Assembly: GCA_033485155.1 (NCBI GenBank) | Contig: JAWQJJ010000002.1 | Coordinates: 310,001-374,000, forward strand | Source of the DNA: Methanomassiliicoccus sp. | GTDB taxonomy: Archaea > Thermoplasmatota > Thermoplasmata > Methanomassiliicoccales > Methanomassiliicoccaceae | Direction of reading: 5' to 3' | Length of the DNA: 64,000 nt | Shown here: positions 1 through 64,000 of the stretch, piece after piece | Layout of the letters: every line of letters starts with the position of its first letter | Position numbering within the stretch: the first letter of the stretch is position 1 | Notes under the pieces: generated by a model | The model's database searches: none | What the model saw: the letters and a program-made list of their open reading frames with translations, nothing else | Told to the model about the DNA's origin: nothing | Translations under genes and position numbers: made by a program

Positions 1-314
1 TCCTTGAGCCAATCGTGCTTCTTCAGAGCCTCGCGGGTGTCCATCAGCTCGAACCCCTTTCCCAGGGTGGAGGAAGCGATCACCGAGTTGTCGAGGATGA
101 CGAAGCTGCCCTCCCGCCCCTGCTCCGAAGGGACGACCCCGGAGCGTAGGAGGGTGTCCTGCAGCTCGTCAGGAAGCTTCACCAGGCTGGATTCCAGAGG
201 TATATCGTTGGCGCCCTCCCTGAACTTACTGAGATCGAAATCCTCCCCGAAGCTGGCTTTCTTCTGCAGGGCGCTTTCCGCACGCTTCTTCAGTTCATCC
301 TTACTAGCCGACAT
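1..314 (-). CDS. sufB: SufB/SufD-family Fe-S cluster scaffold protein (N-terminus only)
   Basis: Reading from an ATG at 314 down to the window edge gives about 104 residues beginning MSASKDELKKRAESALQKKA. This acidic/basic helical N-terminus, followed by a segment with DLSKFREG and LPDELQDTL, resembles archaeal SufB/SufD proteins. The rest lies outside the window. The start overlaps the end of sufC by 25 bases, so the two are translated together. SufB/D proteins form the scaffold on which the SufC ATPase drives Fe-S cluster assembly. Whether this copy is closer to SufB or SufD cannot be decided from the N-terminus alone; the assignment rests mainly on the pairing with sufC. Confidence 0.8.
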   Translation of the reverse strand, partial: MSASKDELKKRAESALQKKASFGEDFDLSKFREGANDIPLESSLVKLPDELQDTLLRSGVVPSEQGREGSFVILDNSVIASSTLGKGFELMDTREALKKHDWLK

Positions 315-1039
315 TTGACACACTCCTCGTAGCCCTTCGCGCGGATTTCCCTCAACAGCTCCCTCGGATTGCCAGCGCAGGAGATGGTGCCGTTGCACAG
401 CACGTACCCGCGGTCTGCCTCCATGTAGTCTAAAATCTGCCCGGTGTGGGTGATGACCAGGGCGCTCTTGCCCTCACGCTCCCGCCTCCCGGCGCAGGTG
501 ATGCCGCCGGCGATCAGATCATGGATCATCTTACCGACCTTCTCGATGCTCTCCAGGTCGACTCCCGACTCCGGCTCGTCCAGGAGATACATGCAGGGAT
601 TCTGCGCTGCCAGCTGGAGCAGCTCGGAGCGCTTGATCTCGCCGCCGGAGAACCCCACGTTGACATCCCGGTCCAGGAACCTGTCCATCCCCAGGGTGCC
701 GGCCAGGGCGTTGGGGTCCACTTTCCCGTGACCGGTGACACGAAGCATGGTCTTCAGCTGCACTCCAACCAGGTTCGGGGGGCGCTGGGACATCAGCCCA
801 ATACCGAGCTTGGCCCGCTCGTGAATGGGCATGTCCGTGATGTCCTTACCGTCCAGGACTATCTGGCCGCTGACTACCTTGTAGTTGCCCAATCCCATGA
901 TGGTAGAGAGGAGGGTCGATTTGCCCGAGCCGTTGGGCCCGAACAGCACGCTGGTGGAGCCGGACATGACCGAGAGGTTTATGTCCTTCAGCACGCGGCG
1001 GTTGCCCACCTCGACAGTGAGGTTCTTGATCTCTAACAT
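290..1039 (-). CDS. sufC: SufC, Fe-S cluster assembly ABC ATPase
   Basis: This 249-residue cytosolic ATPase has Walker A GPNGSGKST (34-42), the signature SGGE (131-134), Walker B YLLDEPE (151-157) and an H-loop ITHTG near 197. The length is usual for SufC. It energises cluster assembly on the SufB/D partner encoded directly downstream, and the reading frames overlap by 25 bases. A GGAGG ribosome site lies a few bases upstream of the ATG. A TATA-like stretch (rc GTTATTATC) lies near 1066-1075. The segment CAGRREREG (about 182-190) between Walker B and the H-loop looks like a small charged insertion relative to bacterial SufC. Confidence 0.93.
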   Translation of the reverse strand: MLEIKNLTVEVGNRRVLKDINLSVMSGSTSVLFGPNGSGKSTLLSTIMGLGNYKVVSGQIVLDGKDITDMPIHERAKLGIGLMSQRPPNLVGVQLKTMLRVTGHGKVDPNALAGTLGMDRFLDRDVNVGFSGGEIKRSELLQLAAQNPCMYLLDEPESGVDLESIEKVGKMIHDLIAGGITCAGRREREGKSALVITHTGQILDYMEADRGYVLCNGTISCAGNPRELLREIRAKGYEECVKCRLVRMN

Positions 1040-1141
1040 GGTCCTCCCGCCCTTAGAACCAAATCGTTGATAATAACCCTTTCATAGCTTCGAACGGAAG
1101 AACCGAACCTCCTGGAGGCTAAATAGCCGTCTTAACAGTGT

Positions 1142-2263
1142 TCAATCCGTCGCCCTCCACCATCGCAGCCTCTGGCGTCCCCCGCCCTTGGTCCGGACCC
1201 CGGAGACCTTCGTGCCGTACGGGAACAGGTCGATGATGAATAATATGGCCACGCTGACGACGATGGCCCCCACGTACATCAGGAGGTAGAATCCTACGTC
1301 GGAGGCGAACAGGCCGACGGCCCACAGGCGGTTCACCACGATCGCGAGCGCTAGGATATGCACCATATAGATCCCGAACGAGTATCGTCCCAGGACCTCG
1401 AAGAGCGAAGAGATCATCCCTTGCCTGGAGGCCAGCACGGCCGAGGCCCGGTATACCAGGGAGGAAGCGAGGATGGCGTACGGTACGACGACCATGGCCC
1501 ACAAGAAGGACCCTTTTCCCATGAGCCCCATGCCTATGGGCATGGCCAGGACGATGACGGCCATAGGCAGGCGGCCGATCCCGTTGATGCTCCGGAGGCC
1601 GGTCCCGGGGGTGCGAGCGAGGTACATGCCCAGGGCGAAGAACAGGAGGTATCCCGGGAACAGCAGCTCGGCCAGTCGGCCTCCGGCGTTGTCGGTGGGC
1701 AGGGAGAGGGCGTTGACCGAGTCGGTGGTGGCACCGAGCAGGACAGCCCACCACGCCACGTACAATATGCCGGCGTACACCGGCAGCTTCCAGGCCTTGC
1801 GGGCGACGATCAGTCGATCCAGCCAAATCGAAAGGAAGGGGAACAGGAGGTACATCTGGATCATCGCCCCGAGAAACCAGAAGACCCCAGTGGTGTCGAA
1901 CAGTAGGTAGGACCATGCCGCCTGGAACAGGTCGGTCTGACCCATGATAAGGTAGTTGTAGAGCAGGTAGACGGTGGAGAAGAAGATGTATGGGGGCACT
2001 ACCGTCAACAGGCGGCGGCGGTAGAAGGTGCCTCGATCCTTGGGCTCCAGAGGCCGAAGTGCCAGGATATAGCCGGAGATGATGAAGAAGAGGGGAACGG
2101 CAAAGTCGCTCAGGTGAGCAATGTACTCGGCGGCCGGGGGGATCATGCTCTGTCCGGTGATGGCTTCAGAATAGCTGACGGCGTGGATGGCCACCACGCC
2201 CAGTATGGCGAACGCCCGCATGTAATTTAATTCCTTAATCCACCCTTTGCCCGGATCGGCCAT
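1142..2263 (-). CDS. Acyltransferase-3 family membrane protein
   Basis: The 373-residue protein is almost entirely membrane-embedded, with about ten hydrophobic segments. It opens with the family hallmark of an Arg in the first helix followed by a His about ten residues later (MRAFAILGVVAIHAVSYSE), typical of the OafA/YrhL/WecH acyltransferase-3 family, which O-acylate surface glycans or lipids. The target cannot be told from sequence. The ATG sits about 30 bases after a TATA-like element (2291-2302) with no ribosome site, so the mRNA may be leaderless. The gene stands alone and is divergent from the YdjM-like gene at 2347. Confidence 0.85.
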   Translation of the reverse strand: MADPGKGWIKELNYMRAFAILGVVAIHAVSYSEAITGQSMIPPAAEYIAHLSDFAVPLFFIISGYILALRPLEPKDRGTFYRRRLLTVVPPYIFFSTVYLLYNYLIMGQTDLFQAAWSYLLFDTTGVFWFLGAMIQMYLLFPFLSIWLDRLIVARKAWKLPVYAGILYVAWWAVLLGATTDSVNALSLPTDNAGGRLAELLFPGYLLFFALGMYLARTPGTGLRSINGIGRLPMAVIVLAMPIGMGLMGKGSFLWAMVVVPYAILASSLVYRASAVLASRQGMISSLFEVLGRYSFGIYMVHILALAIVVNRLWAVGLFASDVGFYLLMYVGAIVVSVAILFIIDLFPYGTKVSGVRTKGGGRQRLRWWRATD

Positions 2264-2290
2264 AGCTCGTCAGATAGGTTTCGGTCAAGG

Positions 2291-2302
2291 TAGAATATAA
2301 AA
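2291..2302. promoter_or_regulatory. Shared AT-rich promoter core of divergent genes
   Basis: The only AT-rich block in the 83-base gap between the acyltransferase (minus) and the YdjM-like gene (plus) reads ATATAAAAATT on plus and AATTTTTATAT on minus. It can serve as a TATA box in both directions. Spacing of about 25-30 bases puts a minus-strand start close to the ATG at 2263. This is inference from spacing only. Confidence 0.4.
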
Positions 2303-2346
2303 ATTGGCGTGGTCAATTATTTTTAGGACGACCATCATGCACGGCC

Positions 2347-3075
2347 GTGCTCGTCTTCTGTCATCTGCTCATCGGCACGATGCTGGGCCTGCTCCTATAT
2401 CGCTCTATGGGCGACAGGAGGGTGGTCCTGGCGGCCGCGTTGGGCGCCATACTGCCTGACATCATCGACAAGCCCCTCGGTCATCTCCTACTGCAGAGCA
2501 CTCTCGATTCCGGACGCATCTTTGCCCACTCCCTCCTGTTCCTGGGGATGATCACTCTGGTCGGGGTGGTGGCCTGGAGGTCCAAGTTGACTCCTCTGGT
2601 CCTCGTCCTGGCCGTGGGGGTCGCCAGCCATCTGGTGCTGGACACCATGTGGGACAATCCGGTCACCTTGCTGTGGCCCGCGCTCGGCCCATTCCAACCG
2701 TACCACTATCCAGGCTACTTCGAGAACTCATTCGTCACCGAGATCACCTCCCCCCTGGAATGGCTCTTCGGGGCATCGTTCCTCATCATCATCACCGCAC
2801 TGTACCACGACAAGCTTGGCTCCTGGGAGGGTCTGGTGGAGCGCGTGCGGGCCATCCGCCTGCCCCTGTTCGCCCTGCTGGCGGTAGTAGGAGGGCTCAG
2901 TATCGTGGCGCTGCTATTTTCTCCCGTGGACGCCGTGGACCTCCCGCCCAAGTTAATGGCGGGGGCCTGTGCCATCGTGGGCGGCGGGTTTCTCTTCATC
3001 AGGGAGAAACGGGGGGAGCTGTTGGAGGCGCCGGAGGAAGGGAGCGATAGGGCGTCCCCCTCCGGGTCGCGGTGA
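2347..3075 (+). CDS. YdjM/DUF457-like membrane-bound metal-dependent hydrolase
   Basis: The 242-residue protein has about five membrane helices. Its N-terminal pattern is CHLLIGTMLG, then LGAILPDIIDKPLG, FAHSLLFLG and VASHLVLDTMWDNP. These regularly placed His and Asp residues are the conserved metal-ligand pattern of the YdjM (DUF457) family of integral membrane hydrolases. The physiological substrate of the family is unsettled. The GTG at 2347 is the only start in frame near the N-terminus. An ATG at 2337 is in another frame. The last 30 residues form a charged cytosolic tail. Confidence 0.75.
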   Translation: MLVFCHLLIGTMLGLLLYRSMGDRRVVLAAALGAILPDIIDKPLGHLLLQSTLDSGRIFAHSLLFLGMITLVGVVAWRSKLTPLVLVLAVGVASHLVLDTMWDNPVTLLWPALGPFQPYHYPGYFENSFVTEITSPLEWLFGASFLIIITALYHDKLGSWEGLVERVRAIRLPLFALLAVVGGLSIVALLFSPVDAVDLPPKLMAGACAIVGGGFLFIREKRGELLEAPEEGSDRASPSGSR

Positions 3076-3244
3076 TCGGTCGGTTCGAAGGTCGATCGCC
3101 ATGGAAAGCCACGGCTAGGGTATGTGTGAGCCTAAGAACAGGGCGCATCCTCCGAGGACGCGACGGGGTGCTGTTTCAGTAGGCCGGGTCGCCGGTGGCC
3201 TATGCCTCCGTCAAGCGGAAGGACCAAAGGTCGCGGGCCTTAGC
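3076..3244. other. Intergenic stretch with one hairpin
   Basis: No coding frame with a ribosome site is seen between the YdjM-like gene and the small membrane gene. Around 3143-3161 the minus strand can fold into a seven-pair hairpin (CGCGTCC, loop TCGGA, GGATGCG, one G-U pair). It lies downstream of the minus-strand gene at 3245 and could be its transcript end. Nothing else is recognised here. Confidence 0.3.
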
Positions 3245-3406
3245 TTAGTCTGATGGGGGAAGGAGGACAAATTCCACGAACCTTCGTGGCTCGGGATCGT
3301 CGTAGAGCCTGCCGATAACGACGCTGACGATGAACAGAGGGATCGCCAACAGGACGGCAGCCACTCCCAACAGGGATAAGCTCTGCAATGCGGTCGGTAA
3401 CTTCAT
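3245..3406 (-). CDS. Small single-pass membrane protein (53 aa)
   Basis: An ATG at 3406 opens a 53-codon frame ending TAA at 3245. The product starts MKLPTALQSLSLLGVAAVLL, continues with a hydrophobic helix to about residue 32 (AIPLFIVSVVIG), and ends in a charged tail (RLYDDPEPRRFVEFVLLPPSD). A strong ribosome site, CCAGGAGGT, lies five bases upstream. The start overlaps the MFS gene stop in an ATGA arrangement, so the two are almost certainly co-translated. I do not recognise a family. A partner or regulator of the transporter is the simplest guess. Short length explains why gene callers could skip it. Confidence 0.7.
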   Translation of the reverse strand: MKLPTALQSLSLLGVAAVLLAIPLFIVSVVIGRLYDDPEPRRFVEFVLLPPSD

Positions 3407-4851
3407 CAGTACCTCCTGGAGGACAGAGGGGAGTTGGGGGTCAGACCGTCCTCGGTCCGGCTCCGTCGATAGCGCGCGGCAGTGGCCTCGACCAGCCCGA
3501 CGGAAGCATCATAGATGCCCTTCCTGAGGTGGCTGGCGGAGCACCCCTTCCTTATCTCACAGAGGAGCTCCTTCACTACTACGCGCTCTTGCACTTCGCC
3601 GTCCTCCTTTATTAGGGTAAGCCTGTGCAAGGAGAAAAAACCTAGCATAGCGGCGGCGAGGAAGAAGTACTCCCAATTCGGAACGTACATGGCAATGATC
3701 CCGCCCAGGAGGGGAGCGATGCCCGTAGCCAGCGCTGCGAACAGCGAGGATGAGGCCAGGTAGGCGGTGGCCTCCCCGCTGGGGGCCAGCTTGAGGCTGA
3801 TGTTGCCGGAGACCAGGCCCACCCCAGAGGTGGCCATACCCATCATCACTTCCGCCACCACGACCAGCAGGACGATGATGGAGGTCGAGTGGAAGAGCAC
3901 CGTGGAGGCCCACAGCAGGAAGCACCCGATGAGGATGGGACCGGACACGCGCAGCACTGACTTGTTGGAGTAGCGGTCGGAGAGGTTGCCCCACATCTTG
4001 AAGAAGGCGAGGCTTGAGATTTGACCGATGACCGTGAACACCATTACCGACGAAGTGTCCATGCCCAGGCTGGTGAGCATGTACACGCTCAGGAACGGCA
4101 GCGCGAGGTTGATGGCGAAGCTCCAGGAGGTAAGGAACACTATCAGGTTCTTGAAGTTGGGGTCCTCGAAGGGCTTTCTGAGGAGGGTCCCAAACTTGGG
4201 CATATTCCCGGCGCTCGTCATTTCCGGCTCGGGAATGGTAGATATGCATAGCACGCCGATGAGGCCGACCACGAACCCGCCGATGAACAGGATGGAGTAT
4301 CCCTCGATGGCCATGGACGGGAAGGCGTTGCCCCACCAGGTGAGGAAGAAGCCCGCGAACAGACCCATCGGTATGCTGGAAGCGGTGGCCAGCAGCATGC
4401 GCTTGGAGAAGAACTTCCCCAGGTGGCGGGTTGGGAGAAGGTCGTGCATCCAGGAGTTCCAGCTGCACCCGCCGATGGAGCCGAGGATGGAGTTGGGCAC
4501 CAAAGCTACGAGCACCAGCGGGAGAGCGATCTCGAAGGGGACGACCATGGGGATGATGGCGATCACGAGCCAGAAGGCCCGGCTGAGGGCTGCGGCCGTG
4601 ATGGTTATGGATCGGCGGACGCGAACCCTCTCAATGAGGTAGATCGTTGGCAACTGGATGATGTTCGCAAGGGCGGGTATCATCGCCAACAACCCGATCA
4701 CCAGCTCAGAAGCTCCCAGAGAGAGGGCGAAGGCGGTGAGGAAGGTGCTGCTCGTCAACGTGGACATGACCGAGGTGGCCACTCCATCGTTGATGACGCC
4801 GCGGAAGCCTCTGCAGACCTCCGTCTCCGTAAGACTGTTCGTGCATCCCAT
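3406..4851 (-). CDS. MFS transporter
   Basis: The 481-residue protein has about 12 hydrophobic segments in two halves, with an amphipathic loop after helix 2 (YLIERVRVRRS) and a charged central loop (TIPEPEMTSAGNMPKFG). This fits the major facilitator superfamily. The substrate is unknown. After the last helix (around residue 410) there is an unusual 60-residue hydrophilic tail including KELLCEIRKGCSASHLRKG. Its stop overlaps the start of the 53-residue membrane gene at 3406. A TATA-like GGTTTATAACG (minus strand) lies near 4896-4908. It is preceded by no co-directional gene. Confidence 0.85.
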   Translation of the reverse strand: MGCTNSLTETEVCRGFRGVINDGVATSVMSTLTSSTFLTAFALSLGASELVIGLLAMIPALANIIQLPTIYLIERVRVRRSITITAAALSRAFWLVIAIIPMVVPFEIALPLVLVALVPNSILGSIGGCSWNSWMHDLLPTRHLGKFFSKRMLLATASSIPMGLFAGFFLTWWGNAFPSMAIEGYSILFIGGFVVGLIGVLCISTIPEPEMTSAGNMPKFGTLLRKPFEDPNFKNLIVFLTSWSFAINLALPFLSVYMLTSLGMDTSSVMVFTVIGQISSLAFFKMWGNLSDRYSNKSVLRVSGPILIGCFLLWASTVLFHSTSIIVLLVVVAEVMMGMATSGVGLVSGNISLKLAPSGEATAYLASSSLFAALATGIAPLLGGIIAMYVPNWEYFFLAAAMLGFFSLHRLTLIKEDGEVQERVVVKELLCEIRKGCSASHLRKGIYDASVGLVEATAARYRRSRTEDGLTPNSPLSSRRY

Positions 4852-5080
4852 CTGAAATCACTAGGACCGAAGTCCCATTCTACGCGACTAGAAGGACGTT
4901 ATAAACCGGTTAGCACGTGGTTATCATCATCGATACTACTAGGCGGGAAAGCATCCCCGAACGAGATGCAACTGGATGACTGGCCTTCCTGGGCAAGGGT
5001 CTCTCCTGCCGATCCCTTAGGGGCCCTCCGGAGAAGGGTGATTATCACCGGCGACGACATTCCTGCGGTGCAAAAGATTG

Positions 5081-6145
5081 ATGAAATCCGCCGGCGTTAG
5101 AGGCCTCGTGAGCCGGGAAGGAGCCAAGTCGAGGGCGCGGGGAAAGGTACTGATCATCGGCGGAGGGATCGCCGGGATGTCGGCCTCCTTGGCCCTTTCG
5201 TCCCTGGGTCATGAGGTATCCCTCGTGGAACGAAGCCCGTGCCTCGGGGGTCGGGCATCCAGACTCCATCTGCTCTTCCCGGATCGCCGTCCGTCCTGGC
5301 CGATCGTACATCAACTTGTCGATCGGGTCGAAGGGGACGGTGGCATAGGGACCTTCCTTTCCCGGGAGGTTACCTCCTGGGAGCCTCGGGAAGGGAAGCA
5401 CGCCGTCGAGCTGGACGACGGGCAGCGTATCGAGGCCGATGCGGTGGTGCTTGCCACTGGGCTGGAGTGCGTTCCTGCGGCGCTCGTGCCCGAGTTCGGG
5501 CACGGCCTCAAGAAAGGGGTCCTGACGACCATGGAGCTCGAGGAGCGCCTGGCTCTGGGCAAAGATCCGGCTGATGGGGAGCTGAGAGCAGCGGTCTTCG
5601 TGCAGTGCGTGGGGTCTCGGACCGAACGGCGGGGGGTCCCCTACTGCAGCGCCCTGTGCTGCGCCAGCTCCATCAAGAACGCCCTCGCTTTGAAGAAGGG
5701 GAACCCGGAAGCGGAGGTCACCGTCCTGTACATCGACATCCGCACCGCAGGGGTGGGGCAGGAGGCCCTATATCGGGAGGCCAGGCGGACCGGTGTGCGT
5801 TTTATCAGAGGCCAACCGTCGCTGGTGATGGAGAGGGATGGCCGCCTGGTGGTGTGCGGAGAGAACACCCTGCTCCGGGAACTTTACGAGATCCCTGCCG
5901 ACCTGGTCATCCTCGCCACCGGCGTCAGGCAGTCTGCCTCCAACCTCCTGATGATGGATGAGGTGGGGATTGCCCAGGGGGTCACTGGATTCCCCACGGC
6001 CGACGGTTCGCGCACCTCCGTGGCCGGCGTCTTCCTTGCCGGCTCGGCCAAGGGCCCGATGGATCTGCCGACGGCAGTGCAAGACGCCAAGGGTTGCGCG
6101 CTGGACGTCCACGCTTACCTGGGGCGCATGGCAGGTCAGGTCTGA
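5081..6145 (+). CDS. Stand-alone HdrA-like FAD oxidoreductase
   Basis: The product is about 354 residues. A Rossmann FAD site VLIIGGGIAGMSASLAL lies at about 23-39. It also has the HdrA-specific segments VQCVGSR, YCSALCCASSIKNAL and VLYIDIRTAGVGQEALY, and the late motif GVFLAGSAKGPMDLPTA. Full HdrA of heterodisulfide reductase is about 650 residues with an N-terminal and two C-terminal [4Fe-4S] modules; here those ferredoxin-like domains are absent. It could be a minimal electron-transfer flavoprotein. It converges on cfbB with a 10-base overlap of 3' ends. The ATG at 5081 follows a TTG at 5078; later GTG starts are possible. Confidence 0.78.
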   Translation: MKSAGVRGLVSREGAKSRARGKVLIIGGGIAGMSASLALSSLGHEVSLVERSPCLGGRASRLHLLFPDRRPSWPIVHQLVDRVEGDGGIGTFLSREVTSWEPREGKHAVELDDGQRIEADAVVLATGLECVPAALVPEFGHGLKKGVLTTMELEERLALGKDPADGELRAAVFVQCVGSRTERRGVPYCSALCCASSIKNALALKKGNPEAEVTVLYIDIRTAGVGQEALYREARRTGVRFIRGQPSLVMERDGRLVVCGENTLLRELYEIPADLVILATGVRQSASNLLMMDEVGIAQGVTGFPTADGSRTSVAGVFLAGSAKGPMDLPTAVQDAKGCALDVHAYLGRMAGQV

Positions 6146-7509
6146 AGGCCGCTTTCGGGCCGCTCACCGGCGGCTCGGACCAGGGAGGGCCCCCAGGAGA
6201 GGTTGGCCAGGGCATGCTGGTGCATATATGTGCCCATCGACCGCCTCACCATTATGCCATCCATGGCCCCGCCTATCCCGGTGCCCCTGAGAACAGCGAA
6301 GCCGTAGGGGCCTGGTGGCAGTGGCTCCAGGCGAGAGTAGTGGAACTCGTGCGCCCTGATCTCCATCCCAGGAAAGAGGAAGTTGTCCTCCGTTCCCTTG
6401 GCCCTCACATACGCCAGCCCCTGCCGGTCTCGGGTGAGGGTGGCCTGGGCATCGAAAATACCGGCCATGTCGTGCATCTCTCCGAAAGCGTTGATGGACC
6501 GGCACATCGCCATCATGCCTCCGCATTCCCCGTAGACCAATCCTCCCTCCGCGGATAGCTGCTTCGCCCCCTCGCGGAAGTCCGAGTTCGCCTCCAGGGC
6601 TGCGGCGTGGACCTCTGGATACCCACCCCCCATGTACAGGGCATCGCAGTCCGGGAGCCGCTCGCCGTCGGTCGGCCGAAAGGTCACCACCCTGGCCCCG
6701 GCTGCGGCCAGGGCCTCGATGTTCTCCTGGTAGTAGAAGCAGAATGAGCGGTCCCGGGGCACAGCAAAGGTGACCCCCCGGTCCTCCCGGACCTCGAACG
6801 GCGGTGTGGTCTCAGCTTCCAGATGAGGGGCGCTTCGCGCGATCTCCTCCAGTCGGTCGAGGTCGACGTCGGCGACCAGCTCCTCCAGCTGGGCCATGAG
6901 CTTTCCGGCATCCCCCGCCTCGTCCATCGTTATCAGGCCCAGGTGCCTCTCTGGCAGACGCTCCCGTTGCCGCTCGATGGTCCCCAGGACCTCCGTCCCC
7001 GTCAGCGACTCCACCGCCTCCACGGCCTTTTGGCGGTGGCGGTCCCCGCTGACGTTGTTAAGGATGACGCCCGCAATGTCGACCTCGGGGTCGAGCATCT
7101 TGAACCCCAGCACATGCGCCGCGGCGCTTTTGGCCAGGCTGCGGGCGTTGACCACGAGTACGACGGGGGCGCGGATGAACTTGGCGATCTCTGCAGTGGA
7201 TCCGGTATCGCCGGTGGCGGTCAGCCCGTCGTACAGGCCGCGGACGCCTTCGACCACGGCGAGGTCCGCGTCCTTGGATGACCATCCAAAAAGGTGGACC
7301 AACTTGTCGCGGTCCATGAAGAACGAGTCCAGGTTCCGGGACGGTCGGCCGGTGGCCGCGGCGTGGTACATCGGGTCGATGAAGTCCGGGCCGACCTTGT
7401 ATCCCTGGACCCGACGCCGGTGGGACAGGCGGGACATCAGGCCGGTGGCGATAACCGTCTTGCCGACCCCGCTGCCCGCTCCGGCGATGACCACGCGCGG
7501 CGGGGTCAT
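6136..7509 (-). CDS. cfbB: CfbB, Ni-sirohydrochlorin a,c-diamide synthase
   Basis: The 457-residue protein has the CobB/CbiA layout: an ATP site AGAGSGVGKT (9-18), the segment YKVGPDFIDPMYH, and a C-terminal class I glutamine amidotransferase with catalytic Cys in VYGECGGMMAM and His in HEFHYSRL. CfbB amidates the a and c acetate side chains of Ni-sirohydrochlorin using glutamine and ATP, the second step of F430 synthesis. The assignment over cobyrinate synthase rests on its position as last gene of cfbA-E-D-C-B and on a separate CbiA paralogue at 17835. It overlaps cfbC by four bases (ATGA). Confidence 0.92.
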   Translation of the reverse strand: MTPPRVVIAGAGSGVGKTVIATGLMSRLSHRRRVQGYKVGPDFIDPMYHAAATGRPSRNLDSFFMDRDKLVHLFGWSSKDADLAVVEGVRGLYDGLTATGDTGSTAEIAKFIRAPVVLVVNARSLAKSAAAHVLGFKMLDPEVDIAGVILNNVSGDRHRQKAVEAVESLTGTEVLGTIERQRERLPERHLGLITMDEAGDAGKLMAQLEELVADVDLDRLEEIARSAPHLEAETTPPFEVREDRGVTFAVPRDRSFCFYYQENIEALAAAGARVVTFRPTDGERLPDCDALYMGGGYPEVHAAALEANSDFREGAKQLSAEGGLVYGECGGMMAMCRSINAFGEMHDMAGIFDAQATLTRDRQGLAYVRAKGTEDNFLFPGMEIRAHEFHYSRLEPLPPGPYGFAVLRGTGIGGAMDGIMVRRSMGTYMHQHALANLSWGPSLVRAAGERPESGLQT

Positions 7510-8285
7510 CGGGTCTCCCGCAGCAGGACGCGGATGTCTTCCGGTTCCATGGGCGTCGGCACGGCCATGGCTCGGTTCTCTAGGATGGAGCGGCCCAGAT
7601 GTCGGTAAGCATCGGCCTGTGAATCGTTCGGGGCGCCCTCAATCACCGTCATCCCCCGATTCTCACAATCCCGGACCACCGCACTACGGGGGACGAACCC
7701 TATGAGCTGGGAGCCGATGCGGCGGGCGAACTCGGCGACCGCTGCCCTCTCGTTCTCCACCTCACGGGAGTTGCAGATGATGCCCCCCAGCGCCACGCCG
7801 AGGTTGGCGAGCCCTCGGGCGATGTTGTTGGCCGCATACAGCGCGAGGTACTCCCCGCTGGTGACGATGTACACCTCGTTGGCGTACTTCTCCCGGAGGG
7901 GAGCGGCGAAGCCGCCGCACACCACGTCCCCCGGAACGTCATAAATCAGGACGTCATCCTCCTCCCGGAAGTGGTCCCGCCCCAGCTTCTGGACGGCCAC
8001 AATGATCCCCCGGCCGGCACAGCCCACCCCCGCCAGGGGACCACCGGTCTCGACGCAGTTGATCCCTTTGAATCCCTGGAAGACGACTTCCTCGTCACCC
8101 ACCTTCATCTGCTCCAGGAAGGTCGGTATCTTCCGACCATGGAGCAGGGTCATGCTCCCGTCGGACTTGGGGTCGCAGCCGATATACCACGTCCGCAGCC
8201 CCGATTCCGCGAAGTAGGCGGCGAGGTTGGCGGACACCGTGGACTTGCCGATGCCCCCTTTACCATATATGGCCATCTGTCTCAT
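7506..8285 (-). CDS. cfbC: CfbC, NifH-like reductase of the F430 cyclase
   Basis: This 259-residue nitrogenase-iron-protein homologue has P-loop GKGGIGKST (8-16), the switch segment YDVPGDVVCGGF, and the two cysteines C89 (GVGCAGRG) and C123 (DVVCGG) that ligate a [4Fe-4S] cluster between the two subunits of the dimer. With CfbD it carries out the six-electron, ATP-driven reduction and gamma-lactam closure of Ni-sirohydrochlorin a,c-diamide to 15,17(3)-seco-F430-17(3)-acid. Both ends overlap their neighbours by four bases, so stoichiometric co-translation with cfbD and cfbB is likely. Confidence 0.95.
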   Translation of the reverse strand: MRQMAIYGKGGIGKSTVSANLAAYFAESGLRTWYIGCDPKSDGSMTLLHGRKIPTFLEQMKVGDEEVVFQGFKGINCVETGGPLAGVGCAGRGIIVAVQKLGRDHFREEDDVLIYDVPGDVVCGGFAAPLREKYANEVYIVTSGEYLALYAANNIARGLANLGVALGGIICNSREVENERAAVAEFARRIGSQLIGFVPRSAVVRDCENRGMTVIEGAPNDSQADAYRHLGRSILENRAMAVPTPMEPEDIRVLLRETR

Positions 8286-9367
8286 GCCAGCCCCCCATCC
8301 ACGATCTCCCTGATGGTGTTGCCCAGCTCGCAGTAGAGCACCTTGTCGGTGCTCATGACCTCGGCATGGGTATTGATCTCCCCCACTGAACGGAGGTAGC
8401 CCTGGTTGATGTAGTTGCGTAGCTCCCTGGGCTGGTCGGTGACCAGGATGTCCTCGGCGCGCAGACCGGGCACCGCATGGGGGAGACCGGCCACGATGCG
8501 AAGATCGGCACGGCAGCCTTCCAGCGCCCGGGAGGCGGGCTCTCCGGCCACAGGATACTCGTCCAGGCCGCCGGTCAGTATGGACGGCCTCGCTCCCGCC
8601 TCATCCAGATCCCTCAGGATATTGGTGGCGTACCTTCTTATCCTCGGCAGGCCGACCTCGGGGTCCAGGTTGCCGATGTAAACGGTCTCCCCGCCGACCT
8701 TTTCTCTTGCATATTGGACGGCACGCATGATGTCCGCGAAACCGTAGGCGGTCTCCTTCTTGGCATTAAGGGCCACGGCGACCCTGCCGCCCTGGCGCAG
8801 CACCCTGACCACCTCCATTCCTACCGCCAGCTTAGTGGCTCCGGGATGAGGTTCAAGGTATTCCTGGCTCGTCAGCCCCCTCTCCCGCTCGATGGCGGTT
8901 GCCCGGGTCAGCATGTTCTTCTGCCTATCCCGTTCCTTCTCCGATATCACGCCTTTCTCGGCCGCCACTTCCAGCGTTCTTATCGCTCCGGAGGTGTTGG
9001 GACCGGAGCAACCATGCACGTCGACCGGAAGAACGGTGGCTTTTACCCCGGCCTTCTTGACCGCCCCATCGAGATTCTCTCCGATGATCATCGAGGCGCA
9101 GGTGCCCACCACGCCGATGATGCGGGGGTGGAAGCGATCGTCGATGTTCTTCAGGATGCGGACCAGCTTTTCCTCTGCTCCGAAGATGAGGTCGTTCTCC
9201 TGCATCCCGGTGGTCATTACCCTGACGCCCGCCTCTTCCAGCCGGCGGGCGGCCATGAAGCCGCACCCGGCCGGGCCGTGCATAAGGATGACATCGACGT
9301 CGAGGTCCCTCAGGGTATACATGGCGGCGATGATCGGGTTCGGGCGGGGGTGCAGGACGTCCTTCAC
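8282..9367 (-). CDS. cfbD: CfbD, NifD-like catalytic subunit of the F430 cyclase
   Basis: The 361-residue protein is a short nitrogenase-component-1 homologue. Cysteines C35 (HGPAGCGF), C90 (GTCASM) and C120 (HGCSGP) match the positions that hold the [4Fe-4S] cluster in CfbD. It binds Ni-sirohydrochlorin a,c-diamide and receives electrons from CfbC. Translation starts with GTG at 9367, overlapping the cfbE stop by four bases. The length matches the methanogen CfbD family and is much shorter than nitrogenase NifD. Confidence 0.94.
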   Translation of the reverse strand: MKDVLHPRPNPIIAAMYTLRDLDVDVILMHGPAGCGFMAARRLEEAGVRVMTTGMQENDLIFGAEEKLVRILKNIDDRFHPRIIGVVGTCASMIIGENLDGAVKKAGVKATVLPVDVHGCSGPNTSGAIRTLEVAAEKGVISEKERDRQKNMLTRATAIERERGLTSQEYLEPHPGATKLAVGMEVVRVLRQGGRVAVALNAKKETAYGFADIMRAVQYAREKVGGETVYIGNLDPEVGLPRIRRYATNILRDLDEAGARPSILTGGLDEYPVAGEPASRALEGCRADLRIVAGLPHAVPGLRAEDILVTDQPRELRNYINQGYLRSVGEINTHAEVMSTDKVLYCELGNTIREIVDGGLA

Positions 9368-10659
9368 AGGTACCCCTCCTTGATGCAGTGCACCAGGACA
9401 TCGTGCTTTCCCCGGACGTCCATAGGTCCGTCGATGCGCAGATACCCCGAGGCCTCCCGGCCCAGGCCTGGCATGTTTATGATGTACTGCCCCTTCACCG
9501 CGGGGTGGCAGGACAGCACCCTGTGCACGTCATCGATGTCAAGCTTCTCGCATACCTTCAGGTTCACCGGGTCCAGGGCGATCCCGATGTCCATTTGGCC
9601 ATAGTTACGTTCGAGCACGCCGATGTTCCAGTCGATCGAGCCCGCGCTGACGCCGGGGTTGCGCTCCCGGATCAGGTATTTGCCGCCCTCCCGGGCGACA
9701 TCCCCCCGGCCGGGGACGCCCTTGAATGTTGCCAGCGAGCTCACCGCCCGTTCCATGTCCGAGCCCAGTGCGCCGGCCGCGGCCAGACCGGCGGTGAGAG
9801 CGGTGGTATAGCTGGGGGCGAGGAAGGTGCCGGGCAGGCGCACATCGTACATTTCGCCCTTCCAGTGCACCGTCAGCGGGGCACCCTTGCCCAATGCCAG
9901 CTTCTGGGGGAGCGCAATCTCGAGGTCTCCTCCCAAGCCAAAGGTGATCAAGGGGGTACCCTTGGGAACGTGCGGTTCCCATAGGGCTCTCTCCTTCTCC
10001 GGGCAGACCAGCACCTTGGCGGTACGGGCCATCTGGACCTTGCCGTCGAAGGCCCTTCGCGTCCCGGCGGCGATGGGATAATCATCGTCCAGGCCAGTGA
10101 TGACCGATACGTCGGCCAGACCGGTGCCGCCCAGGCTTACCTCGAACACACCGACGTCGCACGGCGGATGGTCCTTGGAGATGGAGAGGACCGAGGGCGG
10201 GGCAATGCTCACCTTATCCATCAATGTCCTCCACTCACCATCGGCGAACAGATGCCGCCCTCTACTGGTGTGCAGGAGCACACTTTTCCCAGACCGCCCC
10301 AGGACGTGGGCTAGGACATGGCAGGCGGAGGTCTTACCCCTGACTCCGGTGAACTCGACCACCGGAAGATCGAAGGACGCAAGTTCTCCGACCGCCTGGT
10401 GGGCGGTGATGCGCCGGTCCAGCATCGCCTGGCCGATGAAACGGTCGGGACAGTGGATCGGCACGACCCCTAGGTCGAAGCTCTCCGGAGGTGCCACTTC
10501 CAGGACGCGCACTCCCTCGGCGGCCAAGGTCTCTTTCTTTTCCGCCGATGCGGTATGATAGACATCCACGGCAGTTACACTATCGCCCATGGATGCGAAC
10601 TCCCGTGCCAGTACCTCACCGCCGTGGGTGAGGTCCAGCACCAGGACCCTTCGGTTCAT
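9364..10659 (-). CDS. cfbE: CfbE, coenzyme F430 synthetase (Mur-ligase fold)
   Basis: The 431-residue protein resembles Mur ligases. A Rossmann-like N-terminus (RVLVLDLTHGGEVLA) is followed by an ATP P-loop GVRGKTS (105-111) and a Mur-type central and C-terminal domain (LATFKGVPGRGDV). It uses ATP to activate the g-propionate and close the last carbocyclic ring, producing F430. It lies two bases after cfbA and overlaps cfbD by four bases. Confidence 0.93.
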   Translation of the reverse strand: MNRRVLVLDLTHGGEVLAREFASMGDSVTAVDVYHTASAEKKETLAAEGVRVLEVAPPESFDLGVVPIHCPDRFIGQAMLDRRITAHQAVGELASFDLPVVEFTGVRGKTSACHVLAHVLGRSGKSVLLHTSRGRHLFADGEWRTLMDKVSIAPPSVLSISKDHPPCDVGVFEVSLGGTGLADVSVITGLDDDYPIAAGTRRAFDGKVQMARTAKVLVCPEKERALWEPHVPKGTPLITFGLGGDLEIALPQKLALGKGAPLTVHWKGEMYDVRLPGTFLAPSYTTALTAGLAAAGALGSDMERAVSSLATFKGVPGRGDVAREGGKYLIRERNPGVSAGSIDWNIGVLERNYGQMDIGIALDPVNLKVCEKLDIDDVHRVLSCHPAVKGQYIINMPGLGREASGYLRIDGPMDVRGKHDVLVHCIKEGYL

Positions 10660-10661
10660 AC

Positions 10662-11060
10662 CTATGCCTGCTTCATCCGGGACCTGACCCTGTCGGCCAG
10701 GATCTGGGCGATGCGGTCATCGTTACCGATGGGATCGCAGTAGCGGAGGGTGATGTTCTTACCGTCCACTACCATCTTGGTCTCCCGCTCTCCCTTCTTC
10801 AGGCCGATCTCTCCCGGGATATCCTCGGTGAGGTGGATGCCCGATGCCAGGAAGCATGGCTGGACGTAGATCATGTCCACGCCCTGGTCGACCAGGGTCT
10901 TGATCCCGGTCTTGATGTCCGGCTGATTGAGCTGCATGAACGCCGCGGTCACCGGACCGAAATCGTCCAGTTTGGCCAACTTGGTCGCCGCGTTGACAAC
11001 CAGGTCCTTGTTGAACTGCAGCTTGCTTCCGTGTCCTACGACTAATACTCCGTTCTTCAT
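10662..11060 (-). CDS. cfbA: CfbA, sirohydrochlorin nickel/cobalt chelatase (small CbiX type)
   Basis: The 132-residue protein is a CbiX-small homodimeric chelatase. The metal-binding His residues are H10 (VVGHGSK) and H76 (ASGIHLTED). CfbA inserts Ni2+ into sirohydrochlorin to begin F430 synthesis, and the family also inserts Co2+. No other chelatase gene is in the window, so this enzyme probably also feeds the cbi operon. It is the first gene of the cfb operon. A TATA-like element (rc GGTTAATTAAGG) is near 11121-11131 and a 16-bp palindrome is at 11083-11098 in the likely leader. Confidence 0.93.
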   Translation of the reverse strand: MKNGVLVVGHGSKLQFNKDLVVNAATKLAKLDDFGPVTAAFMQLNQPDIKTGIKTLVDQGVDMIYVQPCFLASGIHLTEDIPGEIGLKKGERETKMVVDGKNITLRYCDPIGNDDRIAQILADRVRSRMKQA

Positions 11061-11082
11061 GTTCGAAATCCCCTATGTCACT

Positions 11083-11098
11083 AACCGCCGAGGCGGTT
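11083..11098. promoter_or_regulatory. Palindrome in the cfb operon leader
   Basis: AACCGCC-GA-GGCGGTT has perfect seven-base arms. It lies 22 bases upstream of the cfbA ATG and a helical turn or two downstream of the TATA-like element (11121-11131, minus strand), near the predicted transcription start. It could be an operator for a cfb repressor or an mRNA hairpin in the leader. Confidence 0.45.
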
Positions 11099-11184
11099 GT
11101 GCCGGTATTAGGCCCACCCTTAATTAACCTTTTTTCAAGTCCCGACCAACGTGCCAGAAAATTGGGCCTTTGGCTGGATTGCAG

Positions 11185-11201
11185 TTGGATGATACATCCA
11201 A
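11185..11201. promoter_or_regulatory. TTGGAT-N5-ATCCAA operator at the hem operon promoter
   Basis: TTGGATGATACATCCAA is a perfect 6-5-6 palindrome. It abuts the TATA-like TTAAATA at 11202-11208 of the plus-strand precorrin-2 dehydrogenase/hem operon. A further half-like CTGGAT lies 11 bases upstream (11174). Near-identical palindromes stand at the promoters of the cbi operon (24876) and the corrinoid adenosyltransferase (38474). The site is also about 60 bases upstream of the divergent cfb TATA, so it might influence both directions. Confidence 0.65.
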
Positions 11202-11258
11202 TTAAATAGGATTACTATTATCTCTCCTACGAGGATACCCTCCTGACAAGGGGATCAA

Positions 11259-11867
11259 ATGCAACCGCTATGGGTCGATCTGAGTAGCCGTAAGGTTGTC
11301 GTCTTCGGCGGGGGAGAGGTGGGCCGGAGGAAGGCCAACTATCTCGCCTCGGAGGCCGAGGTAATCGTCGTGGCACGTGAGTTTGTCGATGGCTTCCATC
11401 CTTCCATCGTCCTCCGTTCCGGCACCGTGGAGGATAATCTTACCAACATGGTCGGCTGGGCCGACCTGGTGATCGCCGCAACGAACGACAAGGGGACGAA
11501 CGATGTCATCGCCGCGGAGGCCGCCTTGCGGGGCAGGCTCTGCAATCGGGCCGACGGTCTGTCCACCTTCCTGATACCGTCAGTGGTGGAGCGTGAGAAC
11601 TACAAGGTTGCCGTATCCACCGAGGGACGGAGTCCGGGGATGTCCAAGTACCTCCGTCTGGAGCTGGATAGGCTGCTGGACCGGCGGTACGACCTCATGG
11701 TGGTCCTGCAGCAGGAGCTGAGGGAAGCGGCCAAGGAGAGAGTGCCCTCGCAGCTCGAGCGGGAGCGGCGGCTGTGGAAGGTGCTTGAGGACAAGGAGGT
11801 CTGGAAGGCCCTGGAGAACGATCCGGGGAAGGCCCGGGAGAGGGCAATGAGCATCGTGGTGAGCTGA
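11259..11867 (+). CDS. Precorrin-2 dehydrogenase (Met8/CysG-N type siroheme synthase)
   Basis: The 202-residue protein has the NAD-binding segment KVVVFGGGEVGRRKANYL near residues 9-26 and the Met8-type middle region STEGRSPGMSKYLRLELD. It oxidises precorrin-2 to sirohydrochlorin, the branch metabolite for F430, cobalamin and siroheme. The length equals that of archaeal stand-alone enzymes, without the methyltransferase half of CysG. It leads the operon and ends directly before hemA with no gap. The ATG follows GGGGATCAA. Confidence 0.88.
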   Translation: MQPLWVDLSSRKVVVFGGGEVGRRKANYLASEAEVIVVAREFVDGFHPSIVLRSGTVEDNLTNMVGWADLVIAATNDKGTNDVIAAEAALRGRLCNRADGLSTFLIPSVVERENYKVAVSTEGRSPGMSKYLRLELDRLLDRRYDLMVVLQQELREAAKERVPSQLERERRLWKVLEDKEVWKALENDPGKARERAMSIVVS

Positions 11868-13145
11868 ATGGACTCCATACTGAGCGCGCACATCACCCAC
11901 AAGCAGGCCCGCATGGCCGACATCGAGAAGCTGGGAGAATTGGACCCGTCCAGGTTGATGAGGGCGGCCATTTCGTTGCCTGGAGTCAACGAATGCATCG
12001 CCTTGCGGACCTGTAATCGGGTGGAGATCTACCTTGCCACCGAAGACATCAACGCCTCCAGGAAGGGTCTGGAGGACCTCGTTAATGGCCTGGTGCCGTT
12101 CGACATCGACCAGAACCTGGTGCAGTACCTCTCGGGCAGGGACTCGGTGAAGCACATCCTGCGGGTCGCCAGCGGGCTGGAGTCGATGATCATCGGGGAG
12201 GACCAGATCCAGTCCCAGGTCAAGGAGGCGTACGAGCGCGCCGAGCGCGAGGGTACCGTCGGTCCGATGCTTTCCATCGTCTTCCGCAAGGCCATCTCCG
12301 TGGGCAAGAAGGTCCGGACCGAGACCCGGCTCAACAAGGGCTGTGTCTCCATCGGCACCGCCGCGGTCGAGCTGGCCGAGGAGAAGCTGGGCACTCTGAA
12401 AGGGAAGAACATTCTGGTGGTCGGCGCCGGAGAGATGGCCACCCTCGTCGCCAAGCACCTGGTGGGCAAGGAGCCGATGACGGTGTTCGTATCCAACCGC
12501 ACCTACTCCCGGGCGGTCGAGCTGGCATGGGTCCTCAACGGGAAGGCGGTGCGGTTCGACAATTTCGTGGAGTTCATATCCCAGGCTGACGTCGTTCTCG
12601 TGGCCACATCGGCGACGCACATGGTGCTGACCAGGAGCCACATGGAGAAGGCGATGGCTTCCCGGACGCTGGAAAGCGAGATAATTGTCATCGACGTCAG
12701 CTTCCCCCGCAACGTGGAAGCGGAGGTCGCCGAGTTGCCCGGCGTGGAATATTTCGATATCGACGGCCTGCGCGGCAAGGCGGAGGAGAACCTCCTGAAG
12801 CGTCGCGCCGAGATCCGCAGCGCGGAGAAGATAATCACATCGGAGCTGGAGTCCGTCGGGGCGCATATCAAGGAGATGAGGGCCAACGAGCTCCTGGGGC
12901 GCCTGTATGGCAAGTATGCCGAGATGAAGGAACGGGAGGTCCGCAAGGCCTTGAACCGCTTATCGTCGGGCAAGGAACCGGCCGACGCGGTCCTTCAGGA
13001 CCTCGCCGATGTGATGACCAAGAAGTTCCTGGCTGACCCCACCAAGGTGCTGAAGGAAGCCTTCCGGGAGGGGGATGAGGAGATAATCGAGATAATCGAG
13101 GGCATTTTCAGATTGGACGGTGTAATTAATGTTTCCAGCAAGTAG
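11868..13145 (+). CDS. hemA: HemA, glutamyl-tRNA reductase
   Basis: The 425-residue protein has the catalytic Cys at C49 in ALRTCNRVEIYL, the segment SGLESMIIGEDQIQSQVK, and an NADP-binding GAGEMATLVAKHL. It reduces glutamyl-tRNA-Glu to glutamate-1-semialdehyde, the first committed step of the C5 tetrapyrrole route. The dimerisation domain at the C-terminus is complete. It overlaps hemB by 17 bases. As first enzyme of the pathway it is the natural control point for the palindrome at 11185. Confidence 0.96.
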   Translation: MDSILSAHITHKQARMADIEKLGELDPSRLMRAAISLPGVNECIALRTCNRVEIYLATEDINASRKGLEDLVNGLVPFDIDQNLVQYLSGRDSVKHILRVASGLESMIIGEDQIQSQVKEAYERAEREGTVGPMLSIVFRKAISVGKKVRTETRLNKGCVSIGTAAVELAEEKLGTLKGKNILVVGAGEMATLVAKHLVGKEPMTVFVSNRTYSRAVELAWVLNGKAVRFDNFVEFISQADVVLVATSATHMVLTRSHMEKAMASRTLESEIIVIDVSFPRNVEAEVAELPGVEYFDIDGLRGKAEENLLKRRAEIRSAEKIITSELESVGAHIKEMRANELLGRLYGKYAEMKEREVRKALNRLSSGKEPADAVLQDLADVMTKKFLADPTKVLKEAFREGDEEIIEIIEGIFRLDGVINVSSK

Positions 13146-14103
13146 AGGCCGAAGGCTTCGCATGAGGCCTGCCCTTAGGGACCTTGTCAGGGAGAACGAG
13201 CTGTCGGTCAAGGACCTCGTGTATCCGATGTTCGTCAACGAAACCCTCAGCGCCCCCAAGGGGATCGCCTCCATGCCTGGCATCAGCGCTTTCCCGCTTG
13301 GCGACATCGGCAGGGAGGCGAAGGCGGCGAGCGACGCGGGCATCCCTGCAGTCCTGCTGTTCGGTATACCACGCATCAAGGACGCCCGGGGGAGCGGTGC
13401 ATGGGCTGAGGATGGTATCACACAGAGGGCCATCCGCGAGATCAAGACGTCGTCCGACGTCCTGGTCATCGCCGACCTGTGCCTGTGCGAGTACACCGAT
13501 CACGGCCACTGCGGCGTGGTGCACGGCGATGTGGTGGACAACGACTCGACCCTTGAGCTGTACGGCCTCACCGCCATAAGCCAGGCCGAGGCCGGGGCGG
13601 ACGTCATCGCGCCCTCGGGCATGATGGATGGTCAGGTGAAGGTGATCCGAGAATCGCTAGATGAGGCTGGCTTCGAGGACGTGCCCGTCATGTCATACGC
13701 CGCCAAGTACGCCTCGGCGTTCTACGGCCCGTTCCGTGATGCGGCGGAGAGCGCCCCCCGGTCAGGGGATCGGAGAACGCACCAGATGGACCCTGCTAAC
13801 TCCAGGGAGGCCATCAGGGAGATGCGCCAGGACGTGGAGGAGGGCGCCGACATCCTCATGGTCAAGCCCGCGCTCCCGTATCTGGACATTGTCCGCGAGG
13901 CCCGCTCTACCTTCGATCTGCCCATCGCCGCTTATAACGTGAGCGGGGAGTACTCAATGATAAAGGCGGCTGCAGCCAACGGCTGGTTGGACCACAACCG
14001 GGCGATGATGGAGGCGCTCCTTTCGATCAAGCGGGCAGGGGCGGACATGATCATCACCTACTTCGCCAGGGAGGCCGCCGCGCTGCTGGAGGGTAAGCCA
14101 TGA
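13129..14103 (+). CDS. hemB: HemB, delta-aminolevulinate dehydratase
   Basis: The 324-residue enzyme condenses two 5-aminolevulinate molecules into porphobilinogen. The zinc-binding cysteine cluster LCLCEYTDHGHC, the Schiff-base lysines in MSYAAKYASAFYGPFR and MVKPALPYLD, and the N-terminal RGRRLRMRPALRDL are all present, so it is the Zn-dependent type. The start at 13129, inside the end of hemA, gives the full N-terminal arm expected of the family. Confidence 0.96.
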   Translation: MFPASRGRRLRMRPALRDLVRENELSVKDLVYPMFVNETLSAPKGIASMPGISAFPLGDIGREAKAASDAGIPAVLLFGIPRIKDARGSGAWAEDGITQRAIREIKTSSDVLVIADLCLCEYTDHGHCGVVHGDVVDNDSTLELYGLTAISQAEAGADVIAPSGMMDGQVKVIRESLDEAGFEDVPVMSYAAKYASAFYGPFRDAAESAPRSGDRRTHQMDPANSREAIREMRQDVEEGADILMVKPALPYLDIVREARSTFDLPIAAYNVSGEYSMIKAAAANGWLDHNRAMMEALLSIKRAGADMIITYFAREAAALLEGKP

Positions 14104-15374
14104 GCGAGCGGTCCAGGCAAATGTATGAGAGAGCGAGATACCTGATGCCCGGAGGGGTCTCCTCCCCGGTGCGCGCGTTCCGGCCTTATCCCCGCTATAT
14201 CGCCTCGGCGAAGGGCTCCCACATCACCGACGTCGACGGCAGGGAGTACATAGATCACTGCATGGCCTTCGGCCCCCTGATCCTCGGTCATGCCCACCCG
14301 GTGGTCGTTGCGGCCTTGAAGGAACAGGCCGAGAGAGGGACTCTCTACGGCGCACCGATCGAGGCCGAGATTGAGTTCGCCGAAACGATCACCAAGAACT
14401 TCCCATCCATGGAGATGCTGCGCATCGTGAGCAGCGGGACCGAGGCGACCATGCACGCCCTTCGGCTGGCCAGGGGATACACCGGGCGGAAGAAGGTCCT
14501 CAAGTTCGAGGGATGCTTCCACGGTGCCCACGACGCCGTCCTGGTGAAGGCCGGCTCCGGCGCCACGACCCACAGCGCCCCCAATTCCCTCGGGGTGCTG
14601 GAGGAGGTGGCCTCGAACACCCTGCTGGCGCCTTACAATGATCTGGCTTCGGCCCAGCGGGTGCTTAAGGCCAACCGGGGGGAGGTAGCGGCGATCATCG
14701 TCGAGCCGGTCATGGGCAACGTCGGTCCGGTGCTGCCCCACGAGGGGTACCTCCAGGGCCTCCGGGAGCTGGCCACCGAGCACGGCTCGCTGCTCATATT
14801 CGACGAGGTCATCACCGGCTTCCGGCTGAGCATGGGCGGGGCCCAACGCCTATATGGCGTCACCCCGGACATGACCACCCTGGGCAAGATCGCCGGGGGA
14901 GGGATGCCCATCGGGGCGTTCGGGGCATCGGAGGAGATCATGAGCATGGTGTCGCCGGTGGGGAAAGTCTACCAGGCCGGCACATTCTCCGGCAACCCCA
15001 TGTCCCTGGCCGCCGGGCTGGCGACCATCAGGGAGCTGGAGCGCCAGGGCCATGAGGCCCTCGACCGAAAGGGGGCCGCCCTTCGCGATGGGCTGAGGGA
15101 TGCGCTCTCCGACAGCAAGGTCCCCCACCAGGTGGCGGGAATAGGTTCGATGTTCCAGCTGTTCCTCTCACCCGAGCCGGTGAAGAATTACCAGGATGCC
15201 CTGCGCGCCGACACCGCGCTGTTCGACCGTATGTTCCTCCGGCTGCTGGAAAACGGCGTCTACCTGGCGCCATCGCAGTTCGAGACGAACTTCCTGTCCA
15301 CGGCGCACAGCGACGAGGACGTGCGGCGGGTGGTCGATGCCATCGCCGAGGCCCTCACGGAGGTCTCCTCATGA
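14100..15374 (+). CDS. hemL: HemL, glutamate-1-semialdehyde 2,1-aminomutase
   Basis: The 424-residue PLP enzyme isomerises glutamate-1-semialdehyde to 5-aminolevulinate. It has the N-terminal MPGGVSSPVRAF, the SGTEATMHALRLARG segment, DEVITGFR, and the PLP lysine in TTLGKIAGGGMPIGAFG. Length is typical. It overlaps hemB and hemC by four bases each. Confidence 0.96.
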   Translation: MSERSRQMYERARYLMPGGVSSPVRAFRPYPRYIASAKGSHITDVDGREYIDHCMAFGPLILGHAHPVVVAALKEQAERGTLYGAPIEAEIEFAETITKNFPSMEMLRIVSSGTEATMHALRLARGYTGRKKVLKFEGCFHGAHDAVLVKAGSGATTHSAPNSLGVLEEVASNTLLAPYNDLASAQRVLKANRGEVAAIIVEPVMGNVGPVLPHEGYLQGLRELATEHGSLLIFDEVITGFRLSMGGAQRLYGVTPDMTTLGKIAGGGMPIGAFGASEEIMSMVSPVGKVYQAGTFSGNPMSLAAGLATIRELERQGHEALDRKGAALRDGLRDALSDSKVPHQVAGIGSMFQLFLSPEPVKNYQDALRADTALFDRMFLRLLENGVYLAPSQFETNFLSTAHSDEDVRRVVDAIAEALTEVSS

Positions 15375-16261
15375 TCATCGGCACCCGCGGGAGCGCCCTC
15401 GCTCTCGCCCAGACCACCATGGTGGTCTGGGAGCTGGGGAGGTGCAGCCCGGAGGTCGACATCGAGGTCCGGGAGATCAAGACCATCGGGGACAGGGTCA
15501 CCGACCGTCCCCTGGCCTCCCTCGGCGGTTATGGAGCGTTCACTAAAGAGCTTGATCAGCGCATCGTCTCGGGGGAGATCGACGCGGCGGTCAACAGCCT
15601 CAAAGACATGCCCGTCGACCTCACCCCCGGAACCGAGCTGGCAGCGGTCCTGCCGCGGGGCCCGGTGGAGGACATCCTCCTTTCGAGATACCCGCTCGAG
15701 GACCTGCCCAAGGGGGCGGTGGTCGGCTCGTCCAGCGTGCGCCGCCGTTCCATGCTGCTGTGGAAGAGGCCTGACCTTGAGGTCAGGGACCTGCGCGGCA
15801 ACGTCCCAACAAGGATCAGGAAGTGGAAGGACGGGGAGTACGACGCCATCGTGCTGGCCCGGGCGGGCTTGTCCCGCCTGGGGATCGAAGAGCGGGGCTT
15901 TACCCTGGACCCCGAGGTATTCATTCCCGCGGTCGGTCAGGGGGCCATCGCCGTCGTGTGCGCCGCGGGCAGCCAACATCTCCCCATCCTTCGTCGGCTG
16001 GACGATGAGAGGACGAGAACGGAGGTGGAGGCCGAGCGTTTTGTCCTGCGGGCTCTCGGCGGCGGCTGCTCGGTGCCCATCGGGGTGTGGGCTTCGAAGC
16101 AGGGCAACGCCCTTCGCGTCCGGGGCTCGGTGGTCTCCGAGGCCCCGCCGGAAAGGGCGTTCGTCGACCGGACGATTCCGCTGGATAACCTGAAGGAAGG
16201 TCTGACAGCGATAGCCGAGATCCTGGGTCCAGTGGTCGGGGGGTGCGATGTTGGCCGGTGA
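15371..16261 (+). CDS. hemC: HemC, hydroxymethylbilane synthase
   Basis: The 296-residue porphobilinogen deaminase starts with the family motif IIGTRGSALALAQT. It contains SLKDMPVDL and the dipyrromethane-cofactor cysteine in LGGGCSVPIGV near residue 235. It polymerises four porphobilinogens into hydroxymethylbilane. It overlaps cobA by 14 bases. Confidence 0.95.
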   Translation: MIIGTRGSALALAQTTMVVWELGRCSPEVDIEVREIKTIGDRVTDRPLASLGGYGAFTKELDQRIVSGEIDAAVNSLKDMPVDLTPGTELAAVLPRGPVEDILLSRYPLEDLPKGAVVGSSSVRRRSMLLWKRPDLEVRDLRGNVPTRIRKWKDGEYDAIVLARAGLSRLGIEERGFTLDPEVFIPAVGQGAIAVVCAAGSQHLPILRRLDDERTRTEVEAERFVLRALGGGCSVPIGVWASKQGNALRVRGSVVSEAPPERAFVDRTIPLDNLKEGLTAIAEILGPVVGGCDVGR

Positions 16262-16994
16262 GGTGTACCTCGTGGGCGCGGGGCCGGGAGACCTCGGGCT
16301 GATCACCGTCCGGGGCATGGATCTGGTGAGGTCGGCGGACGTGATCGTCTACGATCAGCTGGCCAACCCTGACCTGCTGTCTCAGGCGCGGCCCGGAGCC
16401 AAGCTCATCGATGTCGGGAAGCAGGGCGGCCACCACAAGGTGAAGCAGGAAGGTATCAACCGCATCATCGTCGAGGAGGCCCAGCAGGGCCGCAGGGTCA
16501 TCCGTCTGAAGGGCGGAGACCCATTCATGTTCGGGCGGGGAGGGGAGGAAGCCGAGGAGCTCCGGAAGGCCGGTGTCGCCGTGCACGTGGTCCCTGGAGT
16601 CACCTCAGCCATCGCCGCCCCGGCCATGGCCGGGATCCCGGTCACCCATCGCGATCATGCGCCTCTCGTCACCTTCGTCACCGGCCACGAGCGCGATGAC
16701 CGGCCGGATGAGAGAATCAACTGGGCCGCGCTGGCGCGGACGGGAGGGACCATCGTGATCCTCATGGGCATGGCTAACCTGGACCAGAACATGGCCCGGC
16801 TGGTCGCCGAGGGCATGGACCCCTCGACTCCGGTGGCGGTGGTACACCGGGGATCCACCCCGTCCCAGAAGGTGGTGCTTTCCAACCTTGAAAGCATCGC
16901 CGAAGAGTGCCGCCGCCAGGACATCGGCGCCCCGGCGGTGGTCGTGGTCGGCGGAGTCGCCAATCTCGGTGAGGTCCTGGGTGATCTCCGATGA
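16248..16994 (+). CDS. cobA: CobA, uroporphyrinogen-III C-methyltransferase (SUMT)
   Basis: The 248-residue SAM-dependent enzyme has the family landmarks VYLVGAGPGDLGL, VIVYDQL, GGDPFMFGRGGEE and VPGVTSAIAAPA. It methylates uroporphyrinogen III at C2 and C7 to make precorrin-2, the substrate of the dehydrogenase that opens this operon. No heme-specific gene is seen beyond this point, so the operon appears to serve siroheme, F430 and B12. It overlaps hemD by four bases. Confidence 0.94.
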   Translation: MLAGEVYLVGAGPGDLGLITVRGMDLVRSADVIVYDQLANPDLLSQARPGAKLIDVGKQGGHHKVKQEGINRIIVEEAQQGRRVIRLKGGDPFMFGRGGEEAEELRKAGVAVHVVPGVTSAIAAPAMAGIPVTHRDHAPLVTFVTGHERDDRPDERINWAALARTGGTIVILMGMANLDQNMARLVAEGMDPSTPVAVVHRGSTPSQKVVLSNLESIAEECRRQDIGAPAVVVVGGVANLGEVLGDLR

Positions 16995-17764
16995 GGCTGG
17001 CGGTCATGAGGCCGAAGGACAAGTTGGAGGAATCCATCCTCGCGGCCCGGGAGATGGGCTTCGAGGTCGTGGCCGCCTCTCCCCTCCGGATCGAACCGAA
17101 CGACGGGCCAGAGTTCGATGCTTTCCTGACCTCGGCGAGGGACGGCAAGGTGGACGTCGTCGTGCTGACAAGCTCCACCGGGGTGGACGCTCTGGTCAAG
17201 ATGATGTCGAGGCGGGGAGAGAACGTGGCATCGCTTCTCTCATCTTCCTTCCGCATCGCCATCGGCCCCCTCACCGCCAAGGCCATGGCGGCCAGGGGCA
17301 TCGCGGCGGATGTCATTCCTGATGAGTACTCGTCCGAAGGGATCATCCGGCAGATGGCCAAGGACCTGGCGTACAAGCGGGTCTTTCTCCTGCGCTCGGC
17401 GCACGGCGAGCGGATCCTCTTCGACGGCCTGGTCCAGGCTGGTGCCGAGGTCACCGAAGTGATCCTCTACGATCTGGTGGCCGATCCCAAGAGCGCGGAG
17501 GTTCGTTACCTGGTGGAGGAAAGCATGGCAGGGCGGGTGGACGCTTTCGCTTTCTCCTCATCGCTATCGGCTGCCGCGTTCATCGAGGCGGCGGAGGGGA
17601 TCGCCTCCCGCCACGAAGTGATAGGAATGCTCAACTCCCGACTAGTGGGAGCCATGGGGGGACCGACGAGGAAGCGGCTGGAGCAGATGGGGGTGCGCGT
17701 CCAGGCGGTGCCGACCAACGCCACCTTCCGGGACCTCGTGGCGGAGCTCAGGACCAAGTCCTGA
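16991..17764 (+). CDS. hemD: HemD, uroporphyrinogen-III synthase
   Basis: The 257-residue protein shows the weakly conserved HemD fold: RLAVMRPKDKLEES at the start, VVLTSSTGVDAL, FRIAIGPLTAKAMAARG, and FSSSLSAAAFIEAAE. It inverts ring D while closing hydroxymethylbilane to uroporphyrinogen III. HemD sequences diverge strongly, so the call leans on its place directly after cobA and on length. It is the last gene of the operon and faces cbiA across a 70-base gap holding a hairpin. Confidence 0.88.
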   Translation: MRLAVMRPKDKLEESILAAREMGFEVVAASPLRIEPNDGPEFDAFLTSARDGKVDVVVLTSSTGVDALVKMMSRRGENVASLLSSSFRIAIGPLTAKAMAARGIAADVIPDEYSSEGIIRQMAKDLAYKRVFLLRSAHGERILFDGLVQAGAEVTEVILYDLVADPKSAEVRYLVEESMAGRVDAFAFSSSLSAAAFIEAAEGIASRHEVIGMLNSRLVGAMGGPTRKRLEQMGVRVQAVPTNATFRDLVAELRTKS

Positions 17765-17817
17765 TGATCGGTCCGGCGACGATGCGGCTTAACCCATCTC
17801 GGATTCGGCGATCGGTC

Positions 17818-17839
17818 GCTGAACTATCGTCTGTTCAGC
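17818..17839. terminator. Hairpin between convergent hemD and cbiA
   Basis: GCTGAAC, an eight-base loop, then GTTCAGC form a perfect seven-pair inverted repeat. It spans the cbiA stop codon (17835-17837) and lies 54 bases after the hemD stop. The position between convergent operons suggests a two-way transcript end. No long T-run follows, so termination activity is uncertain. Confidence 0.4.
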
Positions 17840-19187
17840 CTTCCCTCAGACAGGAGCGGGCCAACCCCCTGGCGAACTCAAGATTGCTCCCGAAATGTAG
17901 GTGGAGGTACGAGGCCAGGGCGTTCCCTTTCACCAGGCCGTCCTTCGGCCCGTCAATGCCCTTGCTCCTCGAAAGCTCGTAGCAGAAGCTTCGCTCCCCA
18001 TGGCTGGCGACGCGGGAATAATGGAACACATGGCCTCTCGTGACCCCGCCGGCGGGGGAGAGGACGCAATCGTCGACGCATCTTGCCTCGACATATCCCA
18101 AGGCCTGGAGCTTGGAGGTCATCTCCACCTTGGCATCGAACACCCCTGCCATCTCCCTCTCTGCGCCGTCCAACCCCCGGACCGTTCGGCAGAGGTACAT
18201 CAGGCCGCCGCACTCTGCGTAGACCGGGGCGCCCTCCTCGACCCTCCTTGCTAGCGATCCGATGGCCGTAGCATTGGAAGCGAGCCCGTCAAGATGTAAC
18301 TCGGGGTAACCTCCTCCGAAGTAATAGCCGTCGGCGTCGGGCAGGTCCCCGTGCAGCGGGGAGAACTCGACCACGCTGGCTCCCAACGATCGCATGATGT
18401 CCAGGTTGTCCTCGTAGTAAAAGTTGAAAGCTTCGTCCCTGGCCACCGCAAGGCGGAAATCGCCCATGCGTTCAAGGCACGGTCTCTTTTCTTCGATCCA
18501 GCCGGGGGCCTCCGAGGCGATGCGCCACAACTGGTCCAGGTCCAAGTGAGCCTCGACCATCTCCCTTATGCCGTCATACCTGCAGCTGTTGTCCGTCTCC
18601 TTCGCCGGTACCAGTCCCAGATGTCTGCTCTCCAGCTGGATGTCCTTGTTCTTCGGTATCCCGCCCAGGCTCACCAACCCCAGGCCTTGGATGGCGTCCT
18701 CAAGCATGCCGAGGTGCCTCGTCCCGCCGACCCGGTTGAAGATGACCCCCCTAAGGTCGACCGCCGGATCGAAGGTCTTGAATCCCTTGGCCACCGCTCC
18801 GACGCTCCGGGCGGTGGAGGCAGCATCGAGGACCAGGATGACCGGGCAGCCGAGCCTTTTGGCCAGGTGAGCGGAGCTGCCCTCCTCCGAACGGCCGTCC
18901 AGGCCGTCGTACAGCCCCATCGCCCCCTCGATCACGCTGATGTCGGCGCCGTCGGACGCCGCCTGGAATGCCGTGGGGACCCAACCCGAAAACATCCAGG
19001 TGTCGAGGTTCCTCGAGATGCGGTCCCCGACCTCGTTATGGTGCATGGGGTCCAGGAAGTCCGGCCCAGTCTTGAATGGCTGTACCTCCAGCCCCCGCGC
19101 CCTCAGGGCGGCGAGGATGCCCACGGTGATGGTCGACTTTCCCGTTCCGCTCCTCTCCCCGGCGATCAGGACCCTTGGGCGTAACAT
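17835..19187 (-). CDS. cbiA: CbiA, cobyrinate a,c-diamide synthase
   Basis: The 450-residue paralogue of CfbB has ATP site AGERSGTGKST, the FKTGPDFLDPMHHN segment and a class I glutaminase with Cys in VYAECGGLMYL and His in GHVFHYSRV. It amidates the a and c side chains of cobyrinate in B12 synthesis. Placement at the end of the cbi operon supports the corrinoid rather than the F430 substrate. It starts four bases after the cbiE stop. Confidence 0.92.
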   Translation of the reverse strand: MLRPRVLIAGERSGTGKSTITVGILAALRARGLEVQPFKTGPDFLDPMHHNEVGDRISRNLDTWMFSGWVPTAFQAASDGADISVIEGAMGLYDGLDGRSEEGSSAHLAKRLGCPVILVLDAASTARSVGAVAKGFKTFDPAVDLRGVIFNRVGGTRHLGMLEDAIQGLGLVSLGGIPKNKDIQLESRHLGLVPAKETDNSCRYDGIREMVEAHLDLDQLWRIASEAPGWIEEKRPCLERMGDFRLAVARDEAFNFYYEDNLDIMRSLGASVVEFSPLHGDLPDADGYYFGGGYPELHLDGLASNATAIGSLARRVEEGAPVYAECGGLMYLCRTVRGLDGAEREMAGVFDAKVEMTSKLQALGYVEARCVDDCVLSPAGGVTRGHVFHYSRVASHGERSFCYELSRSKGIDGPKDGLVKGNALASYLHLHFGSNLEFARGLARSCLREG

Positions 19188-19191
19188 TTGA

Positions 19192-19776
19192 TCAACCGTC
19201 CTTCACGAGTATGAGGGAGAACAGCTTGGAGGAAATTGTAGGCAGGCGCCCGGGATTGCCGAAGGAGATGATCTCATCGGGATACCCAAGGTTCTCGAAG
19301 ACAACGATGGTGCAGTCGAGGCCCCGCTCGATCATCAAGGCGGCCAGGGCCCTGAGGTCGAACCCCGGCTCGGTGAGCACGAAGGGTATTCTCCCCCTGG
19401 TCACTTCGTCCAGCATCTCCTGCCGGGCGGCCCCCTCGTCCTTTCCGTGAGCGTCCACTACCACCGCCTTGGTCAACGGGAGGCGCAGCCGGGAGAACGC
19501 GCATTGCATCGAGGATATCCCGGGGATGACCTCCTCCCCTAGATGGCCGAGGCCTGCTAGCATGGGGTCGCCGGTCGATAGCAAGATGGCGTCCCGGGGC
19601 AGGTCGTCCAGACGGGAGTAGTCCTTCAGCGGGGTGACCTGGCAGTGAGGCGGGATGTACGGGCCGGCGAGTTCCAGCGCCCGCTTTGAGCCATACACCC
19701 GTTCGGCGGCACGGAGGCGGGCCACGGCATCCGTTGTCATCATTCCCGGGCCGCAACCGACCCCTATCACGATCAT
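19192..19776 (-). CDS. cbiE: CbiE, cobalt-precorrin-7 C5-methyltransferase
   Basis: The 194-residue SAM-dependent tetrapyrrole methylase begins MIVIGVGCGPGMMTTDA, then carries LLSTGDPMLAGLG and EVIPGISSMQCAFSRL. It works with CbiT (24348) to add the C5 and C15 methyl groups; in many bacteria the two are fused as CobL, while here they are separate. It overlaps cbiD by four bases. Confidence 0.92.
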   Translation of the reverse strand: MIVIGVGCGPGMMTTDAVARLRAAERVYGSKRALELAGPYIPPHCQVTPLKDYSRLDDLPRDAILLSTGDPMLAGLGHLGEEVIPGISSMQCAFSRLRLPLTKAVVVDAHGKDEGAARQEMLDEVTRGRIPFVLTEPGFDLRALAALMIERGLDCTIVVFENLGYPDEIISFGNPGRLPTISSKLFSLILVKDG

Positions 19777-20780
19777 GGCACGGCCTCCATCACCCGGCCC
19801 GCCCGATCGATGATTACGATGCCATGCCCGGGGTATAGCGATTTGAACCTCTGGACTGAGGTGTGAAGCAGGTTCGGCCCGTCTCGGGAATGGACAACTT
19901 CCTCGATCGTTCTCTCTTTGCGGCCTTCCAGCACCGACGGGTCGATGAACTTGATGATCAGCGCGGGGAGACCGAACAGAGTCAGACCTTGCTTCCTGGA
20001 GTCCAGCGCTTCCCTGATGTTCGCGCCTACCAGGACGACTTCCTGGTCGGGATATCGCAACCGTGCGTACTTCAGCCCGACCCGACCGGTGGTGATCACT
20101 GCCTTTTCCGCCCTCTTGGCTCTTTCAATGGAGTCCTGGCCGAGATGGTCGTCCCACGGTTCCACCAGGCCGGTAGAGCCTAGAACCGAAATGCCGCCCA
20201 GGACCCCAACGCGGTGGTTGAGGGTCCTGAGAGCAATCCGATCCCCGTCGACCGCTTCCAGATAGATCAGCGCGCCCTTCTGTCCACGGGCCCGACAGGC
20301 TGCGGTCACTGACGAGAGGATGCATGCCATGGCCGTGTGGCTGATGGCCGCATCTCCTTTACCGTATCGAGGGGTGTCGTGGTCCCATCGGCCGATCCCG
20401 GGACCGACGTCCAAACTTGTTTCGTCCTGGTACCTGATGAACATGGCCCTGAACTCGGTCCCTGCCGTCGCATCGTCGGGGTAGTCCCCGGGATACTTGT
20501 AGCAGGCGGCACTTCCATGGCCGGCTAGGACCTCTACCGGTACGATGATGCCGCATGCGATGGTGACGTTGACCTCTCTCAGCTCCTTGACCCCCAAAGA
20601 CTCGATGGCTGCCTGGCATGCGGCTGCCGCGGTCGTTCCGGTGGTATATCCCCTTCTAAGCACCTTGCCATCGGAGGTGAGCACCGCGAGTCCGCTCTCG
20701 ACGAACGAGAGGTCGTCCCGCTCTTTGCATAATGAGATCCACTGCTCAGGGTACTCGAATTTAGAGACCGGATCTATCAT
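19773..20780 (-). CDS. cbiD: CbiD, cobalt-precorrin-5B C1-methyltransferase
   Basis: The 335-residue protein has the family start LRRGYTTGTTAAAACQAAI and the SAM-related segment VLGGISVLGSTGLVEPWDD. CbiD methylates C1 after ring contraction in the anaerobic (early cobalt) route and has no counterpart fold among the other methylases. Overlaps with cbiC and cbiE are four bases each. The first 45 residues before the TTGTT motif are somewhat longer than in bacterial CbiD. Confidence 0.93.
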   Translation of the reverse strand: MIDPVSKFEYPEQWISLCKERDDLSFVESGLAVLTSDGKVLRRGYTTGTTAAAACQAAIESLGVKELREVNVTIACGIIVPVEVLAGHGSAACYKYPGDYPDDATAGTEFRAMFIRYQDETSLDVGPGIGRWDHDTPRYGKGDAAISHTAMACILSSVTAACRARGQKGALIYLEAVDGDRIALRTLNHRVGVLGGISVLGSTGLVEPWDDHLGQDSIERAKRAEKAVITTGRVGLKYARLRYPDQEVVLVGANIREALDSRKQGLTLFGLPALIIKFIDPSVLEGRKERTIEEVVHSRDGPNLLHTSVQRFKSLYPGHGIVIIDRAGRVMEAVP

Positions 20781-21442
20781 TTCACATTCTTCTCCGCGAA
20801 CATGGTTATCAGCTCGTTGATGGAGGCCACAGCCACCGGGGTGCCTCCCCTGGTGCCCTCGGTGGAAATCGACGGAATGTCCAGCTTACGAAGTTCATCC
20901 TTCGACTCCGCGGCATTGACGAACCCCACCGGACACCCGATCACCAGGGCCGGCCGGATCCCCTTCCCGATCAGCTCGCACAGGGAAAGGAGGCAGGAGG
21001 GGGCGTTGCCGATGACCACGATCGATCCCTTCAGCTCATCGCCCAGGGCCAGCATTCCCGCGCTCGTCCGGGTGATGCCCTTCGACGCGGCGATCTCTGG
21101 ACCGTGGTCCAGCAGGCAATCCACCCTCGATCCGTGGCCCCGCTTCTGAATGCCGATCTGTACCATGCGGATGTCCGCGTAGATGGTGGCCCTGACCTCC
21201 AGGGCGTCGAGGCCGGCCTGGACCGCCCCATGGTTGAACCGCAGGAGATCGGCCATGGCGAAGTCCCCCACGGCGATGGAGCACCGCTGCCGGATCCGGT
21301 CCTCCAGGCTGACGTTGCCGACCATTCTGCGGGCAAGCTGCCGACTGCGGCTGGATATGCTGTAGCCTTCTGCCGTATCCGCACCCAGATCAATATACGT
21401 ACTTTCGGTGGTAGCCTCTTGGCGTGATGATTCCTTTGACAT
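20777..21442 (-). CDS. cbiC: CbiC, cobalt-precorrin-8 methylmutase
   Basis: The 221-residue protein moves the methyl group from C11 to C12 to give cobyrinate. Recognised segments are GADTAEGYSISSRSR, ATIYADIRMVQIGI, and IGNAPSCLLSLCELI with a following PALVIGCPVGFVNAAESK. The ATG at 21442 has a GGGAGAGC ribosome site and lies 53 bases inside the end of cbiH, an unusually long overlap in another frame. Confidence 0.93.
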   Translation of the reverse strand: MSKESSRQEATTESTYIDLGADTAEGYSISSRSRQLARRMVGNVSLEDRIRQRCSIAVGDFAMADLLRFNHGAVQAGLDALEVRATIYADIRMVQIGIQKRGHGSRVDCLLDHGPEIAASKGITRTSAGMLALGDELKGSIVVIGNAPSCLLSLCELIGKGIRPALVIGCPVGFVNAAESKDELRKLDIPSISTEGTRGGTPVAVASINELITMFAEKNVK

Positions 21443-22184
21443 GCTCTCCCTCCCTTAGAAGCCTGGTGCCCTCTCCGCCGATGATCACCATCGAATGCAT
21501 ATCGACCATGCTGTCATCCTCGTAAAGCGACCCGAGGTCAGTGACCGCGCAGCTCTCTCCCTCTCCACGATAGGCGTTCCTGACGATGCCCACCGGCGTA
21601 TCCGGTTTTGCATGGCGGAGGCCGATTTCCAGCGCTTTCCTCAGGTTACTGGGGCGGTTGTGGCTCCGGGGATTGTAAACCGCCATGGGGATCCCCATCT
21701 GGAACCCGAGGTCGAGGCGCTTTTCGATAACCTCCCAGGGAGTCAGGAGATCGCTCAGCGAGATGATCAGAAAATCACTGGACAGCGGAGAGCCGAGGAT
21801 CGATGCCGCGGCGGTGGCCGCGGTGACGCCGGGCACTATCTTCACCTCAAGGCCCGGAGCCTCGTGCTGTGCAAGCTCCAAGACGATGCTGGCCATGCCA
21901 TAGACCCCGGCGTCCCCGCCGCTGACCATGGCGACTTTATGGTCTATGGCCATATGGACTGCCTCCCTGGCCCGGTCCACCTCCCTTCCCATATGGGAGT
22001 TGATGACTTTTTTACCCTCCAACAGCGGCTGCATCTGTTCCAGGTAGAATTGGTTGCCGATGATGACCTCTGACTCGGTGATGGCTTTCCGTGCCAATGG
22101 AGTGAGGTTGTCCAGGTCTCCGGGACCGGTGCTGACCACGTACAGCTTTCCTTTGGTCTCATCTTGTGATCGCGACTGTGACAT
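21390..22184 (-). CDS. cbiH: CbiH, cobalt-precorrin-3B C17-methyltransferase
   Basis: The 264-residue SAM-dependent methylase catalyses C17 methylation with ring contraction. It has KLYVVSTGPGDLDNLTPLA, SGGDAGVYGMAS, IVPGVTAATAAASILG and the late SVPL-like region PVGIVRNAYR. Its N-terminus overlaps cbiG by 26 bases; the first ten residues (MSQSRSQDET) are non-conserved. It lacks the iron-sulfur extension seen in CbiH60-type proteins. Confidence 0.92.
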   Translation of the reverse strand: MSQSRSQDETKGKLYVVSTGPGDLDNLTPLARKAITESEVIIGNQFYLEQMQPLLEGKKVINSHMGREVDRAREAVHMAIDHKVAMVSGGDAGVYGMASIVLELAQHEAPGLEVKIVPGVTAATAAASILGSPLSSDFLIISLSDLLTPWEVIEKRLDLGFQMGIPMAVYNPRSHNRPSNLRKALEIGLRHAKPDTPVGIVRNAYRGEGESCAVTDLGSLYEDDSMVDMHSMVIIGGEGTRLLREGEHVKGIITPRGYHRKYVY

Positions 22185-23022
22185 TTCCGTATGCCCTCCT
22201 ACTCATGACGATCTCCTTCCTTTTTGCCAGCGCGAGGGCCGATGGCTCGGCCACTCCCACCAGGCCGATGAGTTCGGCCTTCGACGGGACCACGATCTGA
22301 GAGTTGATCGTCTCATCATCGATGAGGAATAGCCTCCCGCCCATCTCCCTGACTGCCTCCAGCAGACCGGCCTCATCGGCCTTCTTAACCGTTGACGTGA
22401 ATGCCAGCACATCTCGCGGGTCGATCCCGGCGGCGGTCAAGGAATCCATCACCGCCGCTCTGATCTCTTCGGCGGAGGTGCCGCGGTTGCAGCCGATACC
22501 TACCACATACTCCCCTTTGGTCGCCAGGACGGACACGTTGGACGATGCCAGCACGACTGCTGGCCCGTCAACCCGGAATACGGGGACGTCGCCTTGCAGG
22601 AACGCCTTGTTCACCGCCACCGTCGAGCTCTTGTTCACGACCTCCAGGCCGTGCCTGGCAGCGATCCCCTCCACCGAGTCCCTCCCCAGGGCATCGGTGG
22701 CGGTGGAGAGGACCGGCACGATGTCGTGGCCAGACAAGGTCCTGGCGATTTCGTTGGCGCCGTGGTGACCCCCGAGCACTGGGACGCAATAATTGAGGTC
22801 TGGGGTGACCACGGTAACGGCGGGATCAATCCATTTGTCCTTCAACAGTGGCGCTATTCTTCTTACCACGATCCCCATGGCCATGATCGCCACGATGGCC
22901 TCATGCTCCTGGAACGCTCTCTCGAATGCATCGTCCGAATATTCGACGATCTCCGCGTCCAGCCACCCGGCCAGGGTCTCAGCCTGAGCCTGATGGCCGG
23001 CGTGGACCACCGCGATTCTCAT
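22159..23022 (-). CDS. cbiG: CbiG, cobalt-precorrin-5A hydrolase
   Basis: The 287-residue protein opens the delta-lactone ring, releasing acetaldehyde. The N-terminal half has IVAIMAMGIVVRRIAPLLKD and PVLGGHHGANEIARTLSG; the C-terminal half has VVGIGCNRGTSAEEIR and FTSTVKKADEAGLLEA. Both CbiG halves are present in normal order. It overlaps cbiF by four bases. Confidence 0.93.
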   Translation of the reverse strand: MRIAVVHAGHQAQAETLAGWLDAEIVEYSDDAFERAFQEHEAIVAIMAMGIVVRRIAPLLKDKWIDPAVTVVTPDLNYCVPVLGGHHGANEIARTLSGHDIVPVLSTATDALGRDSVEGIAARHGLEVVNKSSTVAVNKAFLQGDVPVFRVDGPAVVLASSNVSVLATKGEYVVGIGCNRGTSAEEIRAAVMDSLTAAGIDPRDVLAFTSTVKKADEAGLLEAVREMGGRLFLIDDETINSQIVVPSKAELIGLVGVAEPSALALAKRKEIVMSRRAYGNVTVAITR

Positions 23023-23738
23023 GAGTATAGCACCGACCTATGGTACCGCCCCATGGGATCCACTATGCCGCCGATGATGATGAGGGCGGTCTTGTGGATG
23101 CCCGCCTCCTTGGCCTTCTGGGCGATATCGGAGACGCAGCCCTGCACAATCTTCTGGTCCGGCCAGGAAGCATGGTAGATAACCGCCGCGGGGGTGTCCG
23201 GCGGGCAGCGTAGCTTCTCCACTATCGCGGCAAGCTTGTCGGTACCCAGGAATATGACCATGGACGTTCCGGCTTCGGACAGCTTGGCGATGTCATCCTC
23301 CTCCAATGTCTCACCGGCCGGTCGGGTGATGATAAGCGTTTCCGAGACCCCTTTGAGAGTATACTGAGTCTTCAGCGCGGCGGAGGCGGCGAACAGAGAA
23401 CTGACGCCGGGAATGATCCTGACCTCCACGCCGTGCCGTTCAAGTTCGGCGATCTGCTCCACGATTGAGCCGTAAAGGGCCGGGTCCCCGCTGTGCAGGC
23501 GGACCACCCGCTTCCCAGCGAGGGCGGCGTCGACCATGACGGGGACCATCTCTTCGACCTTCATCCCCCAGCTGTCCAGCTTCACCTCCGCCCTGGACCT
23601 TTCGACCAGCGTGGGATTGACCAGCGACCCGGCATAAATCAGGACGTCCGCCCCTACCAATAGATCATTCCCTCGCATGGTGATGAGATCGGGATCCCCG
23701 GGACCGGCGCCGACGAACCATACTACTGGCGCGTCCAT
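23019..23738 (-). CDS. cbiF: CbiF, cobalt-precorrin-4 C11-methyltransferase
   Basis: The 239-residue SAM methylase has VWFVGAGPGDPDLITMRG, LIYAGSLVNP, VRLHSGDPALYGSIVEQ and IIPGVSSLFAASAALK, diagnostic of the CobM/CbiF group. It methylates C11 of cobalt-precorrin-4. It lies one base from cbiL. Confidence 0.95.
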   Translation of the reverse strand: MDAPVVWFVGAGPGDPDLITMRGNDLLVGADVLIYAGSLVNPTLVERSRAEVKLDSWGMKVEEMVPVMVDAALAGKRVVRLHSGDPALYGSIVEQIAELERHGVEVRIIPGVSSLFAASAALKTQYTLKGVSETLIITRPAGETLEEDDIAKLSEAGTSMVIFLGTDKLAAIVEKLRCPPDTPAAVIYHASWPDQKIVQGCVSDIAQKAKEAGIHKTALIIIGGIVDPMGRYHRSVLYS

Positions 23739-23739
23739 G

Positions 23740-24348
23740 TCACGCCCTCCGGGCGAACATCACGCTCATGTAGTCGCACCTTTCCGGCATTTCGTCCTCG
23801 TCGTACACCTTCTCGTTCTCCAGGTACATCCTCTCCACCAGGTGGAACTTCGAGTAGCCAGAAGAGCGCAATCGAGCTATAGTGTCTCGGGGAGAGCGTA
23901 CCTTTAGCAGCACCAGGCACTCATTGTCCGAACCGTCGGTGACCATGAATCCGGAGTTGACCGGAACCTGCAGCCTGGAGGCGAACGCCGTTATCGAGCT
24001 GATGCCTGGCTCGACCGCGATATCGATCTCCGGATATGTGTCCTTCAGGATCTCGCACTGTCGTGAGAAGGTCGAGTAGAAGTTGGGGTCCCCCAGTATG
24101 CCCAGTACCGCCGTTCCCCTGATCGCCACCGGGGCGATCAGCTCGGCGTTCCGCTCCAAGGCCTGTCTGATGGCCTCCTCATCGTTGACCATAGGGAACT
24201 CCAGCACGATCGGATCGCAATGATCCCTCACCAATTCCCTGGCCATCTTGCCGGGGACGAACACCTTGTCCGCCGAGCGGAGCAGGCGGACGGCCTTTAG
24301 GGTAAGAAGCTCCTTGTCCCCCGGTCCCAGGCCCAGGCCGATGAGCAT
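23740..24348 (-). CDS. cbiL: CbiL, cobalt-precorrin-2 C20-methyltransferase
   Basis: The 202-residue SAM methylase has LIGLGLGPGDKELLTLKAV and LGDPNFYSTFSRQCEIL with EPGISSITAFASRL, the CobI/CbiL pattern. It methylates C20 of cobalt-precorrin-2, the first corrin-specific step. Its ATG shares a base with the cbiT stop. Confidence 0.93.
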   Translation of the reverse strand: MLIGLGLGPGDKELLTLKAVRLLRSADKVFVPGKMARELVRDHCDPIVLEFPMVNDEEAIRQALERNAELIAPVAIRGTAVLGILGDPNFYSTFSRQCEILKDTYPEIDIAVEPGISSITAFASRLQVPVNSGFMVTDGSDNECLVLLKVRSPRDTIARLRSSGYSKFHLVERMYLENEKVYDEDEMPERCDYMSVMFARRA

Positions 24349-24872
24349 CAGCCCACCTCGCCCACGATAATGAATACTGGATCGATAGGCTTGAACATGA
24401 TGCTGCCCGCCAGGTTATGGGAGCGGCAGACCTGTACCTGGGTCGCCTCCTTGAAGATGCCCAGCTTGACCATGGTATCCACCGCCTGGTTCATCGATTT
24501 CAGGAGGACGGTGTTTACAACGATGCGCCCATGGACCTTGTCATTAAGGAGGCCCAACATGTCGTTTAACCGTCTGGTCCCCCCGACGAACGCCCCGTCC
24601 AGGTCCTCGCAATCCTTGAGGAATTCCAGCCCATCCTGCTGGCGTACCTCCACATTGACGCGCCCCCATGCTTTGACGTTAACACGGGATGCTTCGATGG
24701 CCTCGTTCCGCACATCGATGGCGTAGACCTTGTCGGCGGTCTCTCCCATAGCGATCGCCACCTTGCCGGTGCCGCAGCCGATGTCGGCGAGGATATCGCC
24801 CTTCTTTATCCCGAGCTTTTGGATGGAAACGGCCATGACCTCGTCTTGGGTCGGCCCGCCCTTGAACCTCAT
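24348..24872 (-). CDS. cbiT: CbiT, cobalt-precorrin-6B C15-methyltransferase (decarboxylating)
   Basis: The 174-residue class I SAM methyltransferase has GGPTQDEVMAVSIQKLGI, the SAM site LADIGCGTGKVAIAMGE, and DLDGAFVGGTRRLNDML. It methylates C15 and removes the acetate carboxylate. It is the first gene of the nine-gene cbi operon. I use the ATG at 24872 rather than the TTG one codon earlier. The start lies three bases after an operator-like palindrome and about 27 bases after a TATA-like CTTAAATATG, so the mRNA is probably almost leaderless. Confidence 0.93.
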   Translation of the reverse strand: MRFKGGPTQDEVMAVSIQKLGIKKGDILADIGCGTGKVAIAMGETADKVYAIDVRNEAIEASRVNVKAWGRVNVEVRQQDGLEFLKDCEDLDGAFVGGTRRLNDMLGLLNDKVHGRIVVNTVLLKSMNQAVDTMVKLGIFKEATQVQVCRSHNLAGSIMFKPIDPVFIIVGEVG

Positions 24873-24875
24873 CAA

Positions 24876-24892
24876 TTGGAGATATCATCCAA
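24876..24892. promoter_or_regulatory. TTGGAT-type operator at the cbi operon start
   Basis: On the minus strand the sequence is TTGGATGATATCTCCAA, matching the hem-promoter palindrome at 14 of 17 positions. It sits between the TATA-like element (24893-24904) and the cbiT ATG, over the predicted transcription start. A protein bound here would block initiation. Confidence 0.65.
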
Positions 24893-24904
24893 CTCATATT
24901 TAAG
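24893..24904 (-). promoter_or_regulatory. TATA-like element of the cbi operon
   Basis: CTTAAATATGAG (minus strand) is the best TATA match upstream of cbiT. It is flanked on both sides by the palindromic operator copies, whose centres are 29 bases apart. Confidence 0.5.
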
Positions 24905-24921
24905 ATGGAAATAGCATCCAA
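24905..24921. promoter_or_regulatory. Second, degenerate TTGGAT-type site
   Basis: Minus strand TTGGATGCTATTTCCAT keeps the left half perfectly and four of six bases of the right half. It lies just upstream of the TATA-like element, three helical turns from the first copy. Confidence 0.5.
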
Positions 24922-24993
24922 CTGCACCCCCTCGCGATCAGCCCATATTGAATGGCCATTTCCACGGATCAGATGGCCGTCGCAGCTCATCTC

Positions 24994-25020
24994 CTCCTCT
25001 TTGTCCAGAAAAGGAGGAAG
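24994..25020 (-). terminator. Hairpin after cbiO
   Basis: TCCTCCT, a 13-base loop and AGGAGGA form a perfect seven-pair inverted repeat 66 bases beyond the cbiO stop. It separates the cbiMNQO transcript from the cbi operon that follows on the same strand. No strong T-run is present on the minus strand, so the function is tentative. Confidence 0.35.
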
Positions 25021-25085
25021 CTAATTAATGGAAAATCATGAGGTCCGGTGGCCAGATGAAAGCTTAGACAAAACCAAGGATCAAC

Positions 25086-25982
25086 CTACGGGTTGCACCC
25101 CTGCCCCTCTTTGGTCTCGGTCGGATGGATGTGGACCCTGATACTTTTCGCTTTGATCTGTTTCACCGCTTCATCTATGCAGAAGGGCAGCTCGTCCGTC
25201 ATATAGCCGATCGAGGACAACACCTTGAACAGGCGAGCGATCTCCGGCACATCAAGCTCCGAAGCTTCGAGGAGGCTTTCGTCCGACAGTATGGTCCGCA
25301 CATCGCCGCTGGCCAGGACCTTCCTTTTCAGCACTACGATGCGGGTGGCGAAATCGGGGACGGCGTTGACATCATGGGTCGCCACGATGATCGTCTTACC
25401 CTCGGCGGTCATGCGCTTGAGCAGATCGACCACCCCCCTCCTGCTCCGCGGGTCGAGATCCGAGGTCGGTTCATCGAACAACAGTATTTCCGGCTCGAGG
25501 GAGAGGACCGATGCGATGGAGACCTTTCTCTTCTCCCCGCCGCTCATGCGATACGGAGCTCGGTCACGAAGGTGCTGGATGCCAAGAAGCTCCAACACCC
25601 TCTCCCCTCGGGCGATGACCTCATCGGTCGGGAGGCCCATATGGAGAGGGCCGAATATGATGTCGTTCCACGCCGTGGAGTTGAACAGGGCAACATCGGA
25701 ATCCTGAAAGACAATTCCCAACTTCTCCCTGAGCCATTCAAGTTCGTGAGGCTTCTCGACGCTTTCCGCGGTGACTGCCTTGCCCATGATGGTCAGTGTG
25801 CCGGACGAGATGGGGATGAGCCCGGCGATGATCTGCAGCAGGGTGGACTTTCCGGCACCATTGGGTCCGACGATGGCAATAGCTTCGCCCTTCTTGATGT
25901 CCAGGTCGAGCCCGTCGAGTGCGACATTTCCATCCGGATACCTATACATGACTCCTTTTAATGAGACGATTGATTGCTCCAT
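25086..25982 (-). CDS. cbiO: CbiO, ECF-type cobalt/nickel transporter ATPase
   Basis: The 298-residue ATPase has Walker A VGPNGAGKST, Q-loop GIVFQDSDVALF, signature MSGGEKRKVSIASVL and Walker B ILLFDEPTSDLD. It powers metal uptake with CbiM, CbiN and CbiQ. The C-terminal region beyond about residue 235 (SLLEASELDVPEIARLF onward) extends further than in minimal CbiO and ends in a Cys/His-containing tail (VHIHPTETKEGQGCNP). It is the last gene of cbiM-N-Q-O. Confidence 0.93.
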   Translation of the reverse strand: MEQSIVSLKGVMYRYPDGNVALDGLDLDIKKGEAIAIVGPNGAGKSTLLQIIAGLIPISSGTLTIMGKAVTAESVEKPHELEWLREKLGIVFQDSDVALFNSTAWNDIIFGPLHMGLPTDEVIARGERVLELLGIQHLRDRAPYRMSGGEKRKVSIASVLSLEPEILLFDEPTSDLDPRSRRGVVDLLKRMTAEGKTIIVATHDVNAVPDFATRIVVLKRKVLASGDVRTILSDESLLEASELDVPEIARLFKVLSSIGYMTDELPFCIDEAVKQIKAKSIRVHIHPTETKEGQGCNP

Positions 25983-25988
25983 GATTTC

Positions 25989-26858
25989 TCACATTCCGAT
26001 GATCGAGAGAAGTCCGTGCAGGTTATTCGGCACCAGTAGATCGAAGCAGGTGACGATCGCCATGAACCCCACTATAACCATAGCGAATACTTTATCGATT
26101 CGGCCGCTTCGGAACTCGGCCATCATACGAGGCCTGCCGGTGTAACCCCTGGAAACCATGGCCATGTAGACATTCTCGCTCATCTGATAGGATTTACTGA
26201 ACAGGCTCGCCACGACCGAACTACCGATATTGCGAAGCTCTTTGGACGTCGGTTTGCCCACCATCCTGCTCTTCCTGGCGATGAACATATTCGCCACCAT
26301 GTCCAGCAGCACATGGATGTATCGATAGGTCATATCCATGGTGACCACGAACGCTGGAGGTAATCGTAGCTGGGCCATTGTGCGCATCAATCGTGACCAG
26401 CCAATGGTGGCGACCATCAGTACGCTGAAGGTTACGGCCGCTCCGACCCGGAGCGTGAAGGTCATGGCGAATGCCAAACCTTCTCTGGTTAGGTAGAAGG
26501 TGGTCCCAAAGACCTCCAGGGCAGGACCGACCTGGTGGCCGGGAGTGATCAGGCTGGTCATCGCTGGGATCAGGATCACCACTGTGAACAACGGGACGAA
26601 GAGCCACACCCGCTTGAAAAGCCATTTCAGCGGTATGTTCGACATAAGAGCGAGCCCGGTCGAAAGGCCGATCATGAGCAGTATACTCATGGGACTGTGC
26701 AACAGCACAGTGACCACGACGAGAGAGATCAGAAGGAGAAAAACAAAGCGAGGGTCAAGGCGTTGCAGGGCCCCGTCCCTCGCCGACATCGTTTCCATGT
26801 CCAGCGACTGCTGGGCGACCTTGGTTATCTCGGACAGCAGTCGCTCGAACATGCTCAA
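25989..26858 (-). CDS. cbiQ: CbiQ, ECF transporter transmembrane subunit
   Basis: The 289-residue membrane protein has about five helices. The conserved EcfT/CbiQ coupling motifs are SRGYTGRPRMM late in the protein and ARKSRMVGKPTSKELR in the cytosolic loop. It couples CbiO hydrolysis to the substrate-binding CbiM. It overlaps cbiN by four bases and ends six bases before cbiO. Confidence 0.92.
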   Translation of the reverse strand: MSMFERLLSEITKVAQQSLDMETMSARDGALQRLDPRFVFLLLISLVVVTVLLHSPMSILLMIGLSTGLALMSNIPLKWLFKRVWLFVPLFTVVILIPAMTSLITPGHQVGPALEVFGTTFYLTREGLAFAMTFTLRVGAAVTFSVLMVATIGWSRLMRTMAQLRLPPAFVVTMDMTYRYIHVLLDMVANMFIARKSRMVGKPTSKELRNIGSSVVASLFSKSYQMSENVYMAMVSRGYTGRPRMMAEFRSGRIDKVFAMVIVGFMAIVTCFDLLVPNNLHGLLSIIGM

Positions 26859-27178
26859 CCCGAGGAGTCGTCGTTATTCTTGCGTGCCAATGCCTTGCTA
26901 AGAAGGTATGTGACCACGATTATCGCCACCACTCCGACCAGGGCCGAGATGATGTAGCCAAGCGAGGCCATGAACTGGCCCTCCCATCCGCTGAGATCGT
27001 AGTCCGGGAATGGGGCGTTCCAGAATTGCTGGGGCGCCCACTCCCCGACCTCGCCCCATTCGCCCCAGGCGTCGCCGTAATCCCACACCACAAGAATGCC
27101 AATAGGGGACACAACCGCAAGGACGAGAAGGATCGCCAGCCACTTCTTTGGGAATGTTGATAGTTTCGCATCGACCAT
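26855..27178 (-). CDS. cbiN: CbiN-like / PDGLE-type auxiliary subunit
   Basis: The 107-residue protein has two membrane helices flanking an extracytoplasmic loop with DAWGEWGEVGEW and APFPDYDLSGW. This arrangement and the Pro-Asp-Tyr signature are typical of the CbiN/PDGLE subunit that accompanies CbiM in archaeal cobalt or nickel importers. A charged tail (ARKNNDDSSG) ends the protein. It lies one base after cbiM and overlaps cbiQ. Confidence 0.82.
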   Translation of the reverse strand: MVDAKLSTFPKKWLAILLVLAVVSPIGILVVWDYGDAWGEWGEVGEWAPQQFWNAPFPDYDLSGWEGQFMASLGYIISALVGVVAIIVVTYLLSKALARKNNDDSSG

Positions 27179-27179
27179 C

Positions 27180-27950
27180 TCAGTTGCCTCCTTTTACCTC
27201 GGCTGGAGCTTTCTTCTTCCCCACGGGCTGCGATGCCTTTCCGAGGTCCTCCTTGAGCATACCCTGCATCCAATTCGGGGCCAGCTTCTTCAGCTGGAGC
27301 AGATCAGGCCTGTGGTCCGCAAGGTAATAGACGACCGCTGCCGTGGCCAAACCTTCCACGATGCCCACCAAGAGGTGTACCGAGACCATCGCCGGAATCG
27401 CCACGTCCAATCCATAGGGAGCGTAACCAGGAGCGATCGCCGGTTGCAGTCCGAACTCGATAGCAGCGCAGAGCGCAGCAAGGTTCAGGCCAACATATCC
27501 CCCAACGAAGGCTGCTACGGCCCTCTGTCCGGGGATGGACATCTTGCCTCTCTCCAACAGCTTCTTGACGCCGACATAGGCCAGGATGCCTGTGAACGGC
27601 ATTACGACGCCCATGTTGAAGACATTGGCCCCAAATGCGGTGATCCCGCCATCTCCGAACAATAACGCCTGGATCAGGAGAGCGATGCTCAGGGCAATGG
27701 TCGCCCCATATGGACCTAACACGATGGCTGCAAGTACTGCCCCGACCATATGGGCCGTGGTCCCGTCCGGAATCGGCAGGTTGAACATCATAAGGATGAA
27801 CGACAGAGCGGCCATGAACGAAAGCATGGGCACATTGCGCGGTCCCAAATTTTTATTTGCATTCCTAAATGCAAAGAACCATATAACCAGCATGACCAGG
27901 AACAATATTCCCCAGGTCGCTGGCCCCAAATATCCATCTGGAATATGCAT
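27180..27950 (-). CDS. cbiM: CbiM, cobalt/nickel-binding transporter subunit
   Basis: The 256-residue membrane protein begins MHIPDGYLGPATWGILFLVM. The N-terminal Met-His and the following region form the metal site in Cbi/NikM. The later MPFTGILAYVGVKKLL segment fits the family. Whether cobalt or nickel is the substrate cannot be decided by sequence alone; the adjacent B12 operon suggests cobalt, but a methanogen also needs much nickel. Codons near 27855-27875 hold a perfect 8-4-8 inverted repeat (TTTGCATT / AATGCAAA), probably chance. A palindrome at 27980-28002 covers its predicted transcription start. Confidence 0.93.
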   Translation of the reverse strand: MHIPDGYLGPATWGILFLVMLVIWFFAFRNANKNLGPRNVPMLSFMAALSFILMMFNLPIPDGTTAHMVGAVLAAIVLGPYGATIALSIALLIQALLFGDGGITAFGANVFNMGVVMPFTGILAYVGVKKLLERGKMSIPGQRAVAAFVGGYVGLNLAALCAAIEFGLQPAIAPGYAPYGLDVAIPAMVSVHLLVGIVEGLATAAVVYYLADHRPDLLQLKKLAPNWMQGMLKEDLGKASQPVGKKKAPAEVKGGN

Positions 27951-27979
27951 TTCCGTATCCCCGTATCACGATAAAGAAA

Positions 27980-28002
27980 TTAGTATTACGGAAGAATACT
28001 AA
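27980..28002. promoter_or_regulatory. Operator-like palindrome upstream of cbiM
   Basis: TTAGTATT, seven bases, AATACTAA: perfect eight-base arms. It lies 30 bases upstream of the cbiM ATG. On the minus strand a TATA-like TTTCAAATAG with a purine-rich BRE-like GCGAGC sits just upstream (about 28005-28020), which would place initiation inside the palindrome. The half-site differs from the TTGGAT motif, so a distinct metal-responsive repressor is plausible. Confidence 0.5.
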
Positions 28003-28272
28003 GGCACTATTTGAAAGCTCGCAATTATTTTGTTACTTTGTTGCCCCAAGGGGCGCTTGCAGCTCGACAAACTAGCGAGGCAGCCACCGAACTGGCATGA
28101 TAGAAACCGATCACTTTTTTCGACCCAGGTACTGCCGACAGTGGCCCATTACATATTCGCATTTTTTTGATTGGTCCAAGCAATCATTGAGGTTTGATCG
28201 TCGTCAAAGAGGGATCTGCATGTATCCCACGCAGAATGCATGTGCAGGACGGTCTCAAAAGAAGGGAAGGGG
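28003..28272. other. Intergenic region between trpA and cbiM
   Basis: This gap separates the 3' end of the trp operon from the cbiM promoter. Apart from the cbiM TATA region on its left side and the trpA hairpin on its right, I see no ribosome site with a coding frame and no tRNA. A weak inverted repeat, CTGCA and TGCAG, lies within about 28217-28250. Confidence 0.4.
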
Positions 28273-28300
28273 CCCGATGGCTAATCGGTCTACCATCGGG
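28273..28300 (-). terminator. Hairpin after trpA
   Basis: CCCGATGG, a 12-base loop and CCATCGGG form a perfect eight-pair repeat 21 bases beyond the trpA stop. It is a plausible end of the trp transcript or a 3' stabilising hairpin. No T-run on the minus strand is obvious. Confidence 0.45.
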
Positions 28301-28320
28301 TGGTTAGGGCACAAGGGTGT

Positions 28321-29094
28321 CTACCCTTTTGCCTTAAGGTCATGGACGAACTTCCGGGTATCATCCGGCGACGCCCCATCGATGATGCCCTGGAGGATGG
28401 CGCTGCCCACGATAGCCGCATCCGCTCCCTCCCGATACATGGCCTCGGCATGCTCACGACGGGAGATGCCGAACCCGACCCCGAGGGGAAGGTCCCCGGC
28501 GCTACCTTTCGCTCGGCGGATTACCTCTCCCACGCCGTCGGAGAACGACGACCTCGTTCCCGTGGTCCCCAGCGCGCTCACCACGTACAGGAAGCCGGAG
28601 CTGGCGGCGGCGATCTTGGCCATCCGCGGGGCCGAGGTGGTGGGGCCGACGAGCTGCACGAGATCGAGCCCCCGCGCCCGGCAATGCTCCGCCAGGGATC
28701 TGGACTCCTCGCATGGCAGGTCGGGAACGATGAGGCCGTCCACACCGCTCTCGGCCGATAGCTGGACGTAGCTTTCCTCGCCGATCTGGAAGATCGGATT
28801 GTAGTAGCCCATGAGCACGATGGGCACATCGCTACTTTCCCGTATCTCGCGGACCAGGTCGAACACCTTCCGAGGGGTCATCCCGCCCTCCAGCGCCTTC
28901 TGCGAGGTGAACTGGATCACCTTGCCGTCGGCCACCGGGTCGGAGAATGGGACGCCCAGCTCGATGACGTCCGCTCCTCCCTCCACGCAAGCGAGGGCAT
29001 GAGCGATCGAGAGCGAGGGGCTCGGGTACCCCGCGGTGATGAAGCATATGAGCTTCCGCCCCCCGGCGAGTGCTTCGCGGATGTGGGCCATCAC
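28321..29094 (-). CDS. trpA: TrpA, tryptophan synthase alpha subunit
   Basis: The 257-residue TIM barrel releases indole from indole-3-glycerol phosphate. It contains [33 protein letters not shown] (catalytic Glu and Asp region), [10 protein letters not shown] and [16 protein letters not shown]. It is the last gene of trpEGDCFBA and overlaps trpB by four bases. Confidence 0.96.
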
Positions 29095-30275
29095 TGCACC
29101 CCCAAGAGCTTGATGACGGTGTCGAGGTCCTTGTCCCCCCGTCCGGAGACGGTGATCACGACCACCTGGTCTTTGGCCATATTCTTCGCCCTCTGCATCC
29201 CGGCGAACACCGCGTGTGACGACTCGAGCGCAGGGATGATGCCCTCTACCTCGCTCAGGGTGCGGAAGGCGAACAGCGCCTCCTCGTCCGTCACCCCGAC
29301 GTATTCCGCTCTCCCGATGTCCTTGAACAGCGAGTGCTCCGGCCCGACCCCTGGATAGTCCAGGCCGGCCGCGACCGAGTGCGTCTCACGGATCATGCCG
29401 TTCTCGTCCTGCAGGAGATATGACTTGCAGCCATGCAGCACCCCTACGCTTCCTCCGGATATGGATGCGGAGTGCCTTCCGGTGTCGATGCCACTCCCCG
29501 CGGCCTCGGCGCCGAGAAACGCCACGTCCTCGTCCCCGAGGAACGGATGGAAGGTGCCGATGGCATTGGAGCCGCCGCCGACGCAGGCTACTAAGAGGTC
29601 CGGCAGCTTTCCTTCCTGGTTCAGCAGCTGCCTCCTGGCCTCCCGGCCGATGACGCTCTGGAAGTCCCTGACCATCGCCGGGTAGGGGTGAGGCCCAGCC
29701 GCCGTCCCCAGCATATAATAGGTGCTTTCGACCGTTGCCGCCCAGTCCCGGAACGCCTCGTTCAGCGCATCCTTCAGCGTCCGCGAGCCCGAGTCTACGG
29801 GATGCACCTTCGCCCCCATGAGCTTCATACGGAAGACGTTCATCTCCTGGCGGGCGATGTCCTCGCTCCCCATGTATATCTCTGCCTTCAACCCAAGCAC
29901 GGCGGCGGCCATGGCGGTGGCGGTGCCATGCTGCCCCGCTCCGGTCTCGGCGATCACCCTGGTCTTGCCCATGCGCTTGCACAGCAGTGCCTGCCCCATC
30001 ACATTATTGAATTTGTGCGCTCCGCCGTGGCAGAGGTCCTCGCGCTTCAGGTAGATCTTGGCCCCGCCACATTTTTCCGTCAGCCGACGGGCGAAGTACA
30101 AGGGCGTCGGCCGGCCCCCGTAGTGGCGCATGTACTCATTGAGCTCCTTCTTGAATCCAGGATCCCGCTTTGCCTTTTCGTATGCCTTCTCCAATTCTTC
30201 CAGCGCGGGCATGAGGATCTCCGGAACATACTGTCCCCCGTACTGCCCAAATCGCGTCCTGTCCTTCAATGGCAA
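29091..30275 (-). CDS. trpB: TrpB, tryptophan synthase beta subunit
   Basis: The 394-residue PLP enzyme condenses indole with serine. The start [17 protein letters not shown], the PLP lysine in [32 protein letters not shown] and [13 protein letters not shown] identify the TrpB1 type that pairs with TrpA. Translation starts with TTG at 30275 behind GAGGTGAGAGG and overlaps trpF by ten bases. Confidence 0.95.
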
Positions 30276-30883
30276 CCTCTCACCTCATCTATGAACCGCC
30301 TGATCTTGGCGGCATCTTTTTTTCCCTGCGTCTCTACGCCGCTGGACACGTCCACCATGGACGGCCTCACCTTGCGGACGGCGGCGGCCACGTTCTCCGG
30401 GGTCAGACCCCCGGCCAACGAGGTCCGCGAACCGAGCTCCCGTACCAGCCTCGCGCTTACATCAAGGTCGTGGGTCCTTCCGCTCCCGCCCCCTTGGGGA
30501 GTGGCCGTATCGAGCACCACCCGGTCCGCGAGCGACAGCGTTCCGAGGTCCAGCGTGGGCACGGCATCGTCGATGTGCACCACCGCCCATATCTCGCAGC
30601 CAGCCTCATCGGTGACCGCCTCCATGGCCTCACGGCCCACCGGCCCGCTCAGCTGCACCGCGCCCGGCCTCAGGTCACGGACCAGATCGATGATGAAGGC
30701 GGGATCGGCGGAGGTCACGACCGCCACCGTTGGTTTTCCCGCCCCGGCCATCAGGTCCCTGGCCGCACTCGGTTCGAGAGAGCGCCGGGTGCCGGTGGCG
30801 ACCACGAAGCCCAGATGATCGGCCTCCTCGGCGATGCGGACGTCTCTCTCGCTCATCAGCCCGCATACCTTGACCTCGGTCAT
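30266..30883 (-). CDS. trpF: TrpF, phosphoribosylanthranilate isomerase
   Basis: The 205-residue TIM barrel has [11 protein letters not shown] (catalytic Cys), [18 protein letters not shown] and [15 protein letters not shown] with DVSSGVE, all TrpF landmarks. It converts N-(5'-phosphoribosyl)anthranilate to CdRP. It overlaps trpC by four and trpB by ten bases. Confidence 0.95.
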
Positions 30884-31647
30884 CTCGGCACCACCAGCCC
30901 GCCCAAGGCGGCCTCAGGGTCCTTCGAAGAGGATAGGCTGCCGCCGACGAGCACGCCGCTGGCTCCCATCTCCTTCAGCACCTCCACCGCCCTCCTCTCC
31001 TCGATACCGCTCATGACCACCACCGGGCGGGAGGCCTGGAGGGCCAGGGGGAGGAGACGAACACCCTTGTCCTTGTCGATGATAAATGTCCTCAGGTCCC
31101 TCTGATTTATTCCCAGCAGGTCGGCATCGCTCTTCATCGCCTCCATCAGCGTCTTCTCGCTTCCCGCTTCCAGCAGGACCTCGAGGCCGGATTGGTGGGC
31201 GAGGTCAATCAGCCCGTCCCTGCTCGAGAGCGGGAGAAAATCGAATACTTCCTGGATCATGAGCACTGTCCCCGCCCCGATGGCCGCAGCAGCCTCCAGC
31301 TGACGCCGGGATACCAGGAAGTCCTTCATAAGCACTGGCCTGCCGCTTCGAACCGCTTTGCGCAGGGAGTCCAGGGAGCCTTGGAACGCTCCTGGCTCGG
31401 TGAGCACGGAGAGGGCGGCGGCCCCGCCCGAGATGTAGCTCCCGATGAGCTTTTCTGGCGAGTGGATCGAAAAGGACCCTCGAGAGGGCGAAGCCAGTTT
31501 GACCTCGGCGATCACCGGGAACCGCGGGTGCGCCGACAACGCGGCGGATAGCCCGACCCCCGGTCTGAAGGAATCGACGACATCGTAGTACCCGGAACCG
31601 ACCGTGCGCTGGGCGTCGCGCACCAGAGTCTCCAACATGTCCGTCAT
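30880..31647 (-). CDS. trpC: TrpC, indole-3-glycerol-phosphate synthase
   Basis: The 255-residue TIM barrel has VIAEVKLASPSRG (catalytic Lys), VLTEPGAFQGSLDSL, PVLMKDFLVSRRQL, LLGINQRDLRTF and VVMSGIEERRAVEVLKE. It closes CdRP into indole-3-glycerol phosphate. It starts four bases after trpD. Confidence 0.95.
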   Translation of the reverse strand: MTDMLETLVRDAQRTVGSGYYDVVDSFRPGVGLSAALSAHPRFPVIAEVKLASPSRGSFSIHSPEKLIGSYISGGAAALSVLTEPGAFQGSLDSLRKAVRSGRPVLMKDFLVSRRQLEAAAAIGAGTVLMIQEVFDFLPLSSRDGLIDLAHQSGLEVLLEAGSEKTLMEAMKSDADLLGINQRDLRTFIIDKDKGVRLLPLALQASRPVVVMSGIEERRAVEVLKEMGASGVLVGGSLSSSKDPEAALGGLVVPR

Positions 31648-31651
31648 GGGC

Positions 31652-32632
31652 TCAGCTCGAGATCGACCGGCGGGTTCGGGCGATATACTCGTTCATCCTA
31701 GCCATCGCCCTGCCGGAATCGATGGCTGCCTCGCACCGCCGCACACCCATGTCCAGATCCTTGACCGCTCCGAAGGCCAGGAGGCCGCAGGCGGCGTTGA
31801 GCACCACCATGTCCCGCCTCGCTCCTCTCCTCCCGCCCAATATCTCGTAGGCAGTGGAGGCCGAGAGCGCCGGTGTCAGCTCGCCGACATCGCCGGGCAC
31901 CGGGTGATAGAGCCCCATCTCCCGAGGGTCGATGAGGAACCTTTCCGTCCTGTCGCCGTTCACCAGCACCGCAGCCGTCGGCCCGAGAACGGACACCTCA
32001 TCCATCCCCGGGCGGCCGTGCACGATGAGGGCGCGCTCCACGCCCATCGACGACAGCACCGGCGGGAAGAGGTCCAGGAGGCGAGGGGAGTACACCCCGA
32101 TGAGCTGCCGGCGCCTTGCATCCACCGGGTTCAGCAGGGGACCGAGCATGTTGAATACCGTCCGCGTGGAGATCTCTTTTCTCACCGGAACGGCGTGGCG
32201 CATCGCCGGATGGAAGGAGGGGGCGAACAGGAAGGCAAAGTCTAATTCATCGAGCGAGGTCCCTGCCTCCTCTGGCGAGAGGGACAATCGGGCCCCAATG
32301 GACTCGAAGAAGTCCGCGCTCCCGCACCCCCGGTTGGAGCGGTTGCCGTGCTTGGCCACCGGCACTCCGAGCGAGGATACCACGAGGGAAGCGATGGACG
32401 AGACATTGAAGGTGCGGAACGAGGCGCCCCCCGTCCCGCACATGTCCAGGATTGCGGCGTGGTGCGTTCTGACCGGCACCGCGGCCCGGCGGAAGGCGGT
32501 GGCCAGGGCGGCCACCTCTCGTGGGGTCTCGCCGCGGCTGGCCATTTCTGTGAGAGTGGAAACCATCAACGGGTGGCTGAAGGTGCCGGATACCAGCATG
32601 TCGGCCAGGGCCTCGGGGTTCTCCGTGATCAT
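31652..32632 (-). CDS. trpD: TrpD, anthranilate phosphoribosyltransferase
   Basis: The 326-residue enzyme has LDMCGTGGASFRTFNVSS (PRPP-binding glycine motif), VAKHGNRSNRGCGSADFFE and FNMLGPLLNP. It transfers phosphoribose from PRPP to anthranilate. The protein stands alone rather than being fused to TrpG. It overlaps trpG by four bases. Confidence 0.95.
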   Translation of the reverse strand: MITENPEALADMLVSGTFSHPLMVSTLTEMASRGETPREVAALATAFRRAAVPVRTHHAAILDMCGTGGASFRTFNVSSIASLVVSSLGVPVAKHGNRSNRGCGSADFFESIGARLSLSPEEAGTSLDELDFAFLFAPSFHPAMRHAVPVRKEISTRTVFNMLGPLLNPVDARRRQLIGVYSPRLLDLFPPVLSSMGVERALIVHGRPGMDEVSVLGPTAAVLVNGDRTERFLIDPREMGLYHPVPGDVGELTPALSASTAYEILGGRRGARRDMVVLNAACGLLAFGAVKDLDMGVRRCEAAIDSGRAMARMNEYIARTRRSISS

Positions 32633-33207
32633 GCCCTGGCCCCCCGCAGGAAGTTGGCGAGCACCATTTGCCCGTCGGGAGTCAGGACCGACTCAGGGTG
32701 GAATTGAACGCCTTCGATGGGGTAGCAACGGTGGCGGATGCCCATGATCGTTCCGTCGGCGGTCCGCGAGACCACCTCCAGCTCAGGGGGCAGGTCGTCG
32801 GCGACGACATAGGAGTGATACCTCCCGGCGGTGAACGGGGCTGGAAGCCCCTCGTAAATACCGGTGCCATCATGCTCGACCAGTGAGGTCTTACCATGCA
32901 CCGCTGGCGCCCTGACCACGTGTCCGCCGTAGTGGTGGGCGATGCCCTGGTGTCCCAGGCAAACGCCCAGGGTCGGGACCTCGTGGGAGATCGAGGTCAG
33001 GACATCACCGCATACGCCGAAGTCTCGGCGGTCGCCGGGCACGCCCGGCCCTGGCGATATGACAATGGCATCCGGATTGAACGTCCGCACCTCATCCACG
33101 GTGACGGCATCGTTGCGGACCACGGTGCACCTGGCGCCGAGGTCTTCCAGCGAATGGCTCAGGTTGTAGACGAAAGAGTCGTAGTTGTCGATCACCAGCA
33201 CATTCAT
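32629..33207 (-). CDS. trpG: TrpG, anthranilate synthase glutaminase subunit
   Basis: The 192-residue class I amidotransferase has VLVIDNYDSFVYNL, ISPGPGVPGD, catalytic Cys in LGVCLGHQGIAHHYGG and the His-x-Glu pair in VQFHPES. It provides ammonia to TrpE. A shared role in p-aminobenzoate synthesis cannot be excluded. It overlaps trpE by four bases. Confidence 0.94.
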   Translation of the reverse strand: MNVLVIDNYDSFVYNLSHSLEDLGARCTVVRNDAVTVDEVRTFNPDAIVISPGPGVPGDRRDFGVCGDVLTSISHEVPTLGVCLGHQGIAHHYGGHVVRAPAVHGKTSLVEHDGTGIYEGLPAPFTAGRYHSYVVADDLPPELEVVSRTADGTIMGIRHRCYPIEGVQFHPESVLTPDGQMVLANFLRGARA

Positions 33208-34580
33208 GCCTTCACCCCCGTAGCCTGGTCGAGCGAGACCCTGAGCGCCCCCAACTTCTGCTCGGTCTCCTCAAATTCCCTCCCGGGGTCGGAATCGGCG
33301 ACGATGCCCGCACCGGCCTGGAAGTACAGCCGTCCGTCGGCGGCGAATGCCGAACGGATGGTGATGGCCGAGTCCAGGTTGCCGTTGAATGAGACATAAC
33401 CCACTCCGCCGGCGTAAGGCCCGCGGCCGTGGCCCTCCACCTCGCCGATGATCTCCATGGAGCGGGGCTTGGGGGCGCCGGAGACTGTGCCGGCGGGGAA
33501 CACCGAGATGAGGGCATCCATTGCCGAGCACCCTTCCTTCATGGTCCCTTGGACCTTGGACACGATGTGTTGGACATGAGAGAACTCCTCCACCCGCATG
33601 TACTCCGGGACAGATACCGAACCGCCCTCGCAAACCCGGGACAGGTCGTTGCGGGCGAGGTCGACGAGCATGGCGTGTTCGGCGCGTTCCTTCTCGTCGG
33701 CCAGCAGCTCCTCGCGGTACCGCCTGCGGTCCCGTCCTGTGCCCAGTGGCCTCGTGCCGGCGATGGGGAAGGTGGTGGCCTCCCGCCCGCGTACCGTCAG
33801 GAGGGTCTCCGGGCTGGAGCCCAGGACGGTCCGGTCATCGAAGTCCAGGAAGAACATGTAGGGCGAGGGGTTGAGCTCGCGCAGTGCCGCATATTGGTTT
33901 AGGAGGTCTCCCCGATAGGAAGTGGACACGCGGCGGGACAGTACGGTCTGGAAGGTCTCCCCGGCCTCGATGCGGTCCTTGATCGTCCGAACCCCGTCCT
34001 CGAACCGCCCCCTCTCCTGGTCGGCGACGACCTTCCCGACCTTGAGGTCACGGTACACCGGTTCGGGCATCGACCCGATGGCCTCGCCCAGCGGGCCCGG
34101 CTCCCCGACCGACAGCAAGTACACTTGAAAGTTGGAGTGGTCGTAGACCAGGCACTCCCGGTACAGGCCGAGCTCGAACTCCGGGAACTCGGAAGGCAGG
34201 GGGGTTAGGGAAGGCTCCGCCCGTCCGGCGAACTCATAGGAGAAGTAGCCCACCAGACCACCCATGAATGGGAAGTTGGCGGCGCTGAGGTCAAAGCCCT
34301 CGGTGAGCTTCCGGAGGAACGCTCCCGGTTCCTCACGGAGGTGGTCCAGCCCCATCCCGCCCTCGACCCTGCCATTACGGCAGACCAGGCGGTCCATGGG
34401 GCCGAACCCGAGGAAGGAATAGGCGATGGTGCGCGAAGCTCCGACCGCCGATTCCAATATGAACGATCCATGGAACTGCGGCCTGAGCCTGCGGTAGACC
34501 TCGAAGGGGGGAAGGGTGACATCAAGACGCTGAACGGTGACAGGCATGGAATGCATACTCAAAGGTACAACAATAGACAT
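33204..34580 (-). CDS. trpE: TrpE, anthranilate synthase component I
   Basis: The 458-residue chorismate enzyme has the tryptophan-feedback segment SFILESA near residue 40, GGLVGYFSYEFAG, SRRVSTSYRGD, FPIAGTRPLGTGRDR, LVDLARNDLSRVCEGGSV and VSGAPKPRSMEIIGEVEG. It makes anthranilate from chorismate with TrpG. The start is uncertain: ATG 34580, or ATG 34556 (residue 9), the latter about 25-30 bases after a TATA-like CTTTAATATG and so possibly leaderless. It heads the seven-gene trp operon. Confidence 0.94.
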   Translation of the reverse strand: MSIVVPLSMHSMPVTVQRLDVTLPPFEVYRRLRPQFHGSFILESAVGASRTIAYSFLGFGPMDRLVCRNGRVEGGMGLDHLREEPGAFLRKLTEGFDLSAANFPFMGGLVGYFSYEFAGRAEPSLTPLPSEFPEFELGLYRECLVYDHSNFQVYLLSVGEPGPLGEAIGSMPEPVYRDLKVGKVVADQERGRFEDGVRTIKDRIEAGETFQTVLSRRVSTSYRGDLLNQYAALRELNPSPYMFFLDFDDRTVLGSSPETLLTVRGREATTFPIAGTRPLGTGRDRRRYREELLADEKERAEHAMLVDLARNDLSRVCEGGSVSVPEYMRVEEFSHVQHIVSKVQGTMKEGCSAMDALISVFPAGTVSGAPKPRSMEIIGEVEGHGRGPYAGGVGYVSFNGNLDSAITIRSAFAADGRLYFQAGAGIVADSDPGREFEETEQKLGALRVSLDQATGVKA

Positions 34581-34609
34581 ATTAAAGCATTATTGAACAT
34601 ATATGTACA
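34564..34609. promoter_or_regulatory. trpE promoter with TGTACA-like boxes
   Basis: A TATA-like CTTTAATATG (minus strand) lies near 34577-34586. A TGTACA hexamer is at 34604-34609 and a one-mismatch copy, GGTACA, at 34564-34569. The archaeal repressor TrpY of Methanothermobacter binds boxes with consensus TGTACA, so these could be tryptophan operators. A six-base match alone is weak evidence and no trpY gene is in the window. Confidence 0.35.
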
Positions 34610-34659
34610 GATTAAGGCCGCAAAGGGCACAAATATGGAGTTCTCCGCTCTCCCTGCCC

Positions 34660-35238
34660 ATGAAGGTCATCGCGTTCAACGGTAGCCCGAGGAAGAACGG
34701 GAACACCAATCGGGCCCTCCAGGTCGTGCTCGAGGAGCTGGCAAAGGAAGGCATCGAGACCGAGCTGGTCCAAATGGGCAGCGAGGACATCGCCCCTTGC
34801 CAGGCGTGCGGGGTGTGCGGGCAGAAGAAGGACCGCCGATGCAAGCGGAAGGACGACAAGGTCAACGAATGGGTGGAGCGGATCGCCGCCGCTGATGGGA
34901 TAATCATCGGCTCCCCCGTGTACTTCGGCAGCATGAACGCCCAGACCAAAGCCTTCATCGACCGTGTGGGTTACGTTAACCGAGCGAACGGGGACCTGTT
35001 CAAGCGCAAGGTGGGCGCCTCGGTCGCGGTCAACCGCAGAGCCGGTGCGCTGGCGGCGTTCGAGGCCATGAACAACTTCTTCCTCATCGGCCAGATGATC
35101 GTGGTCGGATCGTCCTACTGGAACGTGGCCACCGCCCTACGACCGGGGGACATGGACAAGGACGAGGAAGGGCTGACCACCATGAGAGACCTAGGCCGCA
35201 ACATGGCCTGGGTGCTTAAGCGGCTGAACGCTCCCTGA
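34660..35238 (+). CDS. Iron-sulfur flavoprotein (Isf-like NAD(P)H-dependent FMN reductase family)
   Basis: The 192-residue flavodoxin-fold protein starts MKVIAFNGSPRKNGNTNRAL, the FMN phosphate-binding loop. It carries a compact cysteine motif PCQACGVCGQKKDRRC, spacing C-x2-C-x2-C-x7-C, which in methanogen Isf proteins binds one [4Fe-4S] cluster. GSPVYFGSMNAQTKAFIDR completes the flavin site. It likely passes electrons between ferredoxin and an unknown acceptor. An upstream ATG at 34603 would add 19 unrelated residues; ATG 34660 is about 25 bases after an ACAAATATGG TATA-like box and is preferred. Confidence 0.85.
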   Translation: MKVIAFNGSPRKNGNTNRALQVVLEELAKEGIETELVQMGSEDIAPCQACGVCGQKKDRRCKRKDDKVNEWVERIAAADGIIIGSPVYFGSMNAQTKAFIDRVGYVNRANGDLFKRKVGASVAVNRRAGALAAFEAMNNFFLIGQMIVVGSSYWNVATALRPGDMDKDEEGLTTMRDLGRNMAWVLKRLNAP

Positions 35239-35507
35239 GGTCCGTCCGGTCGCAACAAGCTATCTTCAGCATTGCGAGGACATTGGTCAGGGGCTTTCCC
35301 TCTACACCCGCCGAAAGCTCAAAGGACGTCCGAAGTATAGGTAGGGGGCACATGTCTAATGGGCCTTCCAGTCGCCGGTAGGGATCCCGCACCGGAGCCA
35401 TGCGCCAGACGGGCCGCCAGTTGCACCATGAGCTCTCCGTTCTTCTGGGATAGAATCCTCGTGGACCTAGGAAACCTTTTTCGGGCCCTTCTGCCTTTGC
35501 CGGACGA
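35239..35507. other. Intergenic region without recognised gene
   Basis: No frame here has both a ribosome site and the high third-position GC of neighbouring genes. A 36-codon minus-strand frame (35319-35429) has a GGAGAG site but poor codon bias, and I do not call it. Confidence 0.4.
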
Positions 35508-36176
35508 ATGACCGAGAAGGAAGGGGCCAATCAACGCCTTTTTATCTATTCGGTGCTGGCCACGGTCATGACCCTGGCCGCCCTGTTCCACGGGGTAGTG
35601 TTCCAACGCAGCGATCTGGTCATGGATGTGCTGATCCCGGCGTCCTTTCTCGGTCTTGGCGTCATGATCAAGTACGGAGATCAAGCCTATGATACAGACT
35701 CATATCAGAGGCGGACCGCTCTGCTCCTGGCCTTTCCCGGAGGCATCTGGCTCGGCGCTCTAATGGCGGTCGACCTTGGCTCGGCCACGATATTCGTGGG
35801 CATCCTGGTCGCCTTGCTCATGGCGGGCAAGCTCGACACATTGGCGTTCAGGATAGGTGCGATCGTGGCCATCATCATCGAGGCCGCGGCGCTGCTGACC
35901 GGGTTCGGGACCATCGATCCGGTCGGAGTCATCATGATCATCGTGTTCGCTTTCATCGATGAACGGGTGAACGACCTGCCGTGGGTGGACAACGGGAGGG
36001 GATGGATGGCGATGCTGTTCCATAATCGACCGTTCCTTAAGGTTGCCGTCCTCGCCCTGTGCCTAGTGGGATTCCTGCCCTCGTTACTATACTTCTTCGC
36101 CTTCATGGCCTTCGACCTCGGGTACTCCGCGGTGGAAGCCCATAGCCTGCGTCGGGGGGCTGTTGCCGTTGGATGA
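35508..36176 (+). CDS. Hypothetical polytopic membrane protein
   Basis: The 222-residue protein has about six hydrophobic segments and a mostly short-loop topology. A charged central loop (YGDQAYDTDSYQRR) and a conserved-looking FAFIDERVNDLPWVDNGRG segment lie between helices. I recognise no family. Its stop overlaps the start of the geranylgeranyl reductase gene at 36169 or 36163, suggesting co-translation and a role near membrane lipid or isoprenoid metabolism; this is inference from context only. Confidence 0.6.
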   Translation: MTEKEGANQRLFIYSVLATVMTLAALFHGVVFQRSDLVMDVLIPASFLGLGVMIKYGDQAYDTDSYQRRTALLLAFPGGIWLGALMAVDLGSATIFVGILVALLMAGKLDTLAFRIGAIVAIIIEAAALLTGFGTIDPVGVIMIIVFAFIDERVNDLPWVDNGRGWMAMLFHNRPFLKVAVLALCLVGFLPSLLYFFAFMAFDLGYSAVEAHSLRRGAVAVG

Positions 36177-37224
36177 TCGCGACGTGGTCGTCGTCGGCTC
36201 CGGCCCGGCGGGGGTGTCCGCGGGTTTCTTCCTCCGGTCGGGGAACGAGGATCTGGACGTCCTTATGGTCGATCGCCTTGACGGGGACAAGTTCGCAAGA
36301 TACCACCGCATGTGCGGGGAAGCAGTCTCCCGCACGGCGTTCAAGTACCTCTCCCCCCTCCGACCGACGAACATCGTGCATAATATCTCCAATGTGAGAG
36401 AGGAGTGGCCCGGAGGCGATGTAATCGAAGGCCGGGCCATAGGTTACATCCTCGACCGCCCCGCCTTCCTGCGCGGGGTGGTGCAAAGGTACCTGGACAT
36501 GGGGGGAAAAGTCGTCCGCGATGCGGTGGAGAAGATCGAGAGTACCGTCAAGGGAACGGTGCTGACCATGACCTCGGGGGCCATGGTTCGGGCCAAGCAT
36601 GTCATCGCCGCCGATGGTGCCAACTCGATGATCAGAAAAGCCCTCTTCCGCGAGGAACCGCCCATAATGATGTGGACTGAGCAGCACATCGTGAAGCGAA
36701 AGGTCAGGGACGACACCATCACCTTCATCCAGGCCGAGCGCTACAAGGGCGGCTACCGCTGGGAGTTCCCGGCCGGGGACCATGCCCGCATAGGATTCCC
36801 CCGGGGAACCGACAGCATGGAGGGCGAGGAAGTTCTGGAGACTCACCGGCGGGCCATACCCATGGGGGGCCTCAATAACATCGTCCGCGACAATGTATAC
36901 CTGACCGGGGACGCCGCGGCGATGGCCAACCCGCTTACCGCCGGGGGCATCAGGGTGGCCATGCTCTCCGGGCGAAGGGCGGCGGAGGCGGTCCTTGCCG
37001 ACCGACCGATGAGCTACCAAGAGTGGTGGGTCTCGTCGCCCTTCGCCTCAGGGAAGTTCATGCGGGCCTTCGCCAAGTTCAAGGTCATGACCGACGGCGA
37101 CTACGCGCGTGCGGCCAAAGGATTCGGGGCCAATCCCCTGAAGCTTGGGTGGTGCTATCTCACCCGGCCAGAGTTCAGGGTCATCTACGGGGCTTATTAT
37201 CCATCAGCTTTCTACGGGTGGTAA
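36169..37224 (+). CDS. Geranylgeranyl reductase family flavoprotein (copy 1)
   Basis: The product of about 351 residues has FAD motif VVVVGSGPAGVSAGFFL and an internal GGR signature GYRWEFPAGDHARIGFP (the YxWxFP motif), with GDAAAMANPLTAGGIRVAM near the end of the FAD domain. Members hydrogenate geranylgeranyl chains of archaeal ether lipids or related isoprenoids. No ATG fits; TTG codons at 36163 and 36169 follow GGGGGG, and I prefer 36169. It is shorter than its neighbour because the C-terminal region after the catalytic domain is reduced. Confidence 0.82.
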   Translation: MDDRDVVVVGSGPAGVSAGFFLRSGNEDLDVLMVDRLDGDKFARYHRMCGEAVSRTAFKYLSPLRPTNIVHNISNVREEWPGGDVIEGRAIGYILDRPAFLRGVVQRYLDMGGKVVRDAVEKIESTVKGTVLTMTSGAMVRAKHVIAADGANSMIRKALFREEPPIMMWTEQHIVKRKVRDDTITFIQAERYKGGYRWEFPAGDHARIGFPRGTDSMEGEEVLETHRRAIPMGGLNNIVRDNVYLTGDAAAMANPLTAGGIRVAMLSGRRAAEAVLADRPMSYQEWWVSSPFASGKFMRAFAKFKVMTDGDYARAAKGFGANPLKLGWCYLTRPEFRVIYGAYYPSAFYGW

Positions 37225-37225
37225 A

Positions 37226-38458
37226 TTGGACAAGGATTGGGAAATTCTGGTAGTAGGAGCGGGACCGGCAGGCAGCGGGGCGGCAGCGGCGGCCGCGGAG
37301 GGCGGGTGCAAGACCCTGCTCATCGACCGCAAGAAGGAAATCGGTACACCGGTGCAGTGCGGCGAGGTGGTCGGAGAGTCGCTGGTCCGCCAGCTCGGGC
37401 TCAAGCTGCCGCCGCAGGCCGTGGCGACGGTCCACGACCACACACGTTTCATCCTCGACCGGCGCTTGAGGATCACCTCCAACGAGCCGTACTGGCGGAG
37501 CATCGCCCTTGAACGCAAGATCTTCGACAAGCTGCTGGCGGCCCGCGCGGCGGAGGCCGGGGCCTGCGTACAAGCGGACACCCGTCTCGCGGACCTGGAG
37601 ATGCGCGATGGGAAGGTCGCCAGCGCGACCCTGGTGCATCAGGGCAAAGAAGTCAAGATCCGTCCCAAGGTAGTGATCGCGGCAGACGGAGTCCATTCCA
37701 CCGTGGCCAAGCTGATGGACCTCAAGCTGTACCCCGATGATACCATGGCCCGCGGCATCGAGTATGAATTGGTGGCCAAGAAGAAGCTGCCCAACGGCAT
37801 GCAGATCTTTCTCGAGCCGGAGGTCGGCCTGGGCTACGGGTGGATCATCCCCAAGGGCCCCCGGAGAGCTAACGTGGGCCTGGGCGTCATCGGTTTGGAT
37901 GAATCGAGGCGCACGACCATCCAGGAGTGGGCCGCGGGGAACCCGGTGGTCTCGGAATACTTCGACCTGGATAAGGTGCTGGAGGTCAAGAGCGGGGACG
38001 CACCCCTGCCGGGCTTCCTGGGAGGCCCCCGCCAGGGGAACGTGTTGTTCGCCGGTGACGCTGCCGGGCAGACCCTGGCCTTCGTGGGAGAGGGCATCAT
38101 GCCCTCCTTCGCCTGTGGGAGCGGGGCCGGTGCGGTGGCCGCCGGTGCGGTCCGGTCGAAGTCGATGAAGAAGCTGGAGTGCTACGACCGGGCGGTGAAG
38201 GATCTAATGGGGGAGGAGTTGGAAAAGGGTGCTGCGCTCAAGGATGCCATCCTCGGGACGTGGGCCGAGACCTCGATCCCCGAGGGAGATCGGACCATGC
38301 TGTGCGGCCTTATCATGTCGGAGTGCGTGTTCCCCGAGCAGGCGGAGGAGGTATTACCTCTTCTGTCGCAACCCAGCACCCGCCTCGCCAATGTTATCAA
38401 GGAGGGCATGCGCAAGCGCCGCATGAAAGCCACGGTCACGGTGCTGCGTCACCGTTAA
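37226..38458 (+). CDS. Geranylgeranyl reductase family flavoprotein (copy 2)
   Basis: The 410-residue protein begins (TTG) with DKDWEILVVGAGPAGSGAAA, then has the CGEVVGESL segment and YGWIIPKGPRRANVGLGV (variant YxWxFP), and GDAAGQTLAFVGEGIMPSF. It matches archaeal digeranylgeranylglycerophospholipid reductase in length and layout better than copy 1. The TTG at 37226 lies one base after the stop of copy 1 behind GGGTGGT; the longer frame upstream overlaps copy 1 and is not needed. The two probably act on different isoprenoids or different double bonds. Confidence 0.86.
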   Translation: MDKDWEILVVGAGPAGSGAAAAAAEGGCKTLLIDRKKEIGTPVQCGEVVGESLVRQLGLKLPPQAVATVHDHTRFILDRRLRITSNEPYWRSIALERKIFDKLLAARAAEAGACVQADTRLADLEMRDGKVASATLVHQGKEVKIRPKVVIAADGVHSTVAKLMDLKLYPDDTMARGIEYELVAKKKLPNGMQIFLEPEVGLGYGWIIPKGPRRANVGLGVIGLDESRRTTIQEWAAGNPVVSEYFDLDKVLEVKSGDAPLPGFLGGPRQGNVLFAGDAAGQTLAFVGEGIMPSFACGSGAGAVAAGAVRSKSMKKLECYDRAVKDLMGEELEKGAALKDAILGTWAETSIPEGDRTMLCGLIMSECVFPEQAEEVLPLLSQPSTRLANVIKEGMRKRRMKATVTVLRHR

Positions 38459-38473
38459 CTATTTACTTCAAAG

Positions 38474-38490
38474 TTGGATGTATAATCCAA
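38474..38490. promoter_or_regulatory. TTGGAT-N5-ATCCAA operator at the adenosyltransferase gene
   Basis: TTGGATGTATAATCCAA is a perfect 6-5-6 palindrome. It follows a TATA-like ACTATTTACTT (38458-38468) and covers the predicted transcription start, 14 bases before the GTG at 38504. It has the same half-sites and spacing as the copies at 11185 and 24876. Confidence 0.65.
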
Positions 38491-38503
38491 CGGAGAGCTT
38501 GAA

Positions 38504-39049
38504 GTGACCAGCAGCAGCGACATCAGGGCCAAGTTAGGTCTCGTCCACGTGTACACGGGCAACGGGAAAGGGAAGACGACCGCAGCCTTGGGCCTGGCGT
38601 TGCGGGCCATGGGCAACGATCTCAACGTGGCCATGGTGCAGTTCATGAAGTGCGACCAGTACTACGGAGAGTACCAGATATCGAAGGAGCTGCAGCACCT
38701 CACCCTCCTGCCCATGGGCCGCGACTGCCTGATCTGCGAGGAGAATGTCAGTCAAGCGGACATCGATGCCGCTGCCGCAGCCCTGAACAAATCCCGGGAG
38801 CTCATGCACTCTGGCAAGTACGACATGGTGATCATGGACGAGGTCAATGTCAGCATGAAGTTCGGCCTCGTGCGGGTAGAGGATGTGGTCAAAGTCCTCA
38901 AGGAGCGCCCACCTCATGTCGAGGTTGTGCTTACCGGCCGATATGCTCCCGAAGACATCATCGAGCTGGCGGACCTGGTGACAGAGATGCGTTGCCTCAA
39001 GCACCCCTATACCAAAGGGATCCAAGCCCGGGCCGGGATCGAGCGCTGA
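38504..39049 (+). CDS. cobO: CobA/CobO-type corrinoid adenosyltransferase
   Basis: The 181-residue protein has the ATP site VHVYTGNGKGKTTAALGLAL, the segment VAMVQFMK, MVIMDEVNVSMKFGLV (Walker B-like) and VVLTGRYAPEDIIELADLVTEM. It transfers the 5'-deoxyadenosyl group of ATP to cob(I)alamin or earlier corrinoids. This gives B12 salvage and synthesis a gene remote from the cbi operon but with the same operator. Start is GTG; GAGAGCTTGAA precedes it. Confidence 0.93.
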   Translation: MTSSSDIRAKLGLVHVYTGNGKGKTTAALGLALRAMGNDLNVAMVQFMKCDQYYGEYQISKELQHLTLLPMGRDCLICEENVSQADIDAAAAALNKSRELMHSGKYDMVIMDEVNVSMKFGLVRVEDVVKVLKERPPHVEVVLTGRYAPEDIIELADLVTEMRCLKHPYTKGIQARAGIER

Positions 39050-39103
39050 TCATCCCTCCCATGGCCCAAACAGAACAGCCCGAGCTTCATGCCTAGGTGC
39101 TAA

Positions 39104-39208
39104 TCAGATGTCTCGGGTACGGGTCCTCTCCGTGAACTCGATCACGTTCTTCAGACGCTCGACCACCGGGCCGTCGCTGGCGTCCACGTCTATTGTGCCG
39201 GCAGCCAT
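39104..39208 (-). CDS. Possible 34-residue protein or gene remnant
   Basis: ATG 39208 opens a 34-codon frame ending TGA at 39104, product MAAGTIDVDASDG then a short amphipathic helix (PVVERLKNVIEF) and a charged end. About 80% of codons end in G or C, as in the real genes around it, while the other frames do not behave so. A TATA-like TGTTAATAATCC lies about 35 bases upstream. There is no ribosome site. The frame also stays open about 11 codons upstream without a start, so it could be the end of a decayed gene. Confidence 0.3.
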   Translation of the reverse strand: MAAGTIDVDASDGPVVERLKNVIEFTERTRTRDI

Positions 39209-39303
39209 CGACTGGAGCCGATGGCCGTTCCAGGTAAGGGATTATTAACAATCACTCAATCTTTAATAATGCATCGCTCATCTCCAGAACGGGTTCGGAT
39301 AAA

Positions 39304-40065
39304 ATGGATTCGTTGATGCTCCTGCTGATATTCTCCGCGCTAATCGTACTGGTCTCCCTGCTGGGAGGAAGCCTTCCTCTGCTGGGCAGGTGGAGCTCGG
39401 TGCAGCTTCACCTCATGGCCGCGCTGAGCGCCGGGGTGTTCATCGGGGCCACCTTCCTCATCCTGCTGCCGGAGGCCGTGGACTCCATGGACGCGAGCCG
39501 CGCGCTGATGCTGGTGATGCTGGGTTTTGTCATCATACTGCTCATCGAGGTCATCCTCCAGCATCGCCACCGCGAGGACTGCGACGAGCATACCACCGAC
39601 CACCAGCACATCCTGACCAGCACCACCGCGTTCGTAGGGTTGAGCGTACACTCGGCCATGGACGGATTTGCCCTGGGGGTGGCGGTGGTCCTGGGGGGCG
39701 ACCTAGGTAGCATCGTCTTCCTGGCTATCCTCGCTCATAAGGCCATTGATGTGTTCTCCCTCACCACCACCTTCCGGCTGGCGGAGATCAAGCGGAGGAC
39801 TGGGGTGATGTACATGGTCCTTTTCTCTCTGATCACTCCGGTGGCTGCCCTGGTGGCGTTCCCGCTCATCGACTGGCTGCAGACCATCGAGGTCGGAGTG
39901 CCCCTGGCCCTGGCCGGCGGGACCTTCATGTACGTCGGCATCTACGACCTCCTGCCCGAGGCATTCCACGAGGAGCATGATCAGTACAAGGCCTTCGCTC
40001 TGGTGGTCGTGGGCATCGTGCTCATGTACATACTTGACGCGGCGCTCCAGGCGTCGGGCATCTAA
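39304..40065 (+). CDS. ZIP-family metal transporter
   Basis: The 253-residue membrane protein has about eight helices and the ZIP metal-site segments LSVHSAMDGFALGVAV and LAILAHKAIDVFSL, with a His-rich cytosolic loop QHRHREDCDEHTTDHQH around residues 81-97. It probably imports Zn2+ or Fe2+. A TATA-like TCTTTAATAATG lies about 40 bases upstream of the ATG. It is a single gene. Confidence 0.9.
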   Translation: MDSLMLLLIFSALIVLVSLLGGSLPLLGRWSSVQLHLMAALSAGVFIGATFLILLPEAVDSMDASRALMLVMLGFVIILLIEVILQHRHREDCDEHTTDHQHILTSTTAFVGLSVHSAMDGFALGVAVVLGGDLGSIVFLAILAHKAIDVFSLTTTFRLAEIKRRTGVMYMVLFSLITPVAALVAFPLIDWLQTIEVGVPLALAGGTFMYVGIYDLLPEAFHEEHDQYKAFALVVVGIVLMYILDAALQASGI

Positions 40066-40111
40066 GCCCGCCGTCAAACGCTATTAACTCGAGCGTCCAA
40101 TAGAATGCAGC

Positions 40112-41248
40112 ATGAAGGCTTCGCTGAAGATAGGGCGCCTGCTGGGGATCCCCATCAAGATCCACATATCCTTCCTGATCATCCTGCCGCTGTTCGCCCT
40201 CTCCTTCGCTTTCGCCCGGACCGCCATCCTGGGATTCACCCTGGGGTACGGCGGGCTGTCCCTCGACATGCGCTGGCAGCTGGTCCTGGGCTTCTTCGCT
40301 TCGATCCTTTTCTTCATCGCGGTGCTACTCCATGAACTGGCCCACTCCTACGTGGCGCTGCGCAACGGATACAAGATATCGGGCATCACTCTCTTCCTCT
40401 TCGGAGGGGTCTCGGAGATCGAGAGCCAGCCCAAAGATGCTCCGGGGGAGGCGTTCATGGCCTTCGTCGGCCCGGCCACCAGCCTGGCCATAGGGGTCGT
40501 CTTCCTGCCGGTCTGGTACCTTCTTGACACCCAGTCCGGGCTGGGATGGGAGATAGCGGCCATCACCGCCGGCCTGATCTCCTTTTACAACCTCCTGCTG
40601 GGTGCATTCAACATCGTCCCCGCCTTCCCCATGGACGGAGGCCGGGTGCTCCGGGCGGTGTTGGCCAAGAGATTGGGCTTTATCCGGGCGACCACCATCG
40701 CCGTCAAGGTGGGCAAGATGATAGCCGTGGCGATGGCTATCCTGGGTTTTATCTTCTTCAATCCCTGGCTGATCCTAATCGCCCTGTTCATCTACATCGG
40801 GGCGGGGGAGGAGGAGCGTGGCACCCTGGTGGCTCAGGCTATGGAAGGCCTGACCGTCGGTCAGATAATGACCTTCCCGGTGTCGACCGTGTCCCCCCGG
40901 GAGAGCATCAAGGATCTCTTCCGTCGGATCATGGCTGAGAAGCACATGGGGTACCCGGTGGTGGAGGGGGAAAGGCTAGTAGGTATCGTCACCCTCCAGG
41001 ACGCCCAGAAGGTGCCCTCTGATCAACAGGACGAGGTTACCGTGGATAGGGTCATGACCAAAGAAGTGCTCACTGTGACTCCCGATACCCCGGCCATCGA
41101 GGCCGTCCAGGCGGTGTCCAAGAACCGCATCGGGCGGCTGGTAGTCCTGGACCAAGGGAGGATCGTGGGTATCATCAGCCGGTCCGACCTCCTCCACATT
41201 CTGCAAGTGCGCGCCGCAGAAAAGGGCAGGGACCGGGTGAAGCAGTAA
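40112..41248 (+). CDS. Site-2 protease-type metalloprotease with CBS pair
   Basis: The 378-residue protein is an M50 intramembrane zinc protease. The HExxH motif is VLLHELAHSYVAL, and the third ligand is in NIVPAFPMDGGRVLRA. After about residue 225 come two CBS domains (VGQIMTFPVSTVSP and VDRVMTKEVLTVTPDTP), typical of the group 3 S2P family that senses adenine nucleotides. The cleaved membrane substrate is unknown. A TATA-like GCTATTAACTC sits about 30 bases before the ATG, so a leaderless transcript is likely. Confidence 0.92.
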   Translation: MKASLKIGRLLGIPIKIHISFLIILPLFALSFAFARTAILGFTLGYGGLSLDMRWQLVLGFFASILFFIAVLLHELAHSYVALRNGYKISGITLFLFGGVSEIESQPKDAPGEAFMAFVGPATSLAIGVVFLPVWYLLDTQSGLGWEIAAITAGLISFYNLLLGAFNIVPAFPMDGGRVLRAVLAKRLGFIRATTIAVKVGKMIAVAMAILGFIFFNPWLILIALFIYIGAGEEERGTLVAQAMEGLTVGQIMTFPVSTVSPRESIKDLFRRIMAEKHMGYPVVEGERLVGIVTLQDAQKVPSDQQDEVTVDRVMTKEVLTVTPDTPAIEAVQAVSKNRIGRLVVLDQGRIVGIISRSDLLHILQVRAAEKGRDRVKQ

Positions 41249-41267
41249 ATCTATTATCCGCGGGGGC

Positions 41268-42335
41268 ATGCCCGAGGCCATGCGGATCGGCGTGATAGTC
41301 CATGGGGCTGAGGTCATCGACTCGGGGATGGCGCTCCAGGTCATGGACCGTCTCGAGAAGGAGGCTGAGGTCATCGCCACCTTGGGCGGGGCCATGGGTG
41401 CCGCGGCCATCATCGATGCCGGGCTGGAGGAGCGCATCTCCATCGTCCCCCGCCAGCTGGTCTCCCATGCCATTAGGGAGATGGACGAAGGATGCGATTC
41501 GGTGGTCATGCTCAACTGGTCTAAAACCCTGGAGTCCGGGCTGGGATTCGGCGGCATCGTCTTCGGCCGGGTGGCCGGGGCAACGAAGGTCCCCCTCCTG
41601 CAGCTCGACCGGGGCTTCCACGTGGTGTGGCGTCCCGTCCTGCCCGACCTACTGAAAACCGTGCTCCGGGAGCTTGGGACGAGGGAAGTGCCCGCCCCGC
41701 CTCCTGAGGTGCCCGCCGAGGGCACCAGAACGCTTCATGGGATCATTCCGGGAGAGAATATCTGGATCAACGGCAACGTGGTGGGAAGGGCGACGTCCAG
41801 CGACGTGACCGTCCTGCTACGCGACGGAAAGCTGGAGTTCGTGAACGTGGCGGTGAAGGAGCACGGCCTCCAGAAGGTCAAGGTCAAGGACCTCCGGCGA
41901 GCGGTCATCCGCTCGGGGTCAGTAAGACGGACAAGCTCCGAGGTCCGGATGGTCCCGCCGCCCCAAGGGGATAAGCTCATACTCATAGATCACCGGGCTG
42001 AGGATTCCATCTTTCGGGCCAGGGGAGCGAGGGCCGCTGTGACGGTCGGCGATGACACCACCAGGATATCGAGGTCTCTCCTCGCCCGTCTGGGTGTGCC
42101 GGTGATCGGCATCGTGGACGGGGATGAGGACCGCATATGCCTCGATGATGCCGCTGCCCCGGGCTCAGTGAGGATAGTTCTTCGGCCGGGGAACGATGAT
42201 CAGCTCGGAGAATTGGTCAGAAGAACAATATTCGACGGTGGCCAGGAGACTACCTACCAGGGCGACCTGGCCATCCTCGCTGAACACATCGCCGCCCTGG
42301 CCGGGGATGCCCTCATCACAGTGGAAAAGGATTAG
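41268..42335 (+). CDS. DUF2117-like methanogen protein
   Basis: The 355-residue soluble protein starts MRIGVIVHGAEVIDSGMALQ (ATG at 41268 or, four codons later, 41280). The first half has a Rossmann-like pattern with LGGAMGAAAIIDAGLEERI; the middle has an OB-like or hammerhead-like stretch (ENIWINGNVVGRAT); the end has VGDDTTRISRSLLARLGVPVIGIVDGDEDRI. This resembles the DUF2117 family found in methanogens, whose function is unknown. The late VGDDTT and DGDED motifs suggest nucleotide or metal binding, as inference. It lies 19 bases after the protease gene. Confidence 0.65.
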   Translation: MPEAMRIGVIVHGAEVIDSGMALQVMDRLEKEAEVIATLGGAMGAAAIIDAGLEERISIVPRQLVSHAIREMDEGCDSVVMLNWSKTLESGLGFGGIVFGRVAGATKVPLLQLDRGFHVVWRPVLPDLLKTVLRELGTREVPAPPPEVPAEGTRTLHGIIPGENIWINGNVVGRATSSDVTVLLRDGKLEFVNVAVKEHGLQKVKVKDLRRAVIRSGSVRRTSSEVRMVPPPQGDKLILIDHRAEDSIFRARGARAAVTVGDDTTRISRSLLARLGVPVIGIVDGDEDRICLDDAAAPGSVRIVLRPGNDDQLGELVRRTIFDGGQETTYQGDLAILAEHIAALAGDALITVEKD

Positions 42336-42351
42336 CTGGCCGATACCCGGC

Positions 42352-42666
42352 TCAGCTGGGCTGAGCGACGATGGTGCTCAGGTTGGTCATGTCGGTGTTC
42401 AACTGGACGACGTCAGCGATGCGCTGTACGGTCGATGTCGGGAGGGTCACCTTGGGCGTGCGGAGCAGCGGCTTCTTCACGTTCAGGTCCTCGACCACGT
42501 CCTTCTCCAGCTCGACGACCAGGGAAGAGACCGTCCAGTTGGTGGTATCCACCCACGCCCCGGTAAGGACGCCTATCATCCTCCCATCCGTGGTGATGAC
42601 GTTCTTGCTCTCCAGGCACCCCATCTCGAGGGGTTTTGATTGGACTGCGGTGGTGCTCTCTTGCAT
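42352..42666 (-). CDS. PRC-barrel domain protein
   Basis: The 104-residue protein (ATG 42666) has the PRC-barrel core: GCLESKNVITTDGRMIGVLTG, then WTVSSLVVELEKDVVEDL and RTPKVTLPTSTVQRIADVVQL. PRC-barrels occur in RNA-processing, photosynthetic and cell-division proteins, including CdpB-type archaeal division proteins that work with SepF. The longer frame from 42723 adds 19 non-conserved residues and lacks a better start. A TATA-like CGTTTATCA lies about 35 bases upstream. Confidence 0.75.
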   Translation of the reverse strand: MQESTTAVQSKPLEMGCLESKNVITTDGRMIGVLTGAWVDTTNWTVSSLVVELEKDVVEDLNVKKPLLRTPKVTLPTSTVQRIADVVQLNTDMTNLSTIVAQPS

Positions 42667-42767
42667 TGTGCTCACTTCACGTAAGATGGAATTCCAATCA
42701 TTGATAAACGTTACGACTGTCACAATGTCCTCGGCAACCTTCCAGTATGCTCCCGGCGGGCATGGAG

Positions 42768-42980
42768 CTAGTGCCGGTAGATGATGAATAGGACGGTGAC
42801 GACCAGGAACGTCAGGCCGGTATAGAGGGGGCTGGAGGTCAGGAGCCAGACCACCAGGGCGACCGCCGCCCCGGGAATGAGCACGGCGAGTGCTTTGATG
42901 ATGACCACAAGTACTATCAGAACGAAGATGAGCAGGATTATTCCGATGAGCGTCGACACACCCAATGCCAAGGCCAGCAT
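42768..42980 (-). CDS. Small hydrophobic membrane protein (70 aa)
   Basis: From ATG 42980, with ribosome site GGTGAG four bases upstream, the frame encodes about 70 residues forming three closely spaced hydrophobic helices (starting MLALALGVSTLIGIILLIF). There is no soluble domain. A longer frame from 43079 runs into the epimerase promoter and is less likely. I recognise no family. Confidence 0.65.
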   Translation of the reverse strand: MLALALGVSTLIGIILLIFVLIVLVVIIKALAVLIPGAAVALVVWLLTSSPLYTGLTFLVVTVLFIIYRH

Positions 42981-43067
42981 AGACTCACCGGCCTGATTGA
43001 TGTGGTCCCACGTTATCAATCTTGCTCTTCCTGGAAGGATACGCGCGGTGAATGATTTAAGAACGGA

Positions 43068-43985
43068 ATGGTGCATCACTTGGGCGTGAAAGTGCTGGTT
43101 ACTGGTGGGTCCGGACAGTTATCATCCTACTTGTTCGAGGAGCTTGCATCTGAGCACGAGGCATGGGGCGTCGATCTTCGAGAACCGACCTTCGACAGCG
43201 CCAAGGGGCGCATAACCATCGCCGACATCCGGGATCAGGCAGCCATGCTGGATGCCTGCCGGGGCGCGGATGCGGTGGTCCACACCGCCGCCCAGGTCTC
43301 GGTCCAGAGGTCCACCGAGGACCCCGCCTTTGATGTGGAGACCAACGTCCTGGGAACGGTGAGGACGCTGAAGGCGGCCCGTGACGCCGGTGTCTCCAAG
43401 TTCGTGTTCATCTCCAGCGCCGCGGCGTACGGGAACCCTCACTACATCCCCGTGGACGAGGACCATCCCACCGCGCCACTGTCGGTCTACGGCTCCAGCA
43501 AGCTTTCGGCTGAACACTTCGTGCAAGCTTTCGGCTCATCATACGGGATGCGGTGGGCGGTCCTTCGGCCGTTCAACTTCTACTCCCCCCGCGCCGATCC
43601 CAAGAGCCCTTACTCCGGGGTGATCACCAAGTTCACTCAGAACGCCGCATCGGGCCTGCCGCTGAAGATCGAAGGGGATGGGTCCCAGACTAGGGATTTC
43701 CTGCATGCCGCGGACGTTGCCAGGCTGGTGCGCCTGGTCCTGGAGTCGGACCGCAGCGGGTTGACCCTGAACGGAGGCTCAGGGCAGGCGACCAGCATTC
43801 TGGACCTTGCTAAAACCGTGAAGAAGGTCTGCCCCAGGCCCGTGGACATCGAGCACGTGGCGCCCCGGACCGCGGACATCAAGCATTCCGTGGCCAGGGT
43901 GGATCGCGCCAGAGAGGCGGTTGGGTTTACCACCCGCATCTCTCTGGAGGAGGGCCTCAAGGCTTTCTTCAGGAAGGACGATTAA
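43068..43985 (+). CDS. NAD-dependent epimerase/dehydratase (GalE-like)
   Basis: The 305-residue short-chain dehydrogenase has NAD motif VLVTGGSGQLSSYLFEEL, SSAAAYGN, the catalytic Tyr-x3-Lys in SVYGSSKLSAEH and LRPFNFYSPRAD. It matches UDP-glucose 4-epimerases and related nucleotide-sugar epimerases. Start is ATG 43068, or possibly GTG 43086. Its TAA overlaps the stop codon of the convergent HTH gene. Confidence 0.88.
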   Translation: MVHHLGVKVLVTGGSGQLSSYLFEELASEHEAWGVDLREPTFDSAKGRITIADIRDQAAMLDACRGADAVVHTAAQVSVQRSTEDPAFDVETNVLGTVRTLKAARDAGVSKFVFISSAAAYGNPHYIPVDEDHPTAPLSVYGSSKLSAEHFVQAFGSSYGMRWAVLRPFNFYSPRADPKSPYSGVITKFTQNAASGLPLKIEGDGSQTRDFLHAADVARLVRLVLESDRSGLTLNGGSGQATSILDLAKTVKKVCPRPVDIEHVAPRTADIKHSVARVDRAREAVGFTTRISLEEGLKAFFRKDD

Positions 43986-44350
43986 AAGTCCAACAGTTTT
44001 TCCCCTTCCTTGACGAAGACGGTCATATCCACATTGTAGTTGTAGTCCTCGGTGGTCCCGTCGATCATCTCTATCTTGGCCTTTATCTTGTTCTTCTCGA
44101 ACGTGATCTGGGCGTTCTTGACACGGGCCTTGTACAGATTGATCCTCTTCCCCGCCTGGGTCAGCTTGCGCTCGTCGCAGTAGATAAGGCCGGCGGACTC
44201 GAGCAGGTTGATCTTCCGGTAACAAGCGGCGATCGGAATGCCCAGCTTCTCGGAAAGCTCGAAGGCGCTCTTCGCCTTGCCCATGGTCGCAAGCAGTATC
44301 TTTGCAGAGTACTCCTCAGTTAGTAGCCTTGATGTTTCCAGAGCGTGCAT
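43982..44350 (-). CDS. Winged-helix transcription regulator
   Basis: The 122-residue protein has an N-terminal ArsR/TrmB-like winged helix: TEEYSAKILLATMGKAKSAF, then recognition-helix region LSEKLGIPIAACYRKINLLE and wing SAGLIYCDERKLT. A C-terminal 45-residue beta-rich part (ITFEKNKIKAKIEMIDG) could bind a ligand or dimerise. The promoter has TATA-like ATATTTTAAATATCC and ribosome site GGTGAG. Target genes are unknown. Confidence 0.8.
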   Translation of the reverse strand: MHALETSRLLTEEYSAKILLATMGKAKSAFELSEKLGIPIAACYRKINLLESAGLIYCDERKLTQAGKRINLYKARVKNAQITFEKNKIKAKIEMIDGTTEDYNYNVDMTVFVKEGEKLLDF

Positions 44351-44540
44351 TATCTCTCACCTTATACGTCGAACCGCGTAGTGGGATATTTAAAATATCT
44401 TGGTTGATTATCAATATTGAAGCTTAGATATTTTTCTGAGCCAGATGTAATATCCAATCGCGGAATGGCTCAAAAATCGCAATTTGGAACATTGATTATA
44501 ATTTCATAATACTTAAAATGGATTTTATGTATGTAACTAA
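44351..44540. other. AT-rich promoter region
   Basis: This is the most AT-rich stretch of the window. It holds the minus-strand promoter of the HTH gene (palindromic GATATTTTAAATATC near 44381-44395) and, at its right end, TATA-like ACTTAAAATGG (44511-44521) for the RNA candidate that follows. A degenerate relative of the TTGGAT palindrome lies at 44441-44457 (12 of 17 matches). No coding frame is seen. Confidence 0.45.
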
Positions 44541-44645
44541 CATGTTAACTGCCCTTGGCGGGTGGAAATTGCAAGCTCGGGCCGATCTCCAGGTCCCGAC
44601 AGGCGATAGGAGGGATCGCCCGGCTCGGGGGCAGGATTTTATTGA
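44541..44645 (+). ncRNA. Candidate structured non-coding RNA
   Basis: A GC-rich island of about 90 bases lies between AT-rich flanks. Its ends pair as CTGCCC (44549-44554) with GGGCAG (44629-44634). Inside, 44578-44589 pairs with 44612-44622 over 11 base pairs (CGGGC, bulge C, GATCTC with GGGATC, GCCCG), enclosing a 22-base loop; an alternative hairpin GGCGAT / ATCGCC (44602-44620) is also possible. A TATA-like box is about 25 bases upstream and an ATTTTATT run follows. No coding frame fits. It is not a tRNA, and I do not recognise an SRP or RNase P signature. Confidence 0.45.
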
Positions 44646-44707
44646 ACTTCGAATCTTAGAACACAACGATTATTAATGGGGGCCAAGGTCCCTCGGCGAG
44701 GACCTAC

Positions 44708-44770
44708 ATGGCTTGTGCCAAGTGCGGAACCAAGAAGGACGCCAAGAAGGATGAAAAGAAGAAGAAGTAA
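44708..44770 (+). CDS. 20-residue CxxC/lysine-rich microprotein
   Basis: ATG 44708 to TAA 44770 encodes MACAKCGTKKDAKKDEKKKK. The single CxxC followed by an all-charged lysine tail is non-random. GAGG stands eight bases upstream of the ATG, at the 3' arm of a small inverted repeat (AGGTCC, CTCGGCGA, GGACCT) that could mask it. A TATA-like GATTATTAATG lies near 44668-44678. It may bind zinc and nucleic acid; that is inference. No function is known to me. Confidence 0.5.
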   Translation: MACAKCGTKKDAKKDEKKKK

Positions 44771-44808
44771 GTTTCTTCTTGCTTTTCAGGCGGTAAAACC
44801 CTTTCATT

Positions 44809-45723
44809 TTACTCTCTATCTTTCTTTGGGCCATTGGTCCGGACCACCAGGAAGATGGCGGTGAACACCATACCTGCCCCTACTAGGGTCACCGGCCCCA
44901 GCGGCTCGTTCATGACCAGTGCGCCCAGGAGCACGGCGAAGGCCGACTCGGATAGAAGGACGGTGGCCGAGGTGGTCATGGAGAGCGAGCGCAGACCGGT
45001 GGCCCACAGGATGGTCGGCACCGAGGTGCACAGCAAGCCAACGTACAGCACCGCGGGCACCGACATCGAGGTCGGGTCCCCCGGTCCCCCGGAGATCACC
45101 ATCAGGGCGACCAGGGGTAGAACGCTCAGGAGATGGAACGACATCACCCATTCGACGTTGTTCATATGCCTCACTGCCAGCTTGGTCAGCGGGTAGCTGG
45201 AGGCTATGCTGAAGGAGGCGCCGAGGAGCAACAGGTCTCCGACGAACACGCTCGAGCTGAGGGTGGAAAGGTCCCAGTTGGTTGTTAAGGTGAACAGCCC
45301 CAGGAGACCGACCATCACTCCTAGTACCTGCCTGCGGCTGATGATCTCGCCGAAGATCAGCGCCGACAGAGGGGCCACGAAGATCACGTTGCTCCCAACG
45401 ATCAGGCCGCCGATAGAGGCCGGGGAAAGGGTGAGACCGACGTACTGGAAGGCGATCAAGCAGGTGGTGGACAGCATGCCCGCCCATACCTCCCAGTGGC
45501 GGAAAATGGAAGGGTCGATGCGCCCCCGCCGGCGGGCGATGAGGAGAGCCAGAATTCCTCCGATCCCCATGGTCAGAGCGCCGAAGAGGAAAGGGCTCGC
45601 CCCTCCCATCCCATCCTTGATCACGACGTACTGGGAACCGAAGAGCAGAGCTGCAGCCAAAGACAGGAGCAGGGCGTACCTCTCTCCGTCCCCTTCACCG
45701 CCGCCCAGTCCTTCGCCCCTCAC
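44809..45723 (-). CDS. EamA/DMT-superfamily transporter
   Basis: The 304-residue protein has ten hydrophobic segments in two EamA repeats (first LLFGSQYVVIKDGMGGASP, second SSYPLTKLAVRHMNN). The family exports metabolites or imports nucleotide sugars and similar solutes; the substrate is not predictable. A GTG at 45723 is the only available start and is followed by a glycine-rich cytosolic N-terminus. Confidence 0.82.
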   Translation of the reverse strand: MRGEGLGGGEGDGERYALLLSLAAALLFGSQYVVIKDGMGGASPFLFGALTMGIGGILALLIARRRGRIDPSIFRHWEVWAGMLSTTCLIAFQYVGLTLSPASIGGLIVGSNVIFVAPLSALIFGEIISRRQVLGVMVGLLGLFTLTTNWDLSTLSSSVFVGDLLLLGASFSIASSYPLTKLAVRHMNNVEWVMSFHLLSVLPLVALMVISGGPGDPTSMSVPAVLYVGLLCTSVPTILWATGLRSLSMTTSATVLLSESAFAVLLGALVMNEPLGPVTLVGAGMVFTAIFLVVRTNGPKKDRE

Positions 45724-45879
45724 TCAGGTCCGCTCCGGGCCGGGTAAAAACCCTCCCTGCACATATCCTTTCCCGCTTGTGTCCGTGCCTCCAAGGCGAC
45801 CTGCGGCTGGGTCGCGGAAGAATTAGATAGGGGCGGCCTGAATATTGGAACGGAGGTCCACCCGTAGCGGGCGGTCGTT

Positions 45880-46731
45880 ATGTTCGAGCGGATATTGTTC
45901 CCACTGGACTTTTCCGAGCAGTCGTTGAGGATGTTGGATTGCCTCCTGGAACTGAAGCATCTGGGCACGAAGGAGATCATCCTCTGCCACGTGGTACCGG
46001 TCGGCGGGGGTCTGACCGCCGAGCAGAGGACCATGATGGACGATCTGAGGAGGAGCCTGGACGGTGCTGGCATCGCCTCAGCCGAGATCGTGGAGCAGGG
46101 GAACCCGATCGAGAAGGTGCTGGACGTGGCCAAACGGGAGGAGGTGAGTCTGATCGCCATGGCTTCCAGCGGAAAGGGCAAGACCCGGGAGTTCCTGATG
46201 GGTTCAACCTCTTTCGGTATCCTGCGCTCGTCGACCACTCCGGTGCTGGTGAACAAGCTCAAGGTCATCGAGACGGAGGGACGCACCATGGTCGCGCCGG
46301 CTTGCCAAGCCATCTTTCGCAAAGCCCTGGTACCCATCGACTTCTCGAACTGCACCTCCGCCTGCATGGATCTCATACCTCAGCTCTCCGAGCTCGGCCT
46401 TAAAGAATCTGTGCTGTTCCACGTGGTAGAGGGCGCCAAGGCCAACATGGACGATGAGGTCAAGTTCAAGAGGGTGCTGGATGAGGTCATGGCCAAGCTC
46501 GAGGATCTAAGGGAGGAGCTGGAGGGCAAGGGCTGTAACGCTTCCACCCACGTCCATTTCGGCACCGTTTCTTACAACATCCTGGAGGCGTCCCGGGAGC
46601 TGAACATATCCCTGATCCTCCTGGGAGCGCACCGCAAGAGCCTTCTGCGCGAGCTCACCCTGGGCGGTAACTCCGAAACGGTGATAAGGAGGTCCCAGGT
46701 GCCGTTATTGATTATCCCTTGCGAGAGGTAG
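45880..46731 (+). CDS. Tandem universal stress protein (two UspA domains)
   Basis: The 283-residue protein has two Usp domains. The first runs from MFERILFPLDFSEQSLRML to about residue 130 and contains GSTSFGILRSSTTPVLV. The second begins at KALVPIDFSNCTSAC (about 148) and ends with LGGNSETVIRRSQVPLLII. The G-x9-G(S/T) nucleotide-binding pattern is recognisable in both. It is a cytosolic stress or ATP-sensing protein of unknown partner and a single gene. Confidence 0.9.
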   Translation: MFERILFPLDFSEQSLRMLDCLLELKHLGTKEIILCHVVPVGGGLTAEQRTMMDDLRRSLDGAGIASAEIVEQGNPIEKVLDVAKREEVSLIAMASSGKGKTREFLMGSTSFGILRSSTTPVLVNKLKVIETEGRTMVAPACQAIFRKALVPIDFSNCTSACMDLIPQLSELGLKESVLFHVVEGAKANMDDEVKFKRVLDEVMAKLEDLREELEGKGCNASTHVHFGTVSYNILEASRELNISLILLGAHRKSLLRELTLGGNSETVIRRSQVPLLIIPCER

Positions 46732-46844
46732 GGCGATGACCAGGACGGCCTCACCCCTGCCATCGGTCGACTGATGGGGTGAGAGATAGGTCCGCCAAAA
46801 TTAGGCAAACATTAAGAACCAGTCTTCTATTGGCTAGGCCGACG

Positions 46845-48158
46845 ATGTTCGAGAGGTTAGCTCGATTCATTAACGCTGAGGGAATGGCCGGACCCGCCTT
46901 CATCATGCTCGTTGCCACGGTGGTCGGGGGTGGATGCAACTTCCTCTACCAGATCATTATGATCAACACCATATCGGACGAGCTGGCCGAGCTGAACACC
47001 CTCCTCTCGATCCTGTACATCGTCACCGTGCCATCCACCGCGGTCCAGAACGTCATCATACGCTACGTGTCCAAGTATCACGCCCTAGGCCAGGATAATG
47101 TGGTGGCCTGGTTGTTGAAACGCATACTGGTGCTGACCAGCATGGCAGGGGTGGCCATCGCCATCCTGCTGATCATAGTCCTTGGCATGCCCGACGTGGC
47201 CGCGACCCTCAAGCTGACGGGGACCCTTCCGATCCTGCTGCTGGCCATCGGGGTCGTCATCTCCATGGTCTCGCCGGTAGGCCAAGGGACCATGCAGGCT
47301 CTCCAGCGGTTCACCCCCTTCGGCTCGGTGACTGTCATCAACTTCGCTCTCAAGCTCACCCTGGGCGCAGGGATGGTCCTTCTCGGCTACGGGGTCTCTG
47401 GAGCTTTGGGAGGAGTGATCATCGGTCTCGCCTTCGCTTGCGGGGCCTCGATCCTGTACGTCCGCAAGTACTTCTTCATGGACGGGACCGCCGTGGAGAG
47501 CAGGGACATTTGGCGTTTCACTATCCCCGCGACGGTGGCCCTCCTCGGCTACACGATAATCACCCAGGCGGACGTCATCTTCGCTACCAGCCTTCTTCCC
47601 GCGACCGAGGCCGATGTATACTCTGCGGCATCCCAGCTGGCCAAGATCATCCTGTACCTCCCCGGAGCGGTCTCCACCGTCATGTTCCCAAAGATCTCCA
47701 AGGCCCATGCCATGAGGTCCCGCAGCGAGGAGGGCAACCGCATCCTCAAGATCGCGTTCGCGATGACCCTGGCCCTCTCCGGCCTGGTGGTGGCAGTATA
47801 CTTCCTTTTCCCAGACTTCGTGGTAAACATCCTGATACCTGGCAATAAATACAAGGACCAGATCGCAGCCCTCCTCCCCTGGCTGGGAGTGGCCATCATG
47901 TTCCTCGGCCTGGCGAACCTGTTCATGCTCTATGGCCTGGCCACCGATGGCCATGCCTACATAATCATCGTGAGCTCCTCAGTCCTGGTCATGCTTTCCT
48001 TGGTCGGAGCCTTGGTCGCCGCTGGCGTGCTCTTCACCCCCATGATGGTGGTGGCCATCATGTTCATCACCGGTCTCTTCAACATCTTGCTCAGTGGCCT
48101 TTACCTGTTCGTGATCGAACGCGAATGGAGGCCCCGGCGGCGCGTTGGGACCCCCTGA
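46845..48158 (+). CDS. Polysaccharide/lipid flippase (Wzx/MATE-like)
   Basis: The product of about 437 residues has 12-14 hydrophobic helices, starting MFERLARFINAEGMAGPAF. It resembles polysaccharide biosynthesis (MOP superfamily) flippases, which move lipid-linked glycans. Segments such as SPVGQGTMQALQRFTPFG and EADVYSAASQLAKIILYLPG are typical of this group. A GTG at 46779 would add 22 charged residues; ATG 46845 is preferred. It may serve surface glycosylation together with the epimerase at 43068. Confidence 0.8.
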   Translation: MFERLARFINAEGMAGPAFIMLVATVVGGGCNFLYQIIMINTISDELAELNTLLSILYIVTVPSTAVQNVIIRYVSKYHALGQDNVVAWLLKRILVLTSMAGVAIAILLIIVLGMPDVAATLKLTGTLPILLLAIGVVISMVSPVGQGTMQALQRFTPFGSVTVINFALKLTLGAGMVLLGYGVSGALGGVIIGLAFACGASILYVRKYFFMDGTAVESRDIWRFTIPATVALLGYTIITQADVIFATSLLPATEADVYSAASQLAKIILYLPGAVSTVMFPKISKAHAMRSRSEEGNRILKIAFAMTLALSGLVVAVYFLFPDFVVNILIPGNKYKDQIAALLPWLGVAIMFLGLANLFMLYGLATDGHAYIIIVSSSVLVMLSLVGALVAAGVLFTPMMVVAIMFITGLFNILLSGLYLFVIEREWRPRRRVGTP

Positions 48159-48220
48159 TCGCAGGTCAGGCCCCGACGGGATGAAATATCCGGCGTTGGA
48201 ATAGTCATAGAACGAGGGTC

Positions 48221-49804
48221 ATGACGTTCAAGAACGAGGAGACCTACCAGCGCCTGGTCGTTCAGGGCAACGGGGAGAGTTTCCACACCGGATATGAACG
48301 GGCGGCGGAGCGCCTGGTGGAGCAGGTCAACGAGGCCGAGATCGACTACCCCAACCACATCGACGGTCGACCCAGGTTGTCGGAGAGGCAGTACCACGAC
48401 CTCAGCCCTGGGGACGAGGAGATGGTGGTCGGATTGTTCCAGCTAGGGACCGCGGACGAGGTCGGCGAAGCGGTGAGGTCGTCCCGGGAGGCCTTCCGAT
48501 GGTGGTCCCGCGAGGACTGGGCAGTCCGAGCCAGATACCTGGAGCGGGCTGCCGAGATCATGCGCCGCACCAAGTACGAGCTAGCCGCGGCCATCACCCT
48601 GGACAACGGGAAGAACCGCTATGAAGCGATGGCCGACGTGGACGAGGCCCTTGACTTCATCGAGTATTACTGCTCAGAAGTAAGGCGCAACAATGGATTC
48701 GAGAGGGTTAGCGATCCACCTTATCCGGAAGAGGATGTCACCGTCGCCCTCCGCCCATATGGAGTATGGGCGGTCATATGTCCTTTCAACTTCCCCCTAG
48801 CCATCACCGTGGGGATGACCGCCGGGGCGCTGCTTACGGGTAACACCGCGGTCCTCAAGCCCAGCTCCACCGCCCCCCTGCCAGTGCAGATGTTCTACGA
48901 GATAATGTCGCAGGCGGGGGTCCCCGACGGGGTGCTCAACATGGTCGCTGGCACCGGTGAGGAGGTAGGAGGAACCCTGGCTCACCATCCCGGGGTCGAC
49001 GGGGTGGTGTTCACCGGGTCCCTCGGTGTCGGCCGGGGAATCATGGCCTCGGCCCAAGGTCGGCAGCGCCCGGTCATCGCCGAGATGGGCAGCAAGAACC
49101 CCATCATCGTGACCGCCGAGGCGGACCTCGAGGTCGCCGCGCGTGGGGTCTTGTCCTCGGCCTTCGGTTACTCCGGCCAGAAGTGCTCGGCCTGCTCCCG
49201 GCTCTATGCCCAGGACCTGATCTTCGATGTCCTCATGGAGCAGCTAGTGGAGCAGGCGGAGCGGCTGGTGGTGGGCGACCCCTTCCAGCGCGACACCTTC
49301 ATGGGGCCGGTGATTACCAGGGCCGCGAGGGACAACTACCTCCGATGGGCAGAGCAGGGGAGAGTAGGCGGCAAGGTCCTTACCGGAGGCAATAGGGTGG
49401 AAGAGGGTAACCTCGCCCGAGGTCATTATGTCGCCCCGACCATCATTTCCGGTCTGCCCGAGGAGCACCCCCTGGTAAGGGACGAACTGTTCGTCCCCAT
49501 CTTGTGCGCCCAGCAGTTCAGGACCCTTCCCGACGCATTGAGGAGGGCGAACGCCACCGAGTTCGGTCTCACCGCCGGTATCTTCTCGGCCAACGAGGTC
49601 GAGCTCAAGTACTTCTTCGATAACATCGAGTTCGGGGTGGTGTACGCCAACCGGGAGCGCGGAGGGTCCACTGGAGCGATGGTCGGAGGTCAGTCGTTCA
49701 CCGGTTGGAAAGCGTCGGGCTCCACCGGCAAGGGAACGGGGTCGATCTACTACCTCCAGCAATTCATGCGGGAGCAGAGCCGGACGCTGTGCCGACAGAC
49801 ATGA
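48221..49804 (+). CDS. Aldehyde dehydrogenase (P5C dehydrogenase-like)
   Basis: The 527-residue enzyme has the NAD site VICPFNFPLAITVGM, K213 in VLKPSS, general base E288 in IAEMGSKNP and catalytic C322 in GYSGQKCSACSR. These features and the long N-terminal part are closest to 1-pyrroline-5-carboxylate dehydrogenases. The usual ELGGKN is altered to EMGSKN. A role in proline or arginine breakdown is possible; other aldehydes are not excluded. It is a single gene. Confidence 0.88.
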   Translation: MTFKNEETYQRLVVQGNGESFHTGYERAAERLVEQVNEAEIDYPNHIDGRPRLSERQYHDLSPGDEEMVVGLFQLGTADEVGEAVRSSREAFRWWSREDWAVRARYLERAAEIMRRTKYELAAAITLDNGKNRYEAMADVDEALDFIEYYCSEVRRNNGFERVSDPPYPEEDVTVALRPYGVWAVICPFNFPLAITVGMTAGALLTGNTAVLKPSSTAPLPVQMFYEIMSQAGVPDGVLNMVAGTGEEVGGTLAHHPGVDGVVFTGSLGVGRGIMASAQGRQRPVIAEMGSKNPIIVTAEADLEVAARGVLSSAFGYSGQKCSACSRLYAQDLIFDVLMEQLVEQAERLVVGDPFQRDTFMGPVITRAARDNYLRWAEQGRVGGKVLTGGNRVEEGNLARGHYVAPTIISGLPEEHPLVRDELFVPILCAQQFRTLPDALRRANATEFGLTAGIFSANEVELKYFFDNIEFGVVYANRERGGSTGAMVGGQSFTGWKASGSTGKGTGSIYYLQQFMREQSRTLCRQT

Positions 49805-49850
49805 GCGTGATGAACAATTAATTTAAATGTGGGGGACCGTATCGGCGTCG

Positions 49851-50453
49851 ATGCTCGGTCTTGAGGAGATCATCGGCCTGGAACTTATCAGCTCGGATGC
49901 CAGGGTCATCGGCACCATCGAGGGGGTGGGCATGGACCTGGTGGCCTGGAAGATATCGGCTCTCAAGGTCGGCCTTCGGCGGGGCCTCGAAGATACGGCC
50001 GGAAGCAAGAAGCGCATCTTCGGGGTAAGCAAGATCTATGTCAAGACGAGCGAGCTACAGTCGGTCTCCGACGCGGTCATCATGCGTCGCCCGGTGTCCG
50101 CGCTGGGTGAGATCATCGCTCCCGACGGCGATAGCCTCACCCCGGCCGGGGCGTTCATGGGCATGCGGGTCATCTGTGCTAACGCTGCCTTCGTCGGCAA
50201 CGTCGACAACGTGTTCATCGATCCCCAGGGCGAGTGGACGATACCTTATATCCAGGTGAAGCTGGACCGCGATGCCATGGACCAGCTAGCATTGCAGAGG
50301 ACGTTCATGGCCTCCTCGCTCATCCCCATACGGACGAGCGATATCGACGCCATCGGAGAGATGGTCATTCTCAAGATCAACATGGACGAGCTCAGGTCGG
50401 CCCTCAACCGCCAGCCGGCAGCGATCCCTCAGGTCGCTACACCACCTGCGTGA
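49851..50453 (+). CDS. Double PRC-barrel domain protein
   Basis: The 200-residue protein has two PRC-barrel halves: LGLEEIIGLELISSDARVIG with VAWKISALKVGLRRG, and GMRVICANAAFVGNVDNVFI with WTIPYIQVKLDRDAMDQ. An ATG at 49827 overlaps a TATA-like TTAATTTAAATG, so the ATG at 49851, about 27 bases after that box, is the likely leaderless start. Archaeal PRC-barrel proteins include cell-division partners of SepF; a sepF gene lies at 57070. Confidence 0.78.
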   Translation: MLGLEEIIGLELISSDARVIGTIEGVGMDLVAWKISALKVGLRRGLEDTAGSKKRIFGVSKIYVKTSELQSVSDAVIMRRPVSALGEIIAPDGDSLTPAGAFMGMRVICANAAFVGNVDNVFIDPQGEWTIPYIQVKLDRDAMDQLALQRTFMASSLIPIRTSDIDAIGEMVILKINMDELRSALNRQPAAIPQVATPPA

Positions 50454-50512
50454 GCCCACCGACGAGCAGCGATGCAGCTGGAAGCTGTCGAACGTCGATA
50501 CAAATTATTCCC

Positions 50513-50530
50513 AGAAGACAATATTCTTCT
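50513..50530. promoter_or_regulatory. Palindrome upstream of the ABC exporter
   Basis: AGAAGA-CAATAT-TCTTCT is a perfect six-base-arm palindrome about 105 bases before the ABC ATPase ATG. It follows an ACAAATTATTCC TATA-like stretch, so it could cover the transcription start and be an operator. Chance occurrence is possible. Confidence 0.35.
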
Positions 50531-50634
50531 AGCCATCCGCGTATCATCCCCATGCGCCAGGCTCGATAGCCTGCCCTCGCCGTGGCTGGACCAAGGCTGT
50601 AGGCCAATGACATGACAATATCGGAGGAAACCTG

Positions 50635-51558
50635 ATGATCGAGACCCACGACCTCACCCGGAAGTTCAACGGAATGACCGCGGTGGACAATCTGAACCTG
50701 AAGATTCGCGACGGGGAGGTGTTCGGCTTCATCGGCCCCAACGGAGCAGGCAAGACGACGACCATCCGCATGATATGCACCCTCATCGCCCCTACCAGTG
50801 GATCGGTCCTGGTTAATGGCCTGGACGCCACCAATCCCAACGACGCCATCAAGATCCGCTCGATGATCGGGTTCCTACCGGAGGTGCCCGGCCTGTACGA
50901 AACGCTGTCGGCCCACCGGAACCTGGAGTTCTACGCCTCCTTATACGACGTGCCTGCGGACAAACGGGAGCGGCGCATCCGCGAGCTCCTCGAGATCCTC
51001 GGTATCTGGGATCGCAGGGACGACACCGTGGGCAAGTTCTCCAAGGGCATGAAGCAGAAGATCGCCATCGCCCGGGCTTTGGTCCACGATCCCGAGTTCC
51101 TGTTCCTGGATGAACCGACCTCCGGTCTCGATCCGGTGGCATCGTTAACGGTTCGCAACTTTCTGCTTGATCTCAAGAGGGAAGGGCGGACGATCTTCAT
51201 CAACACCCACAACCTCGATGATGCGGAGAGGTTATGCGATGCCGTCGGGGTCATGAAGACCAGGCTCCTGGCTACGGGATCGCCGGAGGAACTCTCCCGG
51301 GAGTTCTGGGGGCGAACCACGGTGGTCCATCTGCGCACGGTTACCCCGGCCATGGTAAGCGCAGTTAGGGCGGTTAACGGCGTGGTTGAGGTCAAGCAGA
51401 TCGAGAGTAAACTGCTCATCGATGTTACCGATCCCGAGCTCACCAACCCCGCGATCATCGGGGCCCTGGTCCGCAACGGAGGGGAGGTTGAGTTCGTGAA
51501 CGAGCTCAAACGTACCCTCGAGGACGTCTATGTTCGCTTGCTGGGGGGACAACAGTGA
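50635..51558 (+). CDS. ABC exporter ATPase (CcmA/NatA type)
   Basis: The 307-residue ATPase has Walker A GPNGAGKTTTIRM, Q-loop region GFLPEVPGLYETLSAHRNL, signature FSKGMKQKIAIARALV, Walker B FLFLDEPTSGLDP and H-loop INTHNLDDAE. The C-terminal 80 residues form the usual DrrA-like extension. It pairs with the ABC-2 permease whose GTG overlaps its stop by four bases. GGAGGAAACCTG precedes the ATG. The substrate is unknown. Confidence 0.92.
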   Translation: MIETHDLTRKFNGMTAVDNLNLKIRDGEVFGFIGPNGAGKTTTIRMICTLIAPTSGSVLVNGLDATNPNDAIKIRSMIGFLPEVPGLYETLSAHRNLEFYASLYDVPADKRERRIRELLEILGIWDRRDDTVGKFSKGMKQKIAIARALVHDPEFLFLDEPTSGLDPVASLTVRNFLLDLKREGRTIFINTHNLDDAERLCDAVGVMKTRLLATGSPEELSREFWGRTTVVHLRTVTPAMVSAVRAVNGVVEVKQIESKLLIDVTDPELTNPAIIGALVRNGGEVEFVNELKRTLEDVYVRLLGGQQ

Positions 51559-52580
51559 GGTATGACAAACTATGGGTCGTGGCGAGGAAGGACCTCGCTG
51601 AGTTCCGCACCAACAAGTACGTGATGTACTCCATCCTGCTGATGCCCCTGTTGCTGGCAGTAATCCTGCCGGTCATCTACCTGGCACCGTTCACCATGTC
51701 GGCCAGCAACGGCGAGCCGCTGGATGTCGCCAACTCAACCAACATGACGGTGATCGCCGGGGAAACAGTGGTCAACGGCACGTACTCGAATACCATCTTC
51801 CAGCGCTGCGAACTGACCGATGTGATTGCGACCAACTGCAGATTCGAGGCCTCCAACCTCAGCAACTGCCTGGTGCGTGACTCCTTCGTCGGCAACTCCA
51901 CGCTCAATGGTTCGGCCATGTTCCACTCCAATTATCTTAACATGAACTCCATCAACAGCACGTACACCGGCTCGGTGGATGTCAGCGGTACCTCGGAGGA
52001 CGAGGCCTTTCTGCTTCAGTTCATCAACTTCCTGCTGATCTTCTTCATTATGATCCCGGTCATCATCCCCACGGTGATGGCCTCCTACTCCTTCGTGGGG
52101 GAAAAGCTCAACAAGAGCCTGGAGCCCCTGCTGGCCACTCCCACGACCGACGCCGAGCTCCTCCTGGGCAAAGCCGCCTCCATCTTCATCCCATGTATGC
52201 TGGCGACCTGGCTATCGTTCATCCCCTTTGTGGTCATCGTCGACTTCCTGACCTCTTCGGTGCTGGGCTACTCCCCCCTACCGGATGCGGTGTGGATCAT
52301 CGGAGTGTTCGTTCTCGCTCCCCTGTTCTGCATCACCAGCATCGCTCTGAACGTGGTCGTGTCGTCGAGGGTGAGCGATGTGCGGGCCTCGCAGCAGATC
52401 GGCTCCCTGGTCGTACTGCCGGTGGTGGTGTTCTTCGTCATTGCCCTGGCCGGTTTCTTCAGCCTAGGGCCGGAGATCATGCTCCTGCTGTGCGGCCTCG
52501 TGCTGCTCGTCGACATCGGGATCACCTACCTCAGCCTGAAGACATTCCAGAGGGAGAACATCCTGGTCCGGTGGAAGTGA
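51555..52580 (+). CDS. ABC-2 permease with pentapeptide-like ectodomain
   Basis: The 341-residue permease has one N-terminal helix (about 22-42), an extracytoplasmic domain of about 105 residues, and five helices from about residue 150. The ectodomain has pentapeptide-repeat-like spacing (CELTD, CRFEA, SNLSN, STLNG, NYLNM), with repeated Asn, Cys and Leu at five-residue intervals, suggesting a beta-helix. The membrane part fits NatB/ABC-2 exporters (GEKLNKSLEPLLATPTT). Starts with GTG. Confidence 0.85.
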   Translation: MRYDKLWVVARKDLAEFRTNKYVMYSILLMPLLLAVILPVIYLAPFTMSASNGEPLDVANSTNMTVIAGETVVNGTYSNTIFQRCELTDVIATNCRFEASNLSNCLVRDSFVGNSTLNGSAMFHSNYLNMNSINSTYTGSVDVSGTSEDEAFLLQFINFLLIFFIMIPVIIPTVMASYSFVGEKLNKSLEPLLATPTTDAELLLGKAASIFIPCMLATWLSFIPFVVIVDFLTSSVLGYSPLPDAVWIIGVFVLAPLFCITSIALNVVVSSRVSDVRASQQIGSLVVLPVVVFFVIALAGFFSLGPEIMLLLCGLVLLVDIGITYLSLKTFQRENILVRWK

Positions 52581-52681
52581 GGGCGGAACGGCGCCCCCGC
52601 CGGGACGACCACCCTGCCAGCAACGCCATGCGGCGGCAATACCGGCAGGCCTAATAGGGGCGCCGCCGTTCCCGGAACATC

Positions 52682-53410
52682 ATGGCTTCGACCGAACGGT
52701 ACCTCCGGCAGATGATCCTTCCCGGCATGGGGCAAGAGGGGCAACACAAGCTGGCCGATAGCACCGTGGGGGTCATGGGCGTGGGGGGGCTGGGCAGCCC
52801 TGTGTCGACCTATCTGGCAGGAGCGGGGGTGGGGAGGCTGATCCTCGCTGACCCCCAGGTCCCGGACATGACCAACCTGAACCGCCAGATCATGCACTGG
52901 GAGGAGGACGTGGGCAAAGTGTCCAAGCCCGCATCCGCTGCCTGGAAGCTCAAGCGCTTCAATCCCCAGGTCGAGGTCGAGGTCCATCAGGTCGAGGTCA
53001 CTCCGGACAACATCGCCGAGGTCTTCCGAGGCGCCGATGTGATCATCGACTGCCTGGACAGCATCCCGCCGAGGCTCGTGCTCAACGATCATGCCCTGCA
53101 GACCTCGACGCCCTTCGTTCACGCCGCTGTCGAAGGTCTGCACGGACAGATCACCGTCATCGACAAAGGGACTCCCTGCCTGCGCTGCCTGTTCCCCCGG
53201 GTCCCGGAACGTAAGCGAATGTTCCCCATCCTCGGCCCAACCGCTGGGGTGTTCGGCTGCCTGGAGGCGGCTGAGGCCATCAAGCTGCTGACCGGCATAG
53301 GGCAGCCGCTGCGCTCACGGCTGCTGATAGGAGACTTGGAGCACAACAGCTGGGAGACCATCGAGATCTTCCCGGCGGACAACTGCCCGGCTTGTGGAAA
53401 AAGGAGATAA
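52682..53410 (+). CDS. ThiF/MoeB/HesA-family E1-like adenylyltransferase
   Basis: The 242-residue protein has RYLRQMILPGMGQEGQHKL, the nucleotide motif GVGGLGSPVSTYLAGAGVG, DMTNLNRQIMHWEEDVG and two CxxC pairs (CLRC and CPAC) for a structural zinc. It adenylates the C-terminal glycine of a ubiquitin-like sulfur carrier (ThiS, MoaD or SAMP). The partner gene is not adjacent. There is no rhodanese domain, so it is of the short ThiF/HesA type. Confidence 0.9.
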   Translation: MASTERYLRQMILPGMGQEGQHKLADSTVGVMGVGGLGSPVSTYLAGAGVGRLILADPQVPDMTNLNRQIMHWEEDVGKVSKPASAAWKLKRFNPQVEVEVHQVEVTPDNIAEVFRGADVIIDCLDSIPPRLVLNDHALQTSTPFVHAAVEGLHGQITVIDKGTPCLRCLFPRVPERKRMFPILGPTAGVFGCLEAAEAIKLLTGIGQPLRSRLLIGDLEHNSWETIEIFPADNCPACGKRR

Positions 53411-53416
53411 AGGGTT

Positions 53417-53785
53417 TCACTCGCTCTGGGTCTGGTATTCCAGGAGGTTCCCCAGGTTCCTGATGCTGACCCTCAGGTGGTCCAAGGCGAATCGCAGGAC
53501 GGTGTCGCCGTGAGGGGTGATGGTATAGATCCGCTTGCGACCCTCCAGTTGCTGGGCGATGTATCCGGAGCCCAGAAGGTCCTGAAGGGCCGGGTAGATC
53601 GAACCGGGGCTGGGCCTCCAGGTCCCCTCGCTCATCCGCTCGATCTCCTTCATTAAGGCGTAGCCGTGCAAGGGTCTCTGGGACACCAGCTTAAGGATGG
53701 CCAGCTTGAGAAATCCAGCATGGAAGCTGGAAAGATTGAAGGCCTCGTTGACCTCCTTGTAGTCCAGCCCTTCTATCGCGTCCAT
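53417..53785 (-). CDS. PadR-family transcription regulator
   Basis: The 122-residue protein (ATG 53785, ribosome site GAGGGG) has the PadR winged helix: LAILKLVSQRPLHGYALMKE, then GTWRPSPGSIYPALQDLLGS and GRKRIYTITPHGDTVLRF, with a C-terminal dimerisation helix. PadR proteins usually repress transporters or stress genes. The start lies nine bases after the upstream cysteine-motif gene, so the two form an operon. A longer frame overlapping that gene is not needed. Confidence 0.87.
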   Translation of the reverse strand: MDAIEGLDYKEVNEAFNLSSFHAGFLKLAILKLVSQRPLHGYALMKEIERMSEGTWRPSPGSIYPALQDLLGSGYIAQQLEGRKRIYTITPHGDTVLRFALDHLRVSIRNLGNLLEYQTQSE

Positions 53786-53793
53786 GTGGCCCC

Positions 53794-54519
53794 TCAAAGG
53801 AAGTAGAACCGCATGCCGTTCTGGGCGCACAGCTCAGCCATCAGCGCCATGCGCTCGACGACCCCGCCGTACCGCCGGGCCGGTCCTTTCCCTTCTACCT
53901 CGAGCTTCTCCTTTAGGACCCTGCATTCCTCGGCCAGCTTGCGGGCGTCCTCGGCCGACAGCTTCTCCCTGCTGGCGGCGAGCTCGGGCACCCGGGCGAC
54001 GATGGCTAGCCCGTACTTCTTGGCGATCTCCGGCAGCTGGGAGGTCTCCGGTCCGAACGAACCGATGCACCCCCGCCCCTTGTCCCACGACATCGGGCAC
54101 TTGCCGCAGATCACGTTGGTCTCGTCCAAGGGGACGGTATCCCACTTCGTCAGGAGGTTGTCGGGGCCGGCGGTCCGCACCGCGCCCTCGGCCTGGGCCG
54201 GGGACATCTTGGCCAGCACCACCCATCCGGTGAACACCTTCTTCGCCACCGGCCTGAGCTTTGCCACGTCCTCCTCCTTTTTCACCTTGTCGAGAAGGAA
54301 GCACTCCTTATCCTCATCCAAACGGTTCCTCTTCAGGAAGCCCTCCCAGTCCGAGGCAAACACTTTCTTGGCGTCCTCGGTCATGACCGTCTCGTCGTAG
54401 TCGGCGCAGGCCTCCAGGCCCTGCACTGACGGCAATCGGGCCTTGATGATCATTTCCTTGTCCTTCTTGCACAGCGAGTTGACGCTGTCCAGCTCACAAA
54501 TGGCCATGCTGATTCCCAT
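53794..54519 (-). CDS. Unrecognised protein with Cys-rich motif
   Basis: The 241-residue soluble protein has one clear cluster, ICGKCPMSWDKGRGC (C-x2-C-x9-C, about 138-151), plus C9, C17, C38, C73, C199 and C231. The rest is helical and charged, with KLAEECRVLKEKLE near the C-terminus. The cluster could bind zinc or an Fe-S cluster. I do not recognise a family. A TATA-like ACTTTAATAGC lies about 40 bases upstream. Start may also be ATG 54507. The PadR gene follows in the same operon and may control it. Confidence 0.6.
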   Translation of the reverse strand: MGISMAICELDSVNSLCKKDKEMIIKARLPSVQGLEACADYDETVMTEDAKKVFASDWEGFLKRNRLDEDKECFLLDKVKKEEDVAKLRPVAKKVFTGWVVLAKMSPAQAEGAVRTAGPDNLLTKWDTVPLDETNVICGKCPMSWDKGRGCIGSFGPETSQLPEIAKKYGLAIVARVPELAASREKLSAEDARKLAEECRVLKEKLEVEGKGPARRYGGVVERMALMAELCAQNGMRFYFL

Positions 54520-54603
54520 ATGAGTGCACCGTAGTTGGGCGTCTAGCTCTAGTGAGCTATTAAAGTCTTATGACCTCGTTTCGAAGGAGGAAGGGCCGAG
54601 ATG

Positions 54604-55110
54604 TCAGGCTACATCATGCACCGGATGGACCTCCCGGCCGTCCTCCGAGGCCAGCCACTCCTTGCGGTAGGAGATCATCTCGACCAGGCAGTACACCCCT
54701 CCGAGGGCGGCGGCGAGAATGAACAGGAGGACGAAACCGACGTAGGATAGGGTGAACCCGACCTCCTCCATCTCCAAGGTGATGTGGCCACCCATCATCA
54801 TCGTCCACGTCCAGATGCACACCAGGACGCTGACCCCGGCACCGAAGACGAAGCGGGATCGAGTGCCCTTGGGGTAGAACCCCCGGAAGAAGGCGAGCAT
54901 GGTGATTGGGATGCCGAGCACGATGGCGAACAACCTGATCCTATCGAGGTCGAGCTGGTCGGCGAGGGCCGTCGCTCCCTGGATCTGGGCGAAGAGCTCG
55001 GTGAGAGCGGTGAGGACTAGGATGGGAATCAGGATATACTTCACCGCGGCGAAGACCGATGAGACGATGCCCCTGCCTACGTTGCCGATGCTCAGGGAGA
55101 ACTCGCTCAT
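54604..55110 (-). CDS. Hypothetical membrane protein (168 aa)
   Basis: From ATG 55110, with ribosome site GGAGGG, the product has four hydrophobic helices (about 18-40, 55-75, 83-103, 120-145) separated by short loops (FFRGFYPKGTRSRF). The tail (YRKEWLASEDGREVHPVHDVA) is cytosolic or exposed. It overlaps the upstream single-TM gene by four bases (ATGA). I recognise no family; the longer frame from 55212 only extends into that gene. Confidence 0.6.
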   Translation of the reverse strand: MSEFSLSIGNVGRGIVSSVFAAVKYILIPILVLTALTELFAQIQGATALADQLDLDRIRLFAIVLGIPITMLAFFRGFYPKGTRSRFVFGAGVSVLVCIWTWTMMMGGHITLEMEEVGFTLSYVGFVLLFILAAALGGVYCLVEMISYRKEWLASEDGREVHPVHDVA

Positions 55111-55928
55111 GTCAGCCCTCCCGACGGAATGGACCTGGAGAAGTGCATCGTCGCCCCCATCAGGGAAAGGTCCGCCCCTATGGTTAAGGCCTCGGGATGG
55201 GACTGCAGCCACTGGAATGCCTGCTGGGAGACCACGAAACGGAATTGACCGGAGTTATGCGGTCCGACGGTGAGCTCCTGCGACGCCGTGCCCAGCACCG
55301 CGGTGGAGTTCATGAGGGTCGCTTGCATGCCCACGGCCTTACCCTGTGCGAACTCTGAGGCATCGAAGGAGTAGGGGACCAGTAGGTCCATGCTGGTGCC
55401 GTTGTTGTGCCACTGGATGTTGCTGGTGTCTATGCTGACGTTGCTGACCATCGGGTGCCACTCCATCTGTTGGTTGGTGCTGATGGAGGCCTTGACCAGT
55501 CCCAGAGAGTATCCCGCCTCCACGCCCACATTGAGATCAAGGGTGGTGGAGTTGAACACCAGATCCTTGAGCCTCTCTTCGCTGATGGTGTCCATGTCCA
55601 GGGTAATCGTCAGATTGAGGTGGTTGGTCCGGCCGGCGATCACATCCACCGGCACAGAGGACTGCTCGGTGAGGACCACGCCCCGGTCGGCGACCCTGAA
55701 CCGGACGGTCAGGTCCTCGATGTTGAAGTACCCGTCGTTAGTGATGTCGACCGGGACGGTCAAAGTCACCTTGTTCCCTTCCGCCACTGGCCCCCCGCCC
55801 TCACCCTCAGGGACCGAGACCTGAAGCTTCCCGGTGGCCAGAGGCAAAATGCTCATCACTATGATCGCTGCGATCACTAGGTATACGATAGCGATCGATA
55901 ATCTTACACCAAGCAAGCCCCATCGCAT
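55107..55928 (-). CDS. Hypothetical single-TM exported protein
   Basis: From ATG 55928 (or 55991) the product of about 273 residues has one N-terminal helix (GVRLSIAIVYLVIAAIIVMS), then an extracytoplasmic, beta-rich domain with two repeats resembling LEA14/WHy-type modules (VTLTVPVDITNDGYFNIEDL and VSIDTSNIQWHNNGTSMDLL). Many Asn-x-Ser/Thr sites fit surface exposure. It forms a two-gene unit with the four-helix protein downstream. The function is unknown. Confidence 0.6.
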   Translation of the reverse strand: MRWGLLGVRLSIAIVYLVIAAIIVMSILPLATGKLQVSVPEGEGGGPVAEGNKVTLTVPVDITNDGYFNIEDLTVRFRVADRGVVLTEQSSVPVDVIAGRTNHLNLTITLDMDTISEERLKDLVFNSTTLDLNVGVEAGYSLGLVKASISTNQQMEWHPMVSNVSIDTSNIQWHNNGTSMDLLVPYSFDASEFAQGKAVGMQATLMNSTAVLGTASQELTVGPHNSGQFRFVVSQQAFQWLQSHPEALTIGADLSLMGATMHFSRSIPSGGLT

Positions 55929-55941
55929 GGACGGACATTGT

Positions 55942-55959
55942 GGTGATCTGTTTATCACC
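55942..55959. promoter_or_regulatory. Palindrome upstream of the exported protein gene
   Basis: GGTGAT-CTGTTT-ATCACC is a perfect six-base-arm palindrome 14 bases before ATG 55928. It could be an operator near the transcription start, but if translation starts at 55991 it would be coding. Confidence 0.3.
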
Positions 55960-56072
55960 TTTACCGCCCCAGGCTTACCATCTGAGAACATGCTCTCGCG
56001 TCGGGAGAAGGTCCTGCCTCTGGCCCAGTTATCATTATATCCTTGATAGAATACTCGTGGCCAGGGCTATCG

Positions 56073-56339
56073 ATGGAACAGGATATCGTGGAGATCGAAT
56101 GTCCAGTGTGCGACCAGAGGGTTCGGGCCGATGCCCCTCGGTGTCCTCACTGTGGCGCGGAGTTCGCCATGTCCGGCGTTGACGAGCTCGAAAAGGTGGT
56201 CCGGGAGATCAACGAGCCGCAGGTGCCCCGAGGGACGGCCACGCCCGGTCCGGTAAAGGGAGCGGAGGTCACTCCGGCCAAAGCGGAGGATACCGAGAAT
56301 AAAGGCTTCTTCGGCAAGCTGTTCAAGAAGCGCAGGTAG
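56073..56339 (+). CDS. Small zinc-ribbon protein
   Basis: The 88-residue protein has a zinc ribbon ECPVCDQRVRADAPRCPHCG (CxxC-x11-CxxC) and then a disordered acidic/proline linker ending in a basic tail (GFFGKLFKKRR). An ATG at 56043 is upstream of the TATA-like ATTATATCC spacing, so ATG 56073 is preferred. It is probably a nucleic-acid or membrane-associated adaptor. Confidence 0.7.
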   Translation: MEQDIVEIECPVCDQRVRADAPRCPHCGAEFAMSGVDELEKVVREINEPQVPRGTATPGPVKGAEVTPAKAEDTENKGFFGKLFKKRR

Positions 56340-56380
56340 GGTCGAAAAGCTCTTTAGTCGGGTCCAGAGATGGGAGGGCA

Positions 56381-56878
56381 ATGAGCGAGATAAGGATCAG
56401 GAAGCGCCACCGGCTCAGGGAGAAGGAGATCAAAGCTCTTGACGAGGAGATCAAAGCTCGGCTGGGAGTGGAGGTGTTCCTGCCCGGAGAGGCGGTAGAC
56501 AGGGGCGAGAGCTCCGAGTACGACGTCCTGTTCATCGGCAACCAGGTGCAGGGCATCGTCTACCAGGGAAAAGCCTTCCTGACGGTCAGGGGGCTGCTCA
56601 AGCACCCCGCTACCAAGGCTTTCGTGACCGTGGACATGGGTGCCGTGCCCTACGTCACCAAGGGCGCGGACGTTATGGGCCCGGGCATAGTGGACGCCGA
56701 CCCATCGATCATGCCCGGTGACCTGGTTTGGGTGAAGGACATCAAGAACGGCCGCCCTCTGATGATAGGGGAGGCGCTGATCTCCGGCGAGCAGATGGGG
56801 ACCAAGTCCCCCGGGAAGGCGATCAAGAGCATCCACTTCGTAGCGGACAAGCTGTGGAAAGTGGACGAGGACAGTTGA
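56381..56878 (+). CDS. PUA-domain RNA-binding protein
   Basis: The 165-residue protein has a basic N-terminal helix (EIRIRKRHRLREKEIKAL), a small alpha/beta domain and a C-terminal PUA domain (KAFVTVDMGAVPYVTKGADV, GPGIVDADPSIMPGDLVWV, LMIGEALISGEQM). This arrangement matches archaeal relatives of MCT-1/Tma20, which act at the ribosome. It is a single gene 41 bases after the zinc ribbon gene. Confidence 0.85.
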   Translation: MSEIRIRKRHRLREKEIKALDEEIKARLGVEVFLPGEAVDRGESSEYDVLFIGNQVQGIVYQGKAFLTVRGLLKHPATKAFVTVDMGAVPYVTKGADVMGPGIVDADPSIMPGDLVWVKDIKNGRPLMIGEALISGEQMGTKSPGKAIKSIHFVADKLWKVDEDS

Positions 56879-57069
56879 ACGGATCGCGGCCTCGGCATAT
56901 TCTTCAGTTAGAACAACGACCTCGCCGGCGGGAGGACTGAGCGATGCCTTTTTAGGCACCTTCCGCCCCCGGGGGCAGAGCATTATCCAGATAGGACGGC
57001 TCAAATATCTACATCGCAGTATGAAAGAGCTAAATATTCTAGACCGTATAACCGCGGAATAGGGATGCC

Positions 57070-57453
57070 ATGGCTCTACTCAACAGGAAGCCTTTTAGCA
57101 AGAACAAGGAAGACGTACAGACCGTGGAGACGGACCAATACATTGACCTCGGGGCCATGTACTTCGAGGAGGAGGCCTCCGCGGGCGGAAAGGGAATGGT
57201 CAAGCTCGCTGAGATATACCGCTATGAGGACCTCGCCGACCTTACCCAGCCAGTATACGATGGCAACGTTCTGATCCTTGATTACGCAAATATTGCGAAC
57301 GATACCGACACTCTCAAGAGGATCACCAGTGAACTCAAGGCGGTCGCCAGGGACAACAGCGGCGATGTGGCGGCCATCGGGCATGACCTGATCGTGGTCA
57401 CCCCACGGGGCTTGAAGATCGACCGCAACAAGATCCGGGGCGGCTTCCGGTAA
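57070..57453 (+). CDS. sepF: SepF, archaeal cell division protein
   Basis: The 127-residue protein has a lysine-rich N-terminal part with possible membrane binding, then the SepF core VKLAEIYRYEDLADLTQPVY, GNVLILDYANIANDTDTLKR and GHDLIVVTPRGLKID. SepF anchors FtsZ to the membrane in archaea that lack FtsA. A TATA-like CTAAATATTC lies about 40 bases upstream. ftsZ is not in the window. Confidence 0.9.
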   Translation: MALLNRKPFSKNKEDVQTVETDQYIDLGAMYFEEEASAGGKGMVKLAEIYRYEDLADLTQPVYDGNVLILDYANIANDTDTLKRITSELKAVARDNSGDVAAIGHDLIVVTPRGLKIDRNKIRGGFR

Positions 57454-57529
57454 GCCCCTTAAGTTTTTAAGAAAAACTTGGTCCCGACGGGGGGCCAAGC
57501 ATTATTATCTTCCCGGCCGCTTCATCGTC

Positions 57530-58840
57530 GTGGCCGGTTCCAAGGTGATCCATGACTGTGTGTACGGTAGCGTGAAGGTCGAGGACGTCTTCCTTGAGCT
57601 TCTAGAACGCCCGGAGATGCAGCGCATGCATGGCGTGCATCAGCTGGGGCTTGCCCACTTCGTGTTCCCCGGAGCGAATCACACTCGCTTGGAGCACTCG
57701 CTGGGTACCTATCACATGGCTAGTCTAATGGCGCGTGCCCTTGACCTTCCCGAGGACGAAGGGAGGACCCTGCTGGCCGCCGCCCTCCTACATGACATCG
57801 GGCACGCCCCGTTCTCCCACACTTTGGAGGAGATCGTGCACGACCGGTCGGGAAAGGACCATATGGATACGACGACCGCGCTGATCCGGGGGGAGCTACC
57901 ATCGGTCGGCGAGAGGGCGCAGGAGGTGCTGGGCCCGATCCGTCCGATAATCGAGGTGCTGGAGAGCAACGGCATATCGTCCGATGAGGTGTGCGAGCTC
58001 ATAGTGGCCTCGCGCAAGGACCCACGACCGGGACAAGCTCTGTTGGTGGAAGGTGGGCAGGCCCATTTCGGGACCAAGCGTTACCTGAGTCAGATAATCT
58101 CCGGCCCTCTGGACGTAGACCAGATGGACTACCTCAAGCGGGATGCCTACTACACCGGGGTCGCCCACGGGACAATCGACGTCGATCGTCTGCTGCAGAC
58201 GGTGGCCGTGTTCCACGGGGATCTGGTCATCAGCAAGAACGGATTGGCCGCGGCCGAGGGCCTCATGGTTGCGAGGGCTCTGATGTATACTTCGGTATAT
58301 TATCACAAGACCGCCCGCATTGCCGAGCTTATGCTGTGCAAGGCGGTGGAGCATGCTCCCCATGAAGTGATGGGCGACGCCCATCTTGTCACGGACTGCG
58401 AGCTGGCTTCCCGGTTAAAGGCCTGCGGGGGGGCAACCTCACGGGTCATGACCCTCCTGGACTACCGTCGGCTGTACAAGAAGACGGTCATGCTGCCGGT
58501 ATCCGGACTGACCGACGAGCAGCTCCAGCGGCTGGTCGAGCTGTCAGAGTATCGCCGGCGGAAGGAGAAGGAGAGGGAGATCGCCGAGCGGGCCGGCGTC
58601 GATGAGTCCGAGGTCCTGCTGGACATACCTAACCGGTCCCTTCTCCTATGCGAGCCCCGGATCGGCAAGACCGACATACCGATCCTGGAAGGGGACAGAG
58701 TAAGGCCACTGTCCCGCTACAGTCCGTTGGCTAAGGCCATCCAATCGCGGGGGGTCCACGACTGGGCGGTCATGGTGTCAACCCCTCCGAGGAACAAAGA
58801 AGAAGTGGAGCGGGCGGCCCTCAAGGCGCTGTTCGGCTAA
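57530..58840 (+). CDS. HD-domain phosphohydrolase (dNTPase/SAMHD1-like)
   Basis: The 436-residue protein has an HD core with LGTYHMASLMARAL, the HD pair ALLHDIGHAPFSHTLE, and QMDYLKRDAYYTGVAHG. The initial H-x-R in NHTRLEHSLGT completes the metal site. This fits deoxynucleoside-triphosphate triphosphohydrolases of the SAMHD1 type. It starts with GTG about 25 bases after a CATTATTATC TATA-like box. Its TAA overlaps the rtcB stop on the other strand. Confidence 0.87.
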   Translation: MAGSKVIHDCVYGSVKVEDVFLELLERPEMQRMHGVHQLGLAHFVFPGANHTRLEHSLGTYHMASLMARALDLPEDEGRTLLAAALLHDIGHAPFSHTLEEIVHDRSGKDHMDTTTALIRGELPSVGERAQEVLGPIRPIIEVLESNGISSDEVCELIVASRKDPRPGQALLVEGGQAHFGTKRYLSQIISGPLDVDQMDYLKRDAYYTGVAHGTIDVDRLLQTVAVFHGDLVISKNGLAAAEGLMVARALMYTSVYYHKTARIAELMLCKAVEHAPHEVMGDAHLVTDCELASRLKACGGATSRVMTLLDYRRLYKKTVMLPVSGLTDEQLQRLVELSEYRRRKEKEREIAERAGVDESEVLLDIPNRSLLLCEPRIGKTDIPILEGDRVRPLSRYSPLAKAIQSRGVHDWAVMVSTPPRNKEEVERAALKALFG

Positions 58841-60288
58841 CCCTTCATCACGCCGATGGGAGTGATCCGGGCCACTTTGCGAGAGAGACCGGCACCCACC
58901 ACCACGTCGATGACCGACTCGATGTTCTTGTAGGCCTCCGGGGCCTCCTCCAGTATGCCATCCTTGGTCGCAGACTTGAGGAATATCCCCTTGGCCGATA
59001 GTCCATCGCGGATACCCTGCACGGTGAACTTGCGCAGCGCCTCGTTCCTGGACATTACCCGCCCGGCGCCGTGGCAGGTCGAGCCGAACGCCTCGGACAT
59101 CGTCAGGTCGGTGCCCACCAGGACATAACTGCCGTTGCCCATGTCTCCCGGAATGAGGACCGGCTGGCCGACCGCACGGTACTTGGACGGGACCTCTGGG
59201 CGGTCACGGGGGAACGCACGGGTGGCGCCCTTCCGGTGGACGACGACATTGCGCTTCTTACCATCCACGAGATGTTCCTCGACCTTGGCGATGTTGTGCG
59301 CCACATCGTATACCTGGTGCATGCCCATGCTCTCGGCGTCCCGCTTGAAATGCTCCTCGAAGGACTGTCTGATCCAGTGGAGTATCATCTGCCGGTTGGC
59401 CCACGCGAAATTGGCCCCGCAGGACATCGCCTTGAGGTAATCCTCGCCCTCCTTGGACCGTACCGGAGCGCAGGCCAGCTGACGGTCAGGAAGCTGCGTC
59501 CCGCTCTGTTTGATGTACCTCTCCATCACCTGCAGATAGTCGGTGGCGATCTGATGCCCGCATCCTCGGGAACCGCAGTGGACGGAAACGGTGATCTGAC
59601 CCTCCCTCAGCCCGAAGGCTTCTGCGGCCTCAGTATCGAAAACCTTGTCCACCACGTCCACCTCCAGGAAGTGGTTGCCCGAGCCCAGCGAGCCGATCTG
59701 GGGAACCCCTCTCTGTTTGGCCTTGGAGCTGACCTTGATGGGGTCGGCGGTCTTCATGCGGCCCCCCTCCTCCGTGGCTTCCAGGTCCTCCGGCCATCCG
59801 TAGCCGTTGTCCACCGCCCACTCTGCCCCTCGCAGCAGTATGTCGTCGATCTGGGCCGAGGCAATGTCCACCACCCCCTCCGAGCCGACCCCGGCGGGGA
59901 CGTTCTTGAACAGGGTGCCGATAAGGTCCTTGATCCCCGGGCGGACATCCTTCTCTTCCAGATCGGTGCGAATCAGTCTGACGCCGCAGTTGATGTCGAA
60001 ACCAATTCCTCCAGGTGAAATGACTCCTTCCTCGAGGTCCATGGCCGCGACCCCGCCGATGGGGAACCCGTAGCCCCAGTGGATGTCAGGCATAGCCATC
60101 GCGTTACCCACGATGCCCGGAAGGAAGGCCACATTGGCCGCTTGCTCAGGAGCGTTGTCCTCCCGGAGGCTGGGAACCATCCGCTCGCTGGCGAAGATGA
60201 CGGCGTCGGTGCGCATGCCGGTCTTGTAGCTCTGGGGGATCCTCCAACGATAATCATCTATCTTCTCAAGCGGTCCAGAATATCCCAT
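58837..60288 (-). CDS. rtcB: RtcB, tRNA-splicing ligase
   Basis: The 483-residue ligase joins 2',3'-cyclic phosphate or 3'-phosphate and 5'-OH RNA ends with GTP and Mn2+. Seen are GIGFDINCGVRLI, GSLGSGNHFLEVD, VSVHCGSRGCGHQIA, MSCGANFAWANRQ, VVVHRKGATRAF, SEAFGSTCHGAGRVMSR (guanylylation His) and the C-terminal GLSRKVARITPIGVMKG. I use ATG 60288, which has GGTGAG five bases upstream, rather than the GTG three codons earlier. No intein is present. The cofactor archease is not adjacent. Confidence 0.97.
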   Translation of the reverse strand: MGYSGPLEKIDDYRWRIPQSYKTGMRTDAVIFASERMVPSLREDNAPEQAANVAFLPGIVGNAMAMPDIHWGYGFPIGGVAAMDLEEGVISPGGIGFDINCGVRLIRTDLEEKDVRPGIKDLIGTLFKNVPAGVGSEGVVDIASAQIDDILLRGAEWAVDNGYGWPEDLEATEEGGRMKTADPIKVSSKAKQRGVPQIGSLGSGNHFLEVDVVDKVFDTEAAEAFGLREGQITVSVHCGSRGCGHQIATDYLQVMERYIKQSGTQLPDRQLACAPVRSKEGEDYLKAMSCGANFAWANRQMILHWIRQSFEEHFKRDAESMGMHQVYDVAHNIAKVEEHLVDGKKRNVVVHRKGATRAFPRDRPEVPSKYRAVGQPVLIPGDMGNGSYVLVGTDLTMSEAFGSTCHGAGRVMSRNEALRKFTVQGIRDGLSAKGIFLKSATKDGILEEAPEAYKNIESVIDVVVGAGLSRKVARITPIGVMKG

Positions 60289-60349
60289 TTCGCTCACCGG
60301 GGCGGACTATGGGGCGACTATGATATAATCTCTTCCGGGAGCGAAAATC

Positions 60350-61555
60350 ATGTTTTATACCGGCCGTCAACACTGGGCACAAGGTTTTTTACCCAAAAAG
60401 GCATGGTCTCCAAAGGGTGTTAAATCGGTTTCGTCGGATAGGTCCGATCCTGCGGACCTCCCACTAGACATAGAGGTCCGTGCCTATCTGGAAGGTGATG
60501 AGACAGCGATAGTGCCGTTCCTAGAGAACGTCATGGGCTGGCCCGCCACCAGCACGACCGTGGACCATCTGGAGCATTGGAGATGGAAATTCCTGGGTAA
60601 CCCTCTAGGGTTCCACCTGGTGTGCGTGGCCCTGAACGGGGACAGCGTTATCTCCCACTCCGCGTCCATGCCCGTTCGCATGAAGGTCGGGGATAGAACG
60701 ATAATCGCCTCTCAGGGCGTGGACCTGTGCACCGATCCCGCCTTCCGGGGGGCGGGGCTCATCGGCCGTACCATGAAGTGCCGCAACGGCATGAAGGACC
60801 ACCACAATGTGGAACTGGACTTTGGGTTCCCCAACTGGGCCTCCTATAACCTCAGCGTGACCAAGCAGGGGTTCAAGGACCTGGGCATTGTCATGCTTCA
60901 GCATCGCTACATCATCGATGAGGAGCAGTTCTTCAAGAAGGTCCGTTTCGGTTCCATCAAGCGTCTGGGGTATTCCAGCTACCAGATCCTCCGCCGATCC
61001 CTGGGCCCCCGGGTTGACGTGGGAGGCGGTATCACCTTGGGCCAGGAAGGTGAGATGGGGAGCGAGTTCGATGAGCTGTACCTCCGGGCCAGCGAGGATT
61101 TCGATGTCATGATCGTCCGGGATAGCGCCTACCTCAACTGGAGGTATTGCGACCCCCGCTCTGGGGACTTCATCGTCCGCACCGCCCGCCACGACGGGCG
61201 GCTGGTCGGATACATGGTCATGCGCGAAGAATCCAAGGACGGCTCCCGGTTCCTGAACATCGTGGACTGCCTAGCCGACCCTCGATCACCGGATGTCATA
61301 CCCCTGCTGTTGATGGACTGCATAACGTTGGCCAAGGGCATGCTCATCGAGACCGTATTGTGCTGTCTGCCGGAGGGGCATCCTTACGGGAAGCAGATGA
61401 CCGAGGTCGGGTTCCTTTCCCAGGTCCGGTACACGGGAGATCACGAGATGAAGGTAATCGCTCTGGAGCGAGCAGGGGCAGGTCCCCTCATGGCCAGCCT
61501 GACCAGGAAGGGGCTGCGGGCCCACATCATGCTCGGCGACACCGATTGGGTGTGA
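60350..61555 (+). CDS. GNAT-fold N-acetyltransferase
   Basis: The 401-residue protein has a GNAT core from about residue 37 (DIEVRAYLEGDE) to 150, with SQGVDLCTDPAFRGAGLIGR, the acetyl-CoA-binding turn. A second, weaker GNAT-like half spans about 230-390 (MIVRDSAYLNWRYCDPRSG, VGYMVMREE). Tandem GNAT halves occur in enzymes modifying sugars or peptides; the substrate is unknown. A TATA-like TGATATAATC lies about 30 bases before the ATG. The first 36 residues have low complexity, so a later start is possible. Confidence 0.72.
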   Translation: MFYTGRQHWAQGFLPKKAWSPKGVKSVSSDRSDPADLPLDIEVRAYLEGDETAIVPFLENVMGWPATSTTVDHLEHWRWKFLGNPLGFHLVCVALNGDSVISHSASMPVRMKVGDRTIIASQGVDLCTDPAFRGAGLIGRTMKCRNGMKDHHNVELDFGFPNWASYNLSVTKQGFKDLGIVMLQHRYIIDEEQFFKKVRFGSIKRLGYSSYQILRRSLGPRVDVGGGITLGQEGEMGSEFDELYLRASEDFDVMIVRDSAYLNWRYCDPRSGDFIVRTARHDGRLVGYMVMREESKDGSRFLNIVDCLADPRSPDVIPLLLMDCITLAKGMLIETVLCCLPEGHPYGKQMTEVGFLSQVRYTGDHEMKVIALERAGAGPLMASLTRKGLRAHIMLGDTDWV

Positions 61556-61640
61556 GGTTCCGGCCTCTCAGACCGCGGAGCCTGCCATCCTTCCTGCTCC
61601 AAAGATTGCGACCTGGGTCGCTCATTATTTGTATGTATGA

Positions 61641-62855
61641 ATGTTTTTGTTCGACGGACATGTTGGGGGCGGCTCTATCTATTCGGTCGACGTGCTTGTA
61701 GCCGGCATAGTATGCCTTGGGCTCGGCATATTCATTTTAAAGCTGAACCCGTACCTCAAGATCTCCCAAGTGTACATGATCGCCATGTGCACGGTGGCCA
61801 TCTATGCCTCTGCCATGTTCCTCCTTCACAATTCTGGGAGCGACAGCCTCGCCCACCTGTTCACCCGCTACGTGATGTTCTCCGGGGTTCTGATGGCCTC
61901 CGCGATCCTATACCTATCACTATACCCCCCCTATGAGGCTCAGGGCTCCTGGGTGATAAATAAGAAGCAGAGCTTCATGGCGCTCTCGGCCGCGGCCGCC
62001 CTCGCCGTCGTCCTGCTGCCGAACGAGGTGGTGAACGGAGAGGGCGGTTACTGGTGGTCACCCAACATATCCACCATAGTCTGGTTAGTCATCCTGGGGC
62101 TATTCTGCGTACCCCCCATCCTTTTCCTCAATGAGATCTGGGACCGGACCGAGGACGAGAGGCTGAGGCGGCACTGCACCTTGGTCTCCATGGGGCTGTT
62201 CTTCCCCTTTGCCTTCACGGTGATGGATAACTTCCTGGCGTGGTCGGTCATGGACATGCATAACCTCCTGCCCATCGGACTGCTGACTACGGGCTTCATC
62301 TTCGCGTATACCATCATTAACTACAAACCGTTCGGGGCTCCCCAGATCAAGTCGGACAACGATGCCCGCAAGGCCAAGGTCGCCAAGGTCACCCTGGTGA
62401 GCGGCCATTGTGATCTGGTCAAAGCAAAGAGGGCCGATGCTTCCTACCGCATGTTCGCCAGCGAGGTGGAGAACGGCAGCCGTGGGTTGCTCATCACTAA
62501 TCTCCATCCGCAGCAGGTCACCGAAAGGTACGGCCCGGTTAAGGCGCCCGTGATGTGGCTGTCCGGCCAGCCCGGACAGGATCGCCTGGACCCCGCCGCC
62601 CTGACCATAATCCAGCATACCATGGTCGACTTCCTGCAGAAGGGTAGCAACTCCGTGCTGTTGCTGGACGGGCTCGACTACTTGATTTCAGAGAACCAGC
62701 TGGACAAGGTGTTGAAGCTCATCTACGCGGTGCGCGACGCGGTGGTGGTATCCGGCTCCAAATTCATTGTTCCTATCGACCCTCTAGCTATAGATGCCAA
62801 GGACCTGGCGTTCATCGAGCGGGAGTTCGAGGTCATCGATGAGCCTTCGAATTGA
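61641..62855 (+). CDS. 7TM sensor with C-terminal DUF835 domain
   Basis: The 404-residue protein has about seven hydrophobic helices to residue 220 (VDVLVAGIVCLGLGIFILKL through LLPIGLLTTGFIFAYTIIN), like histidine-kinase 7TM sensor modules. A cytosolic domain follows from about 245: LVSGHCDLVKAKRADASYRM, RGLLITNLHPQQVTERYG, MVDFLQKGSNSVLLLDGLDYL, VSGSKFIVPIDPLAI. This is a DUF835 domain, common in archaea and of unknown activity. There is no kinase or cyclase domain. Confidence 0.8.
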   Translation: MFLFDGHVGGGSIYSVDVLVAGIVCLGLGIFILKLNPYLKISQVYMIAMCTVAIYASAMFLLHNSGSDSLAHLFTRYVMFSGVLMASAILYLSLYPPYEAQGSWVINKKQSFMALSAAAALAVVLLPNEVVNGEGGYWWSPNISTIVWLVILGLFCVPPILFLNEIWDRTEDERLRRHCTLVSMGLFFPFAFTVMDNFLAWSVMDMHNLLPIGLLTTGFIFAYTIINYKPFGAPQIKSDNDARKAKVAKVTLVSGHCDLVKAKRADASYRMFASEVENGSRGLLITNLHPQQVTERYGPVKAPVMWLSGQPGQDRLDPAALTIIQHTMVDFLQKGSNSVLLLDGLDYLISENQLDKVLKLIYAVRDAVVVSGSKFIVPIDPLAIDAKDLAFIEREFEVIDEPSN

Positions 62856-62918
62856 GAGGTAGGGAATCCCATCAATATGTTACAATATGGCATCGCTGGT
62901 CGAGAAGATAGAAGAGGG

Positions 62919-62992
62919 GGCCGGGTCCGAGATTTGAACTCGAGTCTAGGGATCCACAGTCCCACAGGATGCCAGGCTACCCCAACCCGGCC
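62919..62992 (-). tRNA. tRNA-His (anticodon GTG)
   Basis: On the minus strand a full cloverleaf is seen: acceptor GCCGGGT / ACCCGGC, D-loop AGCCTGGCA, anticodon loop CTGTGGA (anticodon GTG), variable AGAC, and T-arm TCGAG-TTCAAAT-CTCGG. An encoded G at position -1 faces C73, the histidine-tRNA identity pair. No intron and no encoded CCA. A TATA-like GATTTAATTAG lies upstream near 63018-63035. Confidence 0.95.
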
Positions 62993-63286
62993 GTAGCGGC
63001 ATGTCCTCAATGCCTTAATCTAATTAAATCTTTCTTCAGGGCGCTTGACCATTGTAATCAGTCGAGCGGGCCCGTTGGCAGATTTGCGTCTGGTCGGACC
63101 ATGTTCTCATGCACCGGATGCCCATTATCGTCGTTCCGGGTCTCACCATCCTACTCATCGGACGGAGTGCCCCTGAACTGTACCGTCCAGAATCACCTCG
63201 ACCTTTGCACGACACAATCGATGCCCGGTTGTACATAGCACTACATAACGGTTAAGTGGTGTACCTTTCTTTTCTCACCGAAAACA
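62993..63286. other. Promoter region of tRNA-His and argF
   Basis: The left part carries the TATA-like element of tRNA-His. Weak TATA-like TACATAACG lies about 40 bases before argF. Between them (about 63040-63240) I see no coding frame with a ribosome site and no strong hairpin. Confidence 0.4.
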
Positions 63287-64000
63287 TGAAAAGGGACGTC
63301 ATTTCGGTGCTGGACCTACGTGAGGATATTGAAGATATCCTCAGCTCGGCCTTGGAGCTGAAGAGGAAGAACGAGAAGAGCGGTCAGCAGCTGAAGGGCA
63401 GGACCCTGGCCATGATATTCGAGAAATCCAGCACCCGTACCAGGGTATCCTTCGAGGTAGGGATGCTCCAACTTGGAGGGCATTCCATTTTTCTCAGCCA
63501 GAAGGATTCCCAGCTTGGACGGGGGGAGACCGTGGCGGACACCGCAATGGTCCTCAGCCGGTTCGTCGACGGCATCGTGTACCGGGCGTTCAACCACGAC
63601 AACGTGGTCGAGCTTGCATGCAAGGCCAGCGTGCCGGTGGTCAATGCTCTGGATAACCTCGAGCACCCCTGCCAGGTGGTCGCCGACCTTTTGACCATCC
63701 AGGAACACAAGGGAGGTTTCGAAGGCCTGAAGCTGGCCTACATCGGCGACGGCAACAATGTGTGCAACTCCCTGGCCCTGGGAGCCGCCCTGGTGGGCAT
63801 GGACTTCGTCGCCGCCACCCCTGCGGAGTACCGCCCGGACCGCGAATTGCTGAAGAGCGCCGCGTCCTTGGCCGAAAAGAAAGGGGTCAGCAGCGGGGTC
63901 ACCACCTCCCCGGCGGAAGCGGCCAAGGGGGCAGATATTATCTACACCGACACCTGGATCTCCATGGGCCAGGAGGCCGAAGCCCAGATGAAGGAGCGCC
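63287..64000 (+). CDS. argF: ArgF, ornithine carbamoyltransferase (3' truncated by window)
   Basis: The 238 residues visible start MKRDVISVLDLREDIEDIL. Carbamoyl-phosphate motif FEKSSTRTRVSFE lies near residue 46, LSQKDSQLGRGETVADTA follows, then the HPCQ motif in LDNLEHPCQVVADLLT, and AYIGDGNNVCNSL of the ornithine domain. It makes citrulline from ornithine in arginine synthesis. The window ends about 70 residues before the expected end (family about 305). No strong ribosome site precedes the ATG. Confidence 0.95.

Follow-up and report, generated by a model that had tools for sequence, protein, structure and literature searches.

It is likely, in our view, that the two sites flanking the TATA box of the cbi operon in Methanomassiliicoccus sp. 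are operators of a corrinoid and tetrapyrrole regulon spread across the order Methanomassiliicoccales, through which a dimeric protein shuts the operon when there is enough corrinoid or, less likely, cobalt. Members of this order are H2-dependent methyl-reducing methanogens of guts and wetlands that depend on corrinoid methyltransferases, and they probably run a protein-controlled B12 regulon. The regulon appears to be new, and its surprising part, if confirmed, would be a corrinoid-sensing archaeal repressor; the literature searched, which comprised open-access papers, held no description of the motif TTGGAT-N5-ATCCAA or of the regulon.

Table 1. Operators, TATA-like box and operator-linked genes in the window, the 64,000-nucleotide stretch of Methanomassiliicoccus sp. 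DNA analysed here.
Feature	Position	Strand	Remarks
Nine-gene cbi operon, cbiT-L-F-G-H-C-D-E-A	17835-24872	minus	NCBIfam, gene calls
cbiT, first gene of the operon	24348-24872	minus	ATG at 24872; best NCBIfam matches are CbiT models; orthologues found
Proximal operator TTGGAGATATCATCCAA	24876-24892		one mismatch against TTGGAT-N5-ATCCAA; flanked by TATA box and cbiT start codon
TATA-like box CTTAAATATG of the cbi operon	24895-24904	minus	between the two operators
Distal operator ATGGAAATAGCATCCAA (minus strand TTGGATGCTATTTCCAT)	24905-24921		two mismatches; directly upstream of TATA box, where the BRE is expected
cfb (coenzyme F430) operon: CbiX-type chelatase (cfbA), cfbE, cfbD, cfbC, cfbB	6136-11060	minus	divergent from hem across the 11185 operator
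Exact operator TTGGATGATACATCCAA	11185-11201		between the hem and F430 (cfb) operons, which diverge
hem operon: precorrin-2 dehydrogenase-like protein, hemA, hemB, hemL, hemC, uroporphyrinogen methyltransferase, hemD	11259-17764	plus	downstream of the 11185 operator; hemA and hemB named by family search, remaining names read from translations
Exact operator TTGGATGTATAATCCAA	38474-38490		ahead of cobA
cobA/btuR ATP:corrinoid adenosyltransferase	38504-39049	plus	Pfam CobA_CobO_BtuR, 2.7e-64

Read on the minus strand, the sequence of the cbi promoter is TTGGATGCTATTTCCAT-CTTAAATATGAG-TTGGATGATATCTCCAA-TTG-ATG. As the original prediction held, a site lies on either side of the TATA box, with centres at 24884 and 24913, and NCBIfam confirms all nine genes of the cbi operon that was taken to be the regulated unit. 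The sites had been described as TTGGAT-type, and both places are genuine, yet each TTGGAT is merely one arm of a 17-bp inverted repeat, TTGGAT-N5-ATCCAA, and it is this repeat, not the single hexamer, that is the meaningful unit. Placing the start some 25 nt downstream of the TATA box, we predict that the cbiT mRNA begins at the edge of the proximal site and carries a leader of a few nucleotides. Two further promoters in the window, which had gone unmentioned, carry the operators at 11185 and 38474. A CbiMNQO-like metal transporter encoded upstream of the cbi operon (25086-27827, minus strand; CbiQ confirmed by Pfam) has no TTGGAT palindrome ahead of it.

The hexamer TTGGAT by itself shows no enrichment in the window, with 20 copies vs 29 expected, and neither do palindrome matches with up to three mismatches, observations that would be in keeping with chance palindromes in an AT-rich promoter. 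Chance can hardly be the explanation, as it is contradicted by the exact-site counts, the matrix scores and the conservation of the sites. The 2.8-Mb genome contains 11 exact copies of TTGGAT-N5-ATCCAA, compared to none of the reversed pattern. A matrix trained on 158 intergenic exact sites of other genomes, the core of which is fixed by construction as the training sites were chosen as exact matches, so that the flanks and centre alone are informative, placed the four operators at the top of the window with 34.3 (11185), 31.3 (38474), 28.3 (24876) and 19.0 bits (24905), the next place scoring 12.4. By chance, 64 kb would be expected to contain 0.000 places scoring as high as the 24876 site and 0.017 scoring as high as the 24905 site.

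By comparison of CbiT in a named collection, the window is close to Methanomassiliicoccus sp. UBA345 (77% identity). Two operators surround the cbiT TATA box in eight of the nine cbiT promoters compared, drawn from two families (own genome, UBA345/G012, DTU008/G010, G022, G021, G133, G135 and G125), the ninth (G015) having a single exact site near cbiT, and all eight two-site promoters have TTAAATA or a similar AT-rich box between the operators. The proximal operator is exact in UBA345 and G022, and the distal one is kept at the same place in L158, L159 and L044. The original prediction had set the two centres about three helical turns apart and taken this for the geometry of a cooperative repressor. 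The distance of 29 bp corresponds to 2.76 turns, and at cbiT the centres lie 29 bp apart in four genomes, 33 bp in two and 34 bp in another two; one of the last, G021, belongs to the same genus as the window, and its spacing is half a helical turn off 29. Since 29 and 34 bp differ by half a turn, a fixed phasing is not conserved, and other operator pairs in the order are separated by 20-44 or 69-75 bp, without the conserved integral-turn spacing of a cooperative phased double operator. An operator that needs two dimers on one helix face three turns apart would agree with the bracketing of the promoter in eight of nine genomes, and is nevertheless rather improbable given these distances at orthologous promoters and elsewhere; from the variable spacing, cooperativity may occur but is not indicated by the geometry. 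Of the earlier interpretation as a whole, the bracketed TATA box and the cbi operon stand, and control by corrinoid status is in keeping with the wider gene set, whereas the fixed three-turn geometry is not supported.

Gene calls and family searches in the source genome place exact sites ahead of hem/cfb, cobA, btuFCD-cobD-cbiB-cbiS-cobS-cobY, cobT, cbiMNQO-cbiA and a second btuFCD; sites with one mismatch precede cobN and the fur gene cluster, and the proximal cbiT operator is of this kind too. The cobalamin regulon of bacteria consists of genes for B12 biosynthesis, B12 transport and cobalt transport (PMC3766115), and the target list of bacterial cobalamin (AdoCbl) riboswitch regulons is nearly the same as that of the Methanomassiliicoccales regulon. 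Because of this agreement the signal is most likely corrinoid status, and the wider gene set (B12 and cobalt uptake, corrinoid adenosylation, nucleotide-loop assembly) is consistent with the response to corrinoid that had been suggested from the cbi promoter. The inclusion of hem and cfb leaves room for a metal or tetrapyrrole signal. The effector could be cobalt, nickel or a tetrapyrrole precursor rather than the finished corrinoid, making this a regulon of general metal-tetrapyrrole supply that includes F430, as the one exact site common to the cfb (F430, nickel) and hem operons and the presence of cbiMNQO and cobN among the targets might suggest. We consider such an effector possible but doubtful, as the recurrent core is made up of btuFCD-type uptake genes, cobA, cobT and cobS, which act after metal insertion, and the hem cluster and cbiT diverge on either side of shared sites in G125 and G135, so that hem need not mean F430.

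Some operator-linked genes of the source genome are not obviously related to corrinoids, which counts against the regulon reading: an ADH-like gene and its TrpD-like downstream neighbour, an amino-acid permease and a radical SAM protein. Paired exact sites about 71 bp apart are found at two promoters, that of the ADH-like/TrpD-like pair and that of the permease, which lies near mtaCB, and one exact site is located between the genes of the radical SAM protein and an amidohydrolase.

Exact operators occur in 128 of the 147 genomes of the order Methanomassiliicoccales, with up to 19 in each. Outside the order but within the phylum most genomes have none or one, the maximum being four, and several of these matches are one recurring sequence, TTGGATTAGCAATCCAA, which resembles a piece of a tRNA gene. 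Six complete genomes of the order lack any exact site (G004, G005, G027, G044, G104 and G111), counting against an order-wide reading. Of the 174 exact sites in the regions analysed, 169 are outside genes and 149 precede a start codon by no more than 300 bp, the distance being at most 40 bp for 61 of the latter. The targets that recur in all families examined are periplasmic B12-binding proteins, BtuC/D permeases, CobN with chelatase ATPases, CobT, SirC, CbiT and CbiA/CobQ-type synthases, many of these names being read from translations and not from family searches. As in a transcription-factor regulon, the same operator is present at many promoters beyond chance, both within the source genome and across the order, and the targets share a function that recurs across species.

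What was computed is the palindrome together with the regulon it defines, how far it is conserved and where it stands at the TATA box; protein binding, repression and the ligand are what we infer. The arms of the operator are 11 bp apart centre to centre and enclose an A/T-rich centre, an arrangement that would suit an HTH dimer of two-fold symmetry sitting on one face of the DNA. We suggest that a sequence-specific dimeric DNA-binding protein binds TTGGAT-N5-ATCCAA, its arms one helical turn apart, and that at the cbi promoter one dimer would sit over the BRE and the upstream edge of the TATA box and a second between the TATA box and the start. With corrinoid (or, less likely, cobalt) in sufficient supply, TBP/TFB or RNA polymerase would be kept off by the protein on the DNA, and the nine-gene cbi operon would be shut together with the genes for B12 uptake, cobalt uptake, salvage and adenosylation and the hem/cfb genes. 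Occlusion of TBP/TFB or polymerase by a repressor appears to be the simplest reading. An activator or dual regulator that turns the regulon on when corrinoid is scarce could also read the operator, in that the distal site is upstream of the TATA box and BRE, a position usable by archaeal activators, and 80-150 bp separate some sites from the start codon. Activation is unlikely, however, as many sites are less than 40 bp from the start codon and one lies between the TATA box and the start at cbiT, where occlusion fits better. The positions of TATA boxes relative to the operators show a modest enrichment only, which is a point against our reading.

Archaeal TATA-proximal repressors with palindromic operators include Lrp-type proteins, NrpR, TrpY and MDR1. 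The element described here resembles their operators in being an inverted repeat whose arms are spaced by one turn around a short A/T-rich centre, and in overlapping the TATA box or start region, and to our knowledge its half-site TTGGAT and the corrinoid gene set match none of these regulators. Bacteria have B12-binding protein regulators, among them CarH, a light-responsive repressor of carotenoid genes; CarH and AerR would be functional parallels if the Methanomassiliicoccales reader senses corrinoid. The widespread bacterial riboswitches other than TPP were not found in Archaea (PMC3766115). Cobalamin riboswitches are reported to be absent from archaea. Unlike the bacterial AdoCbl riboswitch, the element here is formed by DNA, as a palindrome of 17 bp at the TATA box, and a riboswitch would not fit into the short leader predicted. 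An Rfam scan of the window detected no B12 riboswitch and no other regulatory RNA family, the leader included. It is conceivable, although we entertain it tentatively and on balance lean against it, that the whole corrinoid economy of the Methanomassiliicoccales is placed under a directly corrinoid-sensing protein of a transcription-factor family not known to sense B12, an archaeal protein counterpart of the bacterial cobalamin riboswitch.

With a defined operator and a genome-wide target list, the regulator becomes findable by DNA-affinity pull-down; of the candidates examined (Fur, DtxR, NikR, Lrp-type and DUF4443 proteins) none is supported as reader. Were the reader a cobalt-sensing Fur-family repressor encoded beside cbiMNQO, the regulon would be a cobalt regulon. 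Its gene (C3:22546-22938) lies between a one-mismatch site and the exact site just upstream of cbiMNQO-cbiA, and an exact site is also found ahead of fur or cbiM in G009, G010, G012, G020 and G022. We regard this as highly unlikely, the distribution of the protein being too patchy: it occurs in only 43 of 147 genomes (63 with any PF01475 match) and is thus not found in every operator-bearing genome, near-complete genomes that have 6-19 sites do without it (G001, G019, G021, G086, G094 and G072), and nearly all fur-cbiM operons of family f6 are without a site. The Fur-family gene beside cbiMNQO is found across families f1 and f6 (L021:6547-6939, i.e. G000:C3:22546-22938, and L057-L084), in f6 mostly as a fur-cbiM operon without a TTGGAT site, and its product is a probable separate regulator of cbiMNQO, i.e. 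of cobalt (or nickel) uptake.

DtxR is near-universal and zero-site genomes have it too; three genomes of at least 90% completeness that lack it have 0, 0 and 1 sites, and no association of a DtxR/IdeR regulator with the regulon was seen. In most of the 12 loci examined its gene is beside a FeoB-like gene with no TTGGAT palindrome (up to one mismatch) nearby, and since it usually adjoins FeoB its function is probably iron. Proteins with NikR_C were present in 16 of 16 genomes, with or without sites, their presence not following the operator. Another NikR-like protein, divergent and about 130 aa long (L271:7560-7952, L281:2348-2731 and similar), perhaps a zinc-type NikR, likewise occurs with or without sites and is found beside Znu-type ABC genes in two genomes. 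Lrp-type proteins are either universal or were not found in most of the gut family, and a tandem Lrp protein encoded divergently from a site in G135 was not found in most of that family (f5).

The DUF4443 winged-helix protein, with a CggR_N-like HTH (L270, L088, L143), is an undescribed regulator. Its gene adjoins a site in G001, G002, G006 and G125, yet the protein is universal in the order, zero-site genomes included, and no positive link to the operator was found. In G001 and G125 the gene adjoins that of an archaeal SAM synthetase (L088, L143). A winged-HTH gene in the window (43982-44350, minus strand) was rejected, having a weak upstream site that is not conserved in three relatives; its 122-aa product is 93-97% identical between species of the genus, which is unusually conserved for a regulator.

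The operator flags several uncharacterised genes as probable parts of corrinoid metabolism, namely the ADH-like/TrpD-like pair with its Fe-S protein, nitrogenase-like fusions and DUF4430-type proteins. The zinc alcohol-dehydrogenase-like gene has an operator 14-137 bp upstream in several genomes (L019:2836-4984, L100, L103, L110, L125, L142, L236, L239 and L247), and in the source genome the gene of a TrpD-like glycosyltransferase comes after it and that of a 4Fe-4S protein adjoins; the pair is a candidate for a step of cobamide metabolism. Gut members encode several proteins of about 700 aa in which a NifH/CfbC-like half is fused to a NifD/NifE-like half (L129:4004-6097, assigned by family search, and L114, L118, L121, L135, L137, L192, L194, L199 and L223); many of these start 8-54 bp from an exact operator and probably have a role in tetrapyrrole or corrinoid chemistry. 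Secreted DUF4430-like (transcobalamin-like) proteins, recognised by eye and often accompanied by CbiQ/CbiO-like ABC genes, are also found under the operator (L029, L101, L105, L143 and L227), and together they may form a B12 or cobalt uptake system.
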